DNA from: Halobacteroides halobius DSM 5150
GTDB lineage: Bacteria > Bacillota > Halanaerobiia > Halobacteroidales > Halobacteroidaceae
Reading direction: 5' to 3'
DNA length: 64,000 bases
Assembly (NCBI RefSeq): GCF_000328625.1
Contig: NC_019978.1
Location: 1,488,001 to 1,552,000 of the forward strand
The notes beneath the pieces are model-generated. The model worked only from the letters and a program-made list of their open reading frames with translations. It did not search any database and was not told the DNA's origin. Both the position numbers and the translations under genes were made by a program. This document shows, one piece after another, positions 1-64,000 of the stretch (its first letter is position 1; every line of letters starts with the position of its first letter).

Positions 1-3000
1 CAACCGTGATCTCCAATACCTTCAACTACTGCATGAACACCAGAGTTTCTAACAGCAAATCTTTCACCAGCAACACCATTCATATATAATTCTCCTCTAG
101 TTGCACCATACAAAATTGTGTTACCAGCGATAATATTTTCATGAGCTTTTCCAGTAGCTTCTTCAGGTTGTTGTACAATTAACTTCCCACCAAATAATCC
201 TTTACCAACATAATCATTAGCTTGACCTGTTAGGTTCATAGTTAAACCTTGCATACCAAAGGCTCCAAAACTCTGTCCTGCATAACCATTAAATTTAATT
301 TTAATGGTATCATCTGGTAAACCTTCTCCACCATATCTTTTAGCAATCTCACCACTTAACATTGTACCTGTAGTTCGATTAGTATTATTGATTTCAACAT
401 CAAATTCTACAGCTTTTTGATCTTCTAAAGCAGATTTAGCTTGGTCAATTAGATCTCTATCTAAAATATCATCAATACCATGGTCTTGCTCTTCTACACA
501 TCGCCCAACTACTCTATCTGGTAAAGTTGGCTTGTGTAAGATATTGGAGATATCTACACCTTCTGATTTCCAATGCTTGATAGCTTCATTCATATCTAAC
601 TTATCAGTTTGACCAATCATTTCATCAACTGTTCTAAATCCTAATTCAGCCATAATTTCTCTTAATTGTCGAGCAATAAAAGTAAAGTAGTTAACTAATT
701 GTTCTTTCTTACCCGCAAATCTTGCTCTTAACTCTGGATTCTGCGTAGCAATACCTACAGGACAGTTATTACTACTACAATCCCTCATCATAATACAGCC
801 TAACACTACTAAAGCAGCTGTAGCAAAACCATACTCCTCTGCGCCTAATAAGGCAGCTACTGCTACATCTCGTCCTGTCTTCATTTGACCATCAGTTTGA
901 ATTCTAAGTCGGCTTCTTAGATTATTTTTAGTTAATACCTGATGCGTCTCAGAAAGTCCTAATTCCCAAGGTAAACCAGCATGTTTTATAGAATTAAGTG
1001 GTGCTGCACCAGTTCCACCATCAAAACCAGAAACTAAGATCATATCAGCATGAGCTTTAGATACTCCGGCTGCAATAGTTCCAATTCCAATCTCAGACAC
1101 TAATTTAACACTTACTCTAGCATCTCGATTTACATTCTTTAAATCATAGATTAATTGGGCCAAGTCCTCAATAGAGTATATATCATGATGTGGTGGTGGT
1201 GAAATCAAATCGATTCCTGGCGTAGTATGCCTTACTTCAGCTATTGTCTCACTAACCTTTCGACCAGGTAAGTGACCACCTTCACCAGGTTTAGCACCCT
1301 GGGCCATCTTAATTTGTAACTCATCAGCATTAACTAAATAATGAGTAGTTACACCAAATCTTCCGGACGCTACCTGTTTAACAGCACTCCTTCTATCATC
1401 ATCAAACCGAGCTGGATCTTCTCCACCTTCACCAGAGTTAGACATACCACCAATTTCATTCATAGCTCTAGCAATTGTTTCGTGAGCTTCTTTAGAGATA
1501 GAGCCAAAAGACATAGCTCCAGTTACAAATCTTTGTCTAATCTCTTCAACTGATTCTACCTCTTCTAAAGGAATTGGATCTTTATCTTTAAACTCGAAAA
1601 GACCTCTAATAGTAGCTAACTGCTCACTTTGATCATCAATTAATGAAGCATACTCTTTATAAAGCTCATAGTCTCCTTGACGAGTAGCCTGTTGTAATTT
1701 AGCAATTGCTTCTGGACTAAATAAGTGATGCTCTCCTTGTTTACGCCACTTATACTCTCCCTCAGTCTCTAACATTTTTTCAGAATTATTATTCAATCCT
1801 TGATAGGCATCTTGATGATTAGTAATTACTTCTTTTTCTAATACATCTAGACTAATCCCTTCAATTCTAGTCGTTGTACCTGGGAAATATTTTTCTACAA
1901 ATTCTGAACTAAGACCTACAGCTTCAAAAATTTGCGCTCCCCGGTAACTTTGAATTGTAGAAATCCCCATTTTAGACATGATCTTAAACAAGCCTTTTTC
2001 TACAGCCTTAATATATTTTTTCTGTCTTTTCTTTCTTTTGCTCTCTTCTTCAGCTTCAGTTAAATATAATCCCTCTTCACTCATATAGGAGATAGTTTCT
2101 AAAGCAAGATAAGGATTAACAGCTAATGCACCATAACCAATTAATAAAGCAAAGTGCATAATTTCTCTTGCTCCTCCAGTTTCAACAATAATATCTACAC
2201 CATTTCGCTTGTGTTCTCTAATTAAATAATTGTGTAAAGCAGAAGTTGCTAATAAACTAGGAATTGGAGCATTAAAATCATCAACTTTTCGGTCACTTAA
2301 TACAATTGTATTATACCCCGCATCAATACTCTCTTCTACATGATGGAACATCTTTTCTAAACCTTTTTCTAAACCATTTTCTTCTTCTGGATCAAAGACC
2401 ATTGGCACTACTCGAGTATTAAAGTCATTATCTTTTAAGTGTATTATTTTATCTAATTCTTCATTAGTTAAAATAGGTGAATCAAGTTCAATTGTCTTAG
2501 CTTTGTCTTCAGTTCTTTCTAGGATATTACCTTTAGAACCTAGATTTGACTTAAGAGACATAACAATTTCTTCTCGAATAGGATCAATCGGTGGATTTGT
2601 TACCTGCGCAAATAATTGCTTAAAGTAATTAAATAACGGCTTTTGATTATTAGATAAAACAGCTAATGGTGTATCATTACCCATTGAACCAATTGCCTCT
2701 TTTTTATTTTCAGCCATCGGGCCAATTAAAACACTTAAATCTTCACGATTATAACCAAATGCCCTTAACCTTTCTGGAATAGTATCAAAATCTTCATTAT
2801 AACGCTTAACGCCCTCTTCTAAATCAGTTAAGTGTTGTTTATTCTTCTCTAACCATTGACCATAAGGATTAGCAGAACTTACTTCCTTTTTAATCTCTTC
2901 GTCTGGAATAATTCTACCTTCTTCTGTATCAACTAATAACATTTCACCTGGCTTTAAACGACCACTTTCAGCTACATTACTAGCTTCAACATCTAAAGTA

Positions 3001-4178
3001 CCTATCTCAGAACCTAAGATTACATAGTCATCTTTAGTTACTATATATCTAGCTGGTCGTAAACCATTTCGATCTAAAGTAGCACCGATTTGCTTACCAT
3101 CTGTAAATGCAATAGCAGCTGGACCATCCCATGGTTCCATCATGCAAGCATTATATTCATAATAATCACGTACTTCTTGATCTAATTCCTCATTTTTCTC
3201 CCAAGCTTCAGGAACTAACATCGTCATTGCTTCTACTAAACTAAATCCTGAAGCTAATAATAATTCAACTACATGATCTAAATTAGCTGAATCACTATCC
3301 TCTTCATTAGTCACTGGGAATAAATCATTGATCTCATCCCCTAATACTTCAGACTCTAAATCCGGTTCTCGAGCAGCCATCCAATTAATATTACCCCGTA
3401 ACGTATTGATCTCACCATTATGGGCCAAATACTTAAATGGCTGAGCTAAATCCCAAGATGGGAAAGTATTAGTACTATATCTTTGGTGTACTAAAGCAAT
3501 AGCCGACTTAACCTGTGGATCTGTTAAGTCCTGATAAAAGTCATTAATTTGTCTTGGTAACAATAAACCTTTATATACTAAGACCGAATTAGAAAAACTC
3601 GGCATATTAAAGTATTCTTTATTTTTAATATCAGATTCTGCAATCGCCTTTTCAATCTTACGACGAATTAAATATAACTTAAGTTCAAAATTATCTATAG
3701 CTTTATCTTTTTTAATAAAAACTTGCTTAATTACTGGACGGGTACTAGCAGCACTCTCGCCAATATTAGATGTATCAACTGGCACTTCACGCCACCCTAG
3801 TACTTTCTGTCCTTCCTCTCTAATTACCTGCTCAATAATTCCCTCTGCTAATAAACCTTCATCTAACTTCCGGGGTAAAAAGACCATACCTACACCATAA
3901 TCTCCTACCTCGGGCAATTTAACGCCTTCTTGTTTCATCTCTTTTCTTAAAAACTGATCTGGCATCTGAATTAATAAGCCAGCTCCATCTCCTGTTAATG
4001 GATCTGCTCCAATACCACCACGATGGGCCAACCTCTCTAATATTTGTAATCCTTGCTCCACTACTTTATGACTTTTTTCACCTTTCATTTGAGCAATAAA
4101 ACCTACTCCACAACTATCTTTTTCTTGCTTAGGTGAATATAGCCCTTCTGCTGGTGGAATACCTATTCCTTTAACCAT
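1..4178 (-). CDS. gltB: Glutamate synthase large subunit, partial (3' end outside window)
   Basis: This gene makes glutamate from glutamine and 2-oxoglutarate. The start ATG follows a strong GAGGAGGAG ribosome site. About 1392 residues are in the window; the family is usually about 1500, so roughly the last 100 are missing. After a 22-residue propeptide comes the class II glutaminase nucleophile in KDSCGVGF (Cys23). Near residues 1127-1138 the [3Fe-4S] cysteines are visible in [19 protein letters not shown], the usual glutamate synthase cluster motif. The reading frame runs open to base 1 and ends in the Gly-rich GXGXG domain ([13 protein letters not shown]). No small subunit gene is upstream; one may lie beyond the window or the enzyme may be ferredoxin dependent. 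Identification is secure, cofactor type is not. Confidence 0.97.
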
Positions 4179-4290
4179 TCTCTACTCCTCCTCTATTGTA
4201 TATTATTTTAGTTACTCGAATAATTATTGAGGGTTAGTCAATATTATATGTAATTTAACACAAAAATTAAAGGAAAAATAATAAATAAAA

Positions 4291-5019
4291 TTACTTCTTA
4301 AATTCTATTTTTTTACCTCTTTTATTAATTTCTACTACTTTTGTTGATAATTGATTAACTTTTTTTGCAAAGTCAGAAGTAATACTATAATCATCTGCAA
4401 AATGAATTGGTACTAATAACCGGGGTTCGATTGTCTTTATAAAATATTCTCCAGCTAGATAATAATACTCTTCTAATCTAGGATCAACTGGTATAAAAGC
4501 AATATCTATCTTTTTTCCTTTTAACTTGTCTAACTCCTCCTTAAAATCCTTTTCCTCTCGTTTGCGTTCTTGAGGACTAAACTTCTTCCAGTGCCACCAA
4601 TTAAGATCTCCAGCATGAAAAATATTTAAGCCATCAACTTCTATATAAAAAGAAAGCCCTTGGTCTGTAGTCCCATAAGTTTCAACTAATATATCATCTA
4701 ACTCTAACTTTTGATACTTGTCCATTTTATAGCGATTATCTTTTTCTTTGGCCTGAACATCAGCACTTAAGATATAATTAATATCGACCTCTTCGTCCCA
4801 TTCAAAAATAACAGGGTTAAAATGATCATGATGATTATGGGTTACAAATACTAGATTATCTTTTTTTCTTTTAAAATCTTTAGTATCTAGCACACCATTA
4901 CTTAAACTTCTTCTATCTTTACTCGGAGTATCATTATAATAATCAACTACTAACCATGCATTAGTAGTTTCTATTGCTACACCACTATGATATAAATGAT
5001 AAATATTAGCTTGTCTCAT
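4291..5019 (-). CDS. Metallo-beta-lactamase-fold hydrolase
   Basis: This is a 242-residue protein of the MBL-fold hydrolase superfamily. The zinc-binding signature HNHHDH lies at residues 61-66, and FHAGDLNWW and VPIHFADD fit the later metal-ligand motifs. I chose the ATG at 5019 because AAGGAG lies 8 bases before it; an in-frame GTG 9 bases further upstream overlaps that ribosome site. The Trp/His-rich HAGDLNWWHW stretch is typical of UlaG/MBL-like hydrolases of unknown substrate. It stands alone between gltB and the divergent exporter genes, so context gives no substrate. Confidence 0.85.
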   Translation of the reverse strand: MRQANIYHLYHSGVAIETTNAWLVVDYYNDTPSKDRRSLSNGVLDTKDFKRKKDNLVFVTHNHHDHFNPVIFEWDEEVDINYILSADVQAKEKDNRYKMDKYQKLELDDILVETYGTTDQGLSFYIEVDGLNIFHAGDLNWWHWKKFSPQERKREEKDFKEELDKLKGKKIDIAFIPVDPRLEEYYYLAGEYFIKTIEPRLLVPIHFADDYSITSDFAKKVNQLSTKVVEINKRGKKIEFKK

Positions 5020-5180
5020 CTTTATCACTCCTTCTTAAAATTACTGATATATAGTTTAACTTTTCCCAATTAAGTTCTCTTTTAAAATAAATACTGAGAT
5101 AAAAATATTCATTTGTTGCCCTTTGTTGCCCACTGATTTACTAGTATTTTATATTTCTAGATTAAAATTTATCTTCCTGT

Positions 5181-5210
5181 TTGTAACTAAGAAATAATCT
5201 ATGATAAAAT
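5181..5210 (+). promoter_or_regulatory. Probable sigma-A promoter of the threonine/serine exporter genes
   Basis: TTGTAA at 5181-5186 and TAAAAT at 5205-5210 are separated by 18 bases, and the start codon follows about 20 bases later after GAGGAGG. This is a match by eye only. Confidence 0.45.
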
Positions 5211-5230
5211 ATTAAAATGAGGAGGTAAAA

Positions 5231-5974
5231 ATGAAAAAACCACAACAAGTTTTAGATATTGCTGGTTATGCCGGCGAGACTATTTTAACTAACGGTGGAG
5301 AAATCTATCGGGCTGAAGAAACTATTAATCGTATCTCACAAGCTTATGGTATGGAATATACACACAGTATAGTTACTCCTACAGGGCTCTTTGTTTCAAT
5401 CGATGATGGTTATACTATTGTCAAAAGAATACATAGTCGTAGAGTACATCTAGATAAAATCAATCAAGTAAATACTTTTTCTCGAAAGTTGGCCCAAAAG
5501 ACTACAGAATATCAAACAGCAATGACTAAGCTTCATAATATTGCTACTGCTAAAGATGAATATAATCTATCTATAGTTATCTTAGCTAGTGCATTAGCAT
5601 CTTCTATGTACGCCATCTTGGCCCAAGGTAGTTATCTAGATATTTTTCCTTCTTTTATAGCTAGTTTAGGAGCACAACTATTTATTAGATTAAGTGGTTT
5701 CTTAAAAGATATCAATTTTATCCCAGAATTAATAGCTGGATTTATTGCAGGTGTTATTGCTAACTTATTTTATAGCTATGGTATTGGAACTAATTTAAGT
5801 ATAATTACCGTTAGCGGAATTTTATCTTTTGTCCCTGGTGTTTCTGCTACTAATGCCATTCGTGACGCTATCAATGGTGACTTAATCTCAGCTACTAGTC
5901 GAGGTATAGAAGTGATTTTAGTTGCTATTAATTTAGCTGTAGGAGTAGCTATGGCTTTAGGGGTGTTTAGATAA
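5231..5974 (+). CDS. Threonine/serine exporter, ThrE N-terminal-type subunit (DUF1212/YjjP-like)
   Basis: This 247-residue protein matches the DUF1212 half of the ThrE amino acid exporter. The soluble start contains GEIYRAEETINRI and VTPTGLFVSIDDG, both typical of the family. Several hydrophobic segments follow from about residue 115, including LIAGFIAGVIANLF and FVPGVSATNAIRDAINGD. In Corynebacterium ThrE the two halves are fused; here, as in many Firmicutes, they are separate. Its stop overlaps the next start by one base (TAATG), so the two are surely translated together. The likely role is export of threonine or serine. Confidence 0.88.
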   Translation: MKKPQQVLDIAGYAGETILTNGGEIYRAEETINRISQAYGMEYTHSIVTPTGLFVSIDDGYTIVKRIHSRRVHLDKINQVNTFSRKLAQKTTEYQTAMTKLHNIATAKDEYNLSIVILASALASSMYAILAQGSYLDIFPSFIASLGAQLFIRLSGFLKDINFIPELIAGFIAGVIANLFYSYGIGTNLSIITVSGILSFVPGVSATNAIRDAINGDLISATSRGIEVILVAINLAVGVAMALGVFR

Positions 5975-6405
5975 TGAAAATATTACTAGAATTAATTGCA
6001 AATTTCATTTTAGTTTTAGGTTATGGAATTGCTTTTCAAGCTCCTAAAAAAAGTTTATTTTTATTGGGATTAACAGGAACGTTTAGTTGGGCAGGATTAT
6101 TAATCTCTCAGACTTTAACTAATAACTTAATACTTGCTTCCTTTATTGGAGCTATAATTGTTGGTATCTGTGGAGAAGTCTTTGCTCGCATTAAGAAACT
6201 ACCAGCTACAGTATTTGTAATCTCTGGTATTTTACCTTTAGTACCAGGGGTTCCTGCTTATCGAACAATGCTTTATTTAATTAACCAAAAATATATTGCA
6301 GGGGTAGAAGCTGGAGTAAATACTTTAATGATTGCTGGAGCTATCTCGTTTGGAATAGCTATTGTAGGAGCCGGCGCTCAATACTATAAAGAAATTAAAA
6401 GCTAA
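5974..6405 (+). CDS. Threonine/serine exporter, second subunit (DUF3815/YjjB-like)
   Basis: This 143-residue integral membrane protein has about four to five hydrophobic segments and the family motif ISGILPLVPGVPAYRTM near residues 80-97. It corresponds to the C-terminal membrane half of ThrE (YjjB type) and starts inside the stop codon of its partner. The two proteins probably form one exporter. Its 3' end overlaps the convergent GGDEF gene by 4 bases, leaving no room for a separate terminator. Confidence 0.86.
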   Translation: MKILLELIANFILVLGYGIAFQAPKKSLFLLGLTGTFSWAGLLISQTLTNNLILASFIGAIIVGICGEVFARIKKLPATVFVISGILPLVPGVPAYRTMLYLINQKYIAGVEAGVNTLMIAGAISFGIAIVGAGAQYYKEIKS

Positions 6406-8033
6406 CTAGTTAACATTTCTATAAATATTTTCACTAACTTAGGGTCAAATTGAGTTCCTGCTCTTTTTTTAAGCTCTTTTATTACTTTTTTATAGGATGC
6501 AGAATCTTTATTAAGTACCTTTTCATATACTTCAAGAATCGCTAAAACTCTAGATAATAACGGAATCTCTTGCCCCTCTAATTGTTGAGGATAGCCACTT
6601 CCATCCCAATATTCATGATGAAATAAAATAGAATTAGCAATCGGAGTTAAGTCTGGAAAATTTTTAGCTAATCTATAACCAATTTCAGGGTGCTCTTGTA
6701 CTCTTTTTTCTTCTTTGGGGGTTAAATCCTCCTTATTTTTATCTAATATTTCATCCTCAATAGCTAAGAGCCCAATATCTCTAAATCTAACTAATAATTT
6801 TAACTGTTTAAGTTGATCTACAGATAAGTCTAATTTAGGGCCAAATTCAATGGCTAATTTTTTAATTCTGGCTACTTTTAACCCTATTTCATCTGCCTTA
6901 TTTAATAATTCCTGCTCTAGTGACTTAAGCATATTACACTCTACATGCTGCTTACAATTTAATTTATCTTGATACATCTTACCTTCTGCCTCATTAATTA
7001 TATCATCTAGCTTTTGATTAAAATCTTTTTTTGTTGCTACGCCTAAAGCAATTCTAGGTTTGAGAGGACTGAATTTAGATTCTGCACATTCTTCATTAAT
7101 TCTAGCTATAATTTTGTTTGCTTGTTGATGATTAGTATTAGGTAAAATAATTCCAAATTCATCCCCACCCCATCTAGCCACAATATCATTTTGATCCCGG
7201 GTAATCTTTTCTAATATACGAGCTATTTCCTCTAATAATTTATCACCTTTATCATGTCCAAACATATCATTAATTATTTTTAAACCATTAACATCTCCCA
7301 TAATAATACTTAAAGGTAAATTATTCCTGTTATCTAACTGAGATAATTTCTTTTGGTAGCCACTACGATTATATAAACCAGTTAAACAGTCATGACAATT
7401 AAGATATCTAATCTCCTCTTCTACCTGCTTACGCTTATCAATATCCTGGTGAGTTCCTATCATTCTAATAGGTTGGCCATCTTTATCTCTACTAACTACT
7501 TTCCCACGCGTTAAAATCCATTTCCACTGCTTTGATTTAGTATATAATCTACACTCTACTTCATAAATTGATGTCTTTCCTGCTAGATGACGATCCATAG
7601 CATCTTTAACTCTCTTTATATCGTCAGGATGAAATAAATGTTGGAGGTATCTAAACCTTCCTGCTAATTCAGTTGTCTTATATCCTAACATATTGGCCCA
7701 TTGATCATTAATATAGATTTTATCAGTCTTAATATTCCAATCCCATAACCCTTGATTAGTCCCCCATAAAGCTAACTTTAAACGTTTTTGACTACTTTTT
7801 AACTTTTTTTCTGCTTCCCTACGTTTGACTATGCTAAATACTAAAATAATAATAATTAAACTTAATAAAAAAATAGCTCCTGCTATCGCCCACACTTCAA
7901 ACTTATATCTATTATAAACTAATAATAGAAACTTTTCTTTTTCTAGTTCATTTAAATTATAAGCCAACATAACCTTAGAACTTAAAATTAAAATTAATAC
8001 TAGTATTCCTAAAGAAGCTAGCCTCTTTAACAT
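6402..8033 (-). CDS. Membrane PAS-GGDEF protein with degenerate HD-GYP domain
   Basis: This 543-residue signalling protein has an N-terminal hydrophobic segment (residues 7-25), a second one (about 48-70), a PAS domain (about 85-200, with GLWDWNIKTDKIYINDQW), a GGDEF domain (about 210-370, WGGDEFG near residue 291) and an HD-GYP domain (about 385-540, HHEYWDGSGYP). The GGDEF motif is intact, so it should make cyclic di-GMP. The residues where the inhibitory RxxD site would lie read DQND, so that site is absent. The HD-GYP domain reads FRDIGL where active members have HDIGK, so a metal-binding His is replaced by Arg and phosphodiesterase activity is doubtful. The start follows GGGAGGTGAGTAA. 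Confidence 0.9.
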   Translation of the reverse strand: MLKRLASLGILVLILILSSKVMLAYNLNELEKEKFLLLVYNRYKFEVWAIAGAIFLLSLIIIILVFSIVKRREAEKKLKSSQKRLKLALWGTNQGLWDWNIKTDKIYINDQWANMLGYKTTELAGRFRYLQHLFHPDDIKRVKDAMDRHLAGKTSIYEVECRLYTKSKQWKWILTRGKVVSRDKDGQPIRMIGTHQDIDKRKQVEEEIRYLNCHDCLTGLYNRSGYQKKLSQLDNRNNLPLSIIMGDVNGLKIINDMFGHDKGDKLLEEIARILEKITRDQNDIVARWGGDEFGIILPNTNHQQANKIIARINEECAESKFSPLKPRIALGVATKKDFNQKLDDIINEAEGKMYQDKLNCKQHVECNMLKSLEQELLNKADEIGLKVARIKKLAIEFGPKLDLSVDQLKQLKLLVRFRDIGLLAIEDEILDKNKEDLTPKEEKRVQEHPEIGYRLAKNFPDLTPIANSILFHHEYWDGSGYPQQLEGQEIPLLSRVLAILEVYEKVLNKDSASYKKVIKELKKRAGTQFDPKLVKIFIEMLTS

Positions 8034-8051
8034 TTACTCACCTCCCTTTCT

Positions 8052-8083
8052 GTTTTAAGCCAGGGCTAAACCTGGCCTAAAAC
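8052..8083 (-). terminator. Hairpin after the Lon-like protease gene
   Basis: Inverted arms GTTTTAAGCCAGG and CCTGGCCTAAAAC enclose a 6-base loop and abut the protease stop codon. There is no T-run on the minus strand, so it may be a processing or attenuating hairpin between this gene and the GGDEF gene rather than a full terminator. Confidence 0.5.
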
Positions 8084-10429
8084 TTACTTAGATTCATCAG
8101 CCCACTTCTCAATTCTTTTATCTACTAAATTATTAATAACCTCTACTTTCTTACCTGTTAATAACTCTATTCCTTCCTCAATACAACTAACAGTATAAAT
8201 ATGAAACTTATTATTGTTTACTGCTTTAATTACTTCATCTTTTAACATTAAATCATTTTTATTTTGTTTAGGGATTAAAACACCTTGTTTTCCAGTTAAA
8301 CCTTCCTCCTTACAGACTCTAAAGAAACCTTCTATCTTCTCTGTTACTCCACCAACTGGTTGAACCTTCCCTTGTTGATTTACAGATCCAGTAACTGCTA
8401 AATCCTGTCTAAGAGGTACTTGGGCCAAAGCAGATAATAGAGTATATAACTCAGCACTAGATGCACTATCTCCATCAATCTCAGAATACATCTGCTCAAA
8501 ACATAAACTAGCAGTTAAAGATAAAGGTTTATCTTGAGCAAACTTTTCTCCTAGATATGCTGTTAATATAAGTATGCCTTTATCATGAATTTTACCACTT
8601 AAATCCGCCTCACGCTCAATATTAATAACCCCACGTTGGCCCTGATAAACTGCAGCAGTAATCTTACTAGGTCGCCCAAAAGTATAATCACCTAAATCAA
8701 GTACAGATAAACCATTTATTTGACCTATCTTATCGCCTGTAGTTTCTAATAAAATTTTATCTTCTTGATATAACTCTTGAATCTTCTCTTCGTAACGATT
8801 GACTCTTTGTTCTCTTTTATTTAATACTTCTTTAATTGCAATTTCAGTAATTATTTCCTTATTATTTAACTTAGCTATAGTATCAGCTTCATACAACAGG
8901 TCAATAATCGTACTGAATTTAGTAGTTAATTTCTCTTGGTCTCTCCTAAGCCATGAGGAATATTCAATTACTTTAGCTACTGCTTTATAATCTAGAGGGC
9001 GTAAATCCTTCTCTTGACATTGTTGGGCAATAAACTGAGCTAATTGATAATTGTTCTTTTCATTCCTTTCCATTTCTGCATCAAAATCAGCCTTAATCTT
9101 AAATAACTTTTTAAAATCTGGATCATAGTGATAAAGTAAGCGATAGATTTGGGGGCTACCTAACAAAATAATCGTTAAATTACACTCTATACCTTCGGGC
9201 TCTAAAGTTACTAAAGGAAATTTATCATACTCCTGGCCTAAATTTTCAATCTCTACCTTGCCAGTTTTAAGAACTCTTTTTAAAGTCTGCCACGATTTAA
9301 AGCTCGATAGTAATTTTCTAGCCTCTAAAATCAAATATCCTCCATTAGCCCTTTGTAAAGCTCCAGTTTTAATCTTTAATAAATCAGTCTGCAATTGATT
9401 AGAATGATTGTCATACTCTATGCTTCCGACTAAATTATAGTATGTAGGATTAGTCTCTAAAATAACTGGAGCACCTTCAGATTCACTATTATCAACTACT
9501 AAATTAACCTTATATCGAGTCAATTTATCCTCTAGATTATCATTATCTTCTACTAAAAAGAAACTAGCATCTTGACCTTCTATTTCAAAAATATCTAAAT
9601 TAGCAAGGATATCTTCTTGAAGTTTACTAAAGTAAGAATTAACCCGAGTAAAATTATTATACTTTTTAATTAAAGGATCTAGATAATTAGTAACTAGATC
9701 TAAAGCTAGTTCCTCCTTTAACTTTTCTACTTTAGATCTGTATTGTTCACGTATTTTTGTTACTTCATCAAAGACTTGATCAATCTTTTCTTGAATTAAT
9801 TGAGTTGTCTGCTGAATTTTTTCTTTTTCTTCTGCTGCTAGTTGTGTATAATATTCTTCACTCATTGGATCTCCATCTTCTAATAAAGGAATAATAGCAA
9901 ATCCTTCTTCTTCTCTCTCTAAAATATATCCTAATTCTTCTACTTCTTTTCTTAATTCAGTCCATAATAATTTACTTTGGCCTTTGTATCTATTCTTTAA
10001 TTGACTCTTGCGCTTTTGAAATTCGTCACCAGAGAAAGTATGCTTCAAGGATTTTTGAATTTGGCTTAAAAAATCATCCATATCATCTTTAAATTCTTTT
10101 CCTAAACCTGCTGGCAAGTACAATATTTGTGGTTGTTTAGGATTATCAAAGTTGTATACATAACATAAGTCATCAGAAGGTTCTTCCTTTAGAGCTCGCT
10201 CTTTAATTAATGAAGTGATGTATTCTTGTTCCTCTGCATCACAAAAGTTAAGGGCAAAAATATTATATCCAGTCTGCTTTACTTCTAAACCAAAATCAAT
10301 TGCCTCTAGAGCCCTTTTAGCCCCTAAAGCTGTAAAAAGAGGTGCCAATTCGTCAGTAGTAGCAAACTCAAACTGACTTAAATCACACTTCTTTCTTAAA
10401 TCTTTAGAATCTAATTCAACTACCGTCAT
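8084..10429 (-). CDS. Lon-like ATP-dependent protease (AAA_32/Lon C-terminal type)
   Basis: This 781-residue protein belongs to the Lon-like family with an AAA_32-type ATPase region and a C-terminal Lon protease domain. The Ser-Lys dyad is visible: Ser near residue 653 in EIDGDSASSAEL and Lys near 696 in PVGGVTEKIEGF. A long coiled-coil-like stretch of Glu/Lys lies at about 195-260. GGYLILEARKLL (about residue 360) resembles the Walker B region, while a classical Walker A loop is not obvious, as expected for this branch. The family degrades damaged or regulatory proteins in the cytosol. The start follows AAAGGAGGTAGTATA. Confidence 0.9.
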   Translation of the reverse strand: MTVVELDSKDLRKKCDLSQFEFATTDELAPLFTALGAKRALEAIDFGLEVKQTGYNIFALNFCDAEEQEYITSLIKERALKEEPSDDLCYVYNFDNPKQPQILYLPAGLGKEFKDDMDDFLSQIQKSLKHTFSGDEFQKRKSQLKNRYKGQSKLLWTELRKEVEELGYILEREEEGFAIIPLLEDGDPMSEEYYTQLAAEEKEKIQQTTQLIQEKIDQVFDEVTKIREQYRSKVEKLKEELALDLVTNYLDPLIKKYNNFTRVNSYFSKLQEDILANLDIFEIEGQDASFFLVEDNDNLEDKLTRYKVNLVVDNSESEGAPVILETNPTYYNLVGSIEYDNHSNQLQTDLLKIKTGALQRANGGYLILEARKLLSSFKSWQTLKRVLKTGKVEIENLGQEYDKFPLVTLEPEGIECNLTIILLGSPQIYRLLYHYDPDFKKLFKIKADFDAEMERNEKNNYQLAQFIAQQCQEKDLRPLDYKAVAKVIEYSSWLRRDQEKLTTKFSTIIDLLYEADTIAKLNNKEIITEIAIKEVLNKREQRVNRYEEKIQELYQEDKILLETTGDKIGQINGLSVLDLGDYTFGRPSKITAAVYQGQRGVINIEREADLSGKIHDKGILILTAYLGEKFAQDKPLSLTASLCFEQMYSEIDGDSASSAELYTLLSALAQVPLRQDLAVTGSVNQQGKVQPVGGVTEKIEGFFRVCKEEGLTGKQGVLIPKQNKNDLMLKDEVIKAVNNNKFHIYTVSCIEEGIELLTGKKVEVINNLVDKRIEKWADESK

Positions 10430-10497
10430 TATACTACCTCCTTTCTAATTACAGTATATTGTCATTAGACCAATTTCGGTAATAATATTTTTAAAAA

Positions 10498-11508
10498 TTA
10501 TAGTTTACTACCAGCTATATAAACTAATTTATCATTGGCCCTAACTTTTTGTTCATTATCAGGATTAGCAATTATTTCATTCTCGCGCTTAATGCCAATT
10601 AGAATTAGCCCATCCTTTTTTTTATACTTAATAAATAAATCTAAAAACTCTTGACCTACATCATCTTTTTTAGTTGTTAACATATATAATTGGTTACCAC
10701 TTTCATTAGATAATAACTCTTCAATTACTTTAGAAGTCCCACTATAAAGTGCTGATCTAACTAATAGCTGACTACTAATCGCATTATCTACTATAATCTC
10801 ATCAACATTGGCATTTCTTAAGTGAATTTTATTTCTACTATCACTAATTTCAGCTACAGTATAGATATTAGGATTTAAGTTCTCTATATTTAAAACAGTT
10901 AATACTGTCTTAGCATCATTTTGTTCTTTATTTACTATAATTGCCGCTCGAGCTTTCATCACTCCAGCCTTTTTTAATATGTCCTCTTCTTCCATAACTC
11001 CTTTAATAAAGTGCACATCATCATTATCCGGAAATGGATCGCGTTCCTTATTAGCTATTAAAACAATTTCTTGCTCTAAATTTTCATTTAAAATCTGTTG
11101 AATTATATCCTTCACCTTCCTATTCCATCCACAAATTATTAAATGATCTTCATATCTAGCTGGCACTTCACCAAGCTCCTTCCTTCTTTTAGTTTCTATA
11201 AAAAGATCGGCTAACTTAGCTGTAATTGCCCCTACAGTTCCAATCCCTAATAGCATAACCCAAATAGCTATTATTCTACCTATTAAAGTTTGAGGATACA
11301 TATCTCCATACCCTACAGTCGTAGCTGTCACAACAGCCCACCATAAAGCATCTCCAAAAGTTCTAAAATATTCTCCTTCTTCTACTAATACAATTCCTCC
11401 CGCACTTAAAGGAAATAAAGTTAGTACAATTAATAGTAATCTCCGTAATGTTTTATTATTTAGCTCAGATTTTACCCTTTTTAAATAACTTTTGAGATAA
11501 TTTAACAT
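10498..11508 (-). CDS. Two-TM potassium channel with RCK (TrkA-N/TrkA-C) domain
   Basis: This 336-residue protein is a K+ channel. One membrane helix at about 22-41 and a second at about 78-102 flank the selectivity filter TVGYGD (residues 64-69). A cytosolic RCK/TrkA-N domain starts at LIICGWNRKVKDII (about 128), where the Rossmann Gly motif is reduced, and a TrkA-C domain ends the protein (VRANDKLVYIAG). The layout matches MthK/GsuK-type ligand-gated channels. A halophile would use it for K+ balance alongside the trkA-trkH genes at 32878-35690. Confidence 0.92.
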   Translation of the reverse strand: MLNYLKSYLKRVKSELNNKTLRRLLLIVLTLFPLSAGGIVLVEEGEYFRTFGDALWWAVVTATTVGYGDMYPQTLIGRIIAIWVMLLGIGTVGAITAKLADLFIETKRRKELGEVPARYEDHLIICGWNRKVKDIIQQILNENLEQEIVLIANKERDPFPDNDDVHFIKGVMEEEDILKKAGVMKARAAIIVNKEQNDAKTVLTVLNIENLNPNIYTVAEISDSRNKIHLRNANVDEIIVDNAISSQLLVRSALYSGTSKVIEELLSNESGNQLYMLTTKKDDVGQEFLDLFIKYKKKDGLILIGIKRENEIIANPDNEQKVRANDKLVYIAGSKL

Positions 11509-11532
11509 TTTAGCCCTCCCTAAAATTTAGGA

Positions 11533-12006
11533 CTAACTTTCAGTTATATTATGTTGTGATTTAATCTGATCTTGTAGTTCCTCCTTTTGATGGGCAAACC
11601 AGCTATGATGTAAGTCTTCTTCAATTAAATTAGACCATAATAATTTCTGTAGCTTTTTAGAATCGGTATATTTTATTAACCTTCTATAATCCTTAATAGC
11701 CCTTCTTTCTAATGTAAGATTAATTCTAAATAAATTAACTGTTCCTGTTAATGAAGTCAAACTACCTGCTGTAGAGCCTAATAACCGTCCTAAACCATTT
11801 CCCATTTTGGTAGGCGTTCCTCCTAGATTAGTAATTTCTTTTTTTATTTTTTTAGCATGCTCTTTTTCAATGGTAGCAAATTTATCTAAGACTTTTTTTA
11901 TATAATCGTCTTTACTTTCTTGCTGTTGCCTTTTATATAATTCATACTGATTTATTTCTAAAAAATAAAACCAATTAAGCCAGATTAGCATTTTTTTAGG
12001 CTTCAT
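11533..12006 (-). CDS. Ferritin-like di-iron protein (COQ7-like)
   Basis: This 157-residue helical protein carries ExxH pairs typical of ferritin-like di-iron proteins: EKEH at residues 47-50 and EEDLHHSWFAHQ near 128-139, with further acidic residues in LTLERRAIKDYRRL. The spacing resembles the demethoxyubiquinone hydroxylase (COQ7)-like branch. An anaerobe that makes no ubiquinone would more likely use such a protein for oxygen or peroxide handling; that is inference. It is divergent from fixC. The start follows GAAAGGAGATAAAG. Confidence 0.65.
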   Translation of the reverse strand: MKPKKMLIWLNWFYFLEINQYELYKRQQQESKDDYIKKVLDKFATIEKEHAKKIKKEITNLGGTPTKMGNGLGRLLGSTAGSLTSLTGTVNLFRINLTLERRAIKDYRRLIKYTDSKKLQKLLWSNLIEEDLHHSWFAHQKEELQDQIKSQHNITES

Positions 12007-12153
12007 CTTTATCTCCTTTCTTCAAACTAACCATTACTCTTAATTTATATTTTGTAACTAACTTATTTTTTTATACAAATAATGTCAACATAAAAATGAT
12101 TTAAATACTTAAACTAATACTAATTTGAATTATAGGAGAAATGAGGTGTAAAG

Positions 12154-13464
12154 ATGGGTAATGATCGTTATGATGCAGTAGTTGTTGGAGCAGGACCAGC
12201 AGGCTCAAGTGCAGCTCTTAAAATGGCAGAAAATGACTTATCAGTTGCTCTAATTGAAAGAGGAAAGGAACCAGGTAGTAAGAATATGTTTGGGGGTAAT
12301 ATCTATCGAAAACCAACAGCCAAAATAATACCTGCTTTTTGGGAAGAAGCGCCTTTAGAAAGACCTTTGGTTACTGATGAACTATGGATGATGGATAAAA
12401 CTTCAGCATTTAAAGTGGGGTTTACCGGTTTAGAGTTTAAAAAAGCACCCTATAATAAATTCTCTGCTATCAGAAGTCAATTTGATAAATGGTTTGCCCA
12501 GCAAGCTGTTAATGAAGGAGCTCATTTATTAACAAATAGCTTGGCTACTGATTTAGTTTACCATAAGACTGGACTTTTAAATAAAAAGGTAGATGGAATT
12601 AAGTTAGATACTGGAGAGGTCATTTATGCTAATGTAGTAGTTTTAGCCGAAGGAGCTAATGCTATTTTAACTAAAAAAGCTGGTTTGCGAGGTGACTTAG
12701 AAGCTTCTAGTATGACTTTATATGTCAAAGAAGAGTTAGCTTTACCTGCTAAAAAAATTGAAGAACGGTTTAAATTAGAGCCAGGTGAAGGTGCTACTAT
12801 TGGCATAATTGGTTATCCAACTGCAGGAGTAGTTGGTAAAGGCGGGATCTGGACTAATAAGGAATCTCTTTCTTTGATTGTTGGGGGTTATCTAAATCAG
12901 ATTAATAATAAAGGATTAAATCCTTATCAAATGTTATATCACTTTAAAAACCACCCTTTAATTAAAAGATTAATAGAAGGAGCAAAACCTATAGCCTATA
13001 AATCACATATTATCCCTAAAGGTGGTTATGAAAATATACCTCAACTTTATGATGACGGTATATTAGTAATTGGAGACGCAGCCATGATGGTTAGTGGACG
13101 TAGAGGAACAGATTTAGCTATGATAACGGGGCTATACGCTGCTGAGACAGTAGCTCAAGCTAGAGCTGCTCAAGACTTTAGTGCTAAATTACTAAAAGGT
13201 TACCACAAACGAGTGATGAATAGCTTCTTTATGAAGAATATTAAAAAAAGTAAATCAGCTAAAAAATATTACAAACAACATCCTGACTCTGATTTTTTAA
13301 TTGCTAAAGCTGTTAATGATGCTGCTTATGATTTCTTTAGAGTGCAACTTAAATCAAATAAAGAAAAAATGAATGATATCCAAAAAGAACTTTTAAATAT
13401 GCAACCTCTTAAAAAAACAATTACAGACCTTTATTATGGCTGGAAAGATTGGGGGGTCTTTTAA
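12154..13464 (+). CDS. fixC: FixC-type FAD-dependent oxidoreductase (ETF-quinone oxidoreductase family)
   Basis: This 436-residue flavoprotein has an N-terminal FAD-binding Rossmann motif VVVGAGPAGSSAALKMAE (residues 7-24) and a late FAD motif DDGILVIGDAAMMVSGRRGTD (about 298-318). These and its length match FixC, which passes electrons to quinone in FixABCX complexes. The last base of its stop is the first base of the fixX start, so the pair is co-translated. No fixA or fixB (the ETF subunits) is in the window. The start follows ATAGGAGAAATGAGGTG. Confidence 0.87.
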   Translation: MGNDRYDAVVVGAGPAGSSAALKMAENDLSVALIERGKEPGSKNMFGGNIYRKPTAKIIPAFWEEAPLERPLVTDELWMMDKTSAFKVGFTGLEFKKAPYNKFSAIRSQFDKWFAQQAVNEGAHLLTNSLATDLVYHKTGLLNKKVDGIKLDTGEVIYANVVVLAEGANAILTKKAGLRGDLEASSMTLYVKEELALPAKKIEERFKLEPGEGATIGIIGYPTAGVVGKGGIWTNKESLSLIVGGYLNQINNKGLNPYQMLYHFKNHPLIKRLIEGAKPIAYKSHIIPKGGYENIPQLYDDGILVIGDAAMMVSGRRGTDLAMITGLYAAETVAQARAAQDFSAKLLKGYHKRVMNSFFMKNIKKSKSAKKYYKQHPDSDFLIAKAVNDAAYDFFRVQLKSNKEKMNDIQKELLNMQPLKKTITDLYYGWKDWGVF

Positions 13465-13757
13465 TGGGAAATTTCTTAAAAAATAACCAATCTCCCTTAC
13501 AATATGTCACAATAGAAGTAGACGAAGAGTCACATATTGAGATTAAAGAAAAAGATGTTTGTATTACAGAATGTGAAAATAAACCTTGCACTTACTATTG
13601 TCCTACTCGAGTTTATTCTTGGGACCAGGAAAGTAATAAAATTAAAATTGATTATACAAGATGTATTGAATGTATGGCTTGTCCGTACGGCTGCCCTTAT
13701 CGTAATATTAATTGGCATTTTCCTAGAGGGGGCTATGGAGTTAATTATCAGTTATAG
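13464..13757 (+). CDS. fixX: FixX-like ferredoxin
   Basis: This 97-residue protein is the FixX-type ferredoxin partner of FixC. Two cysteine groups are visible: CENKPCTYYCP and CIECMACPYGCPYRNINW. Together they match a FixX-type cluster-binding layout in which one of the two sites is usually reduced. I chose the ATG at 13464, which overlaps the fixC stop (TAATG) and is preceded by GGGGGGT; an in-frame TTG 15 bases upstream has no ribosome site. FixC and FixX probably carry electrons between a flavoprotein and a membrane acceptor. Confidence 0.88.
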   Translation: MGNFLKNNQSPLQYVTIEVDEESHIEIKEKDVCITECENKPCTYYCPTRVYSWDQESNKIKIDYTRCIECMACPYGCPYRNINWHFPRGGYGVNYQL

Positions 13758-13768
13758 GAGGCACTTAA

Positions 13769-14986
13769 ATGGAAAAAAGATATAAAGTAATGGTTGGAGT
13801 CTTTGCTTCAGTACCATTTCTAATGGTTTTAGGAAACTCAATGCTAATTCCAGAGTTTCCTAAAATAAAATCAGCCCTAAATATTAATCAGTTTCAAGTA
13901 GGATTAATGATTACTCTTTTTTCAGCTGCAGCAGGATTGTCTATTCCATTTTTAGGTTATCTATCAGATAGATATGGTAGAAAGGTTATTTTAATTCCTT
14001 CATTAATTATCTATGGGTTAGGTGGGGTAGTATCTGGAATTACAGCTGTAACACTAGGAAAGAAAGGGTATTATCTTATTTTATTAGGACGCATTATCCA
14101 AGGGATTGGAGCTGCAGGCACTTATCCTATTGTGATTGCTTTAGTTGGTGATATTTTTCAATCAGAAGAAAGAAGTACAGCATTAGGAATCATAGAATCA
14201 GCTAATGGGTTAGGTAAAGTTCTTAGTCCTTTATTAGGGGCTGCAGTAGCTTTAATTGTCTGGCATGCTTTATTTTTTTCTTATGCTTTCTTAGCTATTC
14301 CTATTGCTTTAGCAGTTTATTTCTTGGTACAAGAGCCTAAAAGAAGTAAAAAAAAGGAAAGTTTAATGACTTATCTAACTCAAATTAAGTCTATTTTTCA
14401 AGAAAAGGGGAAATCACTCTTCTTTAGTTTATTAGCTGGAATAACTGTTCTATTTATACTATTTGGCGTATTATCTTTTATTTCAGACTTGTTTGAGACC
14501 AAATATAAAGTTGTTGGACTTAAAAAAGGGCTCATCCTAGCTCTACCGATCTTATTTATGTCCATTAGTTCATATTTATCGGGAATTTATTTAGAAAAAA
14601 AGGGGCAATATTTTAAACATGCTATGGCTCTAGGATTATTTATTGCAACTATTGCATTAACTATCCTACCTTTCTTAGAGGGACTAATTCTTTATTTAAT
14701 CGCAATGGCAATATTAGGAGTAGGAAACGGATTAGTATTACCTGCTTTAAATACTTTAGTAACTAGTACAGCTGCTAGTACTCATCGTGGTGGGATTACT
14801 TCTATTTATGGTAGTTCTCGTTTCTTAGGTGTAGCATTTGGCCCACCAACCTTTAGTCTGCTTAATCAAATTAGTACAACAGTAATGTTTATTACTGCAG
14901 CTGTCATTGCATTAACAGTCTCTTTATTAACTTTCTTTTTAGTCAATGAAGACGACCTGTTAGGAAACCAACAGAAAGAGAATTAA
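13769..14986 (+). CDS. Major facilitator superfamily transporter
   Basis: This 405-residue membrane protein has about 12 hydrophobic segments. The MFS signature between helices 2 and 3 reads GYLSDRYGRKVIL (about residues 66-78), and LGRIIQGIGAAGTYPIV fits helix 4. The layout resembles the drug/H+ antiporter family, but the substrate cannot be read from sequence. It follows fixX after 11 bases with its own TAGGAGG, so it probably belongs to the fixC-fixX transcript. Its last codons lie inside a perfect palindrome shared with the convergent small gene. Confidence 0.88.
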   Translation: MEKRYKVMVGVFASVPFLMVLGNSMLIPEFPKIKSALNINQFQVGLMITLFSAAAGLSIPFLGYLSDRYGRKVILIPSLIIYGLGGVVSGITAVTLGKKGYYLILLGRIIQGIGAAGTYPIVIALVGDIFQSEERSTALGIIESANGLGKVLSPLLGAAVALIVWHALFFSYAFLAIPIALAVYFLVQEPKRSKKKESLMTYLTQIKSIFQEKGKSLFFSLLAGITVLFILFGVLSFISDLFETKYKVVGLKKGLILALPILFMSISSYLSGIYLEKKGQYFKHAMALGLFIATIALTILPFLEGLILYLIAMAILGVGNGLVLPALNTLVTSTAASTHRGGITSIYGSSRFLGVAFGPPTFSLLNQISTTVMFITAAVIALTVSLLTFFLVNEDDLLGNQQKEN

Positions 14987-14999
14987 TTCTCTTTCTGTT
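14970..14999. terminator. Bidirectional terminator palindrome overlapping two convergent stop codons
   Basis: This is a perfect 30-base palindrome (15-base arms, no loop bases) centred between 14984 and 14985. A T-rich run follows on the plus strand. It contains the last codons of both convergent genes, each reading Gln-Lys-Glu-Asn-stop. Confidence 0.8.
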
Positions 15000-15147
15000 T
15001 TCCTTTTTTCTTATCCTTTAACTTCTGGTATTTACTTAAATAATGACTATAAGTATCAAACATTTTAAGGTTTGATTTCTTATCCTGAGGCTTCATAACC
15101 CATAGAAAAACAAATATGACACCTAAAATTATCAATACCCAAAACAT
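14983..15147 (-). CDS. Small single-pass membrane protein (54 aa)
   Basis: This short gene starts at an ATG preceded by AGGAGGGGAATTT. It encodes 54 residues: a hydrophobic N-terminal helix (FWVLIILGVIFVFLWVM, residues 2-18), then a charged Lys-rich tail ending KQKEN. The tail should be cytosolic. It lies 11 bases downstream of the DUF441 gene on the same strand, so the two probably share a transcript. It overlaps the convergent MFS gene by 4 bases. I recognise no family. Confidence 0.7.
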   Translation of the reverse strand: MFWVLIILGVIFVFLWVMKPQDKKSNLKMFDTYSHYLSKYQKLKDKKKGKQKEN

Positions 15148-15158
15148 AAATTCCCCTC

Positions 15159-15617
15159 CTAACCAAGTAATAATGAATAAATCCGATAAAAAATAGCTGT
15201 CAGCCCCCCTGCAAGTAACGGGCCAACTGGAACACCATTAAAAAAAACAATCCCTACAATTGAACCTAGTAAAATTCCTACTACTAATTCAGGATCACTA
15301 TCTAATAAATTAATCCCTACTCCTACTACTTGAGTTGCTAAAATACCACTTACTAAAGCAAACAGACCTAGCACAGACTTATAGCTATCTATAATATCTT
15401 TAATTCCTAATTTATCACTAGCCATAGGAGATAAAACCGCCATTAATAAAAATAATAATCCTAATTTTATCCCTCGACCATCCAATATATTTAAAATAAA
15501 GTTAAGTTTAAATAATTTAAGCAATCCTAAAATAGTACTAGCTATTACTAATAGATTAGAACCTGCTAATAATCCTAAAGCTAATACGAAAGTTAATAAT
15601 AAATAACTTTCTAGCAT
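15159..15617 (-). CDS. DUF441 family membrane protein
   Basis: This 152-residue hydrophobic protein has about four to five membrane segments. The conserved stretches GILATQVVGVGINLL and FFNGVPVGPLLAGGLTAI match the DUF441 (YeaL/YtwI) family, whose function is unknown. The ribosome site is AAGGAGTGATTTAA before ATG. The downstream small membrane gene is only 11 bases away. Confidence 0.85.
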   Translation of the reverse strand: MLESYLLLTFVLALGLLAGSNLLVIASTILGLLKLFKLNFILNILDGRGIKLGLLFLLMAVLSPMASDKLGIKDIIDSYKSVLGLFALVSGILATQVVGVGINLLDSDPELVVGILLGSIVGIVFFNGVPVGPLLAGGLTAIFYRIYSLLLG

Positions 15618-15733
15618 TTAAATCACTCCTTAAACTAAAAAGTCACTTGATTTAATTAAATTATATGTTCTTCTAATTTAAAATAGAATAACTATTCCTT
15701 CCTATAATTGTTATTAAAGTTATAAAGTATAGA

Positions 15734-15763
15734 TTGCAAGTCATGACTAATATTAGTTATAAT
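15734..15763 (+). promoter_or_regulatory. Sigma-A-type promoter of the vanY-like gene
   Basis: TTGCAA at 15734-15739 and a consensus TATAAT at 15758-15763 are 18 bases apart, with the ribosome site AAGGAGGGA 10 bases after the -10. It also shows that the in-frame TTG at 15734 is not the start codon. Confidence 0.7.
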
Positions 15764-15784
15764 TGGCTAACAAGGAGGGATACA

Positions 15785-16567
15785 ATGAATAAAAAAATAT
15801 TTATTATTGGTCTTTTATTACTAATGATTAGTTATTCTGGGATTAAAATTTTTGCTATTGATAATTTAATCTTTCAACCTAATCTAAATGGTTCAATAGA
15901 AAATGATCATATTCCACCACAACAAAAAAATGACCCTTCTAATAACCCCATAATTGGCCCAATTAAAAGAACTAAAGCAGGAAAAGCAATTATTACTCAA
16001 CCAACTAGCAAATTAGTATTAGTTAATAAAAACCGAGCACTACCAGCTGATTTTAGACCAACTAACTTGACAATTCCTAATATTCCATTTCCTTTTGAAG
16101 AAAATGTACCTAAAAAACAAGTTAGACCAATAGTCGCTCAAGCACTAGAAAAATTATTTACTCAAGCTAAACAAGAAAATATTAAACTAGCTGGTATCTC
16201 TGGATATCGATCTTACCAAAGACAAAAAAATATTTTTAACTATAATGTCAGAAGAAAAGGAAAAAAAGAAGCAAATAAGACTAGTGCTCAACCAGGTGAG
16301 AGTGAACACCAGACTGGACTAGCTATTGATGTATCTAGTCCAAAAATAAATTATCAATTAATAGAAAAATTTGGAGAAACTAAAGCAGGAAAGTGGTTAG
16401 CTAATAATGCTTCTAAATATGGTTTTATTATTCGTTATCCAAAAGCAAAAAAAAGAATCACTGGTTATCAATATGAACCATGGCATCTTCGTTATGTAGG
16501 ACGAAAGCATGCCCTTAAAATTAGCTCTAATAACCTAACTTTAGAACAATATTTACAGCAAGGATAA
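15785..16567 (+). CDS. D-alanyl-D-alanine carboxypeptidase, M15B/VanY-like
   Basis: This 260-residue protein trims D-alanine from peptidoglycan stem peptides. An N-terminal hydrophobic signal or anchor (residues 4-23) is followed by a Pro/Asn-rich linker and a VanY domain. The zinc and catalytic motifs are visible: GYRSYQRQKNIF, SEHQTGLAIDVS and EPWHLRYVGRKHA. I placed the start at the ATG after AAGGAGGGATACA; a longer reading from 15734 would begin inside the promoter. It is a single gene with its own promoter and terminator, acting in the periplasm or wall. Confidence 0.9.
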   Translation: MNKKIFIIGLLLLMISYSGIKIFAIDNLIFQPNLNGSIENDHIPPQQKNDPSNNPIIGPIKRTKAGKAIITQPTSKLVLVNKNRALPADFRPTNLTIPNIPFPFEENVPKKQVRPIVAQALEKLFTQAKQENIKLAGISGYRSYQRQKNIFNYNVRRKGKKEANKTSAQPGESEHQTGLAIDVSSPKINYQLIEKFGETKAGKWLANNASKYGFIIRYPKAKKRITGYQYEPWHLRYVGRKHALKISSNNLTLEQYLQQG

Positions 16568-16607
16568 AGCGGAGGTTTAATTTAATCAACTTCCGCTTCT
16601 TTTTTTA
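16568..16607 (+). terminator. Rho-independent terminator of the vanY-like gene
   Basis: Arms AGCGGAGGTT and AACTTCCGCT (one G-T pair) enclose a 10-base loop and are followed by TCTTTTTTT. Confidence 0.8.
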
Positions 16608-16616
16608 TTTTATTTT

Positions 16617-17978
16617 TTATAACCTGCTGCCAATCATCCAGATATTATTAACTACTGCAGTGCTAGATAGATTATTTAACCAATAATTTTGGTAATTCTT
16701 TCTTAATTTTGTTCTTAATTTAATTTCTAATTTCTCATTAGCAAATCCAGTTGCTTTTTTACTGTATCCTCTACTTACATAAGTAATAAGTTGTTTTTTA
16801 ATAAGTTTCTTTAATTTTACCTCTCTTTTCCAAACAGATTGTAATGGCAGATAAGCTGGCACTACATTTAATTGCTTACTTATATATAAATTTTGTTGTC
16901 GATTCATAAATTGAGCAAATTTATAAACAGCTTTAGTATGAGCATCACCTTGATAGTTTTCTTGTCTAAATAAAAGTAATCCCGTAACAGAAATAGGTAC
17001 TCTATTTCGTTGAGAACTAAAGGTTGGAATAGGTAGTAATGTTAAATCAATTTGTTGTTTTTTACTTTGTTGATAAAGACTATTTAACAGCCAAATGTTT
17101 ACTGGTGCTATTAATCCTGCTTGATTGGCCCAAAGACTAGACAACAACATCTTACTCATTTTAGCTCTATTACGAGGTAAAACTTTCTCTTCTTGTAGTT
17201 TATCTAATAGTTGAAAGATATTTTCTAAATCTTTAGTAGCAATAGCCAGTTTCTTCTCTTGAGAGACTAAATTATTTTTACCTATTGTAGCTAATAACTG
17301 CTGAAACAGTCTTGCATTATAAGGATTAAATATTATATTATTATCTCTATCTAACTCTTTAAGTTTTGTAGTTATTTCTAATAATTTATCTATAGTCCAC
17401 CCCTGTTTAGTAACCTTTTTTAAATCTAAACCCGCTTTAGTCAACAGACCCTTATTACCAACCCAAACTTCCGGTAGTAACCAAGTAGGTAATCCCCAAA
17501 TCTGTTTTCGATATGAAAAAGCAGCCATAGCCAGTGAACTGTAACTATCTCTTTTTTCCTTAGCTAAATAAATACTAACTGGAATTTGTAATTTAGAATT
17601 TACTAATTTTCTACCAAAGATACCATGATAAATATCTGGTGGGTTCCCTTCTTTTAAGGCTTCTTTTAGCTTTTTAGGGCCTTCAATAAATGATAATAAT
17701 TGATAATTAACCCTTATATTAGAATACCGCTTGTTAAATTTACTAATTGCTTGCTGTAAAAACTTTTTATACCTCTTATCTTGGCCAATCAATAAGGGAT
17801 AGTCCCAATAAGTAACTTGATATTCTTGCTCATAATCTATTTTGGCTTGAGGGTCTATACTAAACCCTTTCTGTTGATAAAACTTAAAATAATATGTTAA
17901 TCCACTACTAATTACAGCAATTACTATAAAAAAAATACCACTAAATAACCACTTTTTAAAACTAAACTTTTTAAGCAA
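16617..17978 (-). CDS. Membrane-anchored extracellular solute-binding protein (family 1)
   Basis: This 453-residue protein resembles family 1 sugar-binding proteins of ABC transporters: ISKFNKRYSNIRVNYQ and EGNPPDIYHGIFGRKL match the N-terminal lobe. It has an uncleaved-looking N-terminal helix (residues 12-30) and no lipobox Cys. The only start available is TTG, with GGGAG 11 bases upstream, which suggests modest translation. No permease or ATPase gene lies nearby. It sits 19 bases after the L,D-transpeptidase gene on the same strand, so its true ligand could be wall-related; that is a guess. Confidence 0.65.
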   Translation of the reverse strand: MLKKFSFKKWLFSGIFFIVIAVISSGLTYYFKFYQQKGFSIDPQAKIDYEQEYQVTYWDYPLLIGQDKRYKKFLQQAISKFNKRYSNIRVNYQLLSFIEGPKKLKEALKEGNPPDIYHGIFGRKLVNSKLQIPVSIYLAKEKRDSYSSLAMAAFSYRKQIWGLPTWLLPEVWVGNKGLLTKAGLDLKKVTKQGWTIDKLLEITTKLKELDRDNNIIFNPYNARLFQQLLATIGKNNLVSQEKKLAIATKDLENIFQLLDKLQEEKVLPRNRAKMSKMLLSSLWANQAGLIAPVNIWLLNSLYQQSKKQQIDLTLLPIPTFSSQRNRVPISVTGLLLFRQENYQGDAHTKAVYKFAQFMNRQQNLYISKQLNVVPAYLPLQSVWKREVKLKKLIKKQLITYVSRGYSKKATGFANEKLEIKLRTKLRKNYQNYWLNNLSSTAVVNNIWMIGSRL

Positions 17979-17997
17979 GACTAAATTTACTCCCTTC

Positions 17998-18930
17998 TTA
18001 TTTTAAATTAAGAATATAAAATACATTTTCATCTACCACTACATCATCTTTTAAACCATAAATATACTTTAAATTCTTTATAGCTTCCTTAGTAGAAGCT
18101 CCAAACCTACCATCAGTATAACCAGGTTGGAAACCATACTTTCTTAATCTTTCTTGGACTAATAAGACATCTTTACCAGTATGACCAGGCCGAAGTTGGT
18201 GGGTGAGCTTAATGGGATCACGATTTCCAATAATCTTAACTCGAGTTCCAACCTCAACCCATGAATAAAGAAGCTTAACATCTTTATTATACATCCTAAT
18301 ACAACCATGACTAGCTGCTGTACCTATAGACCCAGGTTTATTGGTCCCATGAATCCCATACTTACCCCAGGGAACATTTAATCCCATCCATCTATCACCA
18401 AACCCTCCTCCCCAATCAGCATCTTTATGAACTATTGCCCATTCACCAATAGGGGATTTAGTAGATGGTTTTCCGATAGCAACTGGAAAAGTATGATATA
18501 ATTTTCCGTTTGAATAGACCTTAAGCTGTCTGCTATATCCATCTACTACAAGAGATATTTCTCCTTGAGGGGAATTTAACTTCTTATTATCTACTGTTAC
18601 AAAAGGGGATTTACCCAAAGCTTTAGCTAATTTAAGCCAAGTCTTTTGCTTAACTACTCCAGTTGCACTTTTACTATTAATATACTGAAACTTCTTTAAA
18701 GCTACATATGTTTGCCAATCATAGCTTCCATTTAACTTATGTTTATAAAACCCTAACTTTTGTAATTGCTTTTGTAACTCCCAAACATCATCTCCTTGCA
18801 GTGGTGGATATTTTAAAGAAAGAGTCCGCACTTCTTTACAGTCACATGGAATCTGTTTAGTTGCTAAGATAATAGGAGAACACAAAAAAATAAGTAAAGT
18901 AACTATAATTATTTTACTTAAACTATTCAC
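17998..18930 (-). CDS. L,D-transpeptidase with two peptidoglycan-binding domains
   Basis: This 310-residue exported protein cross-links or modifies peptidoglycan. A signal peptide (residues 1-24, IIIVTLLIFLCSPIILA) precedes a peptidoglycan-binding domain (GDDVWELQKQLQKLGFY), a YkuD catalytic domain with the motif YGIHGTN...ASHGCIRM (catalytic Cys near 209), and a second peptidoglycan-binding domain (GKDVLLVQERLRKYGFQPG). I chose the GTG at 18930 because AGGAGG lies 7 bases before it and translation there begins directly with the signal peptide; an ATG 30 bases upstream lacks a ribosome site. Confidence 0.9.
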   Translation of the reverse strand: MNSLSKIIIVTLLIFLCSPIILATKQIPCDCKEVRTLSLKYPPLQGDDVWELQKQLQKLGFYKHKLNGSYDWQTYVALKKFQYINSKSATGVVKQKTWLKLAKALGKSPFVTVDNKKLNSPQGEISLVVDGYSRQLKVYSNGKLYHTFPVAIGKPSTKSPIGEWAIVHKDADWGGGFGDRWMGLNVPWGKYGIHGTNKPGSIGTAASHGCIRMYNKDVKLLYSWVEVGTRVKIIGNRDPIKLTHQLRPGHTGKDVLLVQERLRKYGFQPGYTDGRFGASTKEAIKNLKYIYGLKDDVVVDENVFYILNLK

Positions 18931-19005
18931 TAAACCACCTCCTACTTTTCTTAATTTCATTAAATTTATCTATTCTTTTATAAATACTATTCTATTTTTA
19001 GCAAA

Positions 19006-19029
19006 AACTGCCGGAATACTCCGGCAGTT
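19006..19029 (-). terminator. Terminator of the DUF2619-comA-comB operon
   Basis: Perfect 10-base arms AACTGCCGGA/TCCGGCAGTT with a 4-base loop lie 3 bases after the comB stop and are followed by TTTTT on the minus strand. Confidence 0.88.
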
Positions 19030-19032
19030 GAA

Positions 19033-19737
19033 TTATTTAACTTCAATTTTATGATCTTTATAGAAAGGTACTATACTAAATTCACCACTTGCTATAAATT
19101 CAATATCACTTTCTTTTCCTAATTTAACTAAATTTTGCCCGCTAGCTGAATTCTTTAGTGTTTTTAAAATACTTTTTTTATTATAAGAATAAAAATCACA
19201 AGCCACCTTAGCAGTATCACTTAGTTTTATTTGATTATTAGCAGATAATTGAGCTATTGCTTTCCCAGCAGTAATAAAATCATCTAGAGCAAACTGCCCT
19301 CCTCTTCCAGCACAACAAAAAACAATTTCATCTTTTTTTTGTAACCAGTCAATAACTGCTTTCATATTCAATAAAGAAAGAATTATAACTTCTTGAGCTT
19401 TCTGTAACCTAGTAAAACATTTAGTTCCATTAGTAGTAGTTAAGATAAGCTTTTTTCTTACACTACTTTTTATATAATCACAAGGCGAGTTCCCAAAATC
19501 AAATCCTTTAATCTTAACTCCATTTCTCTCTCCTGCTATAAAATGTTTTTCTTTTAAACTAGCAGATAACTCTTTCGCTTCTTCAATACTAACTACAGGT
19601 AGTATTTGCTTATAACCATTAGCCAAAGAAGTTATCATCGTACTAGTAGCCCTTAATACATCAATTACTACCGCTACTTTACCTATTATTTCTTCTGCAA
19701 CAATTTCATCTGCAGAAAGTATCACATCTAATTTCAC
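19033..19737 (-). CDS. comB: 2-phosphosulfolactate phosphatase
   Basis: This 234-residue enzyme removes phosphate from 2-phosphosulfolactate to give 3-sulfolactate, the step after ComA. Family motifs include VAVVIDVLRATSTMITSLANG and KLILTTTNGTKCF. I chose the GTG at 19737, 9 bases after GGAG; a TTG 15 bases upstream overlaps the ribosome site. It follows comA by 25 bases. In methanogens the product feeds coenzyme M; in Bacillus spores sulfolactate itself accumulates. No ComC dehydrogenase or ComDE is in the window, so sulfolactate may be the end product. Confidence 0.88.
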   Translation of the reverse strand: MKLDVILSADEIVAEEIIGKVAVVIDVLRATSTMITSLANGYKQILPVVSIEEAKELSASLKEKHFIAGERNGVKIKGFDFGNSPCDYIKSSVRKKLILTTTNGTKCFTRLQKAQEVIILSLLNMKAVIDWLQKKDEIVFCCAGRGGQFALDDFITAGKAIAQLSANNQIKLSDTAKVACDFYSYNKKSILKTLKNSASGQNLVKLGKESDIEFIASGEFSIVPFYKDHKIEVK

Positions 19738-19762
19738 TATATCACACTCCAAATCATCTTAA

Positions 19763-20599
19763 TTATAAATCAATTTCTATAAATAATCCGTCATCTACAT
19801 CATCATTTAAGATAGTCTTAAATGTATCACCTCGTAATCCATTTCGCAATGATTCTAGCGCTAAAATTTCTCTAGGATCTATATTACCTAAATTAACATT
19901 ATTACCTAACAATCTAATAAAATACACTTGCTGTTTCTTTAAAGGCGTCTCCCAAATAATATCATTATGATTAGGAGCTTCTAATAATATTTTTTTTAGC
20001 ATAAATTGATCTGCCTGACCCTGTTGATCATAAATTGATACTCCAGTTCCAGACTCTCTAGCTTCAACTATTATTTTATCAGCTCCATCAATTACATCCT
20101 TTTTTAGTTGTTTAATCATTTGATTAACTTTAAATTCTTTGTTTTTATCCTTCTTACCAATCTCAGTCAGTACTTTAAATCCTAAACTCTTAGCCTGTTT
20201 AATAATATTAGACCTTAAACTAATAGGCAACGAAAGGGTACCATCAGAAACCTCAACTGCTGTAAACCCTAATTCTTTAGCCTCGTTTAAATATTCACTA
20301 GTTTTATTTTGATTAATAGCTATCTCTAAAAAAGTTCCCCCAGGATAAATATCAATCTCATATGATTTAATTAACTTAATTTTTTTCTTTAGTATTTCTC
20401 TAGGATATAAAGCAGAAGTTCCAAAACTTAATTTCCAAAAATCAATATAAGAAGTAGCTAATTCAAGCAAATCTTTAGTCTCTCTTATACCTAAGCCTTT
20501 ATCAATAATCATAGTTAACCCTTGAGTTCTAGGCTTCTCTTCTCTTGCTACTAGTGGAAATTCAAAATCAAAATTCCAACCTCTTTTATAATCAACCAC
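19763..20599 (-). CDS. comA: Phosphosulfolactate synthase
   Basis: This 278-residue protein matches ComA, which adds sulfite to phosphoenolpyruvate to give 2-phosphosulfolactate. Typical stretches are REEKPRTQGLTMIIDKGLG at the N-terminus, SYIDFWKLSFGTSALYP, IYPGGTFLEIA and LGFTAVEVSDGTLSLP; the Lys and Glu residues in these are the usual active-site positions of the (beta/alpha)8 fold. It lies between a DUF2619 gene and comB with short gaps, so the three form one operon ending at the terminator near 19006. Confidence 0.9.
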   Translation of the reverse strand: MVDYKRGWNFDFEFPLVAREEKPRTQGLTMIIDKGLGIRETKDLLELATSYIDFWKLSFGTSALYPREILKKKIKLIKSYEIDIYPGGTFLEIAINQNKTSEYLNEAKELGFTAVEVSDGTLSLPISLRSNIIKQAKSLGFKVLTEIGKKDKNKEFKVNQMIKQLKKDVIDGADKIIVEARESGTGVSIYDQQGQADQFMLKKILLEAPNHNDIIWETPLKKQQVYFIRLLGNNVNLGNIDPREILALESLRNGLRGDTFKTILNDDVDDGLFIEIDL

Positions 20600-20614
20600 C
20601 CAACCACTCCTTAC

Positions 20615-20887
20615 TTATAACTTTATGCCTACAAAAATTAATATTACTCCTAACACAATTACTCCCATCTGTAATAAAGATAATTCATCAGCAAGACCTA
20701 TTAGTCCTACACTAGTAGCTAATACCATTACTAATGGGCCAACTAAAGCCAAGAAAGAGTTGATTTCAAAAGCAACAATTCTTGAGTTAAACTTAAAGAT
20801 TAAACAAGCTGCTAATAACTCAATCATCCCAGAGATTAATCTAATAGCTGACATACTAAGTACAATTTTATCTTTAATTCCAAACAT
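20615..20887 (-). CDS. DUF2619 (YqhV-like) membrane protein
   Basis: This 90-residue protein has three hydrophobic segments and matches the DUF2619 family (Bacillus YqhV-like) in SAIRLISGMIELLAACLI and EINSFLALVGPLVMV. YqhV lies next to spoIIIA genes in Bacillus, but its function is unknown. I used the ATG at 20887, 6 bases after GTGGGG; an in-frame GTG 12 bases upstream lies in the ribosome site. It is the first gene of the comA-comB operon, which hints at a link to sporulation-related sulfolactate. Confidence 0.75.
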   Translation of the reverse strand: MFGIKDKIVLSMSAIRLISGMIELLAACLIFKFNSRIVAFEINSFLALVGPLVMVLATSVGLIGLADELSLLQMGVIVLGVILIFVGIKL

Positions 20888-21035
20888 CTTTATCCCCACT
20901 TTACAGTTTAAACTAGCAAAAATTAGATAATGAATTTTAACAAGTGGCTTTCAATCACCTACTCACTTTATTTATACTTAACTATAATCCAAAAAATAAC
21001 TGCTTTTTTAATTATTATTTGGTATATAATGAAAA

Positions 21036-21057
21036 AAGACACCATAACTGGTGTCTT
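21036..21057 (-). terminator. Terminator after pgsA
   Basis: Perfect arms GACACC/GGTGTC (extending to AAGACACC/GGTGTCTT) with a 6-base loop are followed by a T-run on the minus strand, about 10 bases past the pgsA stop. Confidence 0.85.
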
Positions 21058-21064
21058 AGAATTA

Positions 21065-21598
21065 TTATTTTTTAATATTATGCCCTACAAAGTATTTATT
21101 ATATCCTTCTATACAATACCTAACTCCAGACAGAAGGGCCAATCCAATTGCTATAAAAGCTGCTGGCTGTAGAAAGGATAGATCCCAGATATAAGAAACA
21201 GCTGTTATGTAAAGTAAAAAGGTAGCACCTTTACCAGTATTACTAGGACTTATGATATCTTTACTGCGATAGTACATATACATAGATCCACATAAAACAA
21301 CTAATTCTCTAACTAAAATAAATACTATTAAAATAAATGGAATAAATCCGTCAATTGCTAAAGCGGTAAAAACAATAATAAAAGTTAATTTATCAGCTAA
21401 TGGATCTAATATCTTACCTAAAGAAGTTATTTGATCAAATTTACGAGCAATATAACCATCAAATAAATCAGTTAAAGCAGATAACGTAAAGATAATTGCT
21501 GCAATTAAATAATGATTAGAAAAATCGTAAAAAAAGAAAAATAAAAAAAACGGGAGAAGTAAGATACGAATCAACGTTAAACAATTAGCCACAGTCAT
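21065..21598 (-). CDS. pgsA: CDP-diacylglycerol-glycerol-3-phosphate phosphatidyltransferase
   Basis: This 177-residue membrane enzyme makes phosphatidylglycerol phosphate. The CDP-alcohol phosphotransferase signature is complete: DGYIARKF followed by GKILDPLADK, giving the DGxxAR...G...DxxxD pattern. Several hydrophobic helices follow. I chose the ATG at 21598, preceded by GGGGGG 8 bases upstream; an earlier ATG at 21625 overlaps the previous gene and has no ribosome site. The next gene upstream encodes a small CxxC protein on the same transcript. Confidence 0.92.
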   Translation of the reverse strand: MTVANCLTLIRILLLPFFLFFFFYDFSNHYLIAAIIFTLSALTDLFDGYIARKFDQITSLGKILDPLADKLTFIIVFTALAIDGFIPFILIVFILVRELVVLCGSMYMYYRSKDIISPSNTGKGATFLLYITAVSYIWDLSFLQPAAFIAIGLALLSGVRYCIEGYNKYFVGHNIKK

Positions 21599-21617
21599 TT
21601 CTATTTCCCCCCAACAT

Positions 21618-21917
21618 TTAATCACTTTGCTCGCCTTCTATTTTTAGGCTTCCGCCTTCAAGCTTACTGTTAAGTATTTTTAGCCTTTGGTTAAGTTCCA
21701 TTTTTAAATCAAGTGAATTATAACATCCAGGGCAAACTAATTGCTTATTAATTGCATAATCATATTCTTCAGTCCCGTATGAAGGTTGAAAATCATAATT
21801 TTTACGAAATACAGAATTAATTTCTTCTCCACATTTGTTACAAATAACTTGTACTTTTAACATTTTCTTTTTTTTATTTAAGCCAAATATCTTTTTTATT
21901 TTAGCTAATAAGCCCAT
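21618..21917 (-). CDS. Small zinc-ribbon-like CxxC protein
   Basis: This 99-residue protein has a Lys-rich N-terminus (KIKKIFGLNKKKKM) and two cysteine pairs, CNKCGEE (near 26-32) and CPGC (near 62-65), which probably bind zinc. The C-terminal part looks helical. It lies between acyP and pgsA with short gaps. I recognise no named family. Confidence 0.6.
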   Translation of the reverse strand: MGLLAKIKKIFGLNKKKKMLKVQVICNKCGEEINSVFRKNYDFQPSYGTEEYDYAINKQLVCPGCYNSLDLKMELNQRLKILNSKLEGGSLKIEGEQSD

Positions 21918-21939
21918 TATATCCCCTCACTTAACTTAA

Positions 21940-22218
21940 TTAATAATTAATACTAAATCTAAAATAATCTCCTTCTGGTTCTACCCATTCTACACTAACA
22001 TCCTCTACTTCAGATCTAGTTGTTCCTTCCTTTAAAAATTGAATAAACTTTTCTAAGTTCTCCTCTTCTCCTTGAGCTATTACTTCAATCTCGTTCCCAT
22101 CGGAATTTCTCACATAACCTTTAATATTTAATTTAGTTGCCTGTTGTTGAGTCGAAGCTCTGTACCCAACACCTTGTAATCGACCTTCTATTACCGCTTT
22201 AATTGCTTTATTAGACAT
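21940..22218 (-). CDS. acyP: Acylphosphatase
   Basis: This 92-residue enzyme hydrolyses acyl phosphates. The family signature is GRLQGVGYRASTQ, with catalytic Arg20 and, in GYVRNSDGNEIEV, catalytic Asn38. Length matches the family. I chose the ATG at 22218 after GAGGAGGAATTTT; an upstream in-frame ATG would add a Lys/Arg-rich 17-residue tail and has no ribosome site. It is the first gene of a run with the CxxC protein and pgsA. Confidence 0.93.
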   Translation of the reverse strand: MSNKAIKAVIEGRLQGVGYRASTQQQATKLNIKGYVRNSDGNEIEVIAQGEEENLEKFIQFLKEGTTRSEVEDVSVEWVEPEGDYFRFSINY

Positions 22219-22356
22219 AAAATTCCTCCTCTGAATTTTTATTCTAAAACTATTATTTCCATAAATCATAATTTTAATAAGTACATACTCTTTCTTTTAT
22301 ATGCTTATCATGAATTTCAATAAAAAAACCAAAGCTCCTCTTTTCTAACTAGTAAA

Positions 22357-22397
22357 AAAACAGTTAATCTTCGTGCTACTTAAAGATTAACTGTTTT
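22357..22397. terminator. Bidirectional terminator hairpin
   Basis: Perfect 15-base arms AAAACAGTTAATCTT/AAGATTAACTGTTTT with an 11-base loop lie downstream of the cheY-like gene and upstream of acyP. The A-run and T-run at the two sides suit termination in both directions, mainly for the cheY-like gene. Confidence 0.75.
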
Positions 22398-22403
22398 TAA
22401 TGT

Positions 22404-22443
22404 AAACACTAGATAAATTACTTAAGTAATTTATCTAGTGTTT
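22404..22443. repeat. Perfect 40-base palindrome spanning the cheY-like stop codon
   Basis: The two 20-base arms are exact inverses with no loop (centre 22423/22424). The palindrome encodes the last eight residues and the stop of the response regulator and sits 6 bases before the separate terminator hairpin. Confidence 0.85.
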
Positions 22444-22780
22444 CATTTACCTTTTCAGGCTTAATTGGCTTAACAATAAAGTCCTTTGCTCCAGCTTCAA
22501 TAGCCTCTAAAACCATAGGTTTTTGGCCCATAGCACTACAAACTATAATCTTAGCATCAGCATCATAATCAATAATCTCTTTAGTCGCTTCAATACCATC
22601 CATCCCCGGCATTGTAATATCCATAGTAACTAAATCAGGATTTAATTCTTTATATTTTTCAATAGCTTCTTCTCCATTAGCTGCCATCCCAACTACCTCG
22701 TAGCCATTTTCTTTTAATATTTTAGCCAGCATTGTTCGCATAAAATTAGCGTCATCTGTAATTAATATCTCCTTTGCCAT
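22418..22780 (-). CDS. CheY-like single-domain response regulator
   Basis: This 120-residue receiver domain has the acidic pair Asp9-Asp10, phospho-acceptor Asp54 in VTMDITMPGMDG, Ser/Thr in IVCSAMGQ and Lys in DFIVKPIKP. There is no output domain. It closely resembles CheY of Firmicutes, which binds the flagellar switch, but no chemotaxis gene is adjacent, so another partner is possible. It has its own ribosome site (GGAGGGGTAAAT) and terminator. Confidence 0.9.
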   Translation of the reverse strand: MAKEILITDDANFMRTMLAKILKENGYEVVGMAANGEEAIEKYKELNPDLVTMDITMPGMDGIEATKEIIDYDADAKIIVCSAMGQKPMVLEAIEAGAKDFIVKPIKPEKVNETLDKLLK

Positions 22781-22862
22781 ATTTACCCCTCCAAAAACTT
22801 AAAAATTATGTATATAGATATAAGCATATCCTACAACATTTTATTATAGATAGTAACAAAAT

Positions 22863-23414
22863 TCAAGAATTATAATTATCTTTATCTGCTATAATTTTAT
22901 CCACTATAGATAAATAATCTACCAAAACTAAACCTTTACTACCTATTAAAAATTCTTTTTGGGCAATTTCTTGATACGGAATACTTTTTCTTCCTCCCTG
23001 TAACATCCCTTGCCAATAATCATCTAATAATTGAAAGGGGAGATAGTAAAGTTCATCTAATTTATTAAAATAAATAATTAGAAATCCAATCCCCCCATTA
23101 TCATTCCATTGTTTTAAATACTTATGCTGATGTTGCTTAACATTACTTAAATCAAATCTTGTCTTTATACTAGTCTCTTTAGCATCAAAAGCAATTGAAA
23201 CTCCATTATAAACTCCAATATAATCAACTGTAGACTTCTTTTTATAAAATCCATTAGTTATTTTACCTGTTCTAGAATTAATATTTAGTACTTTAACTGG
23301 AGTAGGTATCTTTTGAATTAACGCCCGCTGTTGAAAAGAATACTGTTGGTTAGATGTTTCAATCATATTTTCTAAGTTTTGGCCCCGATTAGCATAATTA
23401 ATATTATAACCCAT
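22863..23414 (-). CDS. recU: Holliday junction resolvase RecU
   Basis: This 183-residue nuclease resolves recombination junctions. The N-terminal NYANRGQNLENMIE and the nuclease core STVDYIGVYNGVSIAFDAKET match RecU. The core normally reads D...ExK; here the middle acidic residue is Asp (FDAKET), a conservative change. QHQHKYLKQW and FQLLDDYW are further family motifs. RecU is typical of low-GC Firmicutes. It lies 13 bases after the Fn3 lipoprotein gene on the same strand and has a strong AGGAGG. Confidence 0.9.
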   Translation of the reverse strand: MGYNINYANRGQNLENMIETSNQQYSFQQRALIQKIPTPVKVLNINSRTGKITNGFYKKKSTVDYIGVYNGVSIAFDAKETSIKTRFDLSNVKQHQHKYLKQWNDNGGIGFLIIYFNKLDELYYLPFQLLDDYWQGMLQGGRKSIPYQEIAQKEFLIGSKGLVLVDYLSIVDKIIADKDNYNS

Positions 23415-23427
23415 AAACTAAATCCTC

Positions 23428-24987
23428 CTAATTAAACTTCTTTAAATCAATTATTGTTAAATAACTATTAGTTTTATCTATTGCAGCAGTTATTAAATAC
23501 AATCTTTTACTCTTTTTAGACAGCCCTAAATCATAGATGTAATTATTTAATTTTATCTTCTGGCTAAGCTTATCCTTTTTTAAATCAAAAATAGTGATTT
23601 TTTTAGAATCATAACCTACAAATAATGAATTCCCTTTAATTAATAAATCCCTAGGGTACGAATTAACAACAAATCCTTGTTGTTCTATTATTTTATCATC
23701 TGAATTTATCAGATATGACTGGATAATTCTATTACCTATACTTCCTAGATATATATAATATTGACTACCTGCTATAGAAACTGCTATATCTTTTATAGGC
23801 CCTATATCTAATTTCTTAATTGGCTTACTTAAATTCTTTAAATTATAAAATAAAGTTGGCCCAAATACCATATCAGCTATTAAATACTCATTATTAATCA
23901 CTCTTATTCTTCTTGCTTTTATCCGTTTGCCTTTAAACTTTATAGAAAAATTATTTTTAATCTTACCCTTCTTAATAGCAAACCTAATTAACTTTCTTTT
24001 ACTCTTAGGTAATAAGTATAAATAATCACCACTACTAGTGATATCTTTCATCCTAATATTTAACTTATATTTCTTTTTCTCTAATGACTCTAAATCAATC
24101 CTAACAATAGAATTTCCTCTTAAACTTAAGACAAACAAATATTTATTTTCTAAAGCAAGTACTGCCTCTTTAGGGTATATCCCTAAATTTATTTGTTTGA
24201 CTATTTTACCATTATTATTTAAAACTAAAATCTGGCGTTTATCCCTAACTGTAATATAAGACTTAAGATGAATATCATCAACTACAATTTGAGAAATCTC
24301 CTCTTTAATCCGCTGTTTTCTAACTCCTTGTGGCAATCCCCTAATCATTTCTTCATTACTAGCTGATAGGTAGCCACTATGATTAATCACCATAATTTGA
24401 TAACTATAAACTTGATTGGGCTCAATATTATCATCTGTATAATAATCTTGAGCTTGATTAGTTATATTAGCTATAACTTGTGCCTGATCATCTATATAAA
24501 AATTATTACTTCTTAGTATTTTATAACTATAAAAATCTGTTCCTTTATAAGCTGACCAGTCTAATTTAACTCCTGATTTTAAAGAATTAATAACTACTTT
24601 ATTTAATTTTACTCGCTTAGGATAATTTCCCTTTACTACAAAAGGAAACTTAAATGTTGTTGCTACTTGATTTTCTTTCTTAATTACTAATTTTAAACTA
24701 TAATCACCTGGTAATTTAGGAGTTATGTAAGTAACCTCTTGCTTACCTTGGGTTAAAAATCTACCTCCTGTTGCTTTCCAATAATAAGTTAAGTCTTGAT
24801 TTAATTCTTTATCTAATTCTATTTTAAGCTTTACTCTATCATTTCCCAATAAATAACCCGTTTGATGATAAAATTTTGAATCAATTTGTAAATCTTTAAT
24901 TACTACCGCATCATTACAGCCTGTTAATAATAAACTACATATAAATAATATCATCCATACTAATAAACCTTTTTTCTTAACCAACAT
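23428..24987 (-). CDS. Lipoprotein with PKD/Fn3-like and beta-propeller-like regions
   Basis: This 519-residue exported lipoprotein has the lipobox LLTGC near residue 24. A beta-sandwich region with TYYWKATGGRFLTQGKQ (about 65-115) resembles PKD/Ig-like modules, followed by an Fn3-like domain (KLDWSAYKGTDFYSYKILRS, about 138-215). The rest (about 225-519) is made of repeated hydrophobic strands such as YLFVLSLRGNSIVRIDL and KRLYLITAAID, as in a beta-propeller. It probably acts on the cell surface; ligand unknown. It may share a transcript with the CDF gene upstream (23-base gap) and recU downstream. Confidence 0.65.
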   Translation of the reverse strand: MLVKKKGLLVWMILFICSLLLTGCNDAVVIKDLQIDSKFYHQTGYLLGNDRVKLKIELDKELNQDLTYYWKATGGRFLTQGKQEVTYITPKLPGDYSLKLVIKKENQVATTFKFPFVVKGNYPKRVKLNKVVINSLKSGVKLDWSAYKGTDFYSYKILRSNNFYIDDQAQVIANITNQAQDYYTDDNIEPNQVYSYQIMVINHSGYLSASNEEMIRGLPQGVRKQRIKEEISQIVVDDIHLKSYITVRDKRQILVLNNNGKIVKQINLGIYPKEAVLALENKYLFVLSLRGNSIVRIDLESLEKKKYKLNIRMKDITSSGDYLYLLPKSKRKLIRFAIKKGKIKNNFSIKFKGKRIKARRIRVINNEYLIADMVFGPTLFYNLKNLSKPIKKLDIGPIKDIAVSIAGSQYYIYLGSIGNRIIQSYLINSDDKIIEQQGFVVNSYPRDLLIKGNSLFVGYDSKKITIFDLKKDKLSQKIKLNNYIYDLGLSKKSKRLYLITAAIDKTNSYLTIIDLKKFN

Positions 24988-25010
24988 CTTGATTACTACT
25001 CCTTTATTCT

Positions 25011-25901
25011 TTAGTTTTTTGATTGATAAACACTTTCAGGATCAATATGTACCATTACTTCTTCTACTTTAGGATATAAATTCTTAATCCTTTTTTTTAC
25101 TTCTACAGCAATTTTGTGTCCCTCCACAACAGTTAGTTCATTATTAACTACAACATTTAAATCAACATATAAATAAGGACCATATGTTCTTAATTTAATA
25201 TCTCCTACTGTAATAACCCTTTCTAAACTATTAACTTGGTCAACAATCCCACTCATCTTATCTTGATTAGGAATAGCATCCATTAATTCATCAATTGCAT
25301 CTTGTAATATTTCTACTCCAACCTTAGCAATAAATAAGGCTACTATTAAACCAGCAATTGGGTCTAATATTGGGAAGCCAAGCTTGGCCCCTCCTGCCCC
25401 AATTAAAGCTGCTATTGAAGAGAAAGCATCTGAACGATGATGATGAGCATCAGCTATTAGACCTTTACTATTAATTTTTTCTCCTATATGTATTGTATAT
25501 TGGTATAATAATTCCTTAGCTATAATTGAAATAAAAGCTACCCATAAAACTAAACTACCTGGTTTTGCTTTGGCCCCCTCTAAAATACTGGTTATGGTAC
25601 TTTTTATTAGTAATAAACTAGTTCCCACCAAAATTAATCCTAATAATTTGGTAGCAATAGCTTCTGCTTTACCATGGCCATAAGGATGTTCTTTATCTGG
25701 TGGTACTTGAGAAACTTTAATACTCATCAATACAATCATTGTAGAAATAACATCTGATACTGAGTGAAATCCATCAGCTACTAAAGCCTGACTTGCAAAC
25801 ATAAATCCAACTATAATTTTTATAACAGAAAGTATTATATTGACTATTAAACTAACTAAGCTAACTTTCCGTCCAGCTTGATACCTACTTTCAGTTCCCA
25901 T
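25011..25901 (-). CDS. Cation diffusion facilitator (CDF) family metal efflux transporter
   Basis: This 296-residue protein has about six membrane helices followed by a cytosolic C-terminal domain. The metal-site motifs are visible: VADGFHSVSDVIS (helix 2), KEHPYGHGKAEAI and ADAHHHRSDAFSSI (helix 5). The C-terminal end includes VMVHIDPESVY. This set is typical of Zn/Mn/Fe exporters such as MamB/FieF relatives; the metal cannot be read. Divergent from murB across a 130-base gap. Confidence 0.92.
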   Translation of the reverse strand: MGTESRYQAGRKVSLVSLIVNIILSVIKIIVGFMFASQALVADGFHSVSDVISTMIVLMSIKVSQVPPDKEHPYGHGKAEAIATKLLGLILVGTSLLLIKSTITSILEGAKAKPGSLVLWVAFISIIAKELLYQYTIHIGEKINSKGLIADAHHHRSDAFSSIAALIGAGGAKLGFPILDPIAGLIVALFIAKVGVEILQDAIDELMDAIPNQDKMSGIVDQVNSLERVITVGDIKLRTYGPYLYVDLNVVVNNELTVVEGHKIAVEVKKRIKNLYPKVEEVMVHIDPESVYQSKN

Positions 25902-25984
25902 TATTTCACCTCTTAATTTTTATCCTATCTAAACTAATTATATCTAATTTAGATTATCTTTTCAAAATATATTCCATTTTAGAG

Positions 25985-26013
25985 TTGATTATAAGTATGA
26001 TAAACTATATATA
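25985..26013 (+). promoter_or_regulatory. Probable promoter of murB
   Basis: TTGATT at 25985-25990 and TATATA at 26008-26013 are 17 bases apart; AAGGAGGAG and the start follow. Confidence 0.55.
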
Positions 26014-26034
26014 AAATACAAGGAGGAGATAACT

Positions 26035-26952
26035 ATGATAGATAACCAAAGTCTAAAAGTAAAATTACAAACAATACAAAACCTTGAAGTTAGATTCAAT
26101 TATTCACTTAAAGAACATACAACATTTAAAGTAGGTGGGCCAACTGATATTTTTGCTACTCCTTTTAGTCTTAATGCACTAAAAAAGCTACTTAAAGCCA
26201 CAAAAAACCAAGACTTAGATAGATTTATACTAGGAGAGGGAAGTAATATAATTGTTGCTGACAAAGGAGTCTCAGGATTAGTCATTAATATGACCGAATT
26301 AAATAAAATTAAAGTTAAAGACACAGACTTGATTGCTCAAACCGGGGCTACTCTAACTGCCTTAGCAGATAAAGCCTTAGCAGCTGGATTAACTGGAGTA
26401 GAATTTGCTACTGGCATTCCTGGTAGTTTAGGAGGAGCACTATATATGAATGCTGGTGCCTATGGAGGAGAAATAAAAGATGTAGTAACAAAAGTTCTCT
26501 GTTTAAATGAAACTGGAGAGGAAATTATGCTTTCCAAGGAAGAGGTGGATTTATCTTATCGCCATAGTATCTTTCAAGAAAAAGATTTAATTGCTTTTGA
26601 AGCCCACATTGAACTAGACAAAGGTGATGAAAGGCAGATTAAAGAAAAAATGGATGATTTGAACCAAAAAAGATGGGCCAAACAACCTATGGAAATGCCA
26701 AGTGCAGGTAGTATTTTTAAACGCCCTGTAGATCACTATGCAGGAGCCTTAATTGAAGCAGCAGGACTTAAAGGTACTAAAGTTGGTGATGCACAAGTAT
26801 CTACCAAACACGCTGGATTTATTGTTAACCTAGGTTCAGCTACTGCCCAGGATATTAAAAGACTCATCAAAAAAGTACAACACAAAGTCTATCAAAAAAG
26901 CGGTATTAAGCTAGAAATAGAGCCTAAATTCATTGGTGATTTCACAGATTAA
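26035..26952 (+). CDS. murB: UDP-N-acetylenolpyruvoylglucosamine reductase
   Basis: This 305-residue flavoenzyme makes UDP-MurNAc for peptidoglycan. FAD-binding motifs are visible: LGEGSNIIVADKG, ATGIPGSLGGALYMNAGAYGGEI and SYRHSIFQ. The catalytic Ser lies in PSAGSIFKRP and the C-terminal Glu in KLEIEPKFIG. The length fits type II MurB (Bacillus type). It is monocistronic, with its own promoter and terminator. Confidence 0.96.
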   Translation: MIDNQSLKVKLQTIQNLEVRFNYSLKEHTTFKVGGPTDIFATPFSLNALKKLLKATKNQDLDRFILGEGSNIIVADKGVSGLVINMTELNKIKVKDTDLIAQTGATLTALADKALAAGLTGVEFATGIPGSLGGALYMNAGAYGGEIKDVVTKVLCLNETGEEIMLSKEEVDLSYRHSIFQEKDLIAFEAHIELDKGDERQIKEKMDDLNQKRWAKQPMEMPSAGSIFKRPVDHYAGALIEAAGLKGTKVGDAQVSTKHAGFIVNLGSATAQDIKRLIKKVQHKVYQKSGIKLEIEPKFIGDFTD

Positions 26953-26978
26953 AAGAGCCAATCCAGTTTGGCTCTTTT
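26951..26978 (+). terminator. Terminator of murB
   Basis: Arms AAAAGAGCCAA/TTGGCTCTTTT with a 6-base loop overlap the murB stop and are followed by T-rich sequence. Confidence 0.85.
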
Positions 26979-26991
26979 TATAATTTAATTA

Positions 26992-27657
26992 CTATTCCAT
27001 TACAGCATCAATACTATCATACTTTAAGTCATTTTTTCTAAAGTAACTAATAACTTGCCAGTACATCTTTAACCGAGCCCAAAATCCTTTTACTAATCCA
27101 ATTTTCTCTTCTTTAGTTGTATGAGTCAAACCTTTTAAACAAACCTTTTTAACTTTAAGCTTTTCTTCTACTGCCTTTTTAGTTAATGACAGTTCAGCTC
27201 CATATTTAGACTCAGTAAGATCAGTACAAGATTCAATTACTTCTCTTTTAGCTGCTCTTTGTCCTGTCAACCATGGTGTGATCTTATGATGCATATCTGT
27301 ACTATCCCTTCCTGCTTGAAAGACACCACAAGTCATATCCATATTATCTTCTATAATTGGATTAACTAAGCTTTCAATATGTTCAACCTTTAAATTGACC
27401 AAGTCAGCATCTAAAAATACTATTATCTCTGAATCAGTATTTTCTACCCCATATTGCATTGCTGCTCCTTTACCTTGATTAATAGGTAAAGCTACTGTTT
27501 GTACATTACATTCTAAAGCAACTTGGACAGTATTATCGGTAGAACCATCACTAACTACTACTATCTCTGATAAAACATCTGACCTTTGAGCGGTTCTAAT
27601 TACATTTTCAATTCTTTCTTCTTCATTATATGCTGGAATAACTAACGCAACATTCAT
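26992..27657 (-). CDS. Family 2 glycosyltransferase
   Basis: This 221-residue protein is a GT-A-fold glycosyltransferase. The N-terminal nucleotide-sugar motif reads ALVIPAYNEEERI, and the metal-binding motif FLDADLVNL (near 80) follows. The stretch ITPWLTGQRAAKR resembles family members related to glucosyl-3-phosphoglycerate synthase, so a compatible-solute role is possible, but this is weak. It lacks membrane helices. It is 62 bases downstream of htrA, with a hairpin between. Confidence 0.8.
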   Translation of the reverse strand: MNVALVIPAYNEEERIENVIRTAQRSDVLSEIVVVSDGSTDNTVQVALECNVQTVALPINQGKGAAMQYGVENTDSEIIVFLDADLVNLKVEHIESLVNPIIEDNMDMTCGVFQAGRDSTDMHHKITPWLTGQRAAKREVIESCTDLTESKYGAELSLTKKAVEEKLKVKKVCLKGLTHTTKEEKIGLVKGFWARLKMYWQVISYFRKNDLKYDSIDAVME

Positions 27658-27681
27658 TCTTTAACCTCCTACTTATAATCA

Positions 27682-27704
27682 TTCCCCTGCTACTAACAGG
27701 GGAA
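27682..27704 (-). other. Hairpin between htrA and the glycosyltransferase gene
   Basis: Arms TTCCCCTG/CAGGGGAA with a 7-base loop lie just before the ribosome site of the downstream gene. There is no T-run, so it looks like an mRNA stability or attenuation hairpin rather than a terminator. Confidence 0.5.
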
Positions 27705-27719
27705 ATAAACCATATTTTA

Positions 27720-28820
27720 TTATTTTGATGGCATTTCTTTAAGAGTAACTGTTACTGGAGTTAATCCTCCATTATTATCCATGACTAATAACTTTAATTT
27801 ATCACCAATCTCCTGTTTTTTAATAATTCTCTTTAACTCTTCCATGCCCTCTATTTTTTCACGATTCACTTCAATAATAATATCTCCTTGGGATAAACCA
27901 GCTTTACTAGCTGGACTATCAGTAACAGATTGAATAATTAATACTCCTTTAGCCACTGGTAAACCATAATAGTTTTTAAGTTTCTCAGTTATATCAGTAC
28001 CATAGATACCTAACCAAGGTCGTTTTACCTTTCCATACTTAATTAAATCGCTAACTATCTTTTTAGCTTTATTAATTGGAATAGCAAACCCAATTCCTTG
28101 AGCACTACCACCTATAATAGCAGTATTAATACCTATTACTTCACCTTGACTATTTAATAATGGACCTCCACTATTGCCTGGATTAATAGATGCATCAGTT
28201 TGAATTAAATTTTCCAAAATTCCATTCTTAGTTCTAATTGTCCTATTTACAGCACTAATTACTCCAGTAGTTACCGTATTTCTAAACTTAACATCATAAG
28301 GACTACCAATAGCAATTGCTAACTGACCAACATCTATTTGCTTTGAATTCCCTAGTGGTGCCACCGGTAAATCTTTAGCATCAACTTTAATAACAGCTAA
28401 ATCACTTCTAGGATCATTACCAACTAATTTAGCTTGCAACTCTCTTCCATCTGATAGGATAACTTTTATTGCTTCAGCCCCAGCAACTACATGGTTATTT
28501 GTTAAAATATAACCTTTCTTATCAAAAATAACTCCTGAACCAAGTCCCTTTACTTGTCTAGGAACAGGATTTAAGAAAAAATCACGACTAACTTTGACCT
28601 TTTTGGTGATAATACTAACTACTGCTGGGCCAACTTCATCAACTACTTTTGTGATTGCTTGTTCTTGAGGAATAACAATTTTTTTACTTTCTTTTTTCTG
28701 TTCTACATGCTTATCGTCTCCCCAAAAAGCTTGAGCACTAGGATTAACAAATAAAACACTTCCTACCAAAATCCCTACTAATACTAAACAACCATATAAC
28801 ATAAAATTATTTTTTCTCAT
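27720..28820 (-). CDS. HtrA/DegP-like trypsin-fold serine protease
   Basis: This 366-residue envelope protease has an N-terminal membrane segment (residues 8-30) or signal, a protease domain with His in LTNNHVVAGAE, Asp in RSDLAVIKV and Ser in NPGNSGGPLL, and one C-terminal PDZ domain (about 265-360, VLIIQSVTDSPASKAGLSQGD). This is the HtrA/DegS layout, used for quality control of exported proteins. The upstream region up to the IS110 element is only about 80 bases, so the IS may have altered its original promoter. Confidence 0.93.
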   Translation of the reverse strand: MRKNNFMLYGCLVLVGILVGSVLFVNPSAQAFWGDDKHVEQKKESKKIVIPQEQAITKVVDEVGPAVVSIITKKVKVSRDFFLNPVPRQVKGLGSGVIFDKKGYILTNNHVVAGAEAIKVILSDGRELQAKLVGNDPRSDLAVIKVDAKDLPVAPLGNSKQIDVGQLAIAIGSPYDVKFRNTVTTGVISAVNRTIRTKNGILENLIQTDASINPGNSGGPLLNSQGEVIGINTAIIGGSAQGIGFAIPINKAKKIVSDLIKYGKVKRPWLGIYGTDITEKLKNYYGLPVAKGVLIIQSVTDSPASKAGLSQGDIIIEVNREKIEGMEELKRIIKKQEIGDKLKLLVMDNNGGLTPVTVTLKEMPSK

Positions 28821-28984
28821 CAGTTATCCCTCCCTCTTGTAAGTTAAACTAGCTCTCTTATACTCACTCATTCTTAGAATTTGAGTTTTTAATAAACATT
28901 TTTCCATTAGACAAATAGATATTAATTGAAGATAAATAAATATTTGGAATATCTTTGATAAACTATACCTAAAAGAGAATTTAG

Positions 28985-29195
28985 CATTTTTAAATATGGT
29001 CGCCAAATTAGATCTCCACAAATACCATGGCAGTTTAACCTCCCATATCTCGCAGGGTCTACGCCCCTAAATTCCTTCGTTCTACCTGTCCATGGGTGGA
29101 GGCTGGATATGCTCCTTAACTGGGTCATGCCCTTATGGAAAAATTCTTTCCAGCTTCTCCTGGCTTCGTTTATTAAAGTACAATTCCTATAATGA
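28985..29195 (-). ncRNA. Candidate bridge/seek RNA of the IS110-family element
   Basis: This structured, GC-richer segment lies directly downstream of the transposase. On the minus strand, CCATGGACAG (29086-29095) can pair with CTGCCATGG (29025-29033), closing a 52-base loop, and shorter hairpins TGGAAA...TTTTTCCA and GGGCATGACCC precede it. IS110-family elements are known to encode a guide RNA with internal loops that pair to target and donor DNA; in the IS1111 group it lies downstream of the transposase, as here. No protein here looks real. Ends are estimates and the assignment of loops is not made. Confidence 0.55.
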
Positions 29196-29238
29196 ATAAA
29201 GCTAAAAGAACCAATATATAAATTTGATTTACTTACCT

Positions 29239-30525
29239 TTAAGCAGCATTCTTCACATTAGGTCTTTTAATATCATTCAACATCTTTTTCCCATCGTATT
29301 CTACTTGCTTTCTACCTAATGTAAAAAGAACTCGGATTAATTTACAACACAAAACTATCAGAGATTGTTTTTTCTTAAGCGGGTTTTCACGACGAGTAGT
29401 ATAATATTTATGCAATTGTCTAAATTCATCATTCTGTGCCACCAGAGGCATTGCTACCCTATACAATAAAGCTCTTAATTTGGGACGTCCTCGCTTTGTT
29501 ATTTTGGTTTCCCCCTTATGCTTACCTGAGCTATTTTCTTTTAAGTTTAAACCCGCCAAACTTATAATTTGCTTTGGATGTTCATAATCCCACAAATCAC
29601 CTACTTCTGAGATGAAACCTGCTATTGTTTTAACTCCTACTCCATCTACTGTCAGCATTTTTTCAACCCCAGGTATCTTTTCTAACAACTTTTCTACTTT
29701 CTCCATTAAAACTTCTAACTCTTCGTTTATAAAACAATATTGTTTTATATGATAGCTAATCTCTTCTTTCCCCATCTTAAATCCTTCGGTTACACCTATT
29801 GACCTCACAGCTGCCTTTTTTAACTTCTTAGCTCTCTTTATTCCCACACCTCTTTTAATACCTTCTTCTCGCCATTTAGCTACTATTTCTTCTGCTTCCA
29901 TCTTAGCTATCTGATCTGGATAAGGAAAATATTTTAAAGTAGCTAACGCTGCTTTTCCAGTCCAATCTTTAAATACTTCATTAAATTCTGGAAAATATAT
30001 ATCTAACCAACGCATTACTCTGTTTTTCACTCTGGTTAAATCTTGCGTTAGCTTTTCTTTATGCGTCATAGCTACTCTCATTTCCGCATAAATTCCTTCA
30101 GGAATATTTGGTTCAGAAAAGCGACCATCTTTAACCAATTGAGCTATTACTTTGGCATCTTTAACATCATTCTTTGTTGGATTATTATCATCTAACTCTT
30201 TCGATTTCTTTACATGATGAGGATTTACTAGTACTAGTTTTATTTCTTCTTCTGTGATGAATTGAGCTATATTTAGCCAATAATGACCTGTTGGCTCCAT
30301 TCCTATAACTACTTCTTCTTTCTCATTTTCTATTTTAACTTTCTTAATCCAATTTAAAAGTCTTTCTAAACCATTCTGAGTATTCTTAAATTTTAATGGT
30401 TTATCATATTCAATCCCCCGATAGTTTTGGGCTCTCGCTACATGTTGCTTCTTGGCAATATCAATTCCAATTACTAAAGTTGTCGATTTAATTTGCTTAA
30501 TCTTCTTATTTTGGGTATAATTCAT
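29239..30525 (-). CDS. IS110-family DEDD transposase
   Basis: This 428-residue recombinase has an N-terminal RuvC-like domain with Asp22 in VIGIDIAKKQH, Glu near 84 in IGMEPTGHYW and the acidic pair in KNDVKDAKVIAQL. The C-terminal Transposase_20 domain has MLTVDGVGVKTIAGFISE and the catalytic Ser in NLKENSSGKHKGE. I chose the ATG at 30525, 8 bases after AAGGAGG; an upstream TTG lies before the ribosome site. All catalytic residues seem present, so the element may be active. Confidence 0.93.
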   Translation of the reverse strand: MNYTQNKKIKQIKSTTLVIGIDIAKKQHVARAQNYRGIEYDKPLKFKNTQNGLERLLNWIKKVKIENEKEEVVIGMEPTGHYWLNIAQFITEEEIKLVLVNPHHVKKSKELDDNNPTKNDVKDAKVIAQLVKDGRFSEPNIPEGIYAEMRVAMTHKEKLTQDLTRVKNRVMRWLDIYFPEFNEVFKDWTGKAALATLKYFPYPDQIAKMEAEEIVAKWREEGIKRGVGIKRAKKLKKAAVRSIGVTEGFKMGKEEISYHIKQYCFINEELEVLMEKVEKLLEKIPGVEKMLTVDGVGVKTIAGFISEVGDLWDYEHPKQIISLAGLNLKENSSGKHKGETKITKRGRPKLRALLYRVAMPLVAQNDEFRQLHKYYTTRRENPLKKKQSLIVLCCKLIRVLFTLGRKQVEYDGKKMLNDIKRPNVKNAA

Positions 30526-30533
30526 TTGTCGGC

Positions 30534-30576
30534 CTCCTTGGTATTTGGTGTCTGCAACCAAAATTATACCAAGGAG
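30534..30576 (-). promoter_or_regulatory. Hairpin that buries the transposase ribosome binding site
   Basis: On the minus strand CTCCTTGGTAT (30566-30576) is a perfect 11-base inverse of ATACCAAGGAG (30534-30544), and an inner TTGGT/ACCAA stem extends it. The right arm contains the Shine-Dalgarno sequence. The left arm overlaps the -10 box, so only transcripts entering from outside contain both arms. Confidence 0.7.
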
Positions 30577-30591
30577 TTCTTTTTTTGTCGA
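30563..30591 (-). promoter_or_regulatory. Transposase promoter
   Basis: On the minus strand TCGACA (30586-30591) and a consensus TATAAT (30563-30568) are 17 bases apart. Transcription would begin inside the hairpin loop region, after its left arm. Confidence 0.6.
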
Positions 30592-30701
30592 ATGTCATAT
30601 TTAAACCTAACAGGAATGCTCCTTATTTGTATAACAGTATAACAACCTTTTTTTACGAAAGTATGACGAAGTTAAATTAATTTGTATTTTAGTAGTTATT
30701 C

Positions 30702-32135
30702 TTAAGCTCTAGGAAGGCTAAAACCAAATCTTGAACCTACTCCTTCTTTACTATCGACCCAGACTTGACCGTCATGTCTATCAATTATCTCCTTGACAAT
30801 AGCCAACCCTAATCCTGTACCCCCTTTACTTGTAGTTCGCGCCTTATCTACTTTATGAAACCTATTCCAAATATCATTTAATTCTTCCTTAGGGATTCCA
30901 GGACCTGTATCTTCTACTAATATTTTTACTCTATTAGGTTCAACTAAAAAGTCTATCTTTATTCGTTCCCCTTGAGGGGTAAAATCAATAGCATTACTAA
31001 GCAAATTAATTAATACTTGTTCAATTCGATCCCGATCAGCCAAAACTAAAGGAATCTCTTGAGACGTATTAAGGTTAATTGTTAGATTCTTTTTGGCTAA
31101 ATTTAACTCTAAGTTTTTAATAACTCCTTTAATTATTTCCTTCATATTCAAGGGTTCCTGTTCTAACCTAATTTGTCCCAGTTCAAGTCGTGATAAATCT
31201 AATAAATCATTAACTAATCTAATTAATCTCTTAACCTCTTCTGAAATAATAGCATAGTATTCTTGCTGGTCTGCTTTACTTTCATAAACCCCATTCTTTA
31301 AAGCTTTAATAAATCCATGAATTGAAGTTAGAGGAGTACGTAATTCATGAGAAACATCTGCTACAAATCTTCGCTGTAGCCTCTCCTTTTTTTGTAAAGA
31401 ATCAATAGTCTTTTCTAGTTTATCAGCTAAATAATTAAATGAAGATGCTAGTTGACCTATTTCATCATTAGAATTAATCTCTACCCGGTTAGAAAAATTA
31501 CCATGGGCCATACTAACAGCTATTTTTTTCATTACCTTTAAAGGATGAGAAAATCGCTTTGATAAGGTAAAACTTAAAATAAAAGCTAGAGTAATAGCCA
31601 ATAAGGCAGCATAAAACAATAACCATTGCAAATCTTTTAGAGTAGAAGACAGACCTGCTAACGGAGAATAGACACAGACTGCTCCAATTACTCTTTCTTC
31701 AAAAACTATTGGTACAGCAGTAAATAATACAGGTTCCTCAAAATAGCGAGCAAACCCACGTTTACTAATGATTTTACCTCTAAATGCCTGTTCTATCTCC
31801 TTCTTATTTAAACGAATACCTTGAAATTCTTTTTCTTGGGTAGTAGCAAGCACTAATCCCTTGGAATTAACAATCCAGACCTCTCCTTCAAAAAAGCGTT
31901 GTGAATTACGTAAAAAAGATATTGTTTCCTTATAATTACCTTTATAAAGAGAACCTTGTACTAAAGTTGCTATTTTTTTACCCTGCTCAATAAATTTCTC
32001 TTCAGTATCATTATAGTAATAATTTTGAAAGAGATAAGCAAGGGCCAATCCTAAAATAAAAAGAGTTACCAAAATAATTACTACAAATCTAATAAGTAAT
32101 TTTCTTGAGATAGTATTAAACTTCAGTAACTTCAA
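30702..32135 (-). CDS. Sensor histidine kinase (extracytoplasmic sensor, HAMP, HisKA, HATPase)
   Basis: This 477-residue kinase has two membrane helices (about 12-33 and 168-190) around an extracytoplasmic domain, a HAMP linker (about 188-240), the phospho-acceptor His in FVADVSHELRTPLTSI (about 262) and an ATPase domain with NAIDFTPQG, DTGPGIP and GTGLGLAIVKEI. It begins at a TTG inside the response regulator gene (20-base overlap), with GGAGTAGG 7 bases upstream. Coupled translation supports a cognate pair. The signal is unknown; the pair follows trkA-trkH, so potassium or osmotic stress is possible. Confidence 0.94.
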   Translation of the reverse strand: MKLLKFNTISRKLLIRFVVIILVTLFILGLALAYLFQNYYYNDTEEKFIEQGKKIATLVQGSLYKGNYKETISFLRNSQRFFEGEVWIVNSKGLVLATTQEKEFQGIRLNKKEIEQAFRGKIISKRGFARYFEEPVLFTAVPIVFEERVIGAVCVYSPLAGLSSTLKDLQWLLFYAALLAITLAFILSFTLSKRFSHPLKVMKKIAVSMAHGNFSNRVEINSNDEIGQLASSFNYLADKLEKTIDSLQKKERLQRRFVADVSHELRTPLTSIHGFIKALKNGVYESKADQQEYYAIISEEVKRLIRLVNDLLDLSRLELGQIRLEQEPLNMKEIIKGVIKNLELNLAKKNLTINLNTSQEIPLVLADRDRIEQVLINLLSNAIDFTPQGERIKIDFLVEPNRVKILVEDTGPGIPKEELNDIWNRFHKVDKARTTSKGGTGLGLAIVKEIIDRHDGQVWVDSKEGVGSRFGFSLPRA

Positions 32136-32802
32136 ATTTATAACCTACTCCCCAAACAGTATGAAAATAATTATAATCTTTTACTTGACTTTCAATCTTA
32201 TTCCGTAGTCTTTTAATGTGCGTATCGACAGTTCTAATATCTCCGATAAAATCAAAGCCCCATACCTTATCTAATAACTGTTCTCTACTAAAAACCTGCT
32301 TTTCATTTCTAACTAAAAAGTATAATAAATCATATTCTTTAGGAGCTAAATCAAGAGTTTGGCCCTTAAGATTGACTTGTCTTTTTTGGTGGTCAACCCT
32401 TAAGTTAGGAAAAGTCAAAACCTCTTCTTCTTGACTAATCTTCGTCCTTCGTAAAATAACTTTAACTCTGGCTACTAATTCATCAGGATCAAAAGGTTTT
32501 GTCACATAATCATCAGCACCAATCTCTAATCCTTTTAACTTATCATCTTTTTCTCCTTTTGCCGTCAACATTAAAATTGGAACATTAGAGTCTTCACGAA
32601 TCTCTTGGCAAACTTCCCAACCATCTACTTGTGGTAACATAATATCTAAAACTACTAACTGAGGATTATATTCATAGTATTTATCAATTGCTTCTTGACC
32701 ATCCATAGCTGTAATTACTTGATAATCTTCCTTCTGTAAATAAATCTCAATTAACTTGCAAATATTTTTATCATCATCAACTACTAAAATTTTAGCTGGC
32801 AT
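32116..32802 (-). CDS. OmpR/PhoB-family response regulator
   Basis: This 228-residue DNA-binding regulator has a receiver domain (residues 1-115) with the acidic pair in LVVDDDKN, phospho-acceptor Asp near 53 in LVVLDIMLPQVDGW and Lys in DYVTKPFDPDE, then a winged-helix domain (about 130-226) ending HTVWGVGYKFE. It overlaps the histidine kinase gene by 20 bases. It lies 75 bases downstream of trkH on the same strand and may be co-transcribed. The start follows AGGAGGAATACTT. Confidence 0.95.
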   Translation of the reverse strand: MPAKILVVDDDKNICKLIEIYLQKEDYQVITAMDGQEAIDKYYEYNPQLVVLDIMLPQVDGWEVCQEIREDSNVPILMLTAKGEKDDKLKGLEIGADDYVTKPFDPDELVARVKVILRRTKISQEEEVLTFPNLRVDHQKRQVNLKGQTLDLAPKEYDLLYFLVRNEKQVFSREQLLDKVWGFDFIGDIRTVDTHIKRLRNKIESQVKDYNYFHTVWGVGYKFEVTEV

Positions 32803-32877
32803 AAGTATTCCTCCTAATTGTTTCCGTAAATTTTCAATACTAATTATATCACCTTAATTATAATTCGCAAAGTTTAA

Positions 32878-34317
32878 TTACTTCCTCCAAAAGCCAGATA
32901 ATAAAAAGACTAATACTGTATAAATTTCTAGTCTTCCTAAAATCATACAGAAACTGAGTAATAATTTACCCGTAATTGGTAAAGGAACGTACGTATTTAG
33001 CGGGCCAATTAACCCTAAACCAGGCCCTATATTCCCCAAAGTAGCTGCTACAGCAGAAATAGAACTAACTAAATCAATTCCAAAAGAAGTTAAGGTTACT
33101 GTTGATATCACAAAAACAATAATATAGAGAAAGAAAAAACCTAAAATACTAGTTGAAACTTCATCTGATACAGCTCTATTACCTATTTTTAATGAAGTAA
33201 CTGCTCGGGGATGAATTAATTTATGTAACTCCTGAAATCCTTTTTTCATTAAAGCATAAATTCTAATCACCTTAATCCCACCAGCTGTAGAACCTGCACA
33301 TCCTCCAATAAACATTAAAATCAATAAAATTCCTCGGGAAAAGGGAGGCCAAATGTCATAATCAACCGTAGCAAAACCAGCTGTACTAATAATTGAAGTT
33401 ACTTGAAAAGAAGCATATCTTAATGCTTCAGTAAAACTATTATAAACTTGAAATCTTAGATTAATAGTAATTAAAATAATAGAACTTGCAACAATTAGGG
33501 CATAAAATCTAAACTCCTTATCCTTAAATAATGATTTAATATTTCCTTTTAGACATTGGTAATGTAAAGTTAAGTTAATCCCCCCTAAAAACATAAAAAA
33601 AGACATAATTGCATCTATTACCACACTATCATATGCTCTAACACTTAAAGTTCGAGAAGAGAAACCACCAGTTGAGATAGTACCAAAAGAATGAATTACA
33701 GCATCAAATAAAGGTATATCATTAAAATATAAAATTATTGTCTGTAAACAAGTTAAAATTATATAAATTACCCAAATAGTCTTAGCTGTTTCTCTAATTC
33801 TAGGTTTTAAACGATCATGAACTGGGCCTGGAACTTCAGCTTTAAATAACTGCATTGAACCTGCTAATTCAGGTAAAATAACAATCGACATTACTATAAT
33901 CCCCATCCCACCTAACCAGTGCATTAAACTGCGCCAAAATAAAATAGTATGTGATAAACTCTCTAAAGACATAATAACTGTAGCTCCAGTAGTAGTAAAT
34001 CCACTTACACTCTCAAAGAAAGCATTGACAAAACTATCAAATGTCCCAGCTAACATTAAAGGTAAAGCCCCAAAAATCGGAATAATCAACCAGCCTAAAG
34101 TTACAATTGCAAATCCTTCTCTATGTCTAATCCCTTCTTTCTCAGTTGCAAATTTTCTTAATAACTGTCCACAAATAATAGTAAATCCCATAGAAACAAT
34201 AAAAGCTATACCATCTATTTCTCGATAATATAAAGATACTAGTATTGGCAATAACATACTAGCCCCTACAAAAACTAATAATATTCCTATCATTCCCAAA
34301 ACCATTCTTAATCTCAT
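32878..34317 (-). CDS. trkH: TrkH-family potassium uptake channel subunit
   Basis: This 479-residue membrane protein imports K+. The four pore-loop repeats with filter glycines are visible, for example ESVSGFTTTGATVI, HSFGTISTGGFSSR, SIISTAGFATVDYD and ATLGNIGPGLGLIG. About ten membrane helices fit TrkH/KtrB. It starts 11 bases after the trkA stop, with GGGGGATGTGAT as ribosome site. It works with TrkA at the inner membrane and is likely important for a salt-in halophile. Confidence 0.95.
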   Translation of the reverse strand: MRLRMVLGMIGILLVFVGASMLLPILVSLYYREIDGIAFIVSMGFTIICGQLLRKFATEKEGIRHREGFAIVTLGWLIIPIFGALPLMLAGTFDSFVNAFFESVSGFTTTGATVIMSLESLSHTILFWRSLMHWLGGMGIIVMSIVILPELAGSMQLFKAEVPGPVHDRLKPRIRETAKTIWVIYIILTCLQTIILYFNDIPLFDAVIHSFGTISTGGFSSRTLSVRAYDSVVIDAIMSFFMFLGGINLTLHYQCLKGNIKSLFKDKEFRFYALIVASSIILITINLRFQVYNSFTEALRYASFQVTSIISTAGFATVDYDIWPPFSRGILLILMFIGGCAGSTAGGIKVIRIYALMKKGFQELHKLIHPRAVTSLKIGNRAVSDEVSTSILGFFFLYIIVFVISTVTLTSFGIDLVSSISAVAATLGNIGPGLGLIGPLNTYVPLPITGKLLLSFCMILGRLEIYTVLVFLLSGFWRK

Positions 34318-34328
34318 ATCACATCCCC

Positions 34329-35690
34329 CTAGTTAAAATAACTTTTAATATCACGTTTAGTAAGCAAAGAAAAGATAAGTAATTCATCTCCTCTTTCTAA
34401 TCTGGTATTACCATCTGGAATTATCACCTGCTTATTTCGATAGACCAGTCCAATCAATAAATCAGTAGGTAAATTTAATTGAGCCAACTTGTTTCTTTTT
34501 TTATTCTTAACCTGAGCAAACTTAACTTGCCCAGCTAGAATAGTATTTTCGCTAACTTGTCCCTGATGTAAGTAATCTAAAATGGTATCAATAGCTAATA
34601 AGGAAGGACTAATAATATGGTCTACTGCTATTAAATCACTTAAAGAATTATAATTAATATCTGATACAACACTGATAGCATATTTAACCCCTAATTTATT
34701 AGCTATATTAGCTAATAATAAGTTAGCTTCATCATTATTAGTGCCAGCTATAAAAGCATCTGCATTAGCAACCCCCTCTTCTTTTAATAATCTTAAATCT
34801 GTTCCTTTACCCTCTAAGACTAAAACATCATTTAATTCATCAACAATCTGTTCGCACTTAGTTTTACTCTCTTCGATTAAAGTTACTACAAAATCCTGGG
34901 CACATGCTTTAGCTAATTGATAATTTATTCTACCTCCCCCTACTAATACCATTTTATTTTTAGTTTTGGTACTATAGTTTATCAACTCCCCTAACTTTCC
35001 TTTAAAACTTTGCTTAAAGATAATAAATAAGGTATCCCCGGGATATAACTTATCATTTCCATGCGGAATCAAAGCTCTACCTTGACGTAATACAGCCAAT
35101 AGCAATGAATCCTCTGGTAAATCTAATTCCTTAACAGTCTGATAAGCAAAATCTCCTTGATGAGAAATTTTCAATTTAGAGACTTTAACTTTCCCTCCTA
35201 ATAACTTACTTAATTGTGAACCGACTCCTGGTTTGACTAAACCTTTAATCCGGTTTATAGTCATTGTAAAAGGATTAAGAACTAAATTAAGCTTCAAACT
35301 CTCAATTTGTAGCTTAGAATCAAATAATCTTTGATCTTTAATCTGAACAATCACTTGTTCTACTCCTAAATTACGTCCATAAATCCCCGCCAACAGATTA
35401 TATTGATCATCAGTAGTAATAGCAATTAATAAATCAGTATCTTCAACTCCTGCCTCCCTTAAAACACTCAGATCTGTTCCCTTTCCTTCTAAGACTAAAC
35501 CATCAACTCGCTCTTGTATCTGTTTTATTCTTTTACTATCTTGCTCAATAATTACTATATTTTGTCCTAACTGAGTTAGATGTTCAGCTAATTGAATACT
35601 AACTTCATTTCCACCTACAATAATCGTCTGCTTAACTGACTTACCAAAACCTTTTTTAACCTTCTTAAACTTATTGATCATCTTTTTCAT
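34329..35690 (-). CDS. trkA: Trk system potassium uptake protein TrkA
   Basis: This 453-residue cytosolic regulator of TrkH has two TrkA-N plus TrkA-C pairs. The first nucleotide-binding motif is IVGGNEVSIQLAEHL (about 25-39) and the second VLVGGGRINYQLAKA (about 238-252). Each is followed by conserved stretches such as EGKGTDLSVLREAGVEDTDLL. A Lys-rich N-terminal tail of about 20 residues is extra compared with many TrkA proteins. Ribosome site AAAGGGG lies 9 bases before the ATG. It is the first gene of the trkA-trkH set. Confidence 0.94.
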   Translation of the reverse strand: MKKMINKFKKVKKGFGKSVKQTIIVGGNEVSIQLAEHLTQLGQNIVIIEQDSKRIKQIQERVDGLVLEGKGTDLSVLREAGVEDTDLLIAITTDDQYNLLAGIYGRNLGVEQVIVQIKDQRLFDSKLQIESLKLNLVLNPFTMTINRIKGLVKPGVGSQLSKLLGGKVKVSKLKISHQGDFAYQTVKELDLPEDSLLLAVLRQGRALIPHGNDKLYPGDTLFIIFKQSFKGKLGELINYSTKTKNKMVLVGGGRINYQLAKACAQDFVVTLIEESKTKCEQIVDELNDVLVLEGKGTDLRLLKEEGVANADAFIAGTNNDEANLLLANIANKLGVKYAISVVSDINYNSLSDLIAVDHIISPSLLAIDTILDYLHQGQVSENTILAGQVKFAQVKNKKRNKLAQLNLPTDLLIGLVYRNKQVIIPDGNTRLERGDELLIFSLLTKRDIKSYFN

Positions 35691-35762
35691 ACTATCTAAC
35701 CCCTTTTAATTGCTATTATCAATTTATGCAATAGTAAAAGAGAAAATAACAAAAAGAAAAAA

Positions 35763-35784
35763 AGCCAGGCGTAATCACCTGACT
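35763..35784 (-). terminator. Terminator after the gspK-like gene
   Basis: Arms AGCCAGG/CCTGACT (one G-T pair) with an 8-base loop are followed by a long T-run on the minus strand, 16 bases past the stop. Confidence 0.82.
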
Positions 35785-35799
35785 TGAAATTTATAATAT

Positions 35800-36822
35800 T
35801 TATTCCTGCCACCTTAAAATCTTAACCTGCCATTGATTATTCTTTTTTTTTCTTTTTACTATAGCTTTAACTTCTTTCTTAAAATTATTACTACCTGAAA
35901 AAATTTTGGTAGTAATTAAAAAATAATGAGAAGTAACTGTAAAATATGGTTTTATCGCCTCAAGCTTTTTAACACTCATTATTCGCTGTAAATTATTTAA
36001 ATTTTTTATTCCATTTTCTTGGCGATAATTTAATATCTTATTAATATAAAGATGACTTGAATCTAGGCCAACCCTTAGTTGCTGACTTAAAATTGCAGAT
36101 AAAAGCTCTTGCCTAGCTATATTAATATTTATTCTTCCTTTAGTCGTAATATAAGGTTCTATTTTTTCTACAGTACTTGCAGCTAATCCTTTTAAATATA
36201 ACTTATCTAATTTATCAATATTTCTAAACATATTATTTTGCTTACGCTGCTTACGTAAATAATCAATAACTAATCCAGTTTGGAACTCATTTATCTGCAA
36301 AGATAACATAAGTTGTTTTAAGCTCTCTAATCGATCAGTATTTAAATTAAATTTACCATAGGTAGTAAGAAACTTTTCAGCTTGATCATAATCTTTACCA
36401 AATGAATCCTTCATTAAAACTAAGTCAGAAATTAATCCTTGCTTTAATCTTTTTTCTAATTCTCGGTTCCACCAACCAAAACTATAAAATAACTGATAAG
36501 AATTATAATTAATATTAAATTTACTTCCTATATCCTTTATTCTTACTTTATATTTTAAATTATTTAGTTCTCCCTCAATTACTTTAGTCCATTGGTCATT
36601 ATTAGTATCATAATCCGTCTTATCCTTTTTTAATTGGTTAATGCCTAGCATCACACCTGATACAGCTACTTGATCTGTTCTTTTTTGTTGTAGATTATTA
36701 CTAACTAACATAGTATTCAAACTAACCTCATCCACCAAACTAGTCAAAATAATACTTAAAATAACTATTGTCCATAAAACAATTATTAAAGCATAACCTT
36801 GATTCTTATTAGTAAAACTCAT
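35800..36822 (-). CDS. GspK-like minor pseudopilin
   Basis: This 340-residue protein begins with a short basic leader and the prepilin-like site QGYALIIVLWTIVILSIIL, where cleavage would follow Gly9. As in GspK, the mature position 5 is not Glu. The large domain after the helix contains two helix-hairpin-helix-like SAM segments (GRININIARQELLSAIL and NGIKNLNNLQRIMSVKK), typical of GspK, which caps the type II secretion pseudopilus. It implies an outer membrane or a type IV pilus-like machine. No other secretion gene is here. The ribosome site AAGGAG is strong. Confidence 0.75.
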   Translation of the reverse strand: MSFTNKNQGYALIIVLWTIVILSIILTSLVDEVSLNTMLVSNNLQQKRTDQVAVSGVMLGINQLKKDKTDYDTNNDQWTKVIEGELNNLKYKVRIKDIGSKFNINYNSYQLFYSFGWWNRELEKRLKQGLISDLVLMKDSFGKDYDQAEKFLTTYGKFNLNTDRLESLKQLMLSLQINEFQTGLVIDYLRKQRKQNNMFRNIDKLDKLYLKGLAASTVEKIEPYITTKGRININIARQELLSAILSQQLRVGLDSSHLYINKILNYRQENGIKNLNNLQRIMSVKKLEAIKPYFTVTSHYFLITTKIFSGSNNFKKEVKAIVKRKKKNNQWQVKILRWQE

Positions 36823-36973
36823 TTTTTCTCCTTATTACTTTATTATCTATTAAAATATTTATTATTTAATTTATTATTTTCTTGATTAATAGTTAAGTTC
36901 CTCTTTATAAAGATAATTTTAAGCTTTATTCATTATTTTTATAAAGATTTCATTTAATATCCTTATAAATATT

Positions 36974-38167
36974 TTATTTGCCATACTTTTCTTTTAAATA
37001 ATAAGGCGCAACTATAGAAGTAAAAGAAATATAAATCCCAATTCCTAAACCAAAAAGCCCTAAACTTATAAAAAACCAACAAGTTCTTCGAAAATTTTCC
37101 TTGCTAAATTCAAAAATAGCTCCTAATCTTAATATAGGATAAAGTACAGGTAGTGGAACAATAAATGATAATTTAATTGAACCTTCTATTTCAGCAAAAA
37201 AAGCAACTACTCTAACACTACCAGAATCTCTTGTTCCCATCACTGCTGATGTTTCTGCTTCTACAGTAGCACCCTTCAATCCTAGGCTGAAATTATCACT
37301 TTCATATTTTACTTTGGCAATACTTGTATCTAAATTTGCACCTAAATCTGGTACGTTATCTTTCACTCCATCTTGAGTTACTTGAAAATCAAAGACTTCT
37401 TCAGTTATATTATTATGCTTACTACCAAACCCAGTATCAATTAAAACATCGTTATTATTAATTTTAGTATATTTCTTCATATTCTGTAATGAGTTATTAA
37501 AACTCTTCTTGGCTTTTTTTATTGATTTAGGAATATTATCTATTGACTTTTCTACTGATTTTTTAAGCTTATTATTTTTGCTATTTTGATCATCTGTTAT
37601 CTTTACAAATCTCAGATCTAATACTATATTTTCCTCCATTTGTAGATCTAACGGATCAATATAATTAATCGAATTAGCATTAACGTAAACATACCAATTA
37701 GTCCCGTCCTTGACTGGGTCAACTGTAATCCATCTCATACTCTGTGAATTATAGTGTCTGTAAGCAAAGTTCCAGGTTCCTAACTGATTACTATATCTCT
37801 GGCCAGTAAACCCAAATACATTCTGATTATGAGCACTGTGTTCAAACCAGCCATTATATGGATCACCATAAGCATCGTATTCATAACGTTCAACAGCCTG
37901 TCCATTTCGTCCACTAGTCATTGTTACAGATCCTAGTGCATCCTTGTGATAAAAGTTCAATCCCTTATTAGGATGCTTCGGCCACCAGCCACCGCTTACC
38001 TTTGGCTTTTTGAAGTAATTCATTGCAATTAGTTTACCTTCTGCATAATAATATTCACTAATCTTATTCATTTTTCCTGCATTTATGCGATTGTTTCCAT
38101 TATTTCCTTTTCTTTTAACTTTCATTTCATAGCCTTCAATAATGTTATGGCTCTTTCCATCATACAT
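36974..38167 (-). CDS. Orphan RHS tip 1: core end plus unique beta-rich/membrane C-terminus
   Basis: This 397-residue reading frame starts inside the RHS core (MYDGKSHNII) without a ribosome site. Residues 1-175 are nearly identical to the end of the full RHS core at 49026-55274, up to the NYIDPL hinge. The C-terminal part (about 176-397) is unique: a Lys-rich stretch, a beta-rich segment (SDNFSLGLKGATVEAETS) and two hydrophobic segments near the end (CWFFISLGLFGLGIGIYI). No partner gene follows; the GspK gene is next. Probably a silent donor tip. The frame continues upstream through the core repeat. Confidence 0.75.
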   Translation of the reverse strand: MYDGKSHNIIEGYEMKVKRKGNNGNNRINAGKMNKISEYYYAEGKLIAMNYFKKPKVSGGWWPKHPNKGLNFYHKDALGSVTMTSGRNGQAVERYEYDAYGDPYNGWFEHSAHNQNVFGFTGQRYSNQLGTWNFAYRHYNSQSMRWITVDPVKDGTNWYVYVNANSINYIDPLDLQMEENIVLDLRFVKITDDQNSKNNKLKKSVEKSIDNIPKSIKKAKKSFNNSLQNMKKYTKINNNDVLIDTGFGSKHNNITEEVFDFQVTQDGVKDNVPDLGANLDTSIAKVKYESDNFSLGLKGATVEAETSAVMGTRDSGSVRVVAFFAEIEGSIKLSFIVPLPVLYPILRLGAIFEFSKENFRRTCWFFISLGLFGLGIGIYISFTSIVAPYYLKEKYGK

Positions 38168-38458
38168 ATACCGCTGGGTTTCTTGCCAAGCCCCTTGTAG
38201 AGGATCTACTGTTTTTTCTATCTTTCTGCCTAAAGCATCATACTTATATCTGACTTCTCCTTTAAATGGTCGACCACTGTTAAAGAAGTGAGGGTAGTTG
38301 CTATTATTTCTAGCTCTGACTAATCGATTATTATAGTTATATTCATACTCTGCTGATAAGTCTCCTAGCTGTTCCTTAATTAAGTTACCATTATCATCAT
38401 AGTCATATTTTCTCTGATCGGCTTGGACTAACTGGTTGCTTTGGTTATACTCATAGGT
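38168..38458 (-). repeat. RHS core repeat upstream of tip 1
   Basis: This stretch continues the tip 1 frame upstream and is nearly identical to the full RHS core (AEYEYNYNNRLVRARN, YKYDALGRKIEKTVDP). Identity with the full gene stops at TATAACCAAAGC and a junction sequence shared with tip 2 begins. It supplies homology for recombination. Confidence 0.8.
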
Positions 38459-38743
38459 ACCTATTTTGATCTAATATAAAATAGGACCAACAGTAATTAG
38501 GATACCTCCACTTTTTCTTTTTAGCTTCGACCGTAAAGATATATTCATCATCTAAAATTAATAAATCAGTAGAAATTAGGTCTGGCAAGTCAAGTAATTT
38601 TGTGATATTATAAGTTTGCATTTGCTTGGATTCCTTTCTTTTAATTATTGTAGTTGACTACTTAAATAATTAGAGAAATGATAGCAAATGCATTTTTATT
38701 TTTTAAATTTACATATTTTTCTTCACAACATTAGTCAGAGACC
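38451..38743 (-). mobile_element. ISL3-family remnant (left end and transposase start)
   Basis: An ATG at 38621 after AAAGGAATCCAAGCAA opens a 56-codon frame beginning MQTYNITKLLDLPDLI and continuing DDEYIFTVEAKKKKW, which looks like the start of an ISL3 transposase; it stops at 38451. The stretch 38724-38743 (GGGTCTCTGACTAATGTTGTG on the minus strand is its core) may be the terminal repeat. From about 38494 downward the sequence is instead the junction shared with tip 2, so the IS is cut off there. Confidence 0.55.
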
Positions 38744-38751
38744 CATAATTT

Positions 38752-39105
38752 TTAGCTATATTTTTTATAAGATTTGATATCTAAAAATAAACCAAAAAAA
38801 TAAACCCCTAATAAAATAAACAATGGAATAAATTCAGATACTTCAAATTTTCTCAAAATAATACATTTCATAATTATTTTAGGGAAAATTATAAATAACA
38901 TTATTATCCAAAATATCATAAAATATTTTGCTTTTTTTATTTCATCTATCTTTCTAACTTTTAATAACCACAACCATCCAATTAAATTTAAAATGGTTAT
39001 GAAAATTAATAAATTATTCTTTAAATTTACATAAAATAAAAATAATTGACTAATAATAATCAGCAAAGTTATTATTAAATGTTTTTTAAACCAATTAATG
39101 TTCAT
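38752..39105 (-). CDS. Small membrane protein, candidate immunity for tip 2
   Basis: This 117-residue protein is mostly hydrophobic, with about four membrane segments (LIITLLIIISQLFLFYV, LLIFITILNLIGWLWLL, YFMIFWIIMLFIIFPKI, IPLFILLGVYFFGLFL). It starts after AAGGAGGATTCTC, a strong ribosome site, 92 bases downstream of tip 2. Its position, size and membrane nature suit an immunity protein against a membrane-active toxin. I recognise no family. Confidence 0.6.
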   Translation of the reverse strand: MNINWFKKHLIITLLIIISQLFLFYVNLKNNLLIFITILNLIGWLWLLKVRKIDEIKKAKYFMIFWIIMLFIIFPKIIMKCIILRKFEVSEFIPLFILLGVYFFGLFLDIKSYKKYS

Positions 39106-39128
39106 GAGAATCCTCCTTAAATTATATA

Positions 39129-39157
39129 CAAGGATGCATTTTTTAAATACATCCTTG
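39129..39157 (-). other. Imperfect hairpin between tip 2 and its partner gene
   Basis: Arms CAAGGATG/CATCCTTG enclose a 13-base A/T-rich interior that can pair further (ATTT/AAAT). It sits between the tip 2 stop and the ribosome site of the small membrane gene, as do stronger palindromes in the other units. Confidence 0.55.
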
Positions 39158-39196
39158 CTTTTATCAAGCTTTTTTAATTTTTAATAAAATTCTTTT

Positions 39197-40213
39197 TTAA
39201 ATATCACTCTCGCCCTCTCCCTTTATATCTTCTTGTTTGTTTTTTCTAATATGTTTCTTTAATTTTTTCATTTCCTCTTTTGAAGACATAGCCAAATGTT
39301 TTTTAGCTGCCTTTTTCGCTTCTCTTTGTGGGGTTGTAAATTCGTTGACTGCATAACTAATTGTTCCTACTGTAACTCCTGTTCCTATAATTATTTTACT
39401 CCAGTTCGGACCATTACCGCCGCCATTACCATTATTAAAGAATTTTTTTAGTTTTCTCCCAAAATTCTTATCTAAACTAGTTAATGCGTCATTGTCTGGT
39501 AAAACTTCATCGAGAGCTACCTCATTATCTTTTTGTCTAGAAATATTTTGGATTGTTTTATTTTGCGAATTATTAGCTATTAAATATACACCATAACCAA
39601 CTGTTACTACTGAAGCAATGGTTTCTCCTACAGGAGTCGGTTCAGCTAAAGCAACAGTCCACATTGTTCCAAAAGCTCCTGTAGCATTTCTTCCATCAGG
39701 ATCTATATAATTTACTGGATCACTATAACAATACTGATACCAGTTAGTTCCATCCTTAACTGGATCCTTGGTTATCCAACGCATGCTGTTTGAATTATAG
39801 TGTCTGTAAGCAAAGTTCCAGGTTCCTAACTGATTACTATATCTCTGAGCAGTAAAGCCATAAGGATTTTGATTATGAGCACTGTGTTCAAACCAGCCAT
39901 TATATGGATCTCCATAAGCATCATATTCATAACGCTCAACAGCCTGTCCGTTTCTTCCGGTAGTCATTGTTACTGAACCTAGGGCATCCTGGTGGTAGAA
40001 ATTCAATCCCTTATTAGGATGTTTCGGCCACCAGCCGCCGCTTACCTTTGGCTTCTTGAAGTGATTCATTGCAATTAGTTTATCTTCTGCATAATAATAT
40101 TCACTAATTTTATTCATTTTTCCTGCATTTATGCGATTGTTTCCATTATTTCCTTTTCTTTTAACTTTCATTTCATAGCCTTCAATAATGTTATGGCTCT
40201 TTCCATCGTACAT
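39197..40213 (-). CDS. Orphan RHS tip 2: core end plus pre-toxin and GGGN-linker/hydrophobic tail
   Basis: This 338-residue frame starts inside the RHS core with no ribosome site. Residues 1-174 match the full RHS core up to YIDPDGR. Next comes a segment (TMWTVALAEPTPVGETIASV, about 182-201) almost identical in tip 3, then a variable stretch, a Gly/Asn linker (FNNGNGGGNGPN), a hydrophobic helix (KIIIGTGVTVGTISYAV) and a basic tail. No nuclease or other toxin motif is recognisable. The small membrane gene downstream is its likely immunity partner. Probably a silent donor. Confidence 0.72.
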   Translation of the reverse strand: MYDGKSHNIIEGYEMKVKRKGNNGNNRINAGKMNKISEYYYAEDKLIAMNHFKKPKVSGGWWPKHPNKGLNFYHQDALGSVTMTTGRNGQAVERYEYDAYGDPYNGWFEHSAHNQNPYGFTAQRYSNQLGTWNFAYRHYNSNSMRWITKDPVKDGTNWYQYCYSDPVNYIDPDGRNATGAFGTMWTVALAEPTPVGETIASVVTVGYGVYLIANNSQNKTIQNISRQKDNEVALDEVLPDNDALTSLDKNFGRKLKKFFNNGNGGGNGPNWSKIIIGTGVTVGTISYAVNEFTTPQREAKKAAKKHLAMSSKEEMKKLKKHIRKNKQEDIKGEGESDI

Positions 40214-40541
40214 ATAGCGCTGGGTTTCTTGCCAAGCCCCTTGTAGAGGATCTACTGTTTTTTCTATCTTTCTGCCTAAAGCATCATACTTATATCTAAC
40301 TTCCCCTTTAAACGGTCGCCCGCTGTTGAAGAAGTGAGGGTAGTTGCTGTTATTTCTAGCTCTGACTAATCTATTGTTATAATTGTATTCATATTCGGCT
40401 GATAAGTCTCCTAGCTGTTCCTTAATTAAGTTACCATTGGCATCATAGTCATATTTTCTCTGACCGGCTTGGACTAACTGGTTGCTTTGGTTATACTCAT
40501 AGGTACCTATTTTGATCTAATATAAAATAGGACCAACAGTG
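40214..40541 (-). repeat. RHS core repeat and junction upstream of tip 2
   Basis: Bases 40214-40497 continue the tip 2 frame and match the full RHS core. At 40501-40540 a junction sequence begins that is identical to the one upstream of tip 1 (38455-38494). It contains an in-frame TAG, so translation cannot enter from further upstream. The outer end runs into the terminator hairpin of the TPR gene. Confidence 0.78.
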
Positions 40542-40551
40542 AAGTTGGCCC
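40530..40551 (-). terminator. Terminator-like hairpin after the first TPR gene
   Basis: On the minus strand GGGCCAAC and GTTGGTCC (one G-U pair) enclose a 6-base loop, 8 bases past the stop, followed by TATTTTATATT. Half of this hairpin is also present next to tip 1. Confidence 0.6.
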
Positions 40552-40559
40552 TTGCATTG

Positions 40560-41894
40560 CTAATTTAAGTTTCCCTCTAATATTTCTTTAATTTTATTCT
40601 TTTTTAAATTTACTCCTTCCCAATTATATAAGTCTATAAACTCAGAATCATCATAATCAATTTCTTTATATATTTCTCTAGCCTCTTTATAATTTTCTTG
40701 TTTAAGTTCCCACATTATTTTCCAATAATATGTAGTTTTAGTTTTTGGAAATTTATTTTTCAGCTCACTAAAATAATCTTTAAATTCTTTTTTATCATTA
40801 AGTTGAAATTTAAAATAAAGAAGTGAATTATAAATTCCTAATAACTTTTGATTATTCCGATTTTCACACTTTTTCTCAAAAAAATTTTCTGCTTTTTTCT
40901 TAATATCAGTATTTATCTCATCTGACCAGTGATAAACTAAACAAAGGTCTGATCGTTCTTTTAGCCCTCTTAATAAATATTTTTTACCTTTTTTAAATTC
41001 CTTTACTCTAAAATGAAGTTCTGCTAAATAAAATAAAGAATCAATATATCTTTCATCACTTTTAGAGACTGTTTTTTTAAATTCTTTTGTATATTCAATA
41101 GATTTTTGATACTTTTTTTGAATACAAAATAATCTACTAATTTCCCATAAAGCAACTAAATAACCTTCTTCTTGAGTTTTATCAATCTCATCAAACTTTT
41201 CATCTAATGTGTTAAACCAATCATACCCTTTCAAATAATAATCTAATGCTGTTTCAATTTCTTCTATTTCATCATAAGCCTCTCCCAAAGCTACATAACA
41301 ATAAGCTGAACTATTTTCTACTAATAAGCAAGTTTTCAATTCTTTTATTGCTTTTTTTACTTTTTCTTTCTCTAAATATATTGTTCCCTTATAATAATAA
41401 GTCTTAAAATTATCCGGATCAAAAATTTGAGCCTTATTTAAATATCTTAACGCTAATCCATATTTAGCCTCATTATAATAACCCACTCCCATTTTATAAA
41501 TTCTTTCTGAATATTTATTTAATAAATTTATAATAAAATCTACAATTTTAAATCCTAAAATCCAGGAATTTATAAATACAATTATTATTAAAGTAACAAT
41601 CTCTAATATATTTCCTAATCCAAATTTTACTCTAATAAAACTAGTAAACAATATTGATAATGAAATAGCCAGTCCTATGAAAAACTTTTCTACTAAATCA
41701 TAAAGTAAATTATTAATACTTAATATCCCAAAACTACTACACCAAACGTATTTTAAAAAAGGAATTAAAATAAGAAAAATGAATGGATAAATGGGACCCC
41801 AAACTCTCGTTGTATACCATAAAAAAACTATTACAGCTAAACTAGACAAATAAGCAATTAAATTAATTATTAACTTTTTATACTTATGTTTCAA
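40560..41894 (-). CDS. Membrane-TPR protein, candidate immunity for tip 3
   Basis: This 444-residue protein has four N-terminal membrane helices (about residues 8-125) and a long C-terminal series of TPR-like helix pairs, for example GLALRYLNKAQIFDPDNFKT and YCYVALGEAYDEIEEIETAL. It is clearly paralogous to the protein at 47591-48922 in layout, repeat positions and C-terminal end (YNWEGVNLKKNKIKEIL against YGWEEIDLNKEEVEQIL). It starts at TTG, 7 bases after AGGAGG. Both paralogues directly follow an RHS tip with a Gly/Asn linker and hydrophobic tail. An immunity role is inferred from this arrangement. Confidence 0.68.
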   Translation of the reverse strand: MKHKYKKLIINLIAYLSSLAVIVFLWYTTRVWGPIYPFIFLILIPFLKYVWCSSFGILSINNLLYDLVEKFFIGLAISLSILFTSFIRVKFGLGNILEIVTLIIIVFINSWILGFKIVDFIINLLNKYSERIYKMGVGYYNEAKYGLALRYLNKAQIFDPDNFKTYYYKGTIYLEKEKVKKAIKELKTCLLVENSSAYCYVALGEAYDEIEEIETALDYYLKGYDWFNTLDEKFDEIDKTQEEGYLVALWEISRLFCIQKKYQKSIEYTKEFKKTVSKSDERYIDSLFYLAELHFRVKEFKKGKKYLLRGLKERSDLCLVYHWSDEINTDIKKKAENFFEKKCENRNNQKLLGIYNSLLYFKFQLNDKKEFKDYFSELKNKFPKTKTTYYWKIMWELKQENYKEAREIYKEIDYDDSEFIDLYNWEGVNLKKNKIKEILEGNLN

Positions 41895-41925
41895 AATTTT
41901 CCTCCTTTTTTATAAAAATTATAAT

Positions 41926-41954
41926 CCGGATATGCTAATAATTAGCATATCCGG
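41926..41954. terminator. Perfect palindrome between tip 3 and its TPR partner
   Basis: Perfect 14-base arms CCGGATATGCTAAT/ATTAGCATATCCGG with a 1-base loop lie 20 bases past the tip 3 stop and about 20 bases before the TPR ribosome site. It may stop or attenuate transcription into the partner. Confidence 0.75.
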
Positions 41955-41974
41955 TGGGAACAGAATTTAAATTT

Positions 41975-43051
41975 TTATTTATTAGAAGATGACTCATCTT
42001 TAATTTGAGATTGTTGCATTTGAGGATGAGTAACATGATTTTGAGGATCAGGTTTATTATTTAGCTTTTCTAATTCTTTTTGACCCTTTATACAACCTTT
42101 AGTACCAAGTGTAATACCAACCACAGTACTTGTTCCAATTGCAACAGTCTTTTTAGCAATTTCCTTTAAATTTGGTCCATCATTATTATTATTACCTGAA
42201 CCTCCTCCCTTTTTAACATAATCAATCAAATTTTTAACCCCTTTTTCTTCACCCTGACCAGTAATTGTTCCATCTTCAGTCTTTCCTGGATTTACATTTT
42301 CTTTATCCGAAACATCTCTTAAATTATCTAAATTACTCTCTGGTAAAGGTTTATTCATTTTGTGTTTTTCATTTTCATCCAATCCTTTAGCTTTCTGCAT
42401 TTGGGAACTATTAGCTATTGAATATACACCATAACCAACTGTTACTACTGAAGCAATGGTTTCTCCTACAGGAGTCGGTTCAGCTAAAGCAACAGTCCAC
42501 ATTGTTCCAAAAGCTCCTGTAGCACTTCTCCCATCAGGATCTACTAAATTAACCGGATCAGCATTAACGTAAACATACCAATTAGTCCCGTCTTTGACTG
42601 GGTCAACTGTCATCCATCTCATACTCTGTGAATTATAGTGTCTATAAGCAAAATTCCAGGTTCCTAACTGATTACTATATCTCTGACCAGTAAAGCCATA
42701 AGGGTTCTGATTGTGAGCACTGTGTTCAAACCAGCCATTATATGGATCTCCATAAGCATCGTATTCATAACGCTCAACAGCCTGTCCATTTCGTCCAGTA
42801 GTCATTGTTACAGAACTTAGTGCATCCTTGTGATAAAAGTTCAATCCCTTATTAGGATGCTTCGGCCACCAGCCACCGCTTACCTTTGGCTTTTTGAAGT
42901 AATTCATTGCAATTAGTTTACCTTCTGCATAATAATATTCACTAATTTTATTTATTTTTCCTGCATTTATGCAATTGTTTCCATTATTTCCTTTTCTTTT
43001 AACTTTCATTTCATAGCCTTCAATAATGTTGTGGCTCTTTCCATCGTACAT
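41975..43051 (-). CDS. Orphan RHS tip 3: core end plus pre-toxin and GGGN-linker/hydrophobic tail
   Basis: This 358-residue frame starts in the RHS core without a ribosome site. Residues 1-175 match the full core (to NLVDPDGR). The following pre-toxin segment (TMWTVALAEPTPVGETIASV) is almost identical to tip 2, and the tail then diverges: an acidic variable stretch, ITGQGEEKG, a Gly/Asn linker (KKGGGSGNNNNDGPN), a hydrophobic helix (KKTVAIGTSTVVGITLGTKG) and a polar end. ITGQGEEKG and the linker recall the main RHS tip (VTGQDEEKG). The membrane-TPR gene follows. Confidence 0.73.
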   Translation of the reverse strand: MYDGKSHNIIEGYEMKVKRKGNNGNNCINAGKINKISEYYYAEGKLIAMNYFKKPKVSGGWWPKHPNKGLNFYHKDALSSVTMTTGRNGQAVERYEYDAYGDPYNGWFEHSAHNQNPYGFTGQRYSNQLGTWNFAYRHYNSQSMRWMTVDPVKDGTNWYVYVNADPVNLVDPDGRSATGAFGTMWTVALAEPTPVGETIASVVTVGYGVYSIANSSQMQKAKGLDENEKHKMNKPLPESNLDNLRDVSDKENVNPGKTEDGTITGQGEEKGVKNLIDYVKKGGGSGNNNNDGPNLKEIAKKTVAIGTSTVVGITLGTKGCIKGQKELEKLNNKPDPQNHVTHPQMQQSQIKDESSSNK

Positions 43052-43873
43052 ATACCGCTGAGTTTCTTGCCAAGCCCCTTGTAGAGGATCTACTGTTTGT
43101 TCTATCTTTCTACCTAAAGCATCATACTTATATCTGACTTCACCTTTAAACGGTCGCCTGCTGTTGAAGAAGTGAGGGTAGTTACTGTTATTTCTAGCTC
43201 TGACTAATCGATTATTATAGTTGTACTCATACTCTGCTGATAAGTCTCCTAGCTGTTCCTTAATTAAGTTACCATTATCATCATAGTCATATTTTCTCTG
43301 ACCGGCTTGGACTAACTGGTTACTTTAGTTATAGGCGTAGGTGATTTGGCCCCAGCCATTTTGTTTAACTACTACATTGCCTGCTGGGTCATAGCTGAAT
43401 TCTTCTGTCCAGTAACCACTATTCAGTGGATCAATATTAAAAGAACCGCCTTTTGCAACCTTATCATATAAGCTATCAATTTTATTTTCTTGCTCCATAC
43501 TGACATCTAATTCTGTTACAAATGGTAGTGCGTTTTCTCCTTAATCTAATCTTAAGGTTCCTTCTCCGCCGGAGCTGCTGCCTAGAGAGTCTAAATTATT
43601 TTCTAGTTGCTCTCGTAAATTACTTTCTTCACTCCATATCATATCATGATTAAAGTTCAACTGATAATCAGTCGGATCGCCAACTTTTGAAAGCAATCCA
43701 AAGTGATTTCTTTCCTTAAGGTCAGCTAATTTCTTCTTATCTCTAAATGGATACTTTACTTTCTTTAGTCGACCTACTGGATCATACTGATAAGCTTGTA
43801 ATTCTCCACTTCCTTCTATTTGGAATTTCCGTTGGCCGTTATTATTATAAAAATATCTATAAGATTCAAAGAA
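43052..43873 (-). pseudogene. Decayed RHS core upstream of tip 3
   Basis: This is the longest core copy, continuing the tip 3 frame and matching the full RHS gene from about its residue 1433 on. Two in-frame TAA codons (43325-43327 and 43541-43543) replace CAA in the intact copy, so it cannot be translated through. Homology ends near 43873 at the TTGAATCT stretch. Confidence 0.82.
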
Positions 43874-44013
43874 TTCTTAACCAATATTGTGTTCTGTCCA
43901 ATGGACAATACATTTTACTTTAGTTCGAAGATATAATTGTATTTTATTCCATTTTATTACTATTTATTTTTTTCTACAATATCTCTTTATTATTTCTTAA
44001 ATACACTTTAATT
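43874..44013. other. AT-rich spacer between the tip 3 core and the PH-domain gene
   Basis: I see no gene, repeat end or clear promoter here; it marks the outer breakpoint of the tip 3 copy. Confidence 0.5.
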
Positions 44014-44586
44014 CTACGAATCATTGAATTCTTTTATAAAATCCACAATTTCTTTTGCATTTTTTATATCTTTTAAGAATAAGAATTCATTATTAATTGG
44101 AACTAAAAAATCAATTCCAAATATAATACGACTTGACTCCATAAAAGATAATTCATTTCCTAATTTTATACTACCAATTCCATTAGATGCTATATTTTTA
44201 CTGGCAATTTTAATATCGCTAATATTAGCAACTTGTATAATCTCATTTCTCAATCCTTTTATTATAATAATAATTCTTTTATCTGTTACAATATATTGTG
44301 TATTTCTTTTTTTAATAATTCTATAAATCAATCTACCCAAACTAAAATAAAAACCTACACATAAAAAATACCCACCGCCGAAAAATGTGATTAATTTAAT
44401 AATAATCCACATTTCACCTCGGATTGTAAAAAAGTAAATAACTAAACCTCCAAGAATAAAAATGATTATACCAACAATTATCATAAATATATTTATCAAA
44501 ATATAAAAAATATTTAAATTTTTTATAGTAAATTGTGGTTTCTCAGACCACATAATCTCCTCATTCTTATTTAATATAGAGTGCAT
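44014..44586 (-). CDS. Bacterial PH-domain (bPH2-like) membrane protein
   Basis: This 190-residue protein has two N-terminal hydrophobic segments (about 28-52 and 60-82) followed by a PH-like domain with NTQYIVTDKRIIIIIKG and ISDIKIASKNIASNGIGSI, as in bPH2/YdbT-like proteins. The N-terminal ILNKNEEIMWSEKP is also typical. It is paralogous to the split gene at 44661-46693. It starts about 10 bases after AAAGGAG. It lies downstream of orphan tip 4 and may be one of its partners, or a genome-typical envelope protein carried along. Confidence 0.72.
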   Translation of the reverse strand: MHSILNKNEEIMWSEKPQFTIKNLNIFYILINIFMIIVGIIIFILGGLVIYFFTIRGEMWIIIKLITFFGGGYFLCVGFYFSLGRLIYRIIKKRNTQYIVTDKRIIIIIKGLRNEIIQVANISDIKIASKNIASNGIGSIKLGNELSFMESSRIIFGIDFLVPINNEFLFLKDIKNAKEIVDFIKEFNDS

Positions 44587-44660
44587 TATAATAAAATTTC
44601 TCCTTTCATTTAATTTTATAGCTGAATAATAAAATAATCATATAGAATCCTTAAATTAAT

Positions 44661-44895
44661 TCAATCGTTAGTATCCTTATTATTCTCTATGATTTCAAAT
44701 ATATTTTCAATTGGTTCAATATTATAAAACACAATCGAAGGATTCTCTTTATACACATCGCCAAATTTATAAAAAAAATCAAACCCAGTATATATATATA
44801 AAGAACACAAATCTACATCTATAAAATCTGAACTTTCAAATCTTATAGTCATTTTACCATTAGAATGCATAATTCTACTTAACCCATCTATATAG
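44661..44895 (-). pseudogene. 3' half of an IS-split PH-domain gene
   Basis: Reading on from the IS edge, GYIDGLSRIMHSNGKMTIRF continues the PH-like domain interrupted at 46279, in the position of IASNGIGSIKLG in the intact paralogue at 44014-44586. It ends FEIIENNKDTND. On its own this piece lacks the domain start and a ribosome site, so I treat it as the lost C-terminal half. Confidence 0.78.
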
Positions 44896-44967
44896 CCCCC
44901 TAACTGACTTGTAGAAATCGTTTGTTAGTAGTATAATGGAAATAATTTAAAATTAGGGGGACTAAAA

Positions 44968-45279
44968 ATGCCTAGAACAAAGTATTCTGACGAACTTAAA
45001 AAGCAAGTGGTAGAAGAATGCAGACAGATAGATAATATTTCTTTAGTAGCTCGGCGCCATGAAATTTCTAAAAGCACTGTTTATGCTTGGGTTAAAAAAG
45101 CTCGTAAGACAGGTTCTGTTAACTCATTACCAAAGGATCAAAAGAAAAAGCTCAAAGAAACTTCTAAAAGATTAGAGAAAGTAAGTTCTGAAAATGATCA
45201 GCTAAAGAAATTACTTGCTGAAAAAGAACTAGAATTAGCTATTTTAAGAGATTTAAGAGATCAATCAAACCCGCAGTAA
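44968..45279 (+). CDS. IS3-family transposase OrfA
   Basis: This 103-residue protein has an N-terminal helix-turn-helix (YSDELKKQVVEECRQ...LVARRHEISKSTVYAWVKK) and a C-terminal leucine-zipper-like stretch (EKVSSENDQLKKLLAEKELE), the usual OrfA layout. It binds the IS ends. The ribosome site is TAGGGGGACTAAAA. The orfB frame is -1 relative to it and is open across the overlap, so an OrfAB fusion by -1 frameshifting is possible, as in other IS3 elements; I did not pin down the slip site. Confidence 0.9.
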   Translation: MPRTKYSDELKKQVVEECRQIDNISLVARRHEISKSTVYAWVKKARKTGSVNSLPKDQKKKLKETSKRLEKVSSENDQLKKLLAEKELELAILRDLRDQSNPQ

Positions 45280-45287
45280 CCGACAGA

Positions 45288-46223
45288 GTGAAGGTTGCAA
45301 TAAAGTGGATAAAGAAAGGTTACAAGATAGCTACAGTTTTAGACTTTGTCGGTTTATCAGAATCCACTTATTATTATAATATTAATCATAATAGCGAAGA
45401 TGATAATAGCTCAAATAATCCTAATGGTAGACCTATCCCTGGCTATTCTTATAGCTATGCTGGTGAAAAAGTCTCAGATGAACAGATAAAAGAATGGTTA
45501 TTAGAATTAGTTGCAGGTGATGGTTTTCCTTATGGTTATAAGAAATTAACTACTTGTCTAAAGGAAGATTATATGCTTAAAATCAACCATAAAAAGGTAT
45601 ATAGATTGTGCAAAGAGCTTGATATATTAAGACCTCAAAGAAAGATAAAGAATCGTCACCCTAGAAGGTTAGCTAAGAGAGACGAGATTAGTAATTCTAA
45701 TCAACTTTGGGAGATGGATCTTAAATATGGTTATATCACTGGAACAGATCAATTCTTCTTTCAGTTATCAGTAATAGATGTCTTTGATAGGTCAATAATT
45801 GACTACCATTTAGGTTTAAGTTGTAAAGCTGAAGATGCCTGCAGAGTATTAAAAAAGGCTCTTGCTAAAAGAGAATTAACTAAAGGTATGGATTTACCTG
45901 TTATAAGAACAGATAATGGTCCACAGTTTACATCTAAACTCTTTGGTAGTACTTGTCAATCTCTAGGCATGAAGCATCAAAAAATACCAGTAAAAACTCC
46001 GAATATGAATGCTCATATTGAATCATTCCACTCTATATTAGAAGATGAATGTTATAGTCGTAATGAATTTCAAAGTTATATAGAGGTCTATGAGATTGTT
46101 AGTGAGTATATGAGATATTATAATAACAGGCGTAGACATGGTAGTTTAAATAACCAAGCTCCAACTCAATATTATCGAGCTGTTAAAGATAAAAAGATTA
46201 AGCCTGAAGTCTTTATTGCATAA
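45288..46223 (+). CDS. IS3-family transposase OrfB (DDE integrase domain)
   Basis: This 311-residue protein has an HTH_21-like region (FPYGYKKLTTCLKEDYML) and an rve DDE core: first Asp in LWEMDLKYGYI, second Asp in VIRTDNGPQFTS and Glu in MNAHIESFHSILEDE. The end RRRHGSLNNQAPTQYY is typical. The listed start is a GTG; the frame is open further upstream into orfA, so the real product is probably made as a frameshift fusion. All catalytic residues are present. Confidence 0.92.
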   Translation: MKVAIKWIKKGYKIATVLDFVGLSESTYYYNINHNSEDDNSSNNPNGRPIPGYSYSYAGEKVSDEQIKEWLLELVAGDGFPYGYKKLTTCLKEDYMLKINHKKVYRLCKELDILRPQRKIKNRHPRRLAKRDEISNSNQLWEMDLKYGYITGTDQFFFQLSVIDVFDRSIIDYHLGLSCKAEDACRVLKKALAKRELTKGMDLPVIRTDNGPQFTSKLFGSTCQSLGMKHQKIPVKTPNMNAHIESFHSILEDECYSRNEFQSYIEVYEIVSEYMRYYNNRRRHGSLNNQAPTQYYRAVKDKKIKPEVFIA

Positions 46224-46270
46224 AATAAGAAGTTACGAATGATTGAGTATGATATAGATTTTCTCCAATA

Positions 46271-46693
46271 TTAGGGGGTTAAGCCGCCATTAATCCTATT
46301 AATATCTATCTTTTCTACTAGCTTCTTATAAGTATCAGTTAAAACAATAATTTTATCATTTGTTATTGCATAGTATGTGTTTTTCATTTTCCATTTTTTA
46401 TAAATAAACCTACCCAAGAATACATAAAAAGAAATTATTAAAATAATTAGACTAATAAACATAATAAACACATTTACTAATTCACTTTCAGATAAACTAA
46501 TAGTAATATCTAAAAATATACTCAATATGCTCACTATGAAAACAAATAAAACTCCAATATTAAGTAACAAAGCTGCAATACTAATTGGAAATAAATACAT
46601 TTCCCTTCTATCAAAAAGTAAACCTTTGTGAGGCTGTCCTATCCATAAAATTCTCTCATCTTTAGATAAATAACTTTTAAATAATGATTCCAT
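46271..46693 (-). pseudogene. 5' half of an IS-split PH-domain gene
   Basis: This piece encodes the N-terminus SYLSKDERILWIGQPHKG, two membrane segments (about 33-58 and 71-95) and the start of a PH-like domain (NTYYAITNDKIIVLTD...KIDINRINGG), then runs into the IS end and stops (LTP). The domain continues at 44895. The ribosome site AAGGAGGAGTTGA is strong. It directly follows the decayed tip 4, with a perfect palindrome between, so the original gene may have been the tip 4 immunity partner. Confidence 0.78.
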
Positions 46694-46720
46694 TCAACTC
46701 CTCCTTATATAATACTTTTT

Positions 46721-46760
46721 AACAACAATAGGTGCTTGATATCAAGCACCTATTGTTGTT
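46721..46760. terminator. Perfect 40-base palindrome between tip 4 and the PH-domain gene
   Basis: Exact 20-base arms with no loop, centred at 46740/46741, lie 4 bases past the last tip 4 stop codon and just before the PH-domain ribosome site. Confidence 0.8.
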
Positions 46761-46764
46761 AATT

Positions 46765-47551
46765 TTAATTATCACATTTATTTTTTGAATTAATATTTCT
46801 CTTCATTTTTTCAATTTCTTCTCTTGGAATATTTAATTTATCTTCTATTATATTCATCATTTCAGTTTTTTCTAATTTTTCCAAAGCCTCTTTTATTTAG
46901 TTTCCATATTTTTCATTAAGATTCACCCCAAAGTTTTTCATTTCTTCTTCAGTTATAATCCACGTATGTCCAACCATTCCATGGACTTCAGGTAAGGGAA
47001 TACCAGCATCTATTGCACTGGAAACACCTACAACTCCCCCTGATCCAATACTAATATCTCCAGATGGTAATGCTGGAATATATGGATTATCTAAATCTAA
47101 TCCTACATTTCCTCCCTAACCTTCTAATTTATTTATAGTATCTGCATTAGTGAATTCTACTCCTACTCCTCCAGAAGCATTTGGAAAACCACCTCCGCCA
47201 GAAACATTTATTGCAACTCCCCAATTATTATTATCATCTACAACAACTTTAGAGGATACATCCCCTGCCAAACCAGCAGCTATTGAGCCTTCAACACCTA
47301 AAGCAAAAGTCCATAACCCTAATGGATCAATTCGATTAACAGGATCAGCATTAACATACTGATACCAGTTAGTTCCATCCTTGACTGGATCCTTGGTTAT
47401 CCAACGCATGCTATTTGAATTATAATGTCTATAAGCAAAGTTCCAAGTTCCTAACTGATTACTATATCTCTGACCAGTAAAGCCATAAGGATTTTAATTA
47501 TGAGCACTATGTTCAAACCAGCCATTATATGGATCTCCATAAGCATCATAT
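46765..47551 (-). pseudogene. Orphan RHS tip 4, decayed
   Basis: The frame begins inside the RHS core (YDAYGDPYNGWFEHSAHN), passes the hinge NRIDPLGL and enters a Gly-rich, beta-rich tip (VSGGGGFPNASGGVGVEF), then PEVHGMVGHTWIITEEEM and a helical end. Three in-frame stops break it: TAA at 47494-47496 (CAA in the full gene), TAG at 47116-47118 and TAA at 46897-46899; reading continues to a final stop at 46765. An intact sub-frame runs 47116-47409. Core homology is short here (about 230 bases). The tip differs fully from the others. Confidence 0.8.
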
Positions 47552-47561
47552 CAAGAAAAGT

Positions 47562-47589
47562 AAAAGATAACTATTGCTAGTCATCTTTT
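47562..47589 (-). terminator. Terminator of the second TPR gene
   Basis: Arms AAAAGATAACTA/TAGTCATCTTTT (one G-T pair) with a 4-base loop lie directly after the TPR stop. It also marks the break with tip 4. Confidence 0.72.
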
Positions 47590-47590
47590 A

Positions 47591-48922
47591 TCACTTAACT
47601 TTTTGAGTTAATATTTGTTCTACTTCTTCTTTATTTAAATCTATCTCTTCCCAACCATATATTTCAATAAAATCAGATTTGATTTCTATAGCTTTTCTAT
47701 AAAATTCTTTAGCACCTTCTATATTATCCTGTTTAATATTTACTATAATTAGCCAATAATAAGAGTCTAATCTTTCTTCTACTTTATCCGATCCAATTCC
47801 TTTCATAAAAGTTTCTTTTGCCTTTTCTAAATCATTAACTTCAAAATACATTATTCCTAAGAAAATTAACCCTTTATAATATCTACCATAATTCTCTAAA
47901 TCCAATTCTAACAATTCTTCTAAATAAGAAATAGCTTTATTATATTCACTTTTAATATCATATATCTTGGCTATATTCCAAAGATTGGCTAAATGAAATT
48001 CTTCCTTCTTATCTTCCTCATTCGCACAATCATATGCTTTCAAATAATATCGTAACGCTTTATCTTCCATTTTTAATTGGTCATAATCATACCCAAGACT
48101 ATGTAATACTTTTGTCTCATTTGGATGTAATCTATTTCTTTCTTCTAAATATTTAATAGATTTTTCTAATTGCCCTTCATTTTCATATATTCTTGCTATT
48201 TCCCATAAAGTAACTTTACAATCATCAGTATCTATATTATCATTCTCTTTAAAATACTTATATGCCTTTAAATAATATTCTAATCCTTTATCACTCTTTC
48301 CTAATTCATCATATGCCTCTCCTATTCTACAATAGACAAATCCATAAATTGAAGATTCATTCTCTAATAAAAGTAATGTTTTATTAAATTCTTTTATTGC
48401 CTTTTCAAATATATCTAATTCTAAATATATTACTCCTCGCCAATAGTATAGCTTATAATTTTTGGGATAATATTTTACTGCTTTATTTAAATATTTTAGA
48501 GCTAAATTATACTTCTTCTCATCAAAGTTTTGTATACCTTTTTCATAATATTTTTGTGATTGCTTTTTTAATCTTTTATTTACTAAAGAAATAGCTTTCC
48601 AAACAAAAACACATACTGCTAACACAAAAATTAAATTTCCTATTATAATAGATTGAAGATTAAAAAAATCACTAATGTATTTTGTAGATATAATAGTTAA
48701 AATTGCAAAAACATTACATACAATATCGTATAAAAATGTATTTATTCTAGTAACTTTAAGAATATAGAAATAAAAAGTATATGATATAACACTTAAAATA
48801 AAAAAACAACTAATGTAAATTGAAAAACTACTTACTACTCCTTTCCATAATAAAAACATCATTACTAGCCAACTGGTAAGATAACCAGTCATTATAATAA
48901 ATAAATTTTTTTGACTAAACAA
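47591..48922 (-). CDS. Membrane-TPR protein, candidate immunity for the main RHS protein
   Basis: This 443-residue protein has four N-terminal membrane helices (about 8-122) and a C-terminal array of TPR units, for example LALKYLNKAVKYYPKNYKLY, YCRIGEAYDELGKSDKGLEYY and ALRYYLKAYDCANEED. It is paralogous to the protein at 40560-41894. It starts at TTG after GGAGG, about 100 bases downstream of the full-length RHS gene, with a perfect palindrome between. In RHS loci the gene immediately after the toxin tip usually encodes its immunity protein, so I infer that role. Confidence 0.7.
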   Translation of the reverse strand: MFSQKNLFIIMTGYLTSWLVMMFLLWKGVVSSFSIYISCFFILSVISYTFYFYILKVTRINTFLYDIVCNVFAILTIISTKYISDFFNLQSIIIGNLIFVLAVCVFVWKAISLVNKRLKKQSQKYYEKGIQNFDEKKYNLALKYLNKAVKYYPKNYKLYYWRGVIYLELDIFEKAIKEFNKTLLLLENESSIYGFVYCRIGEAYDELGKSDKGLEYYLKAYKYFKENDNIDTDDCKVTLWEIARIYENEGQLEKSIKYLEERNRLHPNETKVLHSLGYDYDQLKMEDKALRYYLKAYDCANEEDKKEEFHLANLWNIAKIYDIKSEYNKAISYLEELLELDLENYGRYYKGLIFLGIMYFEVNDLEKAKETFMKGIGSDKVEERLDSYYWLIIVNIKQDNIEGAKEFYRKAIEIKSDFIEIYGWEEIDLNKEEVEQILTQKVK

Positions 48923-48949
48923 CTATATTACCTCCATTTAATAAATTTC

Positions 48950-48987
48950 AAACATGGAGATATTATTTAAATAATATCTCCATGTTT
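48950..48987. terminator. Perfect 38-base palindrome after the full RHS gene
   Basis: Exact 19-base arms with no loop, starting AAACATGGAGATATT and centred at 48968/48969, lie between the RHS stop and the TPR gene start. T-rich sequence on both sides suits termination or attenuation. Confidence 0.8.
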
Positions 48988-49025
48988 TTATATAGGTAAC
49001 TCTTATTCTTTTTTTTACTTATACA

Positions 49026-52000
49026 TCACTTTTTACCTTCCTCTACAATTTGATTTTGATTACTATTTTTATATTCTTCCGGTTTTTTTATTTCTTCTTC
49101 TGGTTTTGATAATTGGAATAAATCTGCAATAGGTTTAAGCATAAGATTTCCAGCAACAGATCCTAATGTTCCTACTGTAATTATAGTTGTTACTGGTTTC
49201 TCTTTAACTACTTTGGCTATATTCTTAGCTGTACCTTTAATTTTCTTTACTATTCCATCATCATCATTATTATTGTTAAATCCATTTCCTCCTCCATTTT
49301 TAAGATTATTACCCAGGACTATAGTACCCTTTTCTTCATCTTGTCCTGTTACTGAATCATCAGTACTATTCCCAGTCACATCTGGTGCTGGATCATCAAC
49401 TTGTTCTAATTTCCCTTGCGAATCTTTAGTTTGATTATTAACTTTTTCTTTAGCTTCTCGACTCCCCCAGTTATCAATAACTTTTCTACCTGAATTATAT
49501 ACTTGTGGTCCATATTCAATTATTCCTAAACCACCTACAATTATGGCATATGCTGCATCGCCAAAAGGTAAAAATGGGCTATCAGCCATAGGTAACCAAG
49601 ATAAACCGGCAGCTGCTTTAAAAGTTGTAGCATCTAATCCCAACGGATCTATATAATTTACTGGATCACTATAACAATACTGATACCAGTTAGTTCCATC
49701 CTTAACTGGATCCTTGGTTATCCAACGCATGCTGTTTGAATTATAGTGTCTGTAAGCAAAGTTCCAAGTTCCTAACTGATTACTATATCTCTGACCAGTA
49801 AAGCCATAAGGATTTTGATTATGAGCACTGTGCTCAAACCAGCCGTTGTACGGCTTACCATAAGCATCATATTCATAACGCTCAACAGCCTGTCCGTTTC
49901 TTCCGGTAGTCATTGTTACTGAACCTAGGGCATCCTGGTGGTAGAAATTCATTCCCTTATTAGGATGTTTCGGCCACCAGCCGCCGCTTATCTTTGGCTT
50001 CTTGAAGTAATTCATTGCAATTAGTTTACCTTCTGCATGATAATATTCACTAATTTTATTCATTTTTCCTGCATTTATGCGATTATTTCCATTATTTCCT
50101 TTTCTTTTAACTTTCATTTCATAGCCTTCAATAATGTTATGGCTCTTTCCATCGTACATATACCGCTGAGTTTCTTGCCATGCCCCTTGTAGAGGATCTA
50201 CTGTTTTTTCTATCTTTCTACCTAAAGCATCATACTTATATCTGACTTCTCCTTCAAATGGTCGCCTGCTGTTGAAGAAGTGAGGGTAGTTGCTGTTATT
50301 TCTAGCTCTGACTAATCTATTGTTATAATTGTATTCATATTCGGCTGATAAGTCTCCTAGCTGTTCCTTAATTAAGTTACCATTGGCATCATAGTCATAT
50401 TTTCTCTGACCGGCTTGGACTAACTGGTTGCTTTGGTTATAGGCGTAGGTGATTTGGCCCCAGCCATTTTGTTTAACTACTACATTGCCTGCTGGGTCAT
50501 AGCTGAATTCTTCTGTCCAGTAACCACTATTCAGTGGATCAATATTAAAAGAACCGCCTTTTGCAACCTTATCATATAAGCTATCAATTTTATCTTCTTG
50601 CTCCATACTGACATCTAATTCTGTTACAAATGGTAGTGCGTTTTCTCCTTGATCTAATCTTAAGGTTCCTTCTCCGCCGGAGCTGCTGCCTATAGAGTCT
50701 AAATTATTTTCTAATTGATCTCGTAAATTACTTTCTTCACTCCATATCATATCATGATTAAAGTTTAACTGATAATCAGTCGGATCGCCAACTTTTGAAA
50801 GTAATCCAAAGTATTTTCTTTCTTTAAGGTCAGCTAGTTTCTTCTTATCTCTAAATGGATAGTGTACTTTCTTTAGCCGACCTACTGGATCATACTGATA
50901 AGCTTGTAATTCTCCACTTCCTTCTATTTGGAATTTCCGTTGGCCGTTGGCATTATAGATATAGCCGTAAGATTCAAGTAGCTTCCTACCACCGCCTCGT
51001 TTAGTCCAGTGTTTAATAGTTTTTATTCTACCACGGTCAGTATATTGGTAGTTAGTTCCTGTACCATTGCTATTTACCTTTTCTACTACTCTATTTAACT
51101 CATCATATTTATATTTGACTTTTCCGCCGTCTGGTAAACTTACCTTAGTTAATCTGTTTAATTGATCATATTGATAAGTTAGTTCTCTGGTAGTATCTCT
51201 TAATCCATCCTGGATACTCATTTTGGTTCGTTTTCCTACAGCGTTATAATTATACTTAATTACTCTACTATCTTTTTCCTGCTTATTATTAACTTTTACC
51301 TTGACTAATCTTGATAGTTTATCATACTGGAATGTCTGTTGTGCATGAGAATTAATTGCTTTAGTTAAGTTACCTACTGCGTCATATTGATATTCTTTCT
51401 TAGTTTTTCCTTCAAATGCTACTTTTACTAGTCGATTCAATTTATCATAATTATAGGTAGTAGTTTGTCCCTTAAAGTCTGTTTTCTCTACCAAATTACC
51501 GTTAGCATCATATTCGTAAGTCTGCTTCTCTCCTTGATAATTAATCTCTGCTGTTAGTCTATCTAATTCATCATACTTATAATGATAGGTATTACCGTTT
51601 TTATTGGTCATTGCTACTTTATTACCATTTGGATCATACTCATATTTTACTTTGTTATTGAGTGCATCCACAATCGCTATTCGACGGTTAAGTTGATCGT
51701 AATTATATTCTGTCACATTACCTTCTTTATCTATTTTCTTAACTAAGTTACCTGCCTGGTCGTACTTATATTTAACAGCTTTTCCTTTAACATCAATCAC
51801 TTTTGTTAGTTGTCCTAAACCATTATATTTATACTTCACTCTATTTCTGAGAGCATCTTCTTTCCAGGCTACCTTACCTAGCTCATTATAGCCGAATTTA
51901 GTAGTATTACCTAATTCATTTTTAATCTGAACTAATCGATTTAATTTATCATATTTATAGGTGATTTTTACTCCCGCCTCATTAATCATGACTACTAAAT

Positions 52001-55000
52001 TATCAGCGGCATCATATTCATACTTTTTGACTTCTCCTAAAGCATTTTCTTTTCTAATTAATCTACCTTTTAAGTCATAGCTATATTTAGTTACATTACC
52101 TTTAGGATCAACTTTTTGTACTAAATTACCGGCGTCATCATACTCAAAAGTAGTTTCTTTTCCTTTTGGATTTATTTTCTTAACTAATCTATCTCGTTTA
52201 TCATATTTGTATTCAGTCTCATTACCTTTAGGATCTACTTTCTTGATCAAATTGCCAGCTGCATCATATTCATACTGGACTGTCTCTCCTAAAGCATTAG
52301 TTACCTTGGTTACTCTTCCTCTACTATCATACTGAAAGATAGTAGTATTTCCTTTCTTATCTGTTATTGATTTGATCTGTCCTTCTGGAGAATAGTCATA
52401 ACTAACAGTATTTCCTAACGGATCTATCTTTCTAATCCTTCTATTTAAGTCATCATAAACAAACTGGGTAGTATTTCCCTTACCGTCAGTAATTGCTGTT
52501 ACATTGCTAGCGGCATCATATTCATACTCAGTAGTGACACCTGTTTCTACTTGTTTTTTTCTCACTAATCTATCTAAATTATCATATTTATATATATAAT
52601 GAACATTTTCAGAAATAACCTTACGGGTTAAATTCTCTGCTGCATCATACTCAAACTTTCTTACATTACCTTTTCCATCCTTTATTGCTTTTAAGTTATT
52701 TCGATTATCATATTTATATTCTATTTTATTTCCTCGAGCATCTATCTTAATAGTTACTTTGCCGCGAGAGTTATATTTATACTTTTTTGTATTTCCTAAC
52801 TGATCCACAATTTTAGTTACTTTGTTATTGGCATTATAACTATAGTTTATTGTACCTCCTTTAGGTCCAGTTTTCTTCAATAATCTGCCTACTTTATCAT
52901 ATACAAACTTTTCTTTACTACCATCAGGATAAATTTTCTCCTTAATATTGCCATAGTCATCATACTTATATTGAATCGTATTTCCTCTTGGATTAATTTC
53001 TTTAACCACCAGGTCAGCTTGATTATACACTAATCTACGGCTTGTCCCGTCTGGATAAGTAATTCTAGTTAAATTTCCATTATTATCATAGCTATAAGTA
53101 GTTGTATTACCATTCTTATCAGTTACAGAAGTTACTTTATTAAATTGATTATAAGTAAAACTAATCGTATTTCCTTTAGGATCAGTAATACTAGTAATAT
53201 TATTGTTACTATCATAAGTATAGCTTGTTCTATTACCTCTTTTATCTATAACTGCAACTAAATTATTTTGACTATCATATTCTTTTTGTACTCGATTATA
53301 ATTAGGGCCAACTGTTTCTTCTGTCAAATAATCTTCATTATAAATATAAATAGTAGAGTGACCTCGTCTATCAGTTACAATTGTTCTCTGACTATCTTTA
53401 TTATATTCAAATTCAAACTTGGCCTCGCTACTATCTACCTGATAGTCCACCACCCATTTACCATTAAGCTGCTGATAATAATAGGTCCAACTGTCACCAT
53501 TCGGATAAATTAACTTAGTTAAGTGATCCTCATTGTATTCATATCTTCTAGTGTTGCCGGCAGGATCAGTATAAGCAACTAATTTATCTTCGCGATAATT
53601 ATAGAAATGTTTTCTTCCAATAGGATCAGTAATACTTACTATTTTACCATTAACTCGATCTATCTTAACCGTACGCCCGAAGCTATCTTTAATTTCAACC
53701 AACTCATGTTTTTTATTATACTTAAATTTAAGATATCTTTCAGTTGGTTTTTCAATTTTTTTAAGCTTACCAAAATAGGAGTAGTAATAAACTGTCTTAT
53801 CTTTTTTAGTTAATTTATAGGTGCCATCCGATAAAATTTCTAGTTTATCATCTGTTGGTTTTACTGCTTGAGTAGAACTCCCTTTTGGATAATAGTTCTT
53901 TCTTCCATCAGAAAATTTAATATCTGCATCATAGTCAGGTTTCTTGTCTATTTTATAAATATGTGGAATCCCAGATTCATCTATCAATATTACTCGGCGA
54001 GTTCCAATTTCATCTCTTTCTAGATTAGTGGACCAATCAACATTATACTGATTACGATAATGAGCTGCTTCAGAATATTCCTTATCTAATTGTGCCTCTT
54101 GTGCTAACTCTCTAACTTTGTTTTTTATTTTTTTAAGTTTCTCTATTAATTGGTGTTTCTTCTTTACGGTCTTTCGCCATGATTGAGTTTTACTCAATTG
54201 ATTTTGAGCTGCATTTAACATTTTTTCAGATTCTCTTACCATTCTTTTAGCTGAATCTAAAGCATCCCAAGCGTTACTTAAAGCAGTTTCTGCTTCATTA
54301 TAACTTTCTTCGGCTTCATCTTGTTCAGCAGTAATATCTTCTTCTAAAAACTCTAAATCAGTAATTAATATTTTAATTTTTTCTTCTAAATCAGTTGCTC
54401 TTCCTTTAGCTGTTACTGCATTTTGTTTAGCAATTTTAGCATTTTTCTTTAGTCGTTTCGCATTATCTAGAGCAGACTGAGCTTCTCTTTCCAACGTAGA
54501 ATTACCATCAGTTGAGTTAAGGGCTTCTTTAGCTTTTAAAATTGCTGTATCTGCTTTATTAATTGCTGTATCAGCCATATTTTTAGCAGTAGCAACTTTA
54601 TCCTTGGCCTTTCTAGCTTCTTCAATAGCCTGTTGAAAATAATACAAAGCGTTAGAAGCAATCAGTTCAGCTTCTTCTGCATCTTCCTTTCCATTCTGGG
54701 CAGCCTTTACAGCTTTTTTAGCTAACCCCTTAGCTTTTTTCGCCTTTTCCAAAGCTTTACTAGCATGAACCACAGCTTCCTGGGCTCGTTTTAGAGCTTT
54801 CTCGGATAAGCTTTTCGCTCTTTGATAATCTTTTACTGCTTTTTGATAATAATCCTCTAACTGACTGGCAAACTTACTTAACTTCCTAGCAACTTCTTTA
54901 TAATCAGGTCTAACCCCCATAATTATTCGAGTATCATAATTAAAATTCCAACCTTTTCCAAAGGAAAAACTATTTTGATTAAAACTACCATAATTTCTAA

Positions 55001-55274
55001 CCACTTTAAAATGAGGAGTTACATTCTTTATTACTAAATCAGTACTCTTACTTATATATTCTCCGGTAGAGTATCTTACTGGATCACCTGCAGTTTCACC
55101 ATCTTTGTGCCCGGTTCTAGTATTGACTCCCTTTATTATTTTCAACTTTTGTTTTGACTTTTGATTTAATAAATCTTGAGTTATATTTTCAGTTTTACTT
55201 CCTTTTTTGTAACTATTTCCTACTTCCTTAACTTTATTTTTGGATTTTTGTTCTTTTCTTTTCTTCTCCTTCAT
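49026..55274 (-). CDS. Full-length RHS/YD-repeat polymorphic toxin
   Basis: This 2082-residue protein has a DUF6531-like N-terminus (TGEYISKSTDLVI...GKGWNFNYDTRI, to about 118), an Ala/Lys/Glu-rich coiled coil (about 122-405), some 40 YD repeats (about 415-1640, pattern YxYDxxGNLxxxxDxxG) that should form a hollow beta shell, the RHS core end (YRHYNSNSMRWITKDP...NYIDPLGL, to about 1878) and a 204-residue tip. The tip has LPFGDAAYAIIVGGLG, VTGQDEEKG, a Gly/Asn linker (NGGGNGFNNNNDDDG) and a hydrophobic helix (KPVTTIITVGTLGSVAG). No known toxin motif is visible. The ATG has no ribosome site and overlaps the upstream gene by 41 bases. Confidence 0.93.
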   Translation of the reverse strand: MKEKKRKEQKSKNKVKEVGNSYKKGSKTENITQDLLNQKSKQKLKIIKGVNTRTGHKDGETAGDPVRYSTGEYISKSTDLVIKNVTPHFKVVRNYGSFNQNSFSFGKGWNFNYDTRIIMGVRPDYKEVARKLSKFASQLEDYYQKAVKDYQRAKSLSEKALKRAQEAVVHASKALEKAKKAKGLAKKAVKAAQNGKEDAEEAELIASNALYYFQQAIEEARKAKDKVATAKNMADTAINKADTAILKAKEALNSTDGNSTLEREAQSALDNAKRLKKNAKIAKQNAVTAKGRATDLEEKIKILITDLEFLEEDITAEQDEAEESYNEAETALSNAWDALDSAKRMVRESEKMLNAAQNQLSKTQSWRKTVKKKHQLIEKLKKIKNKVRELAQEAQLDKEYSEAAHYRNQYNVDWSTNLERDEIGTRRVILIDESGIPHIYKIDKKPDYDADIKFSDGRKNYYPKGSSTQAVKPTDDKLEILSDGTYKLTKKDKTVYYYSYFGKLKKIEKPTERYLKFKYNKKHELVEIKDSFGRTVKIDRVNGKIVSITDPIGRKHFYNYREDKLVAYTDPAGNTRRYEYNEDHLTKLIYPNGDSWTYYYQQLNGKWVVDYQVDSSEAKFEFEYNKDSQRTIVTDRRGHSTIYIYNEDYLTEETVGPNYNRVQKEYDSQNNLVAVIDKRGNRTSYTYDSNNNITSITDPKGNTISFTYNQFNKVTSVTDKNGNTTTYSYDNNGNLTRITYPDGTSRRLVYNQADLVVKEINPRGNTIQYKYDDYGNIKEKIYPDGSKEKFVYDKVGRLLKKTGPKGGTINYSYNANNKVTKIVDQLGNTKKYKYNSRGKVTIKIDARGNKIEYKYDNRNNLKAIKDGKGNVRKFEYDAAENLTRKVISENVHYIYKYDNLDRLVRKKQVETGVTTEYEYDAASNVTAITDGKGNTTQFVYDDLNRRIRKIDPLGNTVSYDYSPEGQIKSITDKKGNTTIFQYDSRGRVTKVTNALGETVQYEYDAAGNLIKKVDPKGNETEYKYDKRDRLVKKINPKGKETTFEYDDAGNLVQKVDPKGNVTKYSYDLKGRLIRKENALGEVKKYEYDAADNLVVMINEAGVKITYKYDKLNRLVQIKNELGNTTKFGYNELGKVAWKEDALRNRVKYKYNGLGQLTKVIDVKGKAVKYKYDQAGNLVKKIDKEGNVTEYNYDQLNRRIAIVDALNNKVKYEYDPNGNKVAMTNKNGNTYHYKYDELDRLTAEINYQGEKQTYEYDANGNLVEKTDFKGQTTTYNYDKLNRLVKVAFEGKTKKEYQYDAVGNLTKAINSHAQQTFQYDKLSRLVKVKVNNKQEKDSRVIKYNYNAVGKRTKMSIQDGLRDTTRELTYQYDQLNRLTKVSLPDGGKVKYKYDELNRVVEKVNSNGTGTNYQYTDRGRIKTIKHWTKRGGGRKLLESYGYIYNANGQRKFQIEGSGELQAYQYDPVGRLKKVHYPFRDKKKLADLKERKYFGLLSKVGDPTDYQLNFNHDMIWSEESNLRDQLENNLDSIGSSSGGEGTLRLDQGENALPFVTELDVSMEQEDKIDSLYDKVAKGGSFNIDPLNSGYWTEEFSYDPAGNVVVKQNGWGQITYAYNQSNQLVQAGQRKYDYDANGNLIKEQLGDLSAEYEYNYNNRLVRARNNSNYPHFFNSRRPFEGEVRYKYDALGRKIEKTVDPLQGAWQETQRYMYDGKSHNIIEGYEMKVKRKGNNGNNRINAGKMNKISEYYHAEGKLIAMNYFKKPKISGGWWPKHPNKGMNFYHQDALGSVTMTTGRNGQAVERYEYDAYGKPYNGWFEHSAHNQNPYGFTGQRYSNQLGTWNFAYRHYNSNSMRWITKDPVKDGTNWYQYCYSDPVNYIDPLGLDATTFKAAAGLSWLPMADSPFLPFGDAAYAIIVGGLGIIEYGPQVYNSGRKVIDNWGSREAKEKVNNQTKDSQGKLEQVDDPAPDVTGNSTDDSVTGQDEEKGTIVLGNNLKNGGGNGFNNNNDDDGIVKKIKGTAKNIAKVVKEKPVTTIITVGTLGSVAGNLMLKPIADLFQLSKPEEEIKKPEEYKNSNQNQIVEEGKK

Positions 55275-55794
55275 CAGATTTATTATTAGATTTTTCAGTT
55301 TTATTTTTTGCAGTCCTTACTTTTTCTTTACCTTCTTCTGTTAAATTTTCACTTTCTTTACTGGCTTCATGAGAAGAATTTGGTCTTGTATGACCACATA
55401 CAGTACACTTATCTTTTTCAATACTGCTATCATATTTATAAGTATGTTTTTCTTTCTCTTCATTCTCCCAAGAGCAAGAATTAAGGCTTGTAGAAGCAGT
55501 ACATTCAACTTTTCGATAATGATAAGTATCATCACCTGATTTTGAAGACCATGATCCATATTTTTTGGAATGAGCTTTTCCAGTTTTATCTACTCCTTCT
55601 ATATAGTCACAATTTGAAATACTACAAACCTTATCAGCAGTATAGTACCAATGTTCTTCACTATCTTTACCTATAATCCAAGGAGCAGCATCCACTAAAT
55701 CATGTTCATGGTTAGCTATTACTTTATTGCCCCCTACCATAATTATTAATAAACTTAGTCCTAACATAATTAAAGCATACTTCCATTTACTCAT
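55234..55794 (-). CDS. Small secreted Cys-containing protein upstream of RHS
   Basis: This 186-residue protein has a signal peptide (residues 6-27), a middle region with paired cysteines (CSISNC, CTAS, CSWENE, CTVCGHTRP) that may bind metal or form disulfides, and a long Lys/Glu-rich tail. It starts after AAAGGGGCTTATT. Its last 41 bases overlap the RHS frame in the +1 register within a purine-rich tract, and both frames have similar Lys/Glu-rich sequence there. It may once have been, or may still be by frameshifting, the secretion leader of the RHS protein. Confidence 0.68.
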   Translation of the reverse strand: MSKWKYALIMLGLSLLIIMVGGNKVIANHEHDLVDAAPWIIGKDSEEHWYYTADKVCSISNCDYIEGVDKTGKAHSKKYGSWSSKSGDDTYHYRKVECTASTSLNSCSWENEEKEKHTYKYDSSIEKDKCTVCGHTRPNSSHEASKESENLTEEGKEKVRTAKNKTEKSNNKSDEGEEKKRTKIQK

Positions 55795-55869
55795 AATAAG
55801 CCCCTTTATGATTTATCTTAAGGCATTGAAAGTTAATTTTATCGTACTTACTTAGATCACCCCTCTTCC

Positions 55870-56850
55870 TTACTTATAATCAAATTTCATTTTAACTGAT
55901 TGAAATTCTTCGTAACAATGCCCAGCTTTATCATATAAATATCCTTTAACGTGCCACCTATACTTATTTCCAGTAACCCACTTATCAGCATCATTTTCTG
56001 TAACTTGTAGTACATATTGGGGGATTGATAAATTATTGCTATTAAGAGTAAACAAACTAGACCAATAGCTATTAGCCTTGTCCCAGTGTGATAAATTAAA
56101 ACTATAAGTTACTATTCCATCAATTTCTTCCCAATTAAAAGTAGGATTTGATTTTGTTACTGAATCTTTAGGGCCAATTAAATTTAATTTATGGTATATT
56201 ATTTGCTTAGTAAATTGCCTTGTTACTTTTCCTTTACTATTAAAAACTTTAACTTTAATTTTATACTTTTTATTTAAATTAAATATATCTTCTACATATA
56301 CATTTCCATCTAACCAATAATCATTTTTATAGGCTTCAATTAAAATTTCTTTTCCATCTTTTATTCGAAATACTTTTACTTTATACTCACCACTTTTTAT
56401 TTTTTTAGCAATCTCACTAGATAAATTAACTTGTAAAATTGACACTAAATTACTACCCCCTCCTAAGTACCAAGATTTTAAATATATCCCGCCTATTTTA
56501 TCTTTTAATTCAGTTTTTATACTAGAGTTTTCTACTTTTACTTTATATTCTTTTGAATAATAATATTTATCTTTAATTTGCAAAGTATGGGTACCAGCTT
56601 TTACATTATTAAAAGTGAAATTACCATTTGTAGTTGTTACCTGGTATTTTTTATCATCTAGATAGACTACCGTTCTTCCCGGATTGTTATTACCTAACAC
56701 AGAAACCTCAACTTCCGGAAAATAGACTTGTCCATAAATATTTCCTGTTTCAGTCTTGTTAAAAGAACTAGAACAACCAGCTAGTCCTAATAACATGATG
56801 CTTAACATTACAAATACTATTTTTTTCTTTTTAATTTTATTGATTTCCAT
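55870..56850 (-). CDS. Surface lipoprotein with carboxypeptidase-regulatory-like domain
   Basis: This 326-residue lipoprotein has the lipobox LAGCSSS near residue 26. A beta-sandwich domain follows (GNIYGQVYFPEVEVSVL... NGNFTFNNVKAGTHTLQI, about 37-110), matching the carboxypeptidase regulatory-like fold, and then two further beta-rich parts ending GNKYRWHVKGYLYDKAGHC. It lies between the LRR lipoprotein and the RHS leader gene with short gaps, so all are probably one surface operon. Binding partner unknown. Confidence 0.65.
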   Translation of the reverse strand: MEINKIKKKKIVFVMLSIMLLGLAGCSSSFNKTETGNIYGQVYFPEVEVSVLGNNNPGRTVVYLDDKKYQVTTTNGNFTFNNVKAGTHTLQIKDKYYYSKEYKVKVENSSIKTELKDKIGGIYLKSWYLGGGSNLVSILQVNLSSEIAKKIKSGEYKVKVFRIKDGKEILIEAYKNDYWLDGNVYVEDIFNLNKKYKIKVKVFNSKGKVTRQFTKQIIYHKLNLIGPKDSVTKSNPTFNWEEIDGIVTYSFNLSHWDKANSYWSSLFTLNSNNLSIPQYVLQVTENDADKWVTGNKYRWHVKGYLYDKAGHCYEEFQSVKMKFDYK

Positions 56851-56874
56851 CCCCCCCTTAAATTACTACTATTT

Positions 56875-58191
56875 TTATTGCCAGGGCCATTTATAAATAA
56901 CTTGGACTCCTTTTTGCTTTAATTTGTTAATAACTTTCATATCTTCTGCCTCTTTTGATAAATCAAGGTTGTTTCCTCTAATATATACTTCTTTTAACTC
57001 ATTTAAATCTAATTTTAATAGAAAATCAATATTTTCTAGACCTAATTGACTAAGCCATAAAGTACTTAGGTTATTTATTCGAAGTATGTGTTCTTTTAAT
57101 TTTTCTAAATTACTAAAAGAATTTCTAGAAAGATTAAGCCAACTTAATTGTGAGATTCCTTTTAAGAAATCAACTCTATTAATTTTTAAATCAGTCAATG
57201 AAAGACGTTTTAAATTATTCATACTTTTCAATACTTTAGTTAGATCTTTTGATTCATCAACTGGAAGCTCTGATAAAGTCAAATATTTTAAATTATTCAA
57301 ATTAGATAAAGGGCTTATATCCTTTACTGGGAGATCATTAATAGTTATCCTTTTTAGATTAGTTAGCTGCGATAGAGTACTTATATCTGCAACTTTTCCA
57401 TTTTGTAAAGTAAATCTCTTTAATTTAGTGAAGTTTTCTATTCCTTTAATACTTTTAAGGCTAGAACTACTAATATTAAGTCTACTTAACTGACTTAAGT
57501 TGCTAATTTGAGAAAGTTCAGTCAACTGATGATTTTCTAAAGTAAGATCTTTAAGTTGAGTTAAAAGATCAAGCTGACTTATATCTTTAAGTTTTGTCTT
57601 TTCTCTAATTATTAGTTGCCTTAAATTATTACTTTTCGCTAATGGAAATAAATTTCCGGTGACTTTACTTTCTCGAATATCTAGGTAATTTAGATCGGGC
57701 ATAAATTGAAGCCCCTGGAAAGATTCTATTTCTACTCCTTCAATATTTAAAGATTTTACTCCATAAACATCTTCCTTTAAAATATTATTAGAGTGCTGAT
57801 TTAATTTTCCCCATTTTTGTAATTTTTTACGAAGTACTTGTTCAATATCATAATCCACAAAATTAAGTGTTTTCCCATCACTAAATACTGCTGTAATTGT
57901 TAAGTCCTGATCTAATACTAATTCACAATTTTTAACCTTTTTATTTAATTCATTAATCCCCTTACTGGACCATTTATTAAAAGAATACCCTTTTTTAGCA
58001 ACTGCTTTTAAAGTAATTGTAGCACCTTGTTTATAAGTATGAGTTCCTACTTTAGGAGTAATCTCTCCTTTACCAAGTTTATAAATTGTTAATTTAACTT
58101 TATTACTAGCTGCATTAGCTTCTAAACAACCAACTAAAACCAAACTTAACAGTAAAATCAAAGTTAAAGAAATTATTTTATCACCTTTCAT
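56875..58191 (-). CDS. Internalin-like leucine-rich-repeat lipoprotein
   Basis: This 438-residue lipoprotein has lipobox LVGCLEANA (Cys near 22), one bacterial repeat domain (GEITPKVGTHTYKQGATITL ... GYSFNKWS, about 43-105) and about 10 leucine-rich repeats of the SDS22/internalin kind (LTQLKDLTLENHQLTELSQI, about 150-430). LRR surface proteins bind protein partners. It is the first gene of the operon leading to RHS, with ribosome site GGGGTGATTAAAA. A role in target recognition or anchoring is possible but not shown. Confidence 0.8.
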   Translation of the reverse strand: MKGDKIISLTLILLLSLVLVGCLEANAASNKVKLTIYKLGKGEITPKVGTHTYKQGATITLKAVAKKGYSFNKWSSKGINELNKKVKNCELVLDQDLTITAVFSDGKTLNFVDYDIEQVLRKKLQKWGKLNQHSNNILKEDVYGVKSLNIEGVEIESFQGLQFMPDLNYLDIRESKVTGNLFPLAKSNNLRQLIIREKTKLKDISQLDLLTQLKDLTLENHQLTELSQISNLSQLSRLNISSSSLKSIKGIENFTKLKRFTLQNGKVADISTLSQLTNLKRITINDLPVKDISPLSNLNNLKYLTLSELPVDESKDLTKVLKSMNNLKRLSLTDLKINRVDFLKGISQLSWLNLSRNSFSNLEKLKEHILRINNLSTLWLSQLGLENIDFLLKLDLNELKEVYIRGNNLDLSKEAEDMKVINKLKQKGVQVIYKWPWQ

Positions 58192-58424
58192 TTTTAATCA
58201 CCCCTATCTAAAAATTTAACTATCATTAAATTTTTGGGTACTAATATGTGCTTTTCCTAATTTTAATCTCTCCTTTTTTATTTTCTGATTTTTATGAAAA
58301 AAATATAAACAACATATTATAAAAGAGAATACAATAGTATTATTGCGATAATTCAAATAAACATGACTTAATCAGATTAAATTAACCCATACACCCTTTA
58401 TAATTCTTAAAACACATGAAAAAA

Positions 58425-58447
58425 GAGTTAGGTAAGATACCTAACTC
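58425..58447 (-). terminator. Terminator of the sugar operon
   Basis: Perfect 10-base arms GAGTTAGGTA/TACCTAACTC with a 3-base loop lie 12 bases past the lacI-type stop and are followed by TTTTTT on the minus strand. Confidence 0.88.
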
Positions 58448-58459
58448 AAAACTTATAGT

Positions 58460-59461
58460 TTAAACTGAATCTTTACTCAATAATTCTACAGGTAAGATTT
58501 TCTGTTTCTCATTAATTTCTTGGCCTTTTATTAACTTAATTAGTTTTTTAACTGATTCTTGACCTAATTGATAAACTGGTTGGCGTACTGTAGTTAATTT
58601 AGGAGTAATGTAATCGCCTAAATCAATTCCATCAAAACCTATTACAGCACACTCTTGAGGAATATTAACCCCTTCTTCTTTTAAAGCTTGAATTGCTCCC
58701 ATTGCCATTGCATCATTAATAGCAAAGACAGCTGAGAAAAAATCTGCTTTAGCCAATAATTTCTTGATAGCTAAGTAACCACCTTCTTTAGTAAAATCAC
58801 CTCTAATAACTAGATTGGAATTAAAAACAAAACCATTTTCAGATAAAGCCTGTCTATACCCTTCAAAACGAGTATGACTAGCTACAAATTTAGTTGGACC
58901 TGAAATACAAGCGATTTTTTCATGTCCCTGCTTAATTAAATAATCAGTTGCTTGATAAGCTCCTCCCACATTGTCTCCATCAACCCAACAAACATTTTCA
59001 TCAGCAAATGTTCTCCCTAAAAATAAAAAGGGAATACCCTCTTTTTTTAAATAATCTACTCTAAAATCATTTACCTGCGGGTCAGTGATAATTAAACCAT
59101 CAATATCATTTTTATCAATTACTTCTTCATAAAGCTTCTGTTCATTATTATCACTAATTGTTGGTAAAGATAAACTATAACTATATTCTGCTGCTTTATT
59201 ACCTGCTCCATGTAAAAATTCTAAAAAGAAGGGATCAGTAATATTTCGTGGTGGCCCAGGAATCATTAATCCAATTGTATGTGATAAATCCCTAGCTAAA
59301 CCTCTAGCTACTGTATGAGGTTTATAGTTATATTTATTTACAACTCCCATTACCTTTTTTTTGGTGCTTTTACTTACATAAGAGTCCTCATTTATTACCC
59401 GAGAGACAGTTGCTTTAGAGACACCTGCTTCTTGAGCAATATCTTGCATTGTAATCCCCAT
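58460..59461 (-). CDS. LacI-family transcriptional regulator
   Basis: This 333-residue repressor has an N-terminal LacI helix-turn-helix (MQDIAQEAGVSKATVSRVIN, about 5-24), the hinge helix YKPHTVARGLA and a periplasmic-binding-like effector domain (SHTIGLMIPG onward, with CAVIGFDGIDLGDYI). It is the last gene of the sugar operon, so it probably responds to the imported sugar and binds the operator before the GH65 gene (63632-63645). Ribosome site AAGGAGGATTATA. Confidence 0.93.
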   Translation of the reverse strand: MGITMQDIAQEAGVSKATVSRVINEDSYVSKSTKKKVMGVVNKYNYKPHTVARGLARDLSHTIGLMIPGPPRNITDPFFLEFLHGAGNKAAEYSYSLSLPTISDNNEQKLYEEVIDKNDIDGLIITDPQVNDFRVDYLKKEGIPFLFLGRTFADENVCWVDGDNVGGAYQATDYLIKQGHEKIACISGPTKFVASHTRFEGYRQALSENGFVFNSNLVIRGDFTKEGGYLAIKKLLAKADFFSAVFAINDAMAMGAIQALKEEGVNIPQECAVIGFDGIDLGDYITPKLTTVRQPVYQLGQESVKKLIKLIKGQEINEKQKILPVELLSKDSV

Positions 59462-59513
59462 TATAATCCTCCTTTATAAACCAATTACCCTAGGAGGTCA
59501 GCTTATATTCAAA

Positions 59514-61202
59514 TTATTTTAACTTATAAACCCTCGCTTCATAAGGTTGTAGGTTAATTTTATCAATTCCTTCCTCTTTACTTACATCATAATTACTAAT
59601 TAGTAATTCTTGTTCTTGAAAAGATATATCATCTGGTAATTTAAATTCTGGTTTTTCAGCAAAGAAATTAAGTATAACTAATAATTTCTCTCCCTCTAAC
59701 TCTCTTAGATAAGCATAAATATTTTCATCATCTTCTAAAAGAAGTTGATAATCACCATACACAATTATTGGTTCCTCTTTTCTTAAGCTAATTAGATCTT
59801 GATAATAATAAAAGATAGACTCTGAATTATTTAGTGCCTTTTTTACATTAACCTCTTTAAAATTAGGATTAACTTTAATCCAAGGGGTACCAGTAGTAAA
59901 CCCAGCATGTTGACTATTATCCCACTGAATTGGTGTGCGAGCATTATCTCTACTCCAATACCTTACAACATCCATCATCTCATTGAGATCATCAATATTC
60001 CCTTTCTTTTGCTCTTCTTGTAACTTATTTAGAGTATCAATATCACGAATATCATCTATACTCTCAAAAGGAAAATTAGTCATTCCAATTTCCTCTCCTT
60101 GATAAATATAAGGAGTTCCTTGTAAAGTATGTAGCAATGTAGCTAACATTTTAGCCGATTCAACCCGATATTCTTTATCATCTCCAAAGCGAGAGACCAT
60201 TCTAGGTTGATCATGATTGTTTAAATAAAGGCTATTCCAGCCATTCTCTTCTTGTAATTTAACTTGCCACTTATGCAAAATTTTCTTTAGATCAGTTAAT
60301 TTCCAATCTCGAGGTTTACCTAATCTACCTTTAGAACCTTCATCAAAGAGTACATGTTCAAATTGAAAGACCATATTTAACTCGTTTCTATCTGGTGCTA
60401 CATATTTTGCTCCTTCATCAGCTGTTACAAAAGGCATTTCTCCAACTGTCATAATATCATACTTACTAAGAACCTCTTTATTCATTTCTTTTAAGTATTG
60501 ATGGACTTTTGGCCCGTCAACATAATGTTCACTTCCCATAGCTCCTGGGCCAACCTCAGAATCTCCATCAGGTAAACCAGGTGCTTTAGAAATAAAGTTA
60601 ATTACATCCATTCTAAAACCATCAATCCCTTTATCTAACCACCAAGTCATCATCTTATAAATATCTTCTCTTAAATTTCGGTTTTCCCAATTTAAATCAG
60701 GCTGTTTTTTAGAAAATAAATGTAAATAATATTCACCAGTTACTTTATCATACTGCCAAGCAGAACCACCAAAATTAGACCTCCAATTATTAGGTGGAGT
60801 ATCTGTTCTTCCTTTTCTCCAAATATAATAGTCTCGATAAGGGTTATCTTTAGATTTTCTTGATTTAACAAACCAATTATGTTCATCAGAAGTATGATTG
60901 ACTACTAAATCCATGATTAACTTAATCCCTTTAGTATGAAGTGCTTCTAAGAGTTCTTCCCAATCTTCCATTGTACCAAATTCATCCATGATTTTTTGAT
61001 AATGGCTAATATCATATCCATTATCATCATTAGGAGAATCATAAACTGGACTTAACCAAACCACATCAATCCCTAATTTGTCTAAATAATCAACCTTTTC
61101 TATAATTCCTTGTAAATCACCAATTCCATCTCCATTTGAATCATTAAAACTCCTGGGATAAATTTGATAAACTACTCCCTCTTTCCACCACTTTTTATCC
61201 AT
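59514..61202 (-). CDS. GH13 alpha-glucosidase (oligo-1,6-glucosidase type)
   Basis: This 562-residue cytosolic enzyme is a GH13 glucosidase of the oligo-1,6-glucosidase group. Catalytic residues are visible: nucleophile Asp near 199 in DGFRMDVINF, acid Glu near 255 in TVGEMPFV and Asp near 331 in YLNNHDQPR. The calcium-like loop DSNGDGIGDLQG is present. Val directly after the nucleophile is the residue linked to alpha-1,6 specificity in this family, so isomaltose-like bonds are likely substrates; trehalose-6-phosphate hydrolase is a less likely option. It lies between the GH65 gene and the regulator. Confidence 0.9.
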   Translation of the reverse strand: MDKKWWKEGVVYQIYPRSFNDSNGDGIGDLQGIIEKVDYLDKLGIDVVWLSPVYDSPNDDNGYDISHYQKIMDEFGTMEDWEELLEALHTKGIKLIMDLVVNHTSDEHNWFVKSRKSKDNPYRDYYIWRKGRTDTPPNNWRSNFGGSAWQYDKVTGEYYLHLFSKKQPDLNWENRNLREDIYKMMTWWLDKGIDGFRMDVINFISKAPGLPDGDSEVGPGAMGSEHYVDGPKVHQYLKEMNKEVLSKYDIMTVGEMPFVTADEGAKYVAPDRNELNMVFQFEHVLFDEGSKGRLGKPRDWKLTDLKKILHKWQVKLQEENGWNSLYLNNHDQPRMVSRFGDDKEYRVESAKMLATLLHTLQGTPYIYQGEEIGMTNFPFESIDDIRDIDTLNKLQEEQKKGNIDDLNEMMDVVRYWSRDNARTPIQWDNSQHAGFTTGTPWIKVNPNFKEVNVKKALNNSESIFYYYQDLISLRKEEPIIVYGDYQLLLEDDENIYAYLRELEGEKLLVILNFFAEKPEFKLPDDISFQEQELLISNYDVSKEEGIDKINLQPYEARVYKLK

Positions 61203-61252
61203 TATTATTACCTCCTATTATAGCATTTATTTAAAAGTTACACAATAGTAGA

Positions 61253-61271
61253 AGGTACCACACAGGTACCT
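61253..61271. other. Inverted repeat between the GH65 and GH13 genes
   Basis: Exact arms AGGTACC/GGTACCT with a 5-base loop. No T-run follows, so it may be an operator or an mRNA hairpin. Confidence 0.4.
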
Positions 61272-61301
61272 CCCTTTAAACTGATACTATACAACTTGTT
61301 T

Positions 61302-63617
61302 TTAAGAACACAAAGAAAAGACTACTTCTTCTCCAGGTTTAATTATCTTAACCTCATCATTAACTTTAACTTCAATAGCATCCTTATTTTTTACTACAGA
61401 ATTAATAACCAATTGCTCATCTGTAATCTCTAATTCCAAATCATTATAATTATATTTTAAATTAAATTCTAATTCATCCCACTCTTCTGGCAAGATAGGA
61501 TCAAAACTAATTCCTTCAGTTTTGACTTCTAAACCAGCAAATCCTTTAACAATCGCTTGCCATGTTCCCCCACACGCAGCAGTGTGAATTCCACCAATAA
61601 AGGTCCCACCATGAATAGCCTTATTTGTATTATATAAATCAACAGTAGCTGACTTCATTAAGTGCTTATAGGCTTCATCTGTATTGCCTACTTTACTAGC
61701 AACAATAGAATGAGATGATGGGCTTAATGAAGAACCATGTTCACATCTTGGTTCATAGTATTCATAATTAGCTTTCATTACTTCTTCATCAAAACTATTA
61801 TGCATACATAATAATTGAACTACATCAGCTTGTTTGCTAACTTGAGTTCTAACTGTTACTCCTACGGGCCAACCTAAGTACTCATGAGGATCTTTTAATC
61901 TTGATTCTACCTCTTTAGGAGTTACATCTTCAAGATCAAAGTAACCGTCAAATTGCTCTATTAATAAAGTTTCTTCATCAGGTTGTGGTAAATAAATTAA
62001 TTCTACCATCTCTCTCCAATTATCTATATCTTCTTCTCCTAATCCTAAACTACCTAATAATTTTATTAACTTCTGAGGTGCTGTATCTTGCAATTTCTCA
62101 TAAATAGTTACTGCTTTATCTAATGCATATTGAGCTTGATAATTAGTAAATGCATTATTATCTACATTTTCGTGGTATTCGTCCGGACCTAATAATCTAA
62201 TAAATTCATACCTGTTTTTATCCTTCTTAAAGTAAGCATGAGCTACTAAAAATTGAGCAATTTCAAAGACAATTTCTGCCCCATAGTCTTCAATAAACTC
62301 CCAATCACCTGTAGCTTGATAATATTGCCACACCGCATAGGCAATATCAGGTGACACATGTATCTGCCAATCATTAAAGTGATTTCTAATTTTTCTGCCG
62401 GTTAATACATTTTCAAAGAAGAAGTCTGGACATAACTCTTCACCACTCTTACCACTAACCCACGCATAATAAGCTCCATAATATCCTAAATCTTTAGCCT
62501 TTTTTCGTGCCCCATCAAGTGTATGATATCTATACTTTAAAATATTTTTGGCTAACTCTGGTCTAGTGTATAAAAACATAGGCATATTAAATATCTCTTG
62601 GTCCCAGAAAGCTGAGCCTTGATAAGCTTGACATGATAAACCTCGAGCACCAATTGGTAATTTATCACTATGAGCAGGAGTACAAATTGTATTATGATAT
62701 AAATTAAATCTTAATAAGGTTTGAGCTTCCAAATCACCATCAACTTTAATATCAGATACTTCCCAGACTTGATCCCATTTTGTTTGATGGACTTCTTTTA
62801 ATTTATCATAACCTGCCTCAATAGCAGTTTTAGCATCTCTTGTAGCAGCCTCAAAAGGATTAGCTAGATCATTACTACTATAAACACTCATTACCTTCTT
62901 TAATGTTACTTGCTCACCAGCTGCTAAATCAAACTTTAACTGACGTAAAATTCTCTTTTCTTCTTTAATAATTTCTTCTGATTTTGGTTTTGCTCCTACA
63001 ATCTCTAAAGCTTCAGCTACATCTAATTCTATATTAGATTCTCCAGTAACTGCCTTAATAACAGTTAAATCATCTTCAACTATTAGTTCGTGATCTTTTA
63101 AATGTTGACCATTAAGATCCCAAACTTGACCATCAATTCCTGTAATTAAAGTAACTTCTGTATCCTCTTGAACTTCAAAAGTATATTCCATAGGCACTAA
63201 ATGAAGATTATCATAACTAGCAAACTTCTCAACATCTAACTGAACACTTGCTCCATTATTAGCACTCCAATTTAATTTTCGGTTATATAAACCATGTTTT
63301 AGATTTATTTCTCTTTGGTAATCATTTATTTTTCCTTCAAATTCAGATACTAGTTCTCCTTCAAGATATAATTTAGTATATAAAGCATTAGGAGCATTAC
63401 ACAATTCTCGCCATTTTCCATCAGCCATATCATAAGTATCTGTAACAATACAACCTACATACTCATCTGCTCCCCATTCAGCTGAAGTTCCTCGATAACC
63501 TAAATAACCATTACCAATCATGAAATTACTACCTGTAATTACTATTTGGTCTTCATTGAATTTATTTTCTCTTATCTGCCAACCATTTTCTGTAGATAAA
63601 TTATTCTTTAATTTCAT
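61302..63617 (-). CDS. GH65 disaccharide phosphorylase (kojibiose/trehalose/maltose type)
   Basis: This 771-residue enzyme splits an alpha-linked glucose disaccharide with phosphate to give beta-glucose 1-phosphate and glucose. The general acid Glu lies near residue 481 in LLGPDEYHENVDNNAFTN, the GH65 signature. QGSAFWDQEIFNMP and KQADVVQLL are further conserved stretches, and the length fits. Which disaccharide is used cannot be decided by eye; kojibiose, nigerose, trehalose and maltose are all known in the family. The start follows GGAGGAGAAAATA, just after a LacI-type operator. Confidence 0.9.
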   Translation of the reverse strand: MKLKNNLSTENGWQIRENKFNEDQIVITGSNFMIGNGYLGYRGTSAEWGADEYVGCIVTDTYDMADGKWRELCNAPNALYTKLYLEGELVSEFEGKINDYQREINLKHGLYNRKLNWSANNGASVQLDVEKFASYDNLHLVPMEYTFEVQEDTEVTLITGIDGQVWDLNGQHLKDHELIVEDDLTVIKAVTGESNIELDVAEALEIVGAKPKSEEIIKEEKRILRQLKFDLAAGEQVTLKKVMSVYSSNDLANPFEAATRDAKTAIEAGYDKLKEVHQTKWDQVWEVSDIKVDGDLEAQTLLRFNLYHNTICTPAHSDKLPIGARGLSCQAYQGSAFWDQEIFNMPMFLYTRPELAKNILKYRYHTLDGARKKAKDLGYYGAYYAWVSGKSGEELCPDFFFENVLTGRKIRNHFNDWQIHVSPDIAYAVWQYYQATGDWEFIEDYGAEIVFEIAQFLVAHAYFKKDKNRYEFIRLLGPDEYHENVDNNAFTNYQAQYALDKAVTIYEKLQDTAPQKLIKLLGSLGLGEEDIDNWREMVELIYLPQPDEETLLIEQFDGYFDLEDVTPKEVESRLKDPHEYLGWPVGVTVRTQVSKQADVVQLLCMHNSFDEEVMKANYEYYEPRCEHGSSLSPSSHSIVASKVGNTDEAYKHLMKSATVDLYNTNKAIHGGTFIGGIHTAACGGTWQAIVKGFAGLEVKTEGISFDPILPEEWDELEFNLKYNYNDLELEITDEQLVINSVVKNKDAIEVKVNDEVKIIKPGEEVVFSLCS

Positions 63618-63631
63618 TATTTTCTCCTCCC

Positions 63632-63645
63632 TGAAACCGGTTACA
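63632..63645. promoter_or_regulatory. LacI-type operator before the GH65 gene
   Basis: TGAAACCGGTTACA is a 14-base near-palindrome with the central CCGG and TG/CA ends of LacI/MalR-type operators. It lies 14 bases before the GH65 start codon, next to the ribosome site, so a bound repressor would block elongation into the operon. Confidence 0.6.
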
Positions 63646-63667
63646 ATAAATTTAAAATTTTTTTATT

Positions 63668-63706
63668 AAAGCAGAATCCTAGAGATAATCCCCAGGATTC
63701 CGCTTT
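63668..63706 (-). terminator. Hairpin after the solute-binding protein gene
   Basis: Arms AAAGCAGAATCCT/AGGATTCCGCTTT (one mismatch) with a 13-base loop lie 7 bases past the stop. No strong T-run directly follows on the minus strand, so partial termination may lower expression of the enzymes relative to the binding protein. Confidence 0.6.
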
Positions 63707-63713
63707 GAATTAA

Positions 63714-64000
63714 TTACATCATATTCATTAACTTTTCAATCTTCTTCTGCATTGTTTCTAATGCTTTATCTGCACTCTTCATACCATTAATTACTTTGTG
63801 TACCTCAACTTGAATCACATCAGAAATCTGAGGATACATAGGAGTTACTGGTCGTGGCTTAGCATTAATAAAGACATTATACATATCTTTATAATATGGA
63901 TTAACTTCTAATACTTCTTTGTCGTGATAAACAGCTTTTCTAGTTGGAATTCGACTAGATTTAATAGCATTAAATGCTTGCATCTTATAACTAGTCATGA
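63714..64000 (-). CDS. ABC sugar transporter solute-binding protein, C-terminal part
   Basis: Only the last 95 or so residues are in the window; the frame is open to the window edge and the ATG near 63998 is probably internal. The sequence AKPRPVTPMYPQISDVIQVE followed by VINGMKSADKALETMQKKIE is typical of the C-terminus of MalE-like family 1 binding proteins, where the Arg-Pro-Val-Thr-Pro stretch is well conserved. It is the first visible gene of the sugar operon and should deliver the disaccharide used by the GH65 enzyme. Confidence 0.8.
   Translation of the reverse strand, partial: MTSYKMQAFNAIKSSRIPTRKAVYHDKEVLEVNPYYKDMYNVFINAKPRPVTPMYPQISDVIQVEVHKVINGMKSADKALETMQKKIEKLMNMM

What the first reader, a model, noticed from the sequence alone, without database searches (positions are those of the whole stretch)
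55234..55794. RHS may be made by frameshifting from an upstream secreted leader
The RHS ATG at 55274 has no ribosome site (the bases before it are AATAATAAATCTG) although neighbouring genes have strong ones. It overlaps by 41 bases a gene with a signal peptide, in the +1 register, within a purine-rich tract. The leader also supplies the export signal that RHS lacks. A programmed +1 shift, translational coupling or a single-base sequencing or mutational change would all join them into one exported protein, as in WapA.
Basis: partly seen in the sequence, partly recalled or inferred. Interest (0 to 1): 0.55.

Follow-up and report, generated by a model that had tools for sequence, protein, structure and literature searches.

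The report
Exported RHS toxin gene, frame broken
A short secreted "leader" gene and the giant RHS gene behind it look like two halves of one exported toxin-type protein whose reading frame is broken by a one-base register change, most likely an ordinary recent mutation or a sequencing error and not a special decoding trick.

Summary
The RHS ATG at 55274 (minus strand) overlaps the leader gene (55234-55794) by 41 bases in the +1 register. It has the weakest ribosome site of 41 window genes of at least 150 aa. The RHS body has no signal peptide; the leader has one.

In 6 of 7 related genes of the class, signal peptide, Cys-rich segment, charged linker, DUF6531 and RHS core lie in ONE open frame; the seventh has an in-frame TAA. 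Leader plus RHS is best read as one exported WapA-like RHS gene split inside its charged linker by a single register break, by codon usage at 55273-55234.

Nothing found supports a programmed +1 shift: no stop or rare A-site codon except the leader's own TAA, no downstream structure, no A run above six, no second genome with the break. RHS genes elsewhere are cut in the same stretch by plain stop codons (3 of 26 resolved loci).

Most likely the break is a recent indel or a sequencing error; these cannot be told apart here. The leader's Cys segment is only weakly similar to that of the relatives, so the fusion case rests on architecture and position.

The parts
55234..55794 (-). Leader ORF, 186 aa: signal peptide, Cys/His-bearing segment, charged linker. 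Read as the N-terminal part of the split RHS gene.
   Evidence: ribosome site AAAGGGG at -7.4 kcal/mol
55234..55316 (-). 83-base stretch open in both registers; the break lies here, most likely within 55273-55234.
49026..55274 (-). RHS body ORF as called, 2082 aa: end of charged linker, DUF6531, alanine/lysine-rich coil-like insert, RHS/YD repeats, C-terminal tail. Start codon without ribosome site.
55870..56850 (-). Neighbouring lipoprotein-like ORF with CarboxypepD_reg-like domain (context only).
56875..58191 (-). Neighbouring lipoprotein-like leucine-rich-repeat ORF (context only).
47591..48922 (-). TPR protein with hydrophobic N-terminus directly behind the RHS tail; candidate immunity gene (inferred from position).
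47116..47409 (-). Displaced (orphan) RHS C-terminal cassette.
41975..43051 (-). Orphan RHS C-terminal cassette, start MYDGKSHNIIEGYEMK.
39197..40213 (-). Orphan RHS C-terminal cassette; closest copy to the tail of the main gene (pS 0.076).
36974..38167 (-). Orphan RHS C-terminal cassette.

Best explanation
Leader and RHS are two pieces of one gene for a Sec-exported, WapA-like RHS polymorphic-toxin protein (signal peptide, Cys segment, charged linker, DUF6531, RHS shell, variable tail). A single register break lies in the A/purine-rich, loosely constrained linker, most likely within 55273-55234. The break is either a recent real indel, which leaves a 186-aa secreted stub and an RHS body that is poorly translated and not exported, or an error in the sequence of this one genome. 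Shown: the two ORFs, their register, the missing ribosome site, the fused relatives. Inferred: common origin of the leader with the relatives' N-termini, the recent date, export through Sec, antibacterial role.
For: (1) In the same class, 7 genes from 6 genomes share the RHS body: 38-51% identity in the N-terminal part for the 6 compared, plus L046, nearly identical to L048 by eye. In 6 of the 7 a signal peptide, Cys/His segment and charged linker run into DUF6531 in one open frame (L042, L043, L044, L045, L046, L048). The seventh (L047) is cut by an in-frame TAA. (2) Among 46 DUF6531 loci (18, 28 new ones), 26 have a resolved 5' end. 20 of the 26 carry a signal-peptide-like segment in the same frame; the own locus is the only one with such a segment in another register. 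(3) The RHS ATG has the worst ribosome site of 41 genes. (4) Codon usage supports the leader's register up to about 55273 and the RHS register afterwards; a switch upstream of the ATG has about 1% posterior in the pooled model and about 5% in the own-gene model. (5) Cuts in this stretch occur elsewhere: TAA in L047, TAG in L075, where L077 of the same genus is uncut, and TAG in L086. (6) Leader and RHS have no further stop. At 6.2% nonsense per substitution, fewer than about 47 neutral substitutions in 6.8 kb (under 0.7%) can have accumulated at the 95% level. (7) A survey of frame transitions assigns singleton breaks with intact homologues to indels or sequencing errors (PMC3711429, passages).
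Against: The leader's Cys segment does not match the relatives' segment convincingly: hhalign probability 8.5%, E 0.004; leader 2.4 bits, reached by 46 of 2000 shuffles with one profile and by 1090 of 2000 with the narrower one; no hit in its own genome with the profile; AlphaFold pLDDT 49. The case therefore rests on architecture, position and the RHS body. No second genome with the same leader was found to show the unbroken state directly. The A runs are short (at most 6), which is not a strong hot spot. The long intact RHS ORF could also mean that it is still expressed.
Confidence: 0.8

Rival explanations
1. Programmed +1 ribosomal frameshift (or +1 transcriptional slippage) in the A/purine tract joins leader and RHS at a set rate, controlling how much toxin is exported.
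For: Right register; AAGGAG within the tract; several AAA codons can re-pair after a +1 slip (55257, 55248, 55308); both ORFs otherwise intact; RHS tail copies show purifying selection (pN/pS 0.15-0.25).
Against: No stop or rare codon in the A-site except the leader's own TAA; AGA is a common codon here (34.8 per 1000); no downstream structure beyond shuffles; longest A run is 6, while 7 were sufficient and the heading says required for +1 slippage in IS1447 (PMC6211511, abstract and outline) and 9 is the usual limit (PMC1088944, abstract). No relative has a register break at this place. No paper in the held library holds both 'Rhs' and 'programmed frameshift'.
Confidence: 0.05
2. Reversible ON/OFF switching of RHS export by replication slippage in the A-rich linker (phase variation).
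For: Surface and secreted proteins are common targets (PMC3711429, passages); eight A runs of 4-6 within about 90 bases; breaks in the N-terminal stretch recur in other RHS genes.
Against: Runs of 4-6 As are short; the frame-transition survey used 7 or more (PMC3711429, passages). The window's minus strand has 95 runs of exactly 6 A and 48 longer ones. The other breaks are stop codons in frame, not run-length changes.
Confidence: 0.06
3. Two separate genes made by translational coupling: a secreted leader protein and a cytoplasmic RHS that starts at 55274.
For: An ATG is present in the overlap; the RHS ORF is intact.
Against: The start lies 38 bases before the leader's stop; no ribosome site; RHS would lack an export signal; 20 of 26 resolved DUF6531 loci have a signal-peptide-like segment in frame; the fused relatives.
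Confidence: 0.07

Closest known systems
WapA / Rhs polymorphic toxins of Gram-positive bacteria (PMC12704120, passages)
   Same: Signal peptide, YD/RHS repeats, variable C-terminal region, displaced C-terminal cassettes behind the main gene.
   Different: Here the signal peptide and the RHS body lie in different registers; no known wall-anchoring domain was found; a Cys/His segment is found instead.
Signal peptide-Cys segment-RHS genes of Halanaerobiales relatives (L042-L048)
   Same: Same order of parts and a clearly related RHS body.
   Different: One open frame in 6 of 7; the seventh is cut by a stop codon, not by a register change.
prfB (+1 programmed frameshift), described in PMC5009743 (passages)
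   Same: Short first ORF, long second ORF in the +1 register.
   Different: No UGA-type shift site with a closely placed Shine-Dalgarno-like element (details of the prfB site partly recalled); no conservation of the break.

Membership tests
WapA-like exported RHS polymorphic toxin | RHS/YD repeats | tested here: met
   PF05593 at 9.2e-163 with 24 stretches; DUF6531 at 7.9e-10
WapA-like exported RHS polymorphic toxin | N-terminal signal peptide on the RHS protein | tested here: not met
   Not in the RHS frame as sequenced; present in the overlapping leader frame. Met in 6 of 7 relatives.
WapA-like exported RHS polymorphic toxin | Wall-anchoring N-terminal domain | tested here: not met
   No such Pfam domain in leader or RHS
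WapA-like exported RHS polymorphic toxin | Variable C-terminal tail with displaced cassettes | tested here: met
   Five copies of the conserved RHS tail with different ends
WapA-like exported RHS polymorphic toxin | Toxic tail neutralised by the neighbouring gene | not testable with these tools
   Position only
Programmed +1 frameshift gene | Shift-prone site with stalled A-site (stop or rare codon) | tested here: inconclusive
   AAA to AAA re-pairing is possible; A-site AGA is common; the only stall is the leader's TAA, with an AAA to AAT mismatch
Programmed +1 frameshift gene | Stimulatory structure or close upstream SD-like element | tested here: not met
   Folding no better than shuffles; AAGGAG lies about 30 bases before the stop
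Programmed +1 frameshift gene | Conservation of the break in relatives | tested here: not met
   0 of 7 relatives
Programmed +1 frameshift gene | Junction-spanning protein product | not testable with these tools
   none

The most novel reading that the evidence does not exclude
The purine/A-rich linker is a genuine recoding site that sets what fraction of an RHS toxin receives a signal peptide, so that one gene yields a secreted leader protein plus a small dose of exported full-length toxin.
Probability: 0.05. Interest if true: 0.65.

Novelty: new member of a known kind. Interest (0 to 1): 0.2.

Why it matters
If the break is only an error or a recent mutation, the value is practical: the RHS start at 55274 should not be trusted, leader and RHS should be treated as one exported protein, and this genome may lack a working main RHS despite its row of spare tails. 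If the site were a real recoding or switching element, it would be a new way to meter export of a polymorphic toxin.

Tried and rejected
Looking for the same leader elsewhere to see the unbroken state: no hit beyond the own genome in 59 class genomes, genome contigs, plasmids or viral contigs. In the phylum sample it gave 4 of 398 genomes: two known relatives and two weak hits that were not followed up.

Proving homology of the Cys segments by profile or by fold (pLDDT 49): inconclusive. No fold search was made with that model.

An older pseudogene: rejected because leader and RHS have no further stops. A second start inside RHS with a full ribosome site: none seen in the first kilobase; a partial one at 54773. 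Stimulatory RNA structure: none.

Literature: no paper in the library holds both 'Rhs' and 'programmed frameshift'. Searches for a genome paper of the suspected organism gave nothing used. The organism name (Halobacteroides halobius) is my recall from genome size and relatives; no call names the genome.

Limits: 20 of the 46 DUF6531 loci had no resolved 5' end and were left out of the count. One search listed further matches for which no locus was fetched. 'Signal-peptide-like' is a hydropathy threshold, not SignalP. One search was a faulty first version and is not used. L046 has a stop in the coil region about 135 bases from a contig end, and L043 and L048 run to contig ends, so 'one frame' for these means signal peptide through DUF6531 at least.

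Full report
Observation. The leader ORF (55234-55794, minus strand, 186 aa) and the RHS ORF (49026-55274, minus strand, 2082 aa) are as described. They overlap by 41 bases with RHS in the +1 register; counting open frame, not start codon, the overlap is 83 bases, 55316-55234. The RHS ATG has no ribosome site: its pairing energy of +1.8 kcal/mol is the worst of 41 window genes of at least 150 aa, whose best starts have a median of -11.2, and about 97% of random positions do as well or better. The one other gene near zero is the orfB part of an IS3-like transposase pair (45288), a kind that is usually made by frameshifting (recalled). This overlap and the orfA/orfB overlap are the two longest same-strand overlaps of open frames in the window.

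What it is. The RHS body carries DUF6531 and 24 RHS-repeat stretches. A class-wide search for DUF6531 (59 genomes, 11 with a match) led to seven genes in six other genomes with a clearly related body: 38-51% identity to the N-terminal part of the window RHS for the six compared by BLAST; L046 is nearly identical to L048 by eye. In six of these seven (L042, L043, L044, L045, L046, L048) one open frame runs from a signal peptide through a Cys/His-bearing segment and a long charged linker into the start motif of DUF6531 (GDPVRYTTGEYVS and variants). The seventh, L047, has the same order but an in-frame TAA in the Cys segment. L046 and L048 come from the same genus and are not independent; L046 has a later stop about 135 bases from a contig end; L043 and L048 run to contig ends. 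The window has the same order of parts (signal peptide, Cys/His segment, charged linker, GDPVRYSTGEYIS), but with a register change inside the linker.

Wider check. Of 46 DUF6531 loci examined (18, 28 new ones; one search listed more matches without loci), 26 had a resolved 5' end. In 20 of the 26 a signal-peptide-like hydrophobic segment is in the same frame. The six without it are the own locus, L030 (the same gene as L047), L075, L086, L022 and L078. L030, L075 and L086 are interrupted by an in-frame stop (TAA, TAG, TAG). In L075 the relative L077 from the same genus reads Trp at that place. The own locus is the only one in which a signal-peptide segment sits in another register directly upstream. 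The own genome's other DUF6531 gene (L040, 1887 codons) also has a signal-peptide-like segment in frame.

Weak point. The leader's Cys segment itself is not convincingly similar to that of the relatives. The alignment shares a few H and C columns, but profile comparison is weak (hhalign probability 8.5%). The leader's profile score is reached by 46 of 2000 shuffles with the broader profile and by 1090 of 2000 with the narrower one (full leader). The profile does not find it in its own genome. The predicted structure is unreliable (pLDDT 49). The claim of a split gene therefore rests on the order of parts, the immediate neighbourhood, the missing ribosome site and the missing export signal.

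Where the break lies. Codon usage favours the leader's register down to about 55273 and the RHS register beyond. Switch points upstream of the RHS ATG together have about 1% posterior in the pooled model and about 5% in the own-gene model, and the peak is near 55264. The RHS ATG is therefore probably not a natural start.

Programmed or accidental. For a programmed +1 event one expects a slippery P-site codon before a slow A-site, often with a stimulator, and conservation. Several AAA codons could re-pair after a +1 slip, but the A-site codons are ordinary in this genome except for the leader's own TAA; downstream folding is no better than shuffles; the longest A run is 6. Seven As sufficed, and by the section heading were required, for +1 transcriptional slippage in IS1447 of Clostridium thermocellum (PMC6211511, abstract and outline), and nine is the usual limit in many genomes, though shorter runs may slip in some bacteria (PMC1088944, abstract and passages). 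A survey of frame transitions in prokaryotes treats singleton breaks with intact homologues as indels or sequencing errors and used runs of at least 7 for phase variation (PMC3711429, passages). No relative has the break. I therefore put about 0.05 on recoding, 0.06 on switching, 0.07 on two coupled genes and 0.8 on a simple lesion or sequence error in one ancestral gene.

Age. Neither ORF has another stop. With 6.2% of substitutions being nonsense, more than about 47 unselected substitutions in 6.8 kb would probably (95%) have left one. If the break is real and inactivating, it is recent. RHS tail copies in the locus differ mostly at synonymous sites (pN/pS 0.15-0.25), so the RHS sequence was under selection until recently.

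Setting. Behind the main gene lie four displaced RHS C-terminal cassettes (47116-47409, 41975-43051, 39197-40213, 36974-38167) that share about 73-95% DNA identity in the best 300 bases of the conserved tail and differ at the end, with membrane-type or TPR proteins between them as immunity candidates. This is the usual layout of Rhs/WapA loci with orphan cassettes (PMC12704120, passages).

Verdict. Ordinary but useful: an exported RHS gene that reads as two ORFs because of one register break.

Noticed in passing
36974-47409 (-): Row of four displaced RHS C-terminal cassettes with different ends, three starting with the same MYDGKSHNIIEGYEMK, plus broken RHS remnants at 43325-43696.
   Followed up: partly
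47591-48922 and 40560-41894 (-): Two similar-looking TPR proteins with hydrophobic N-termini, each directly behind an RHS tail; candidate immunity proteins.
   Followed up: partly
44932-46223 (+): IS3-like element inserted between the RHS cassettes; orfA/orfB overlap in another register and orfB has no ribosome site.
   Followed up: partly
   Followed up: yes
   Followed up: partly
L040 7694-15943 (own genome, about 1.196-1.204 Mb): Second RHS gene with a signal peptide in frame, followed by RHS fragments.
   Followed up: partly
L042-L048: Subfamily of RHS proteins with signal peptide, Cys/His segment and long acidic linker, seen here in 6 other class genomes; no Pfam name was found for the window's version of the Cys segment.
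   Followed up: partly
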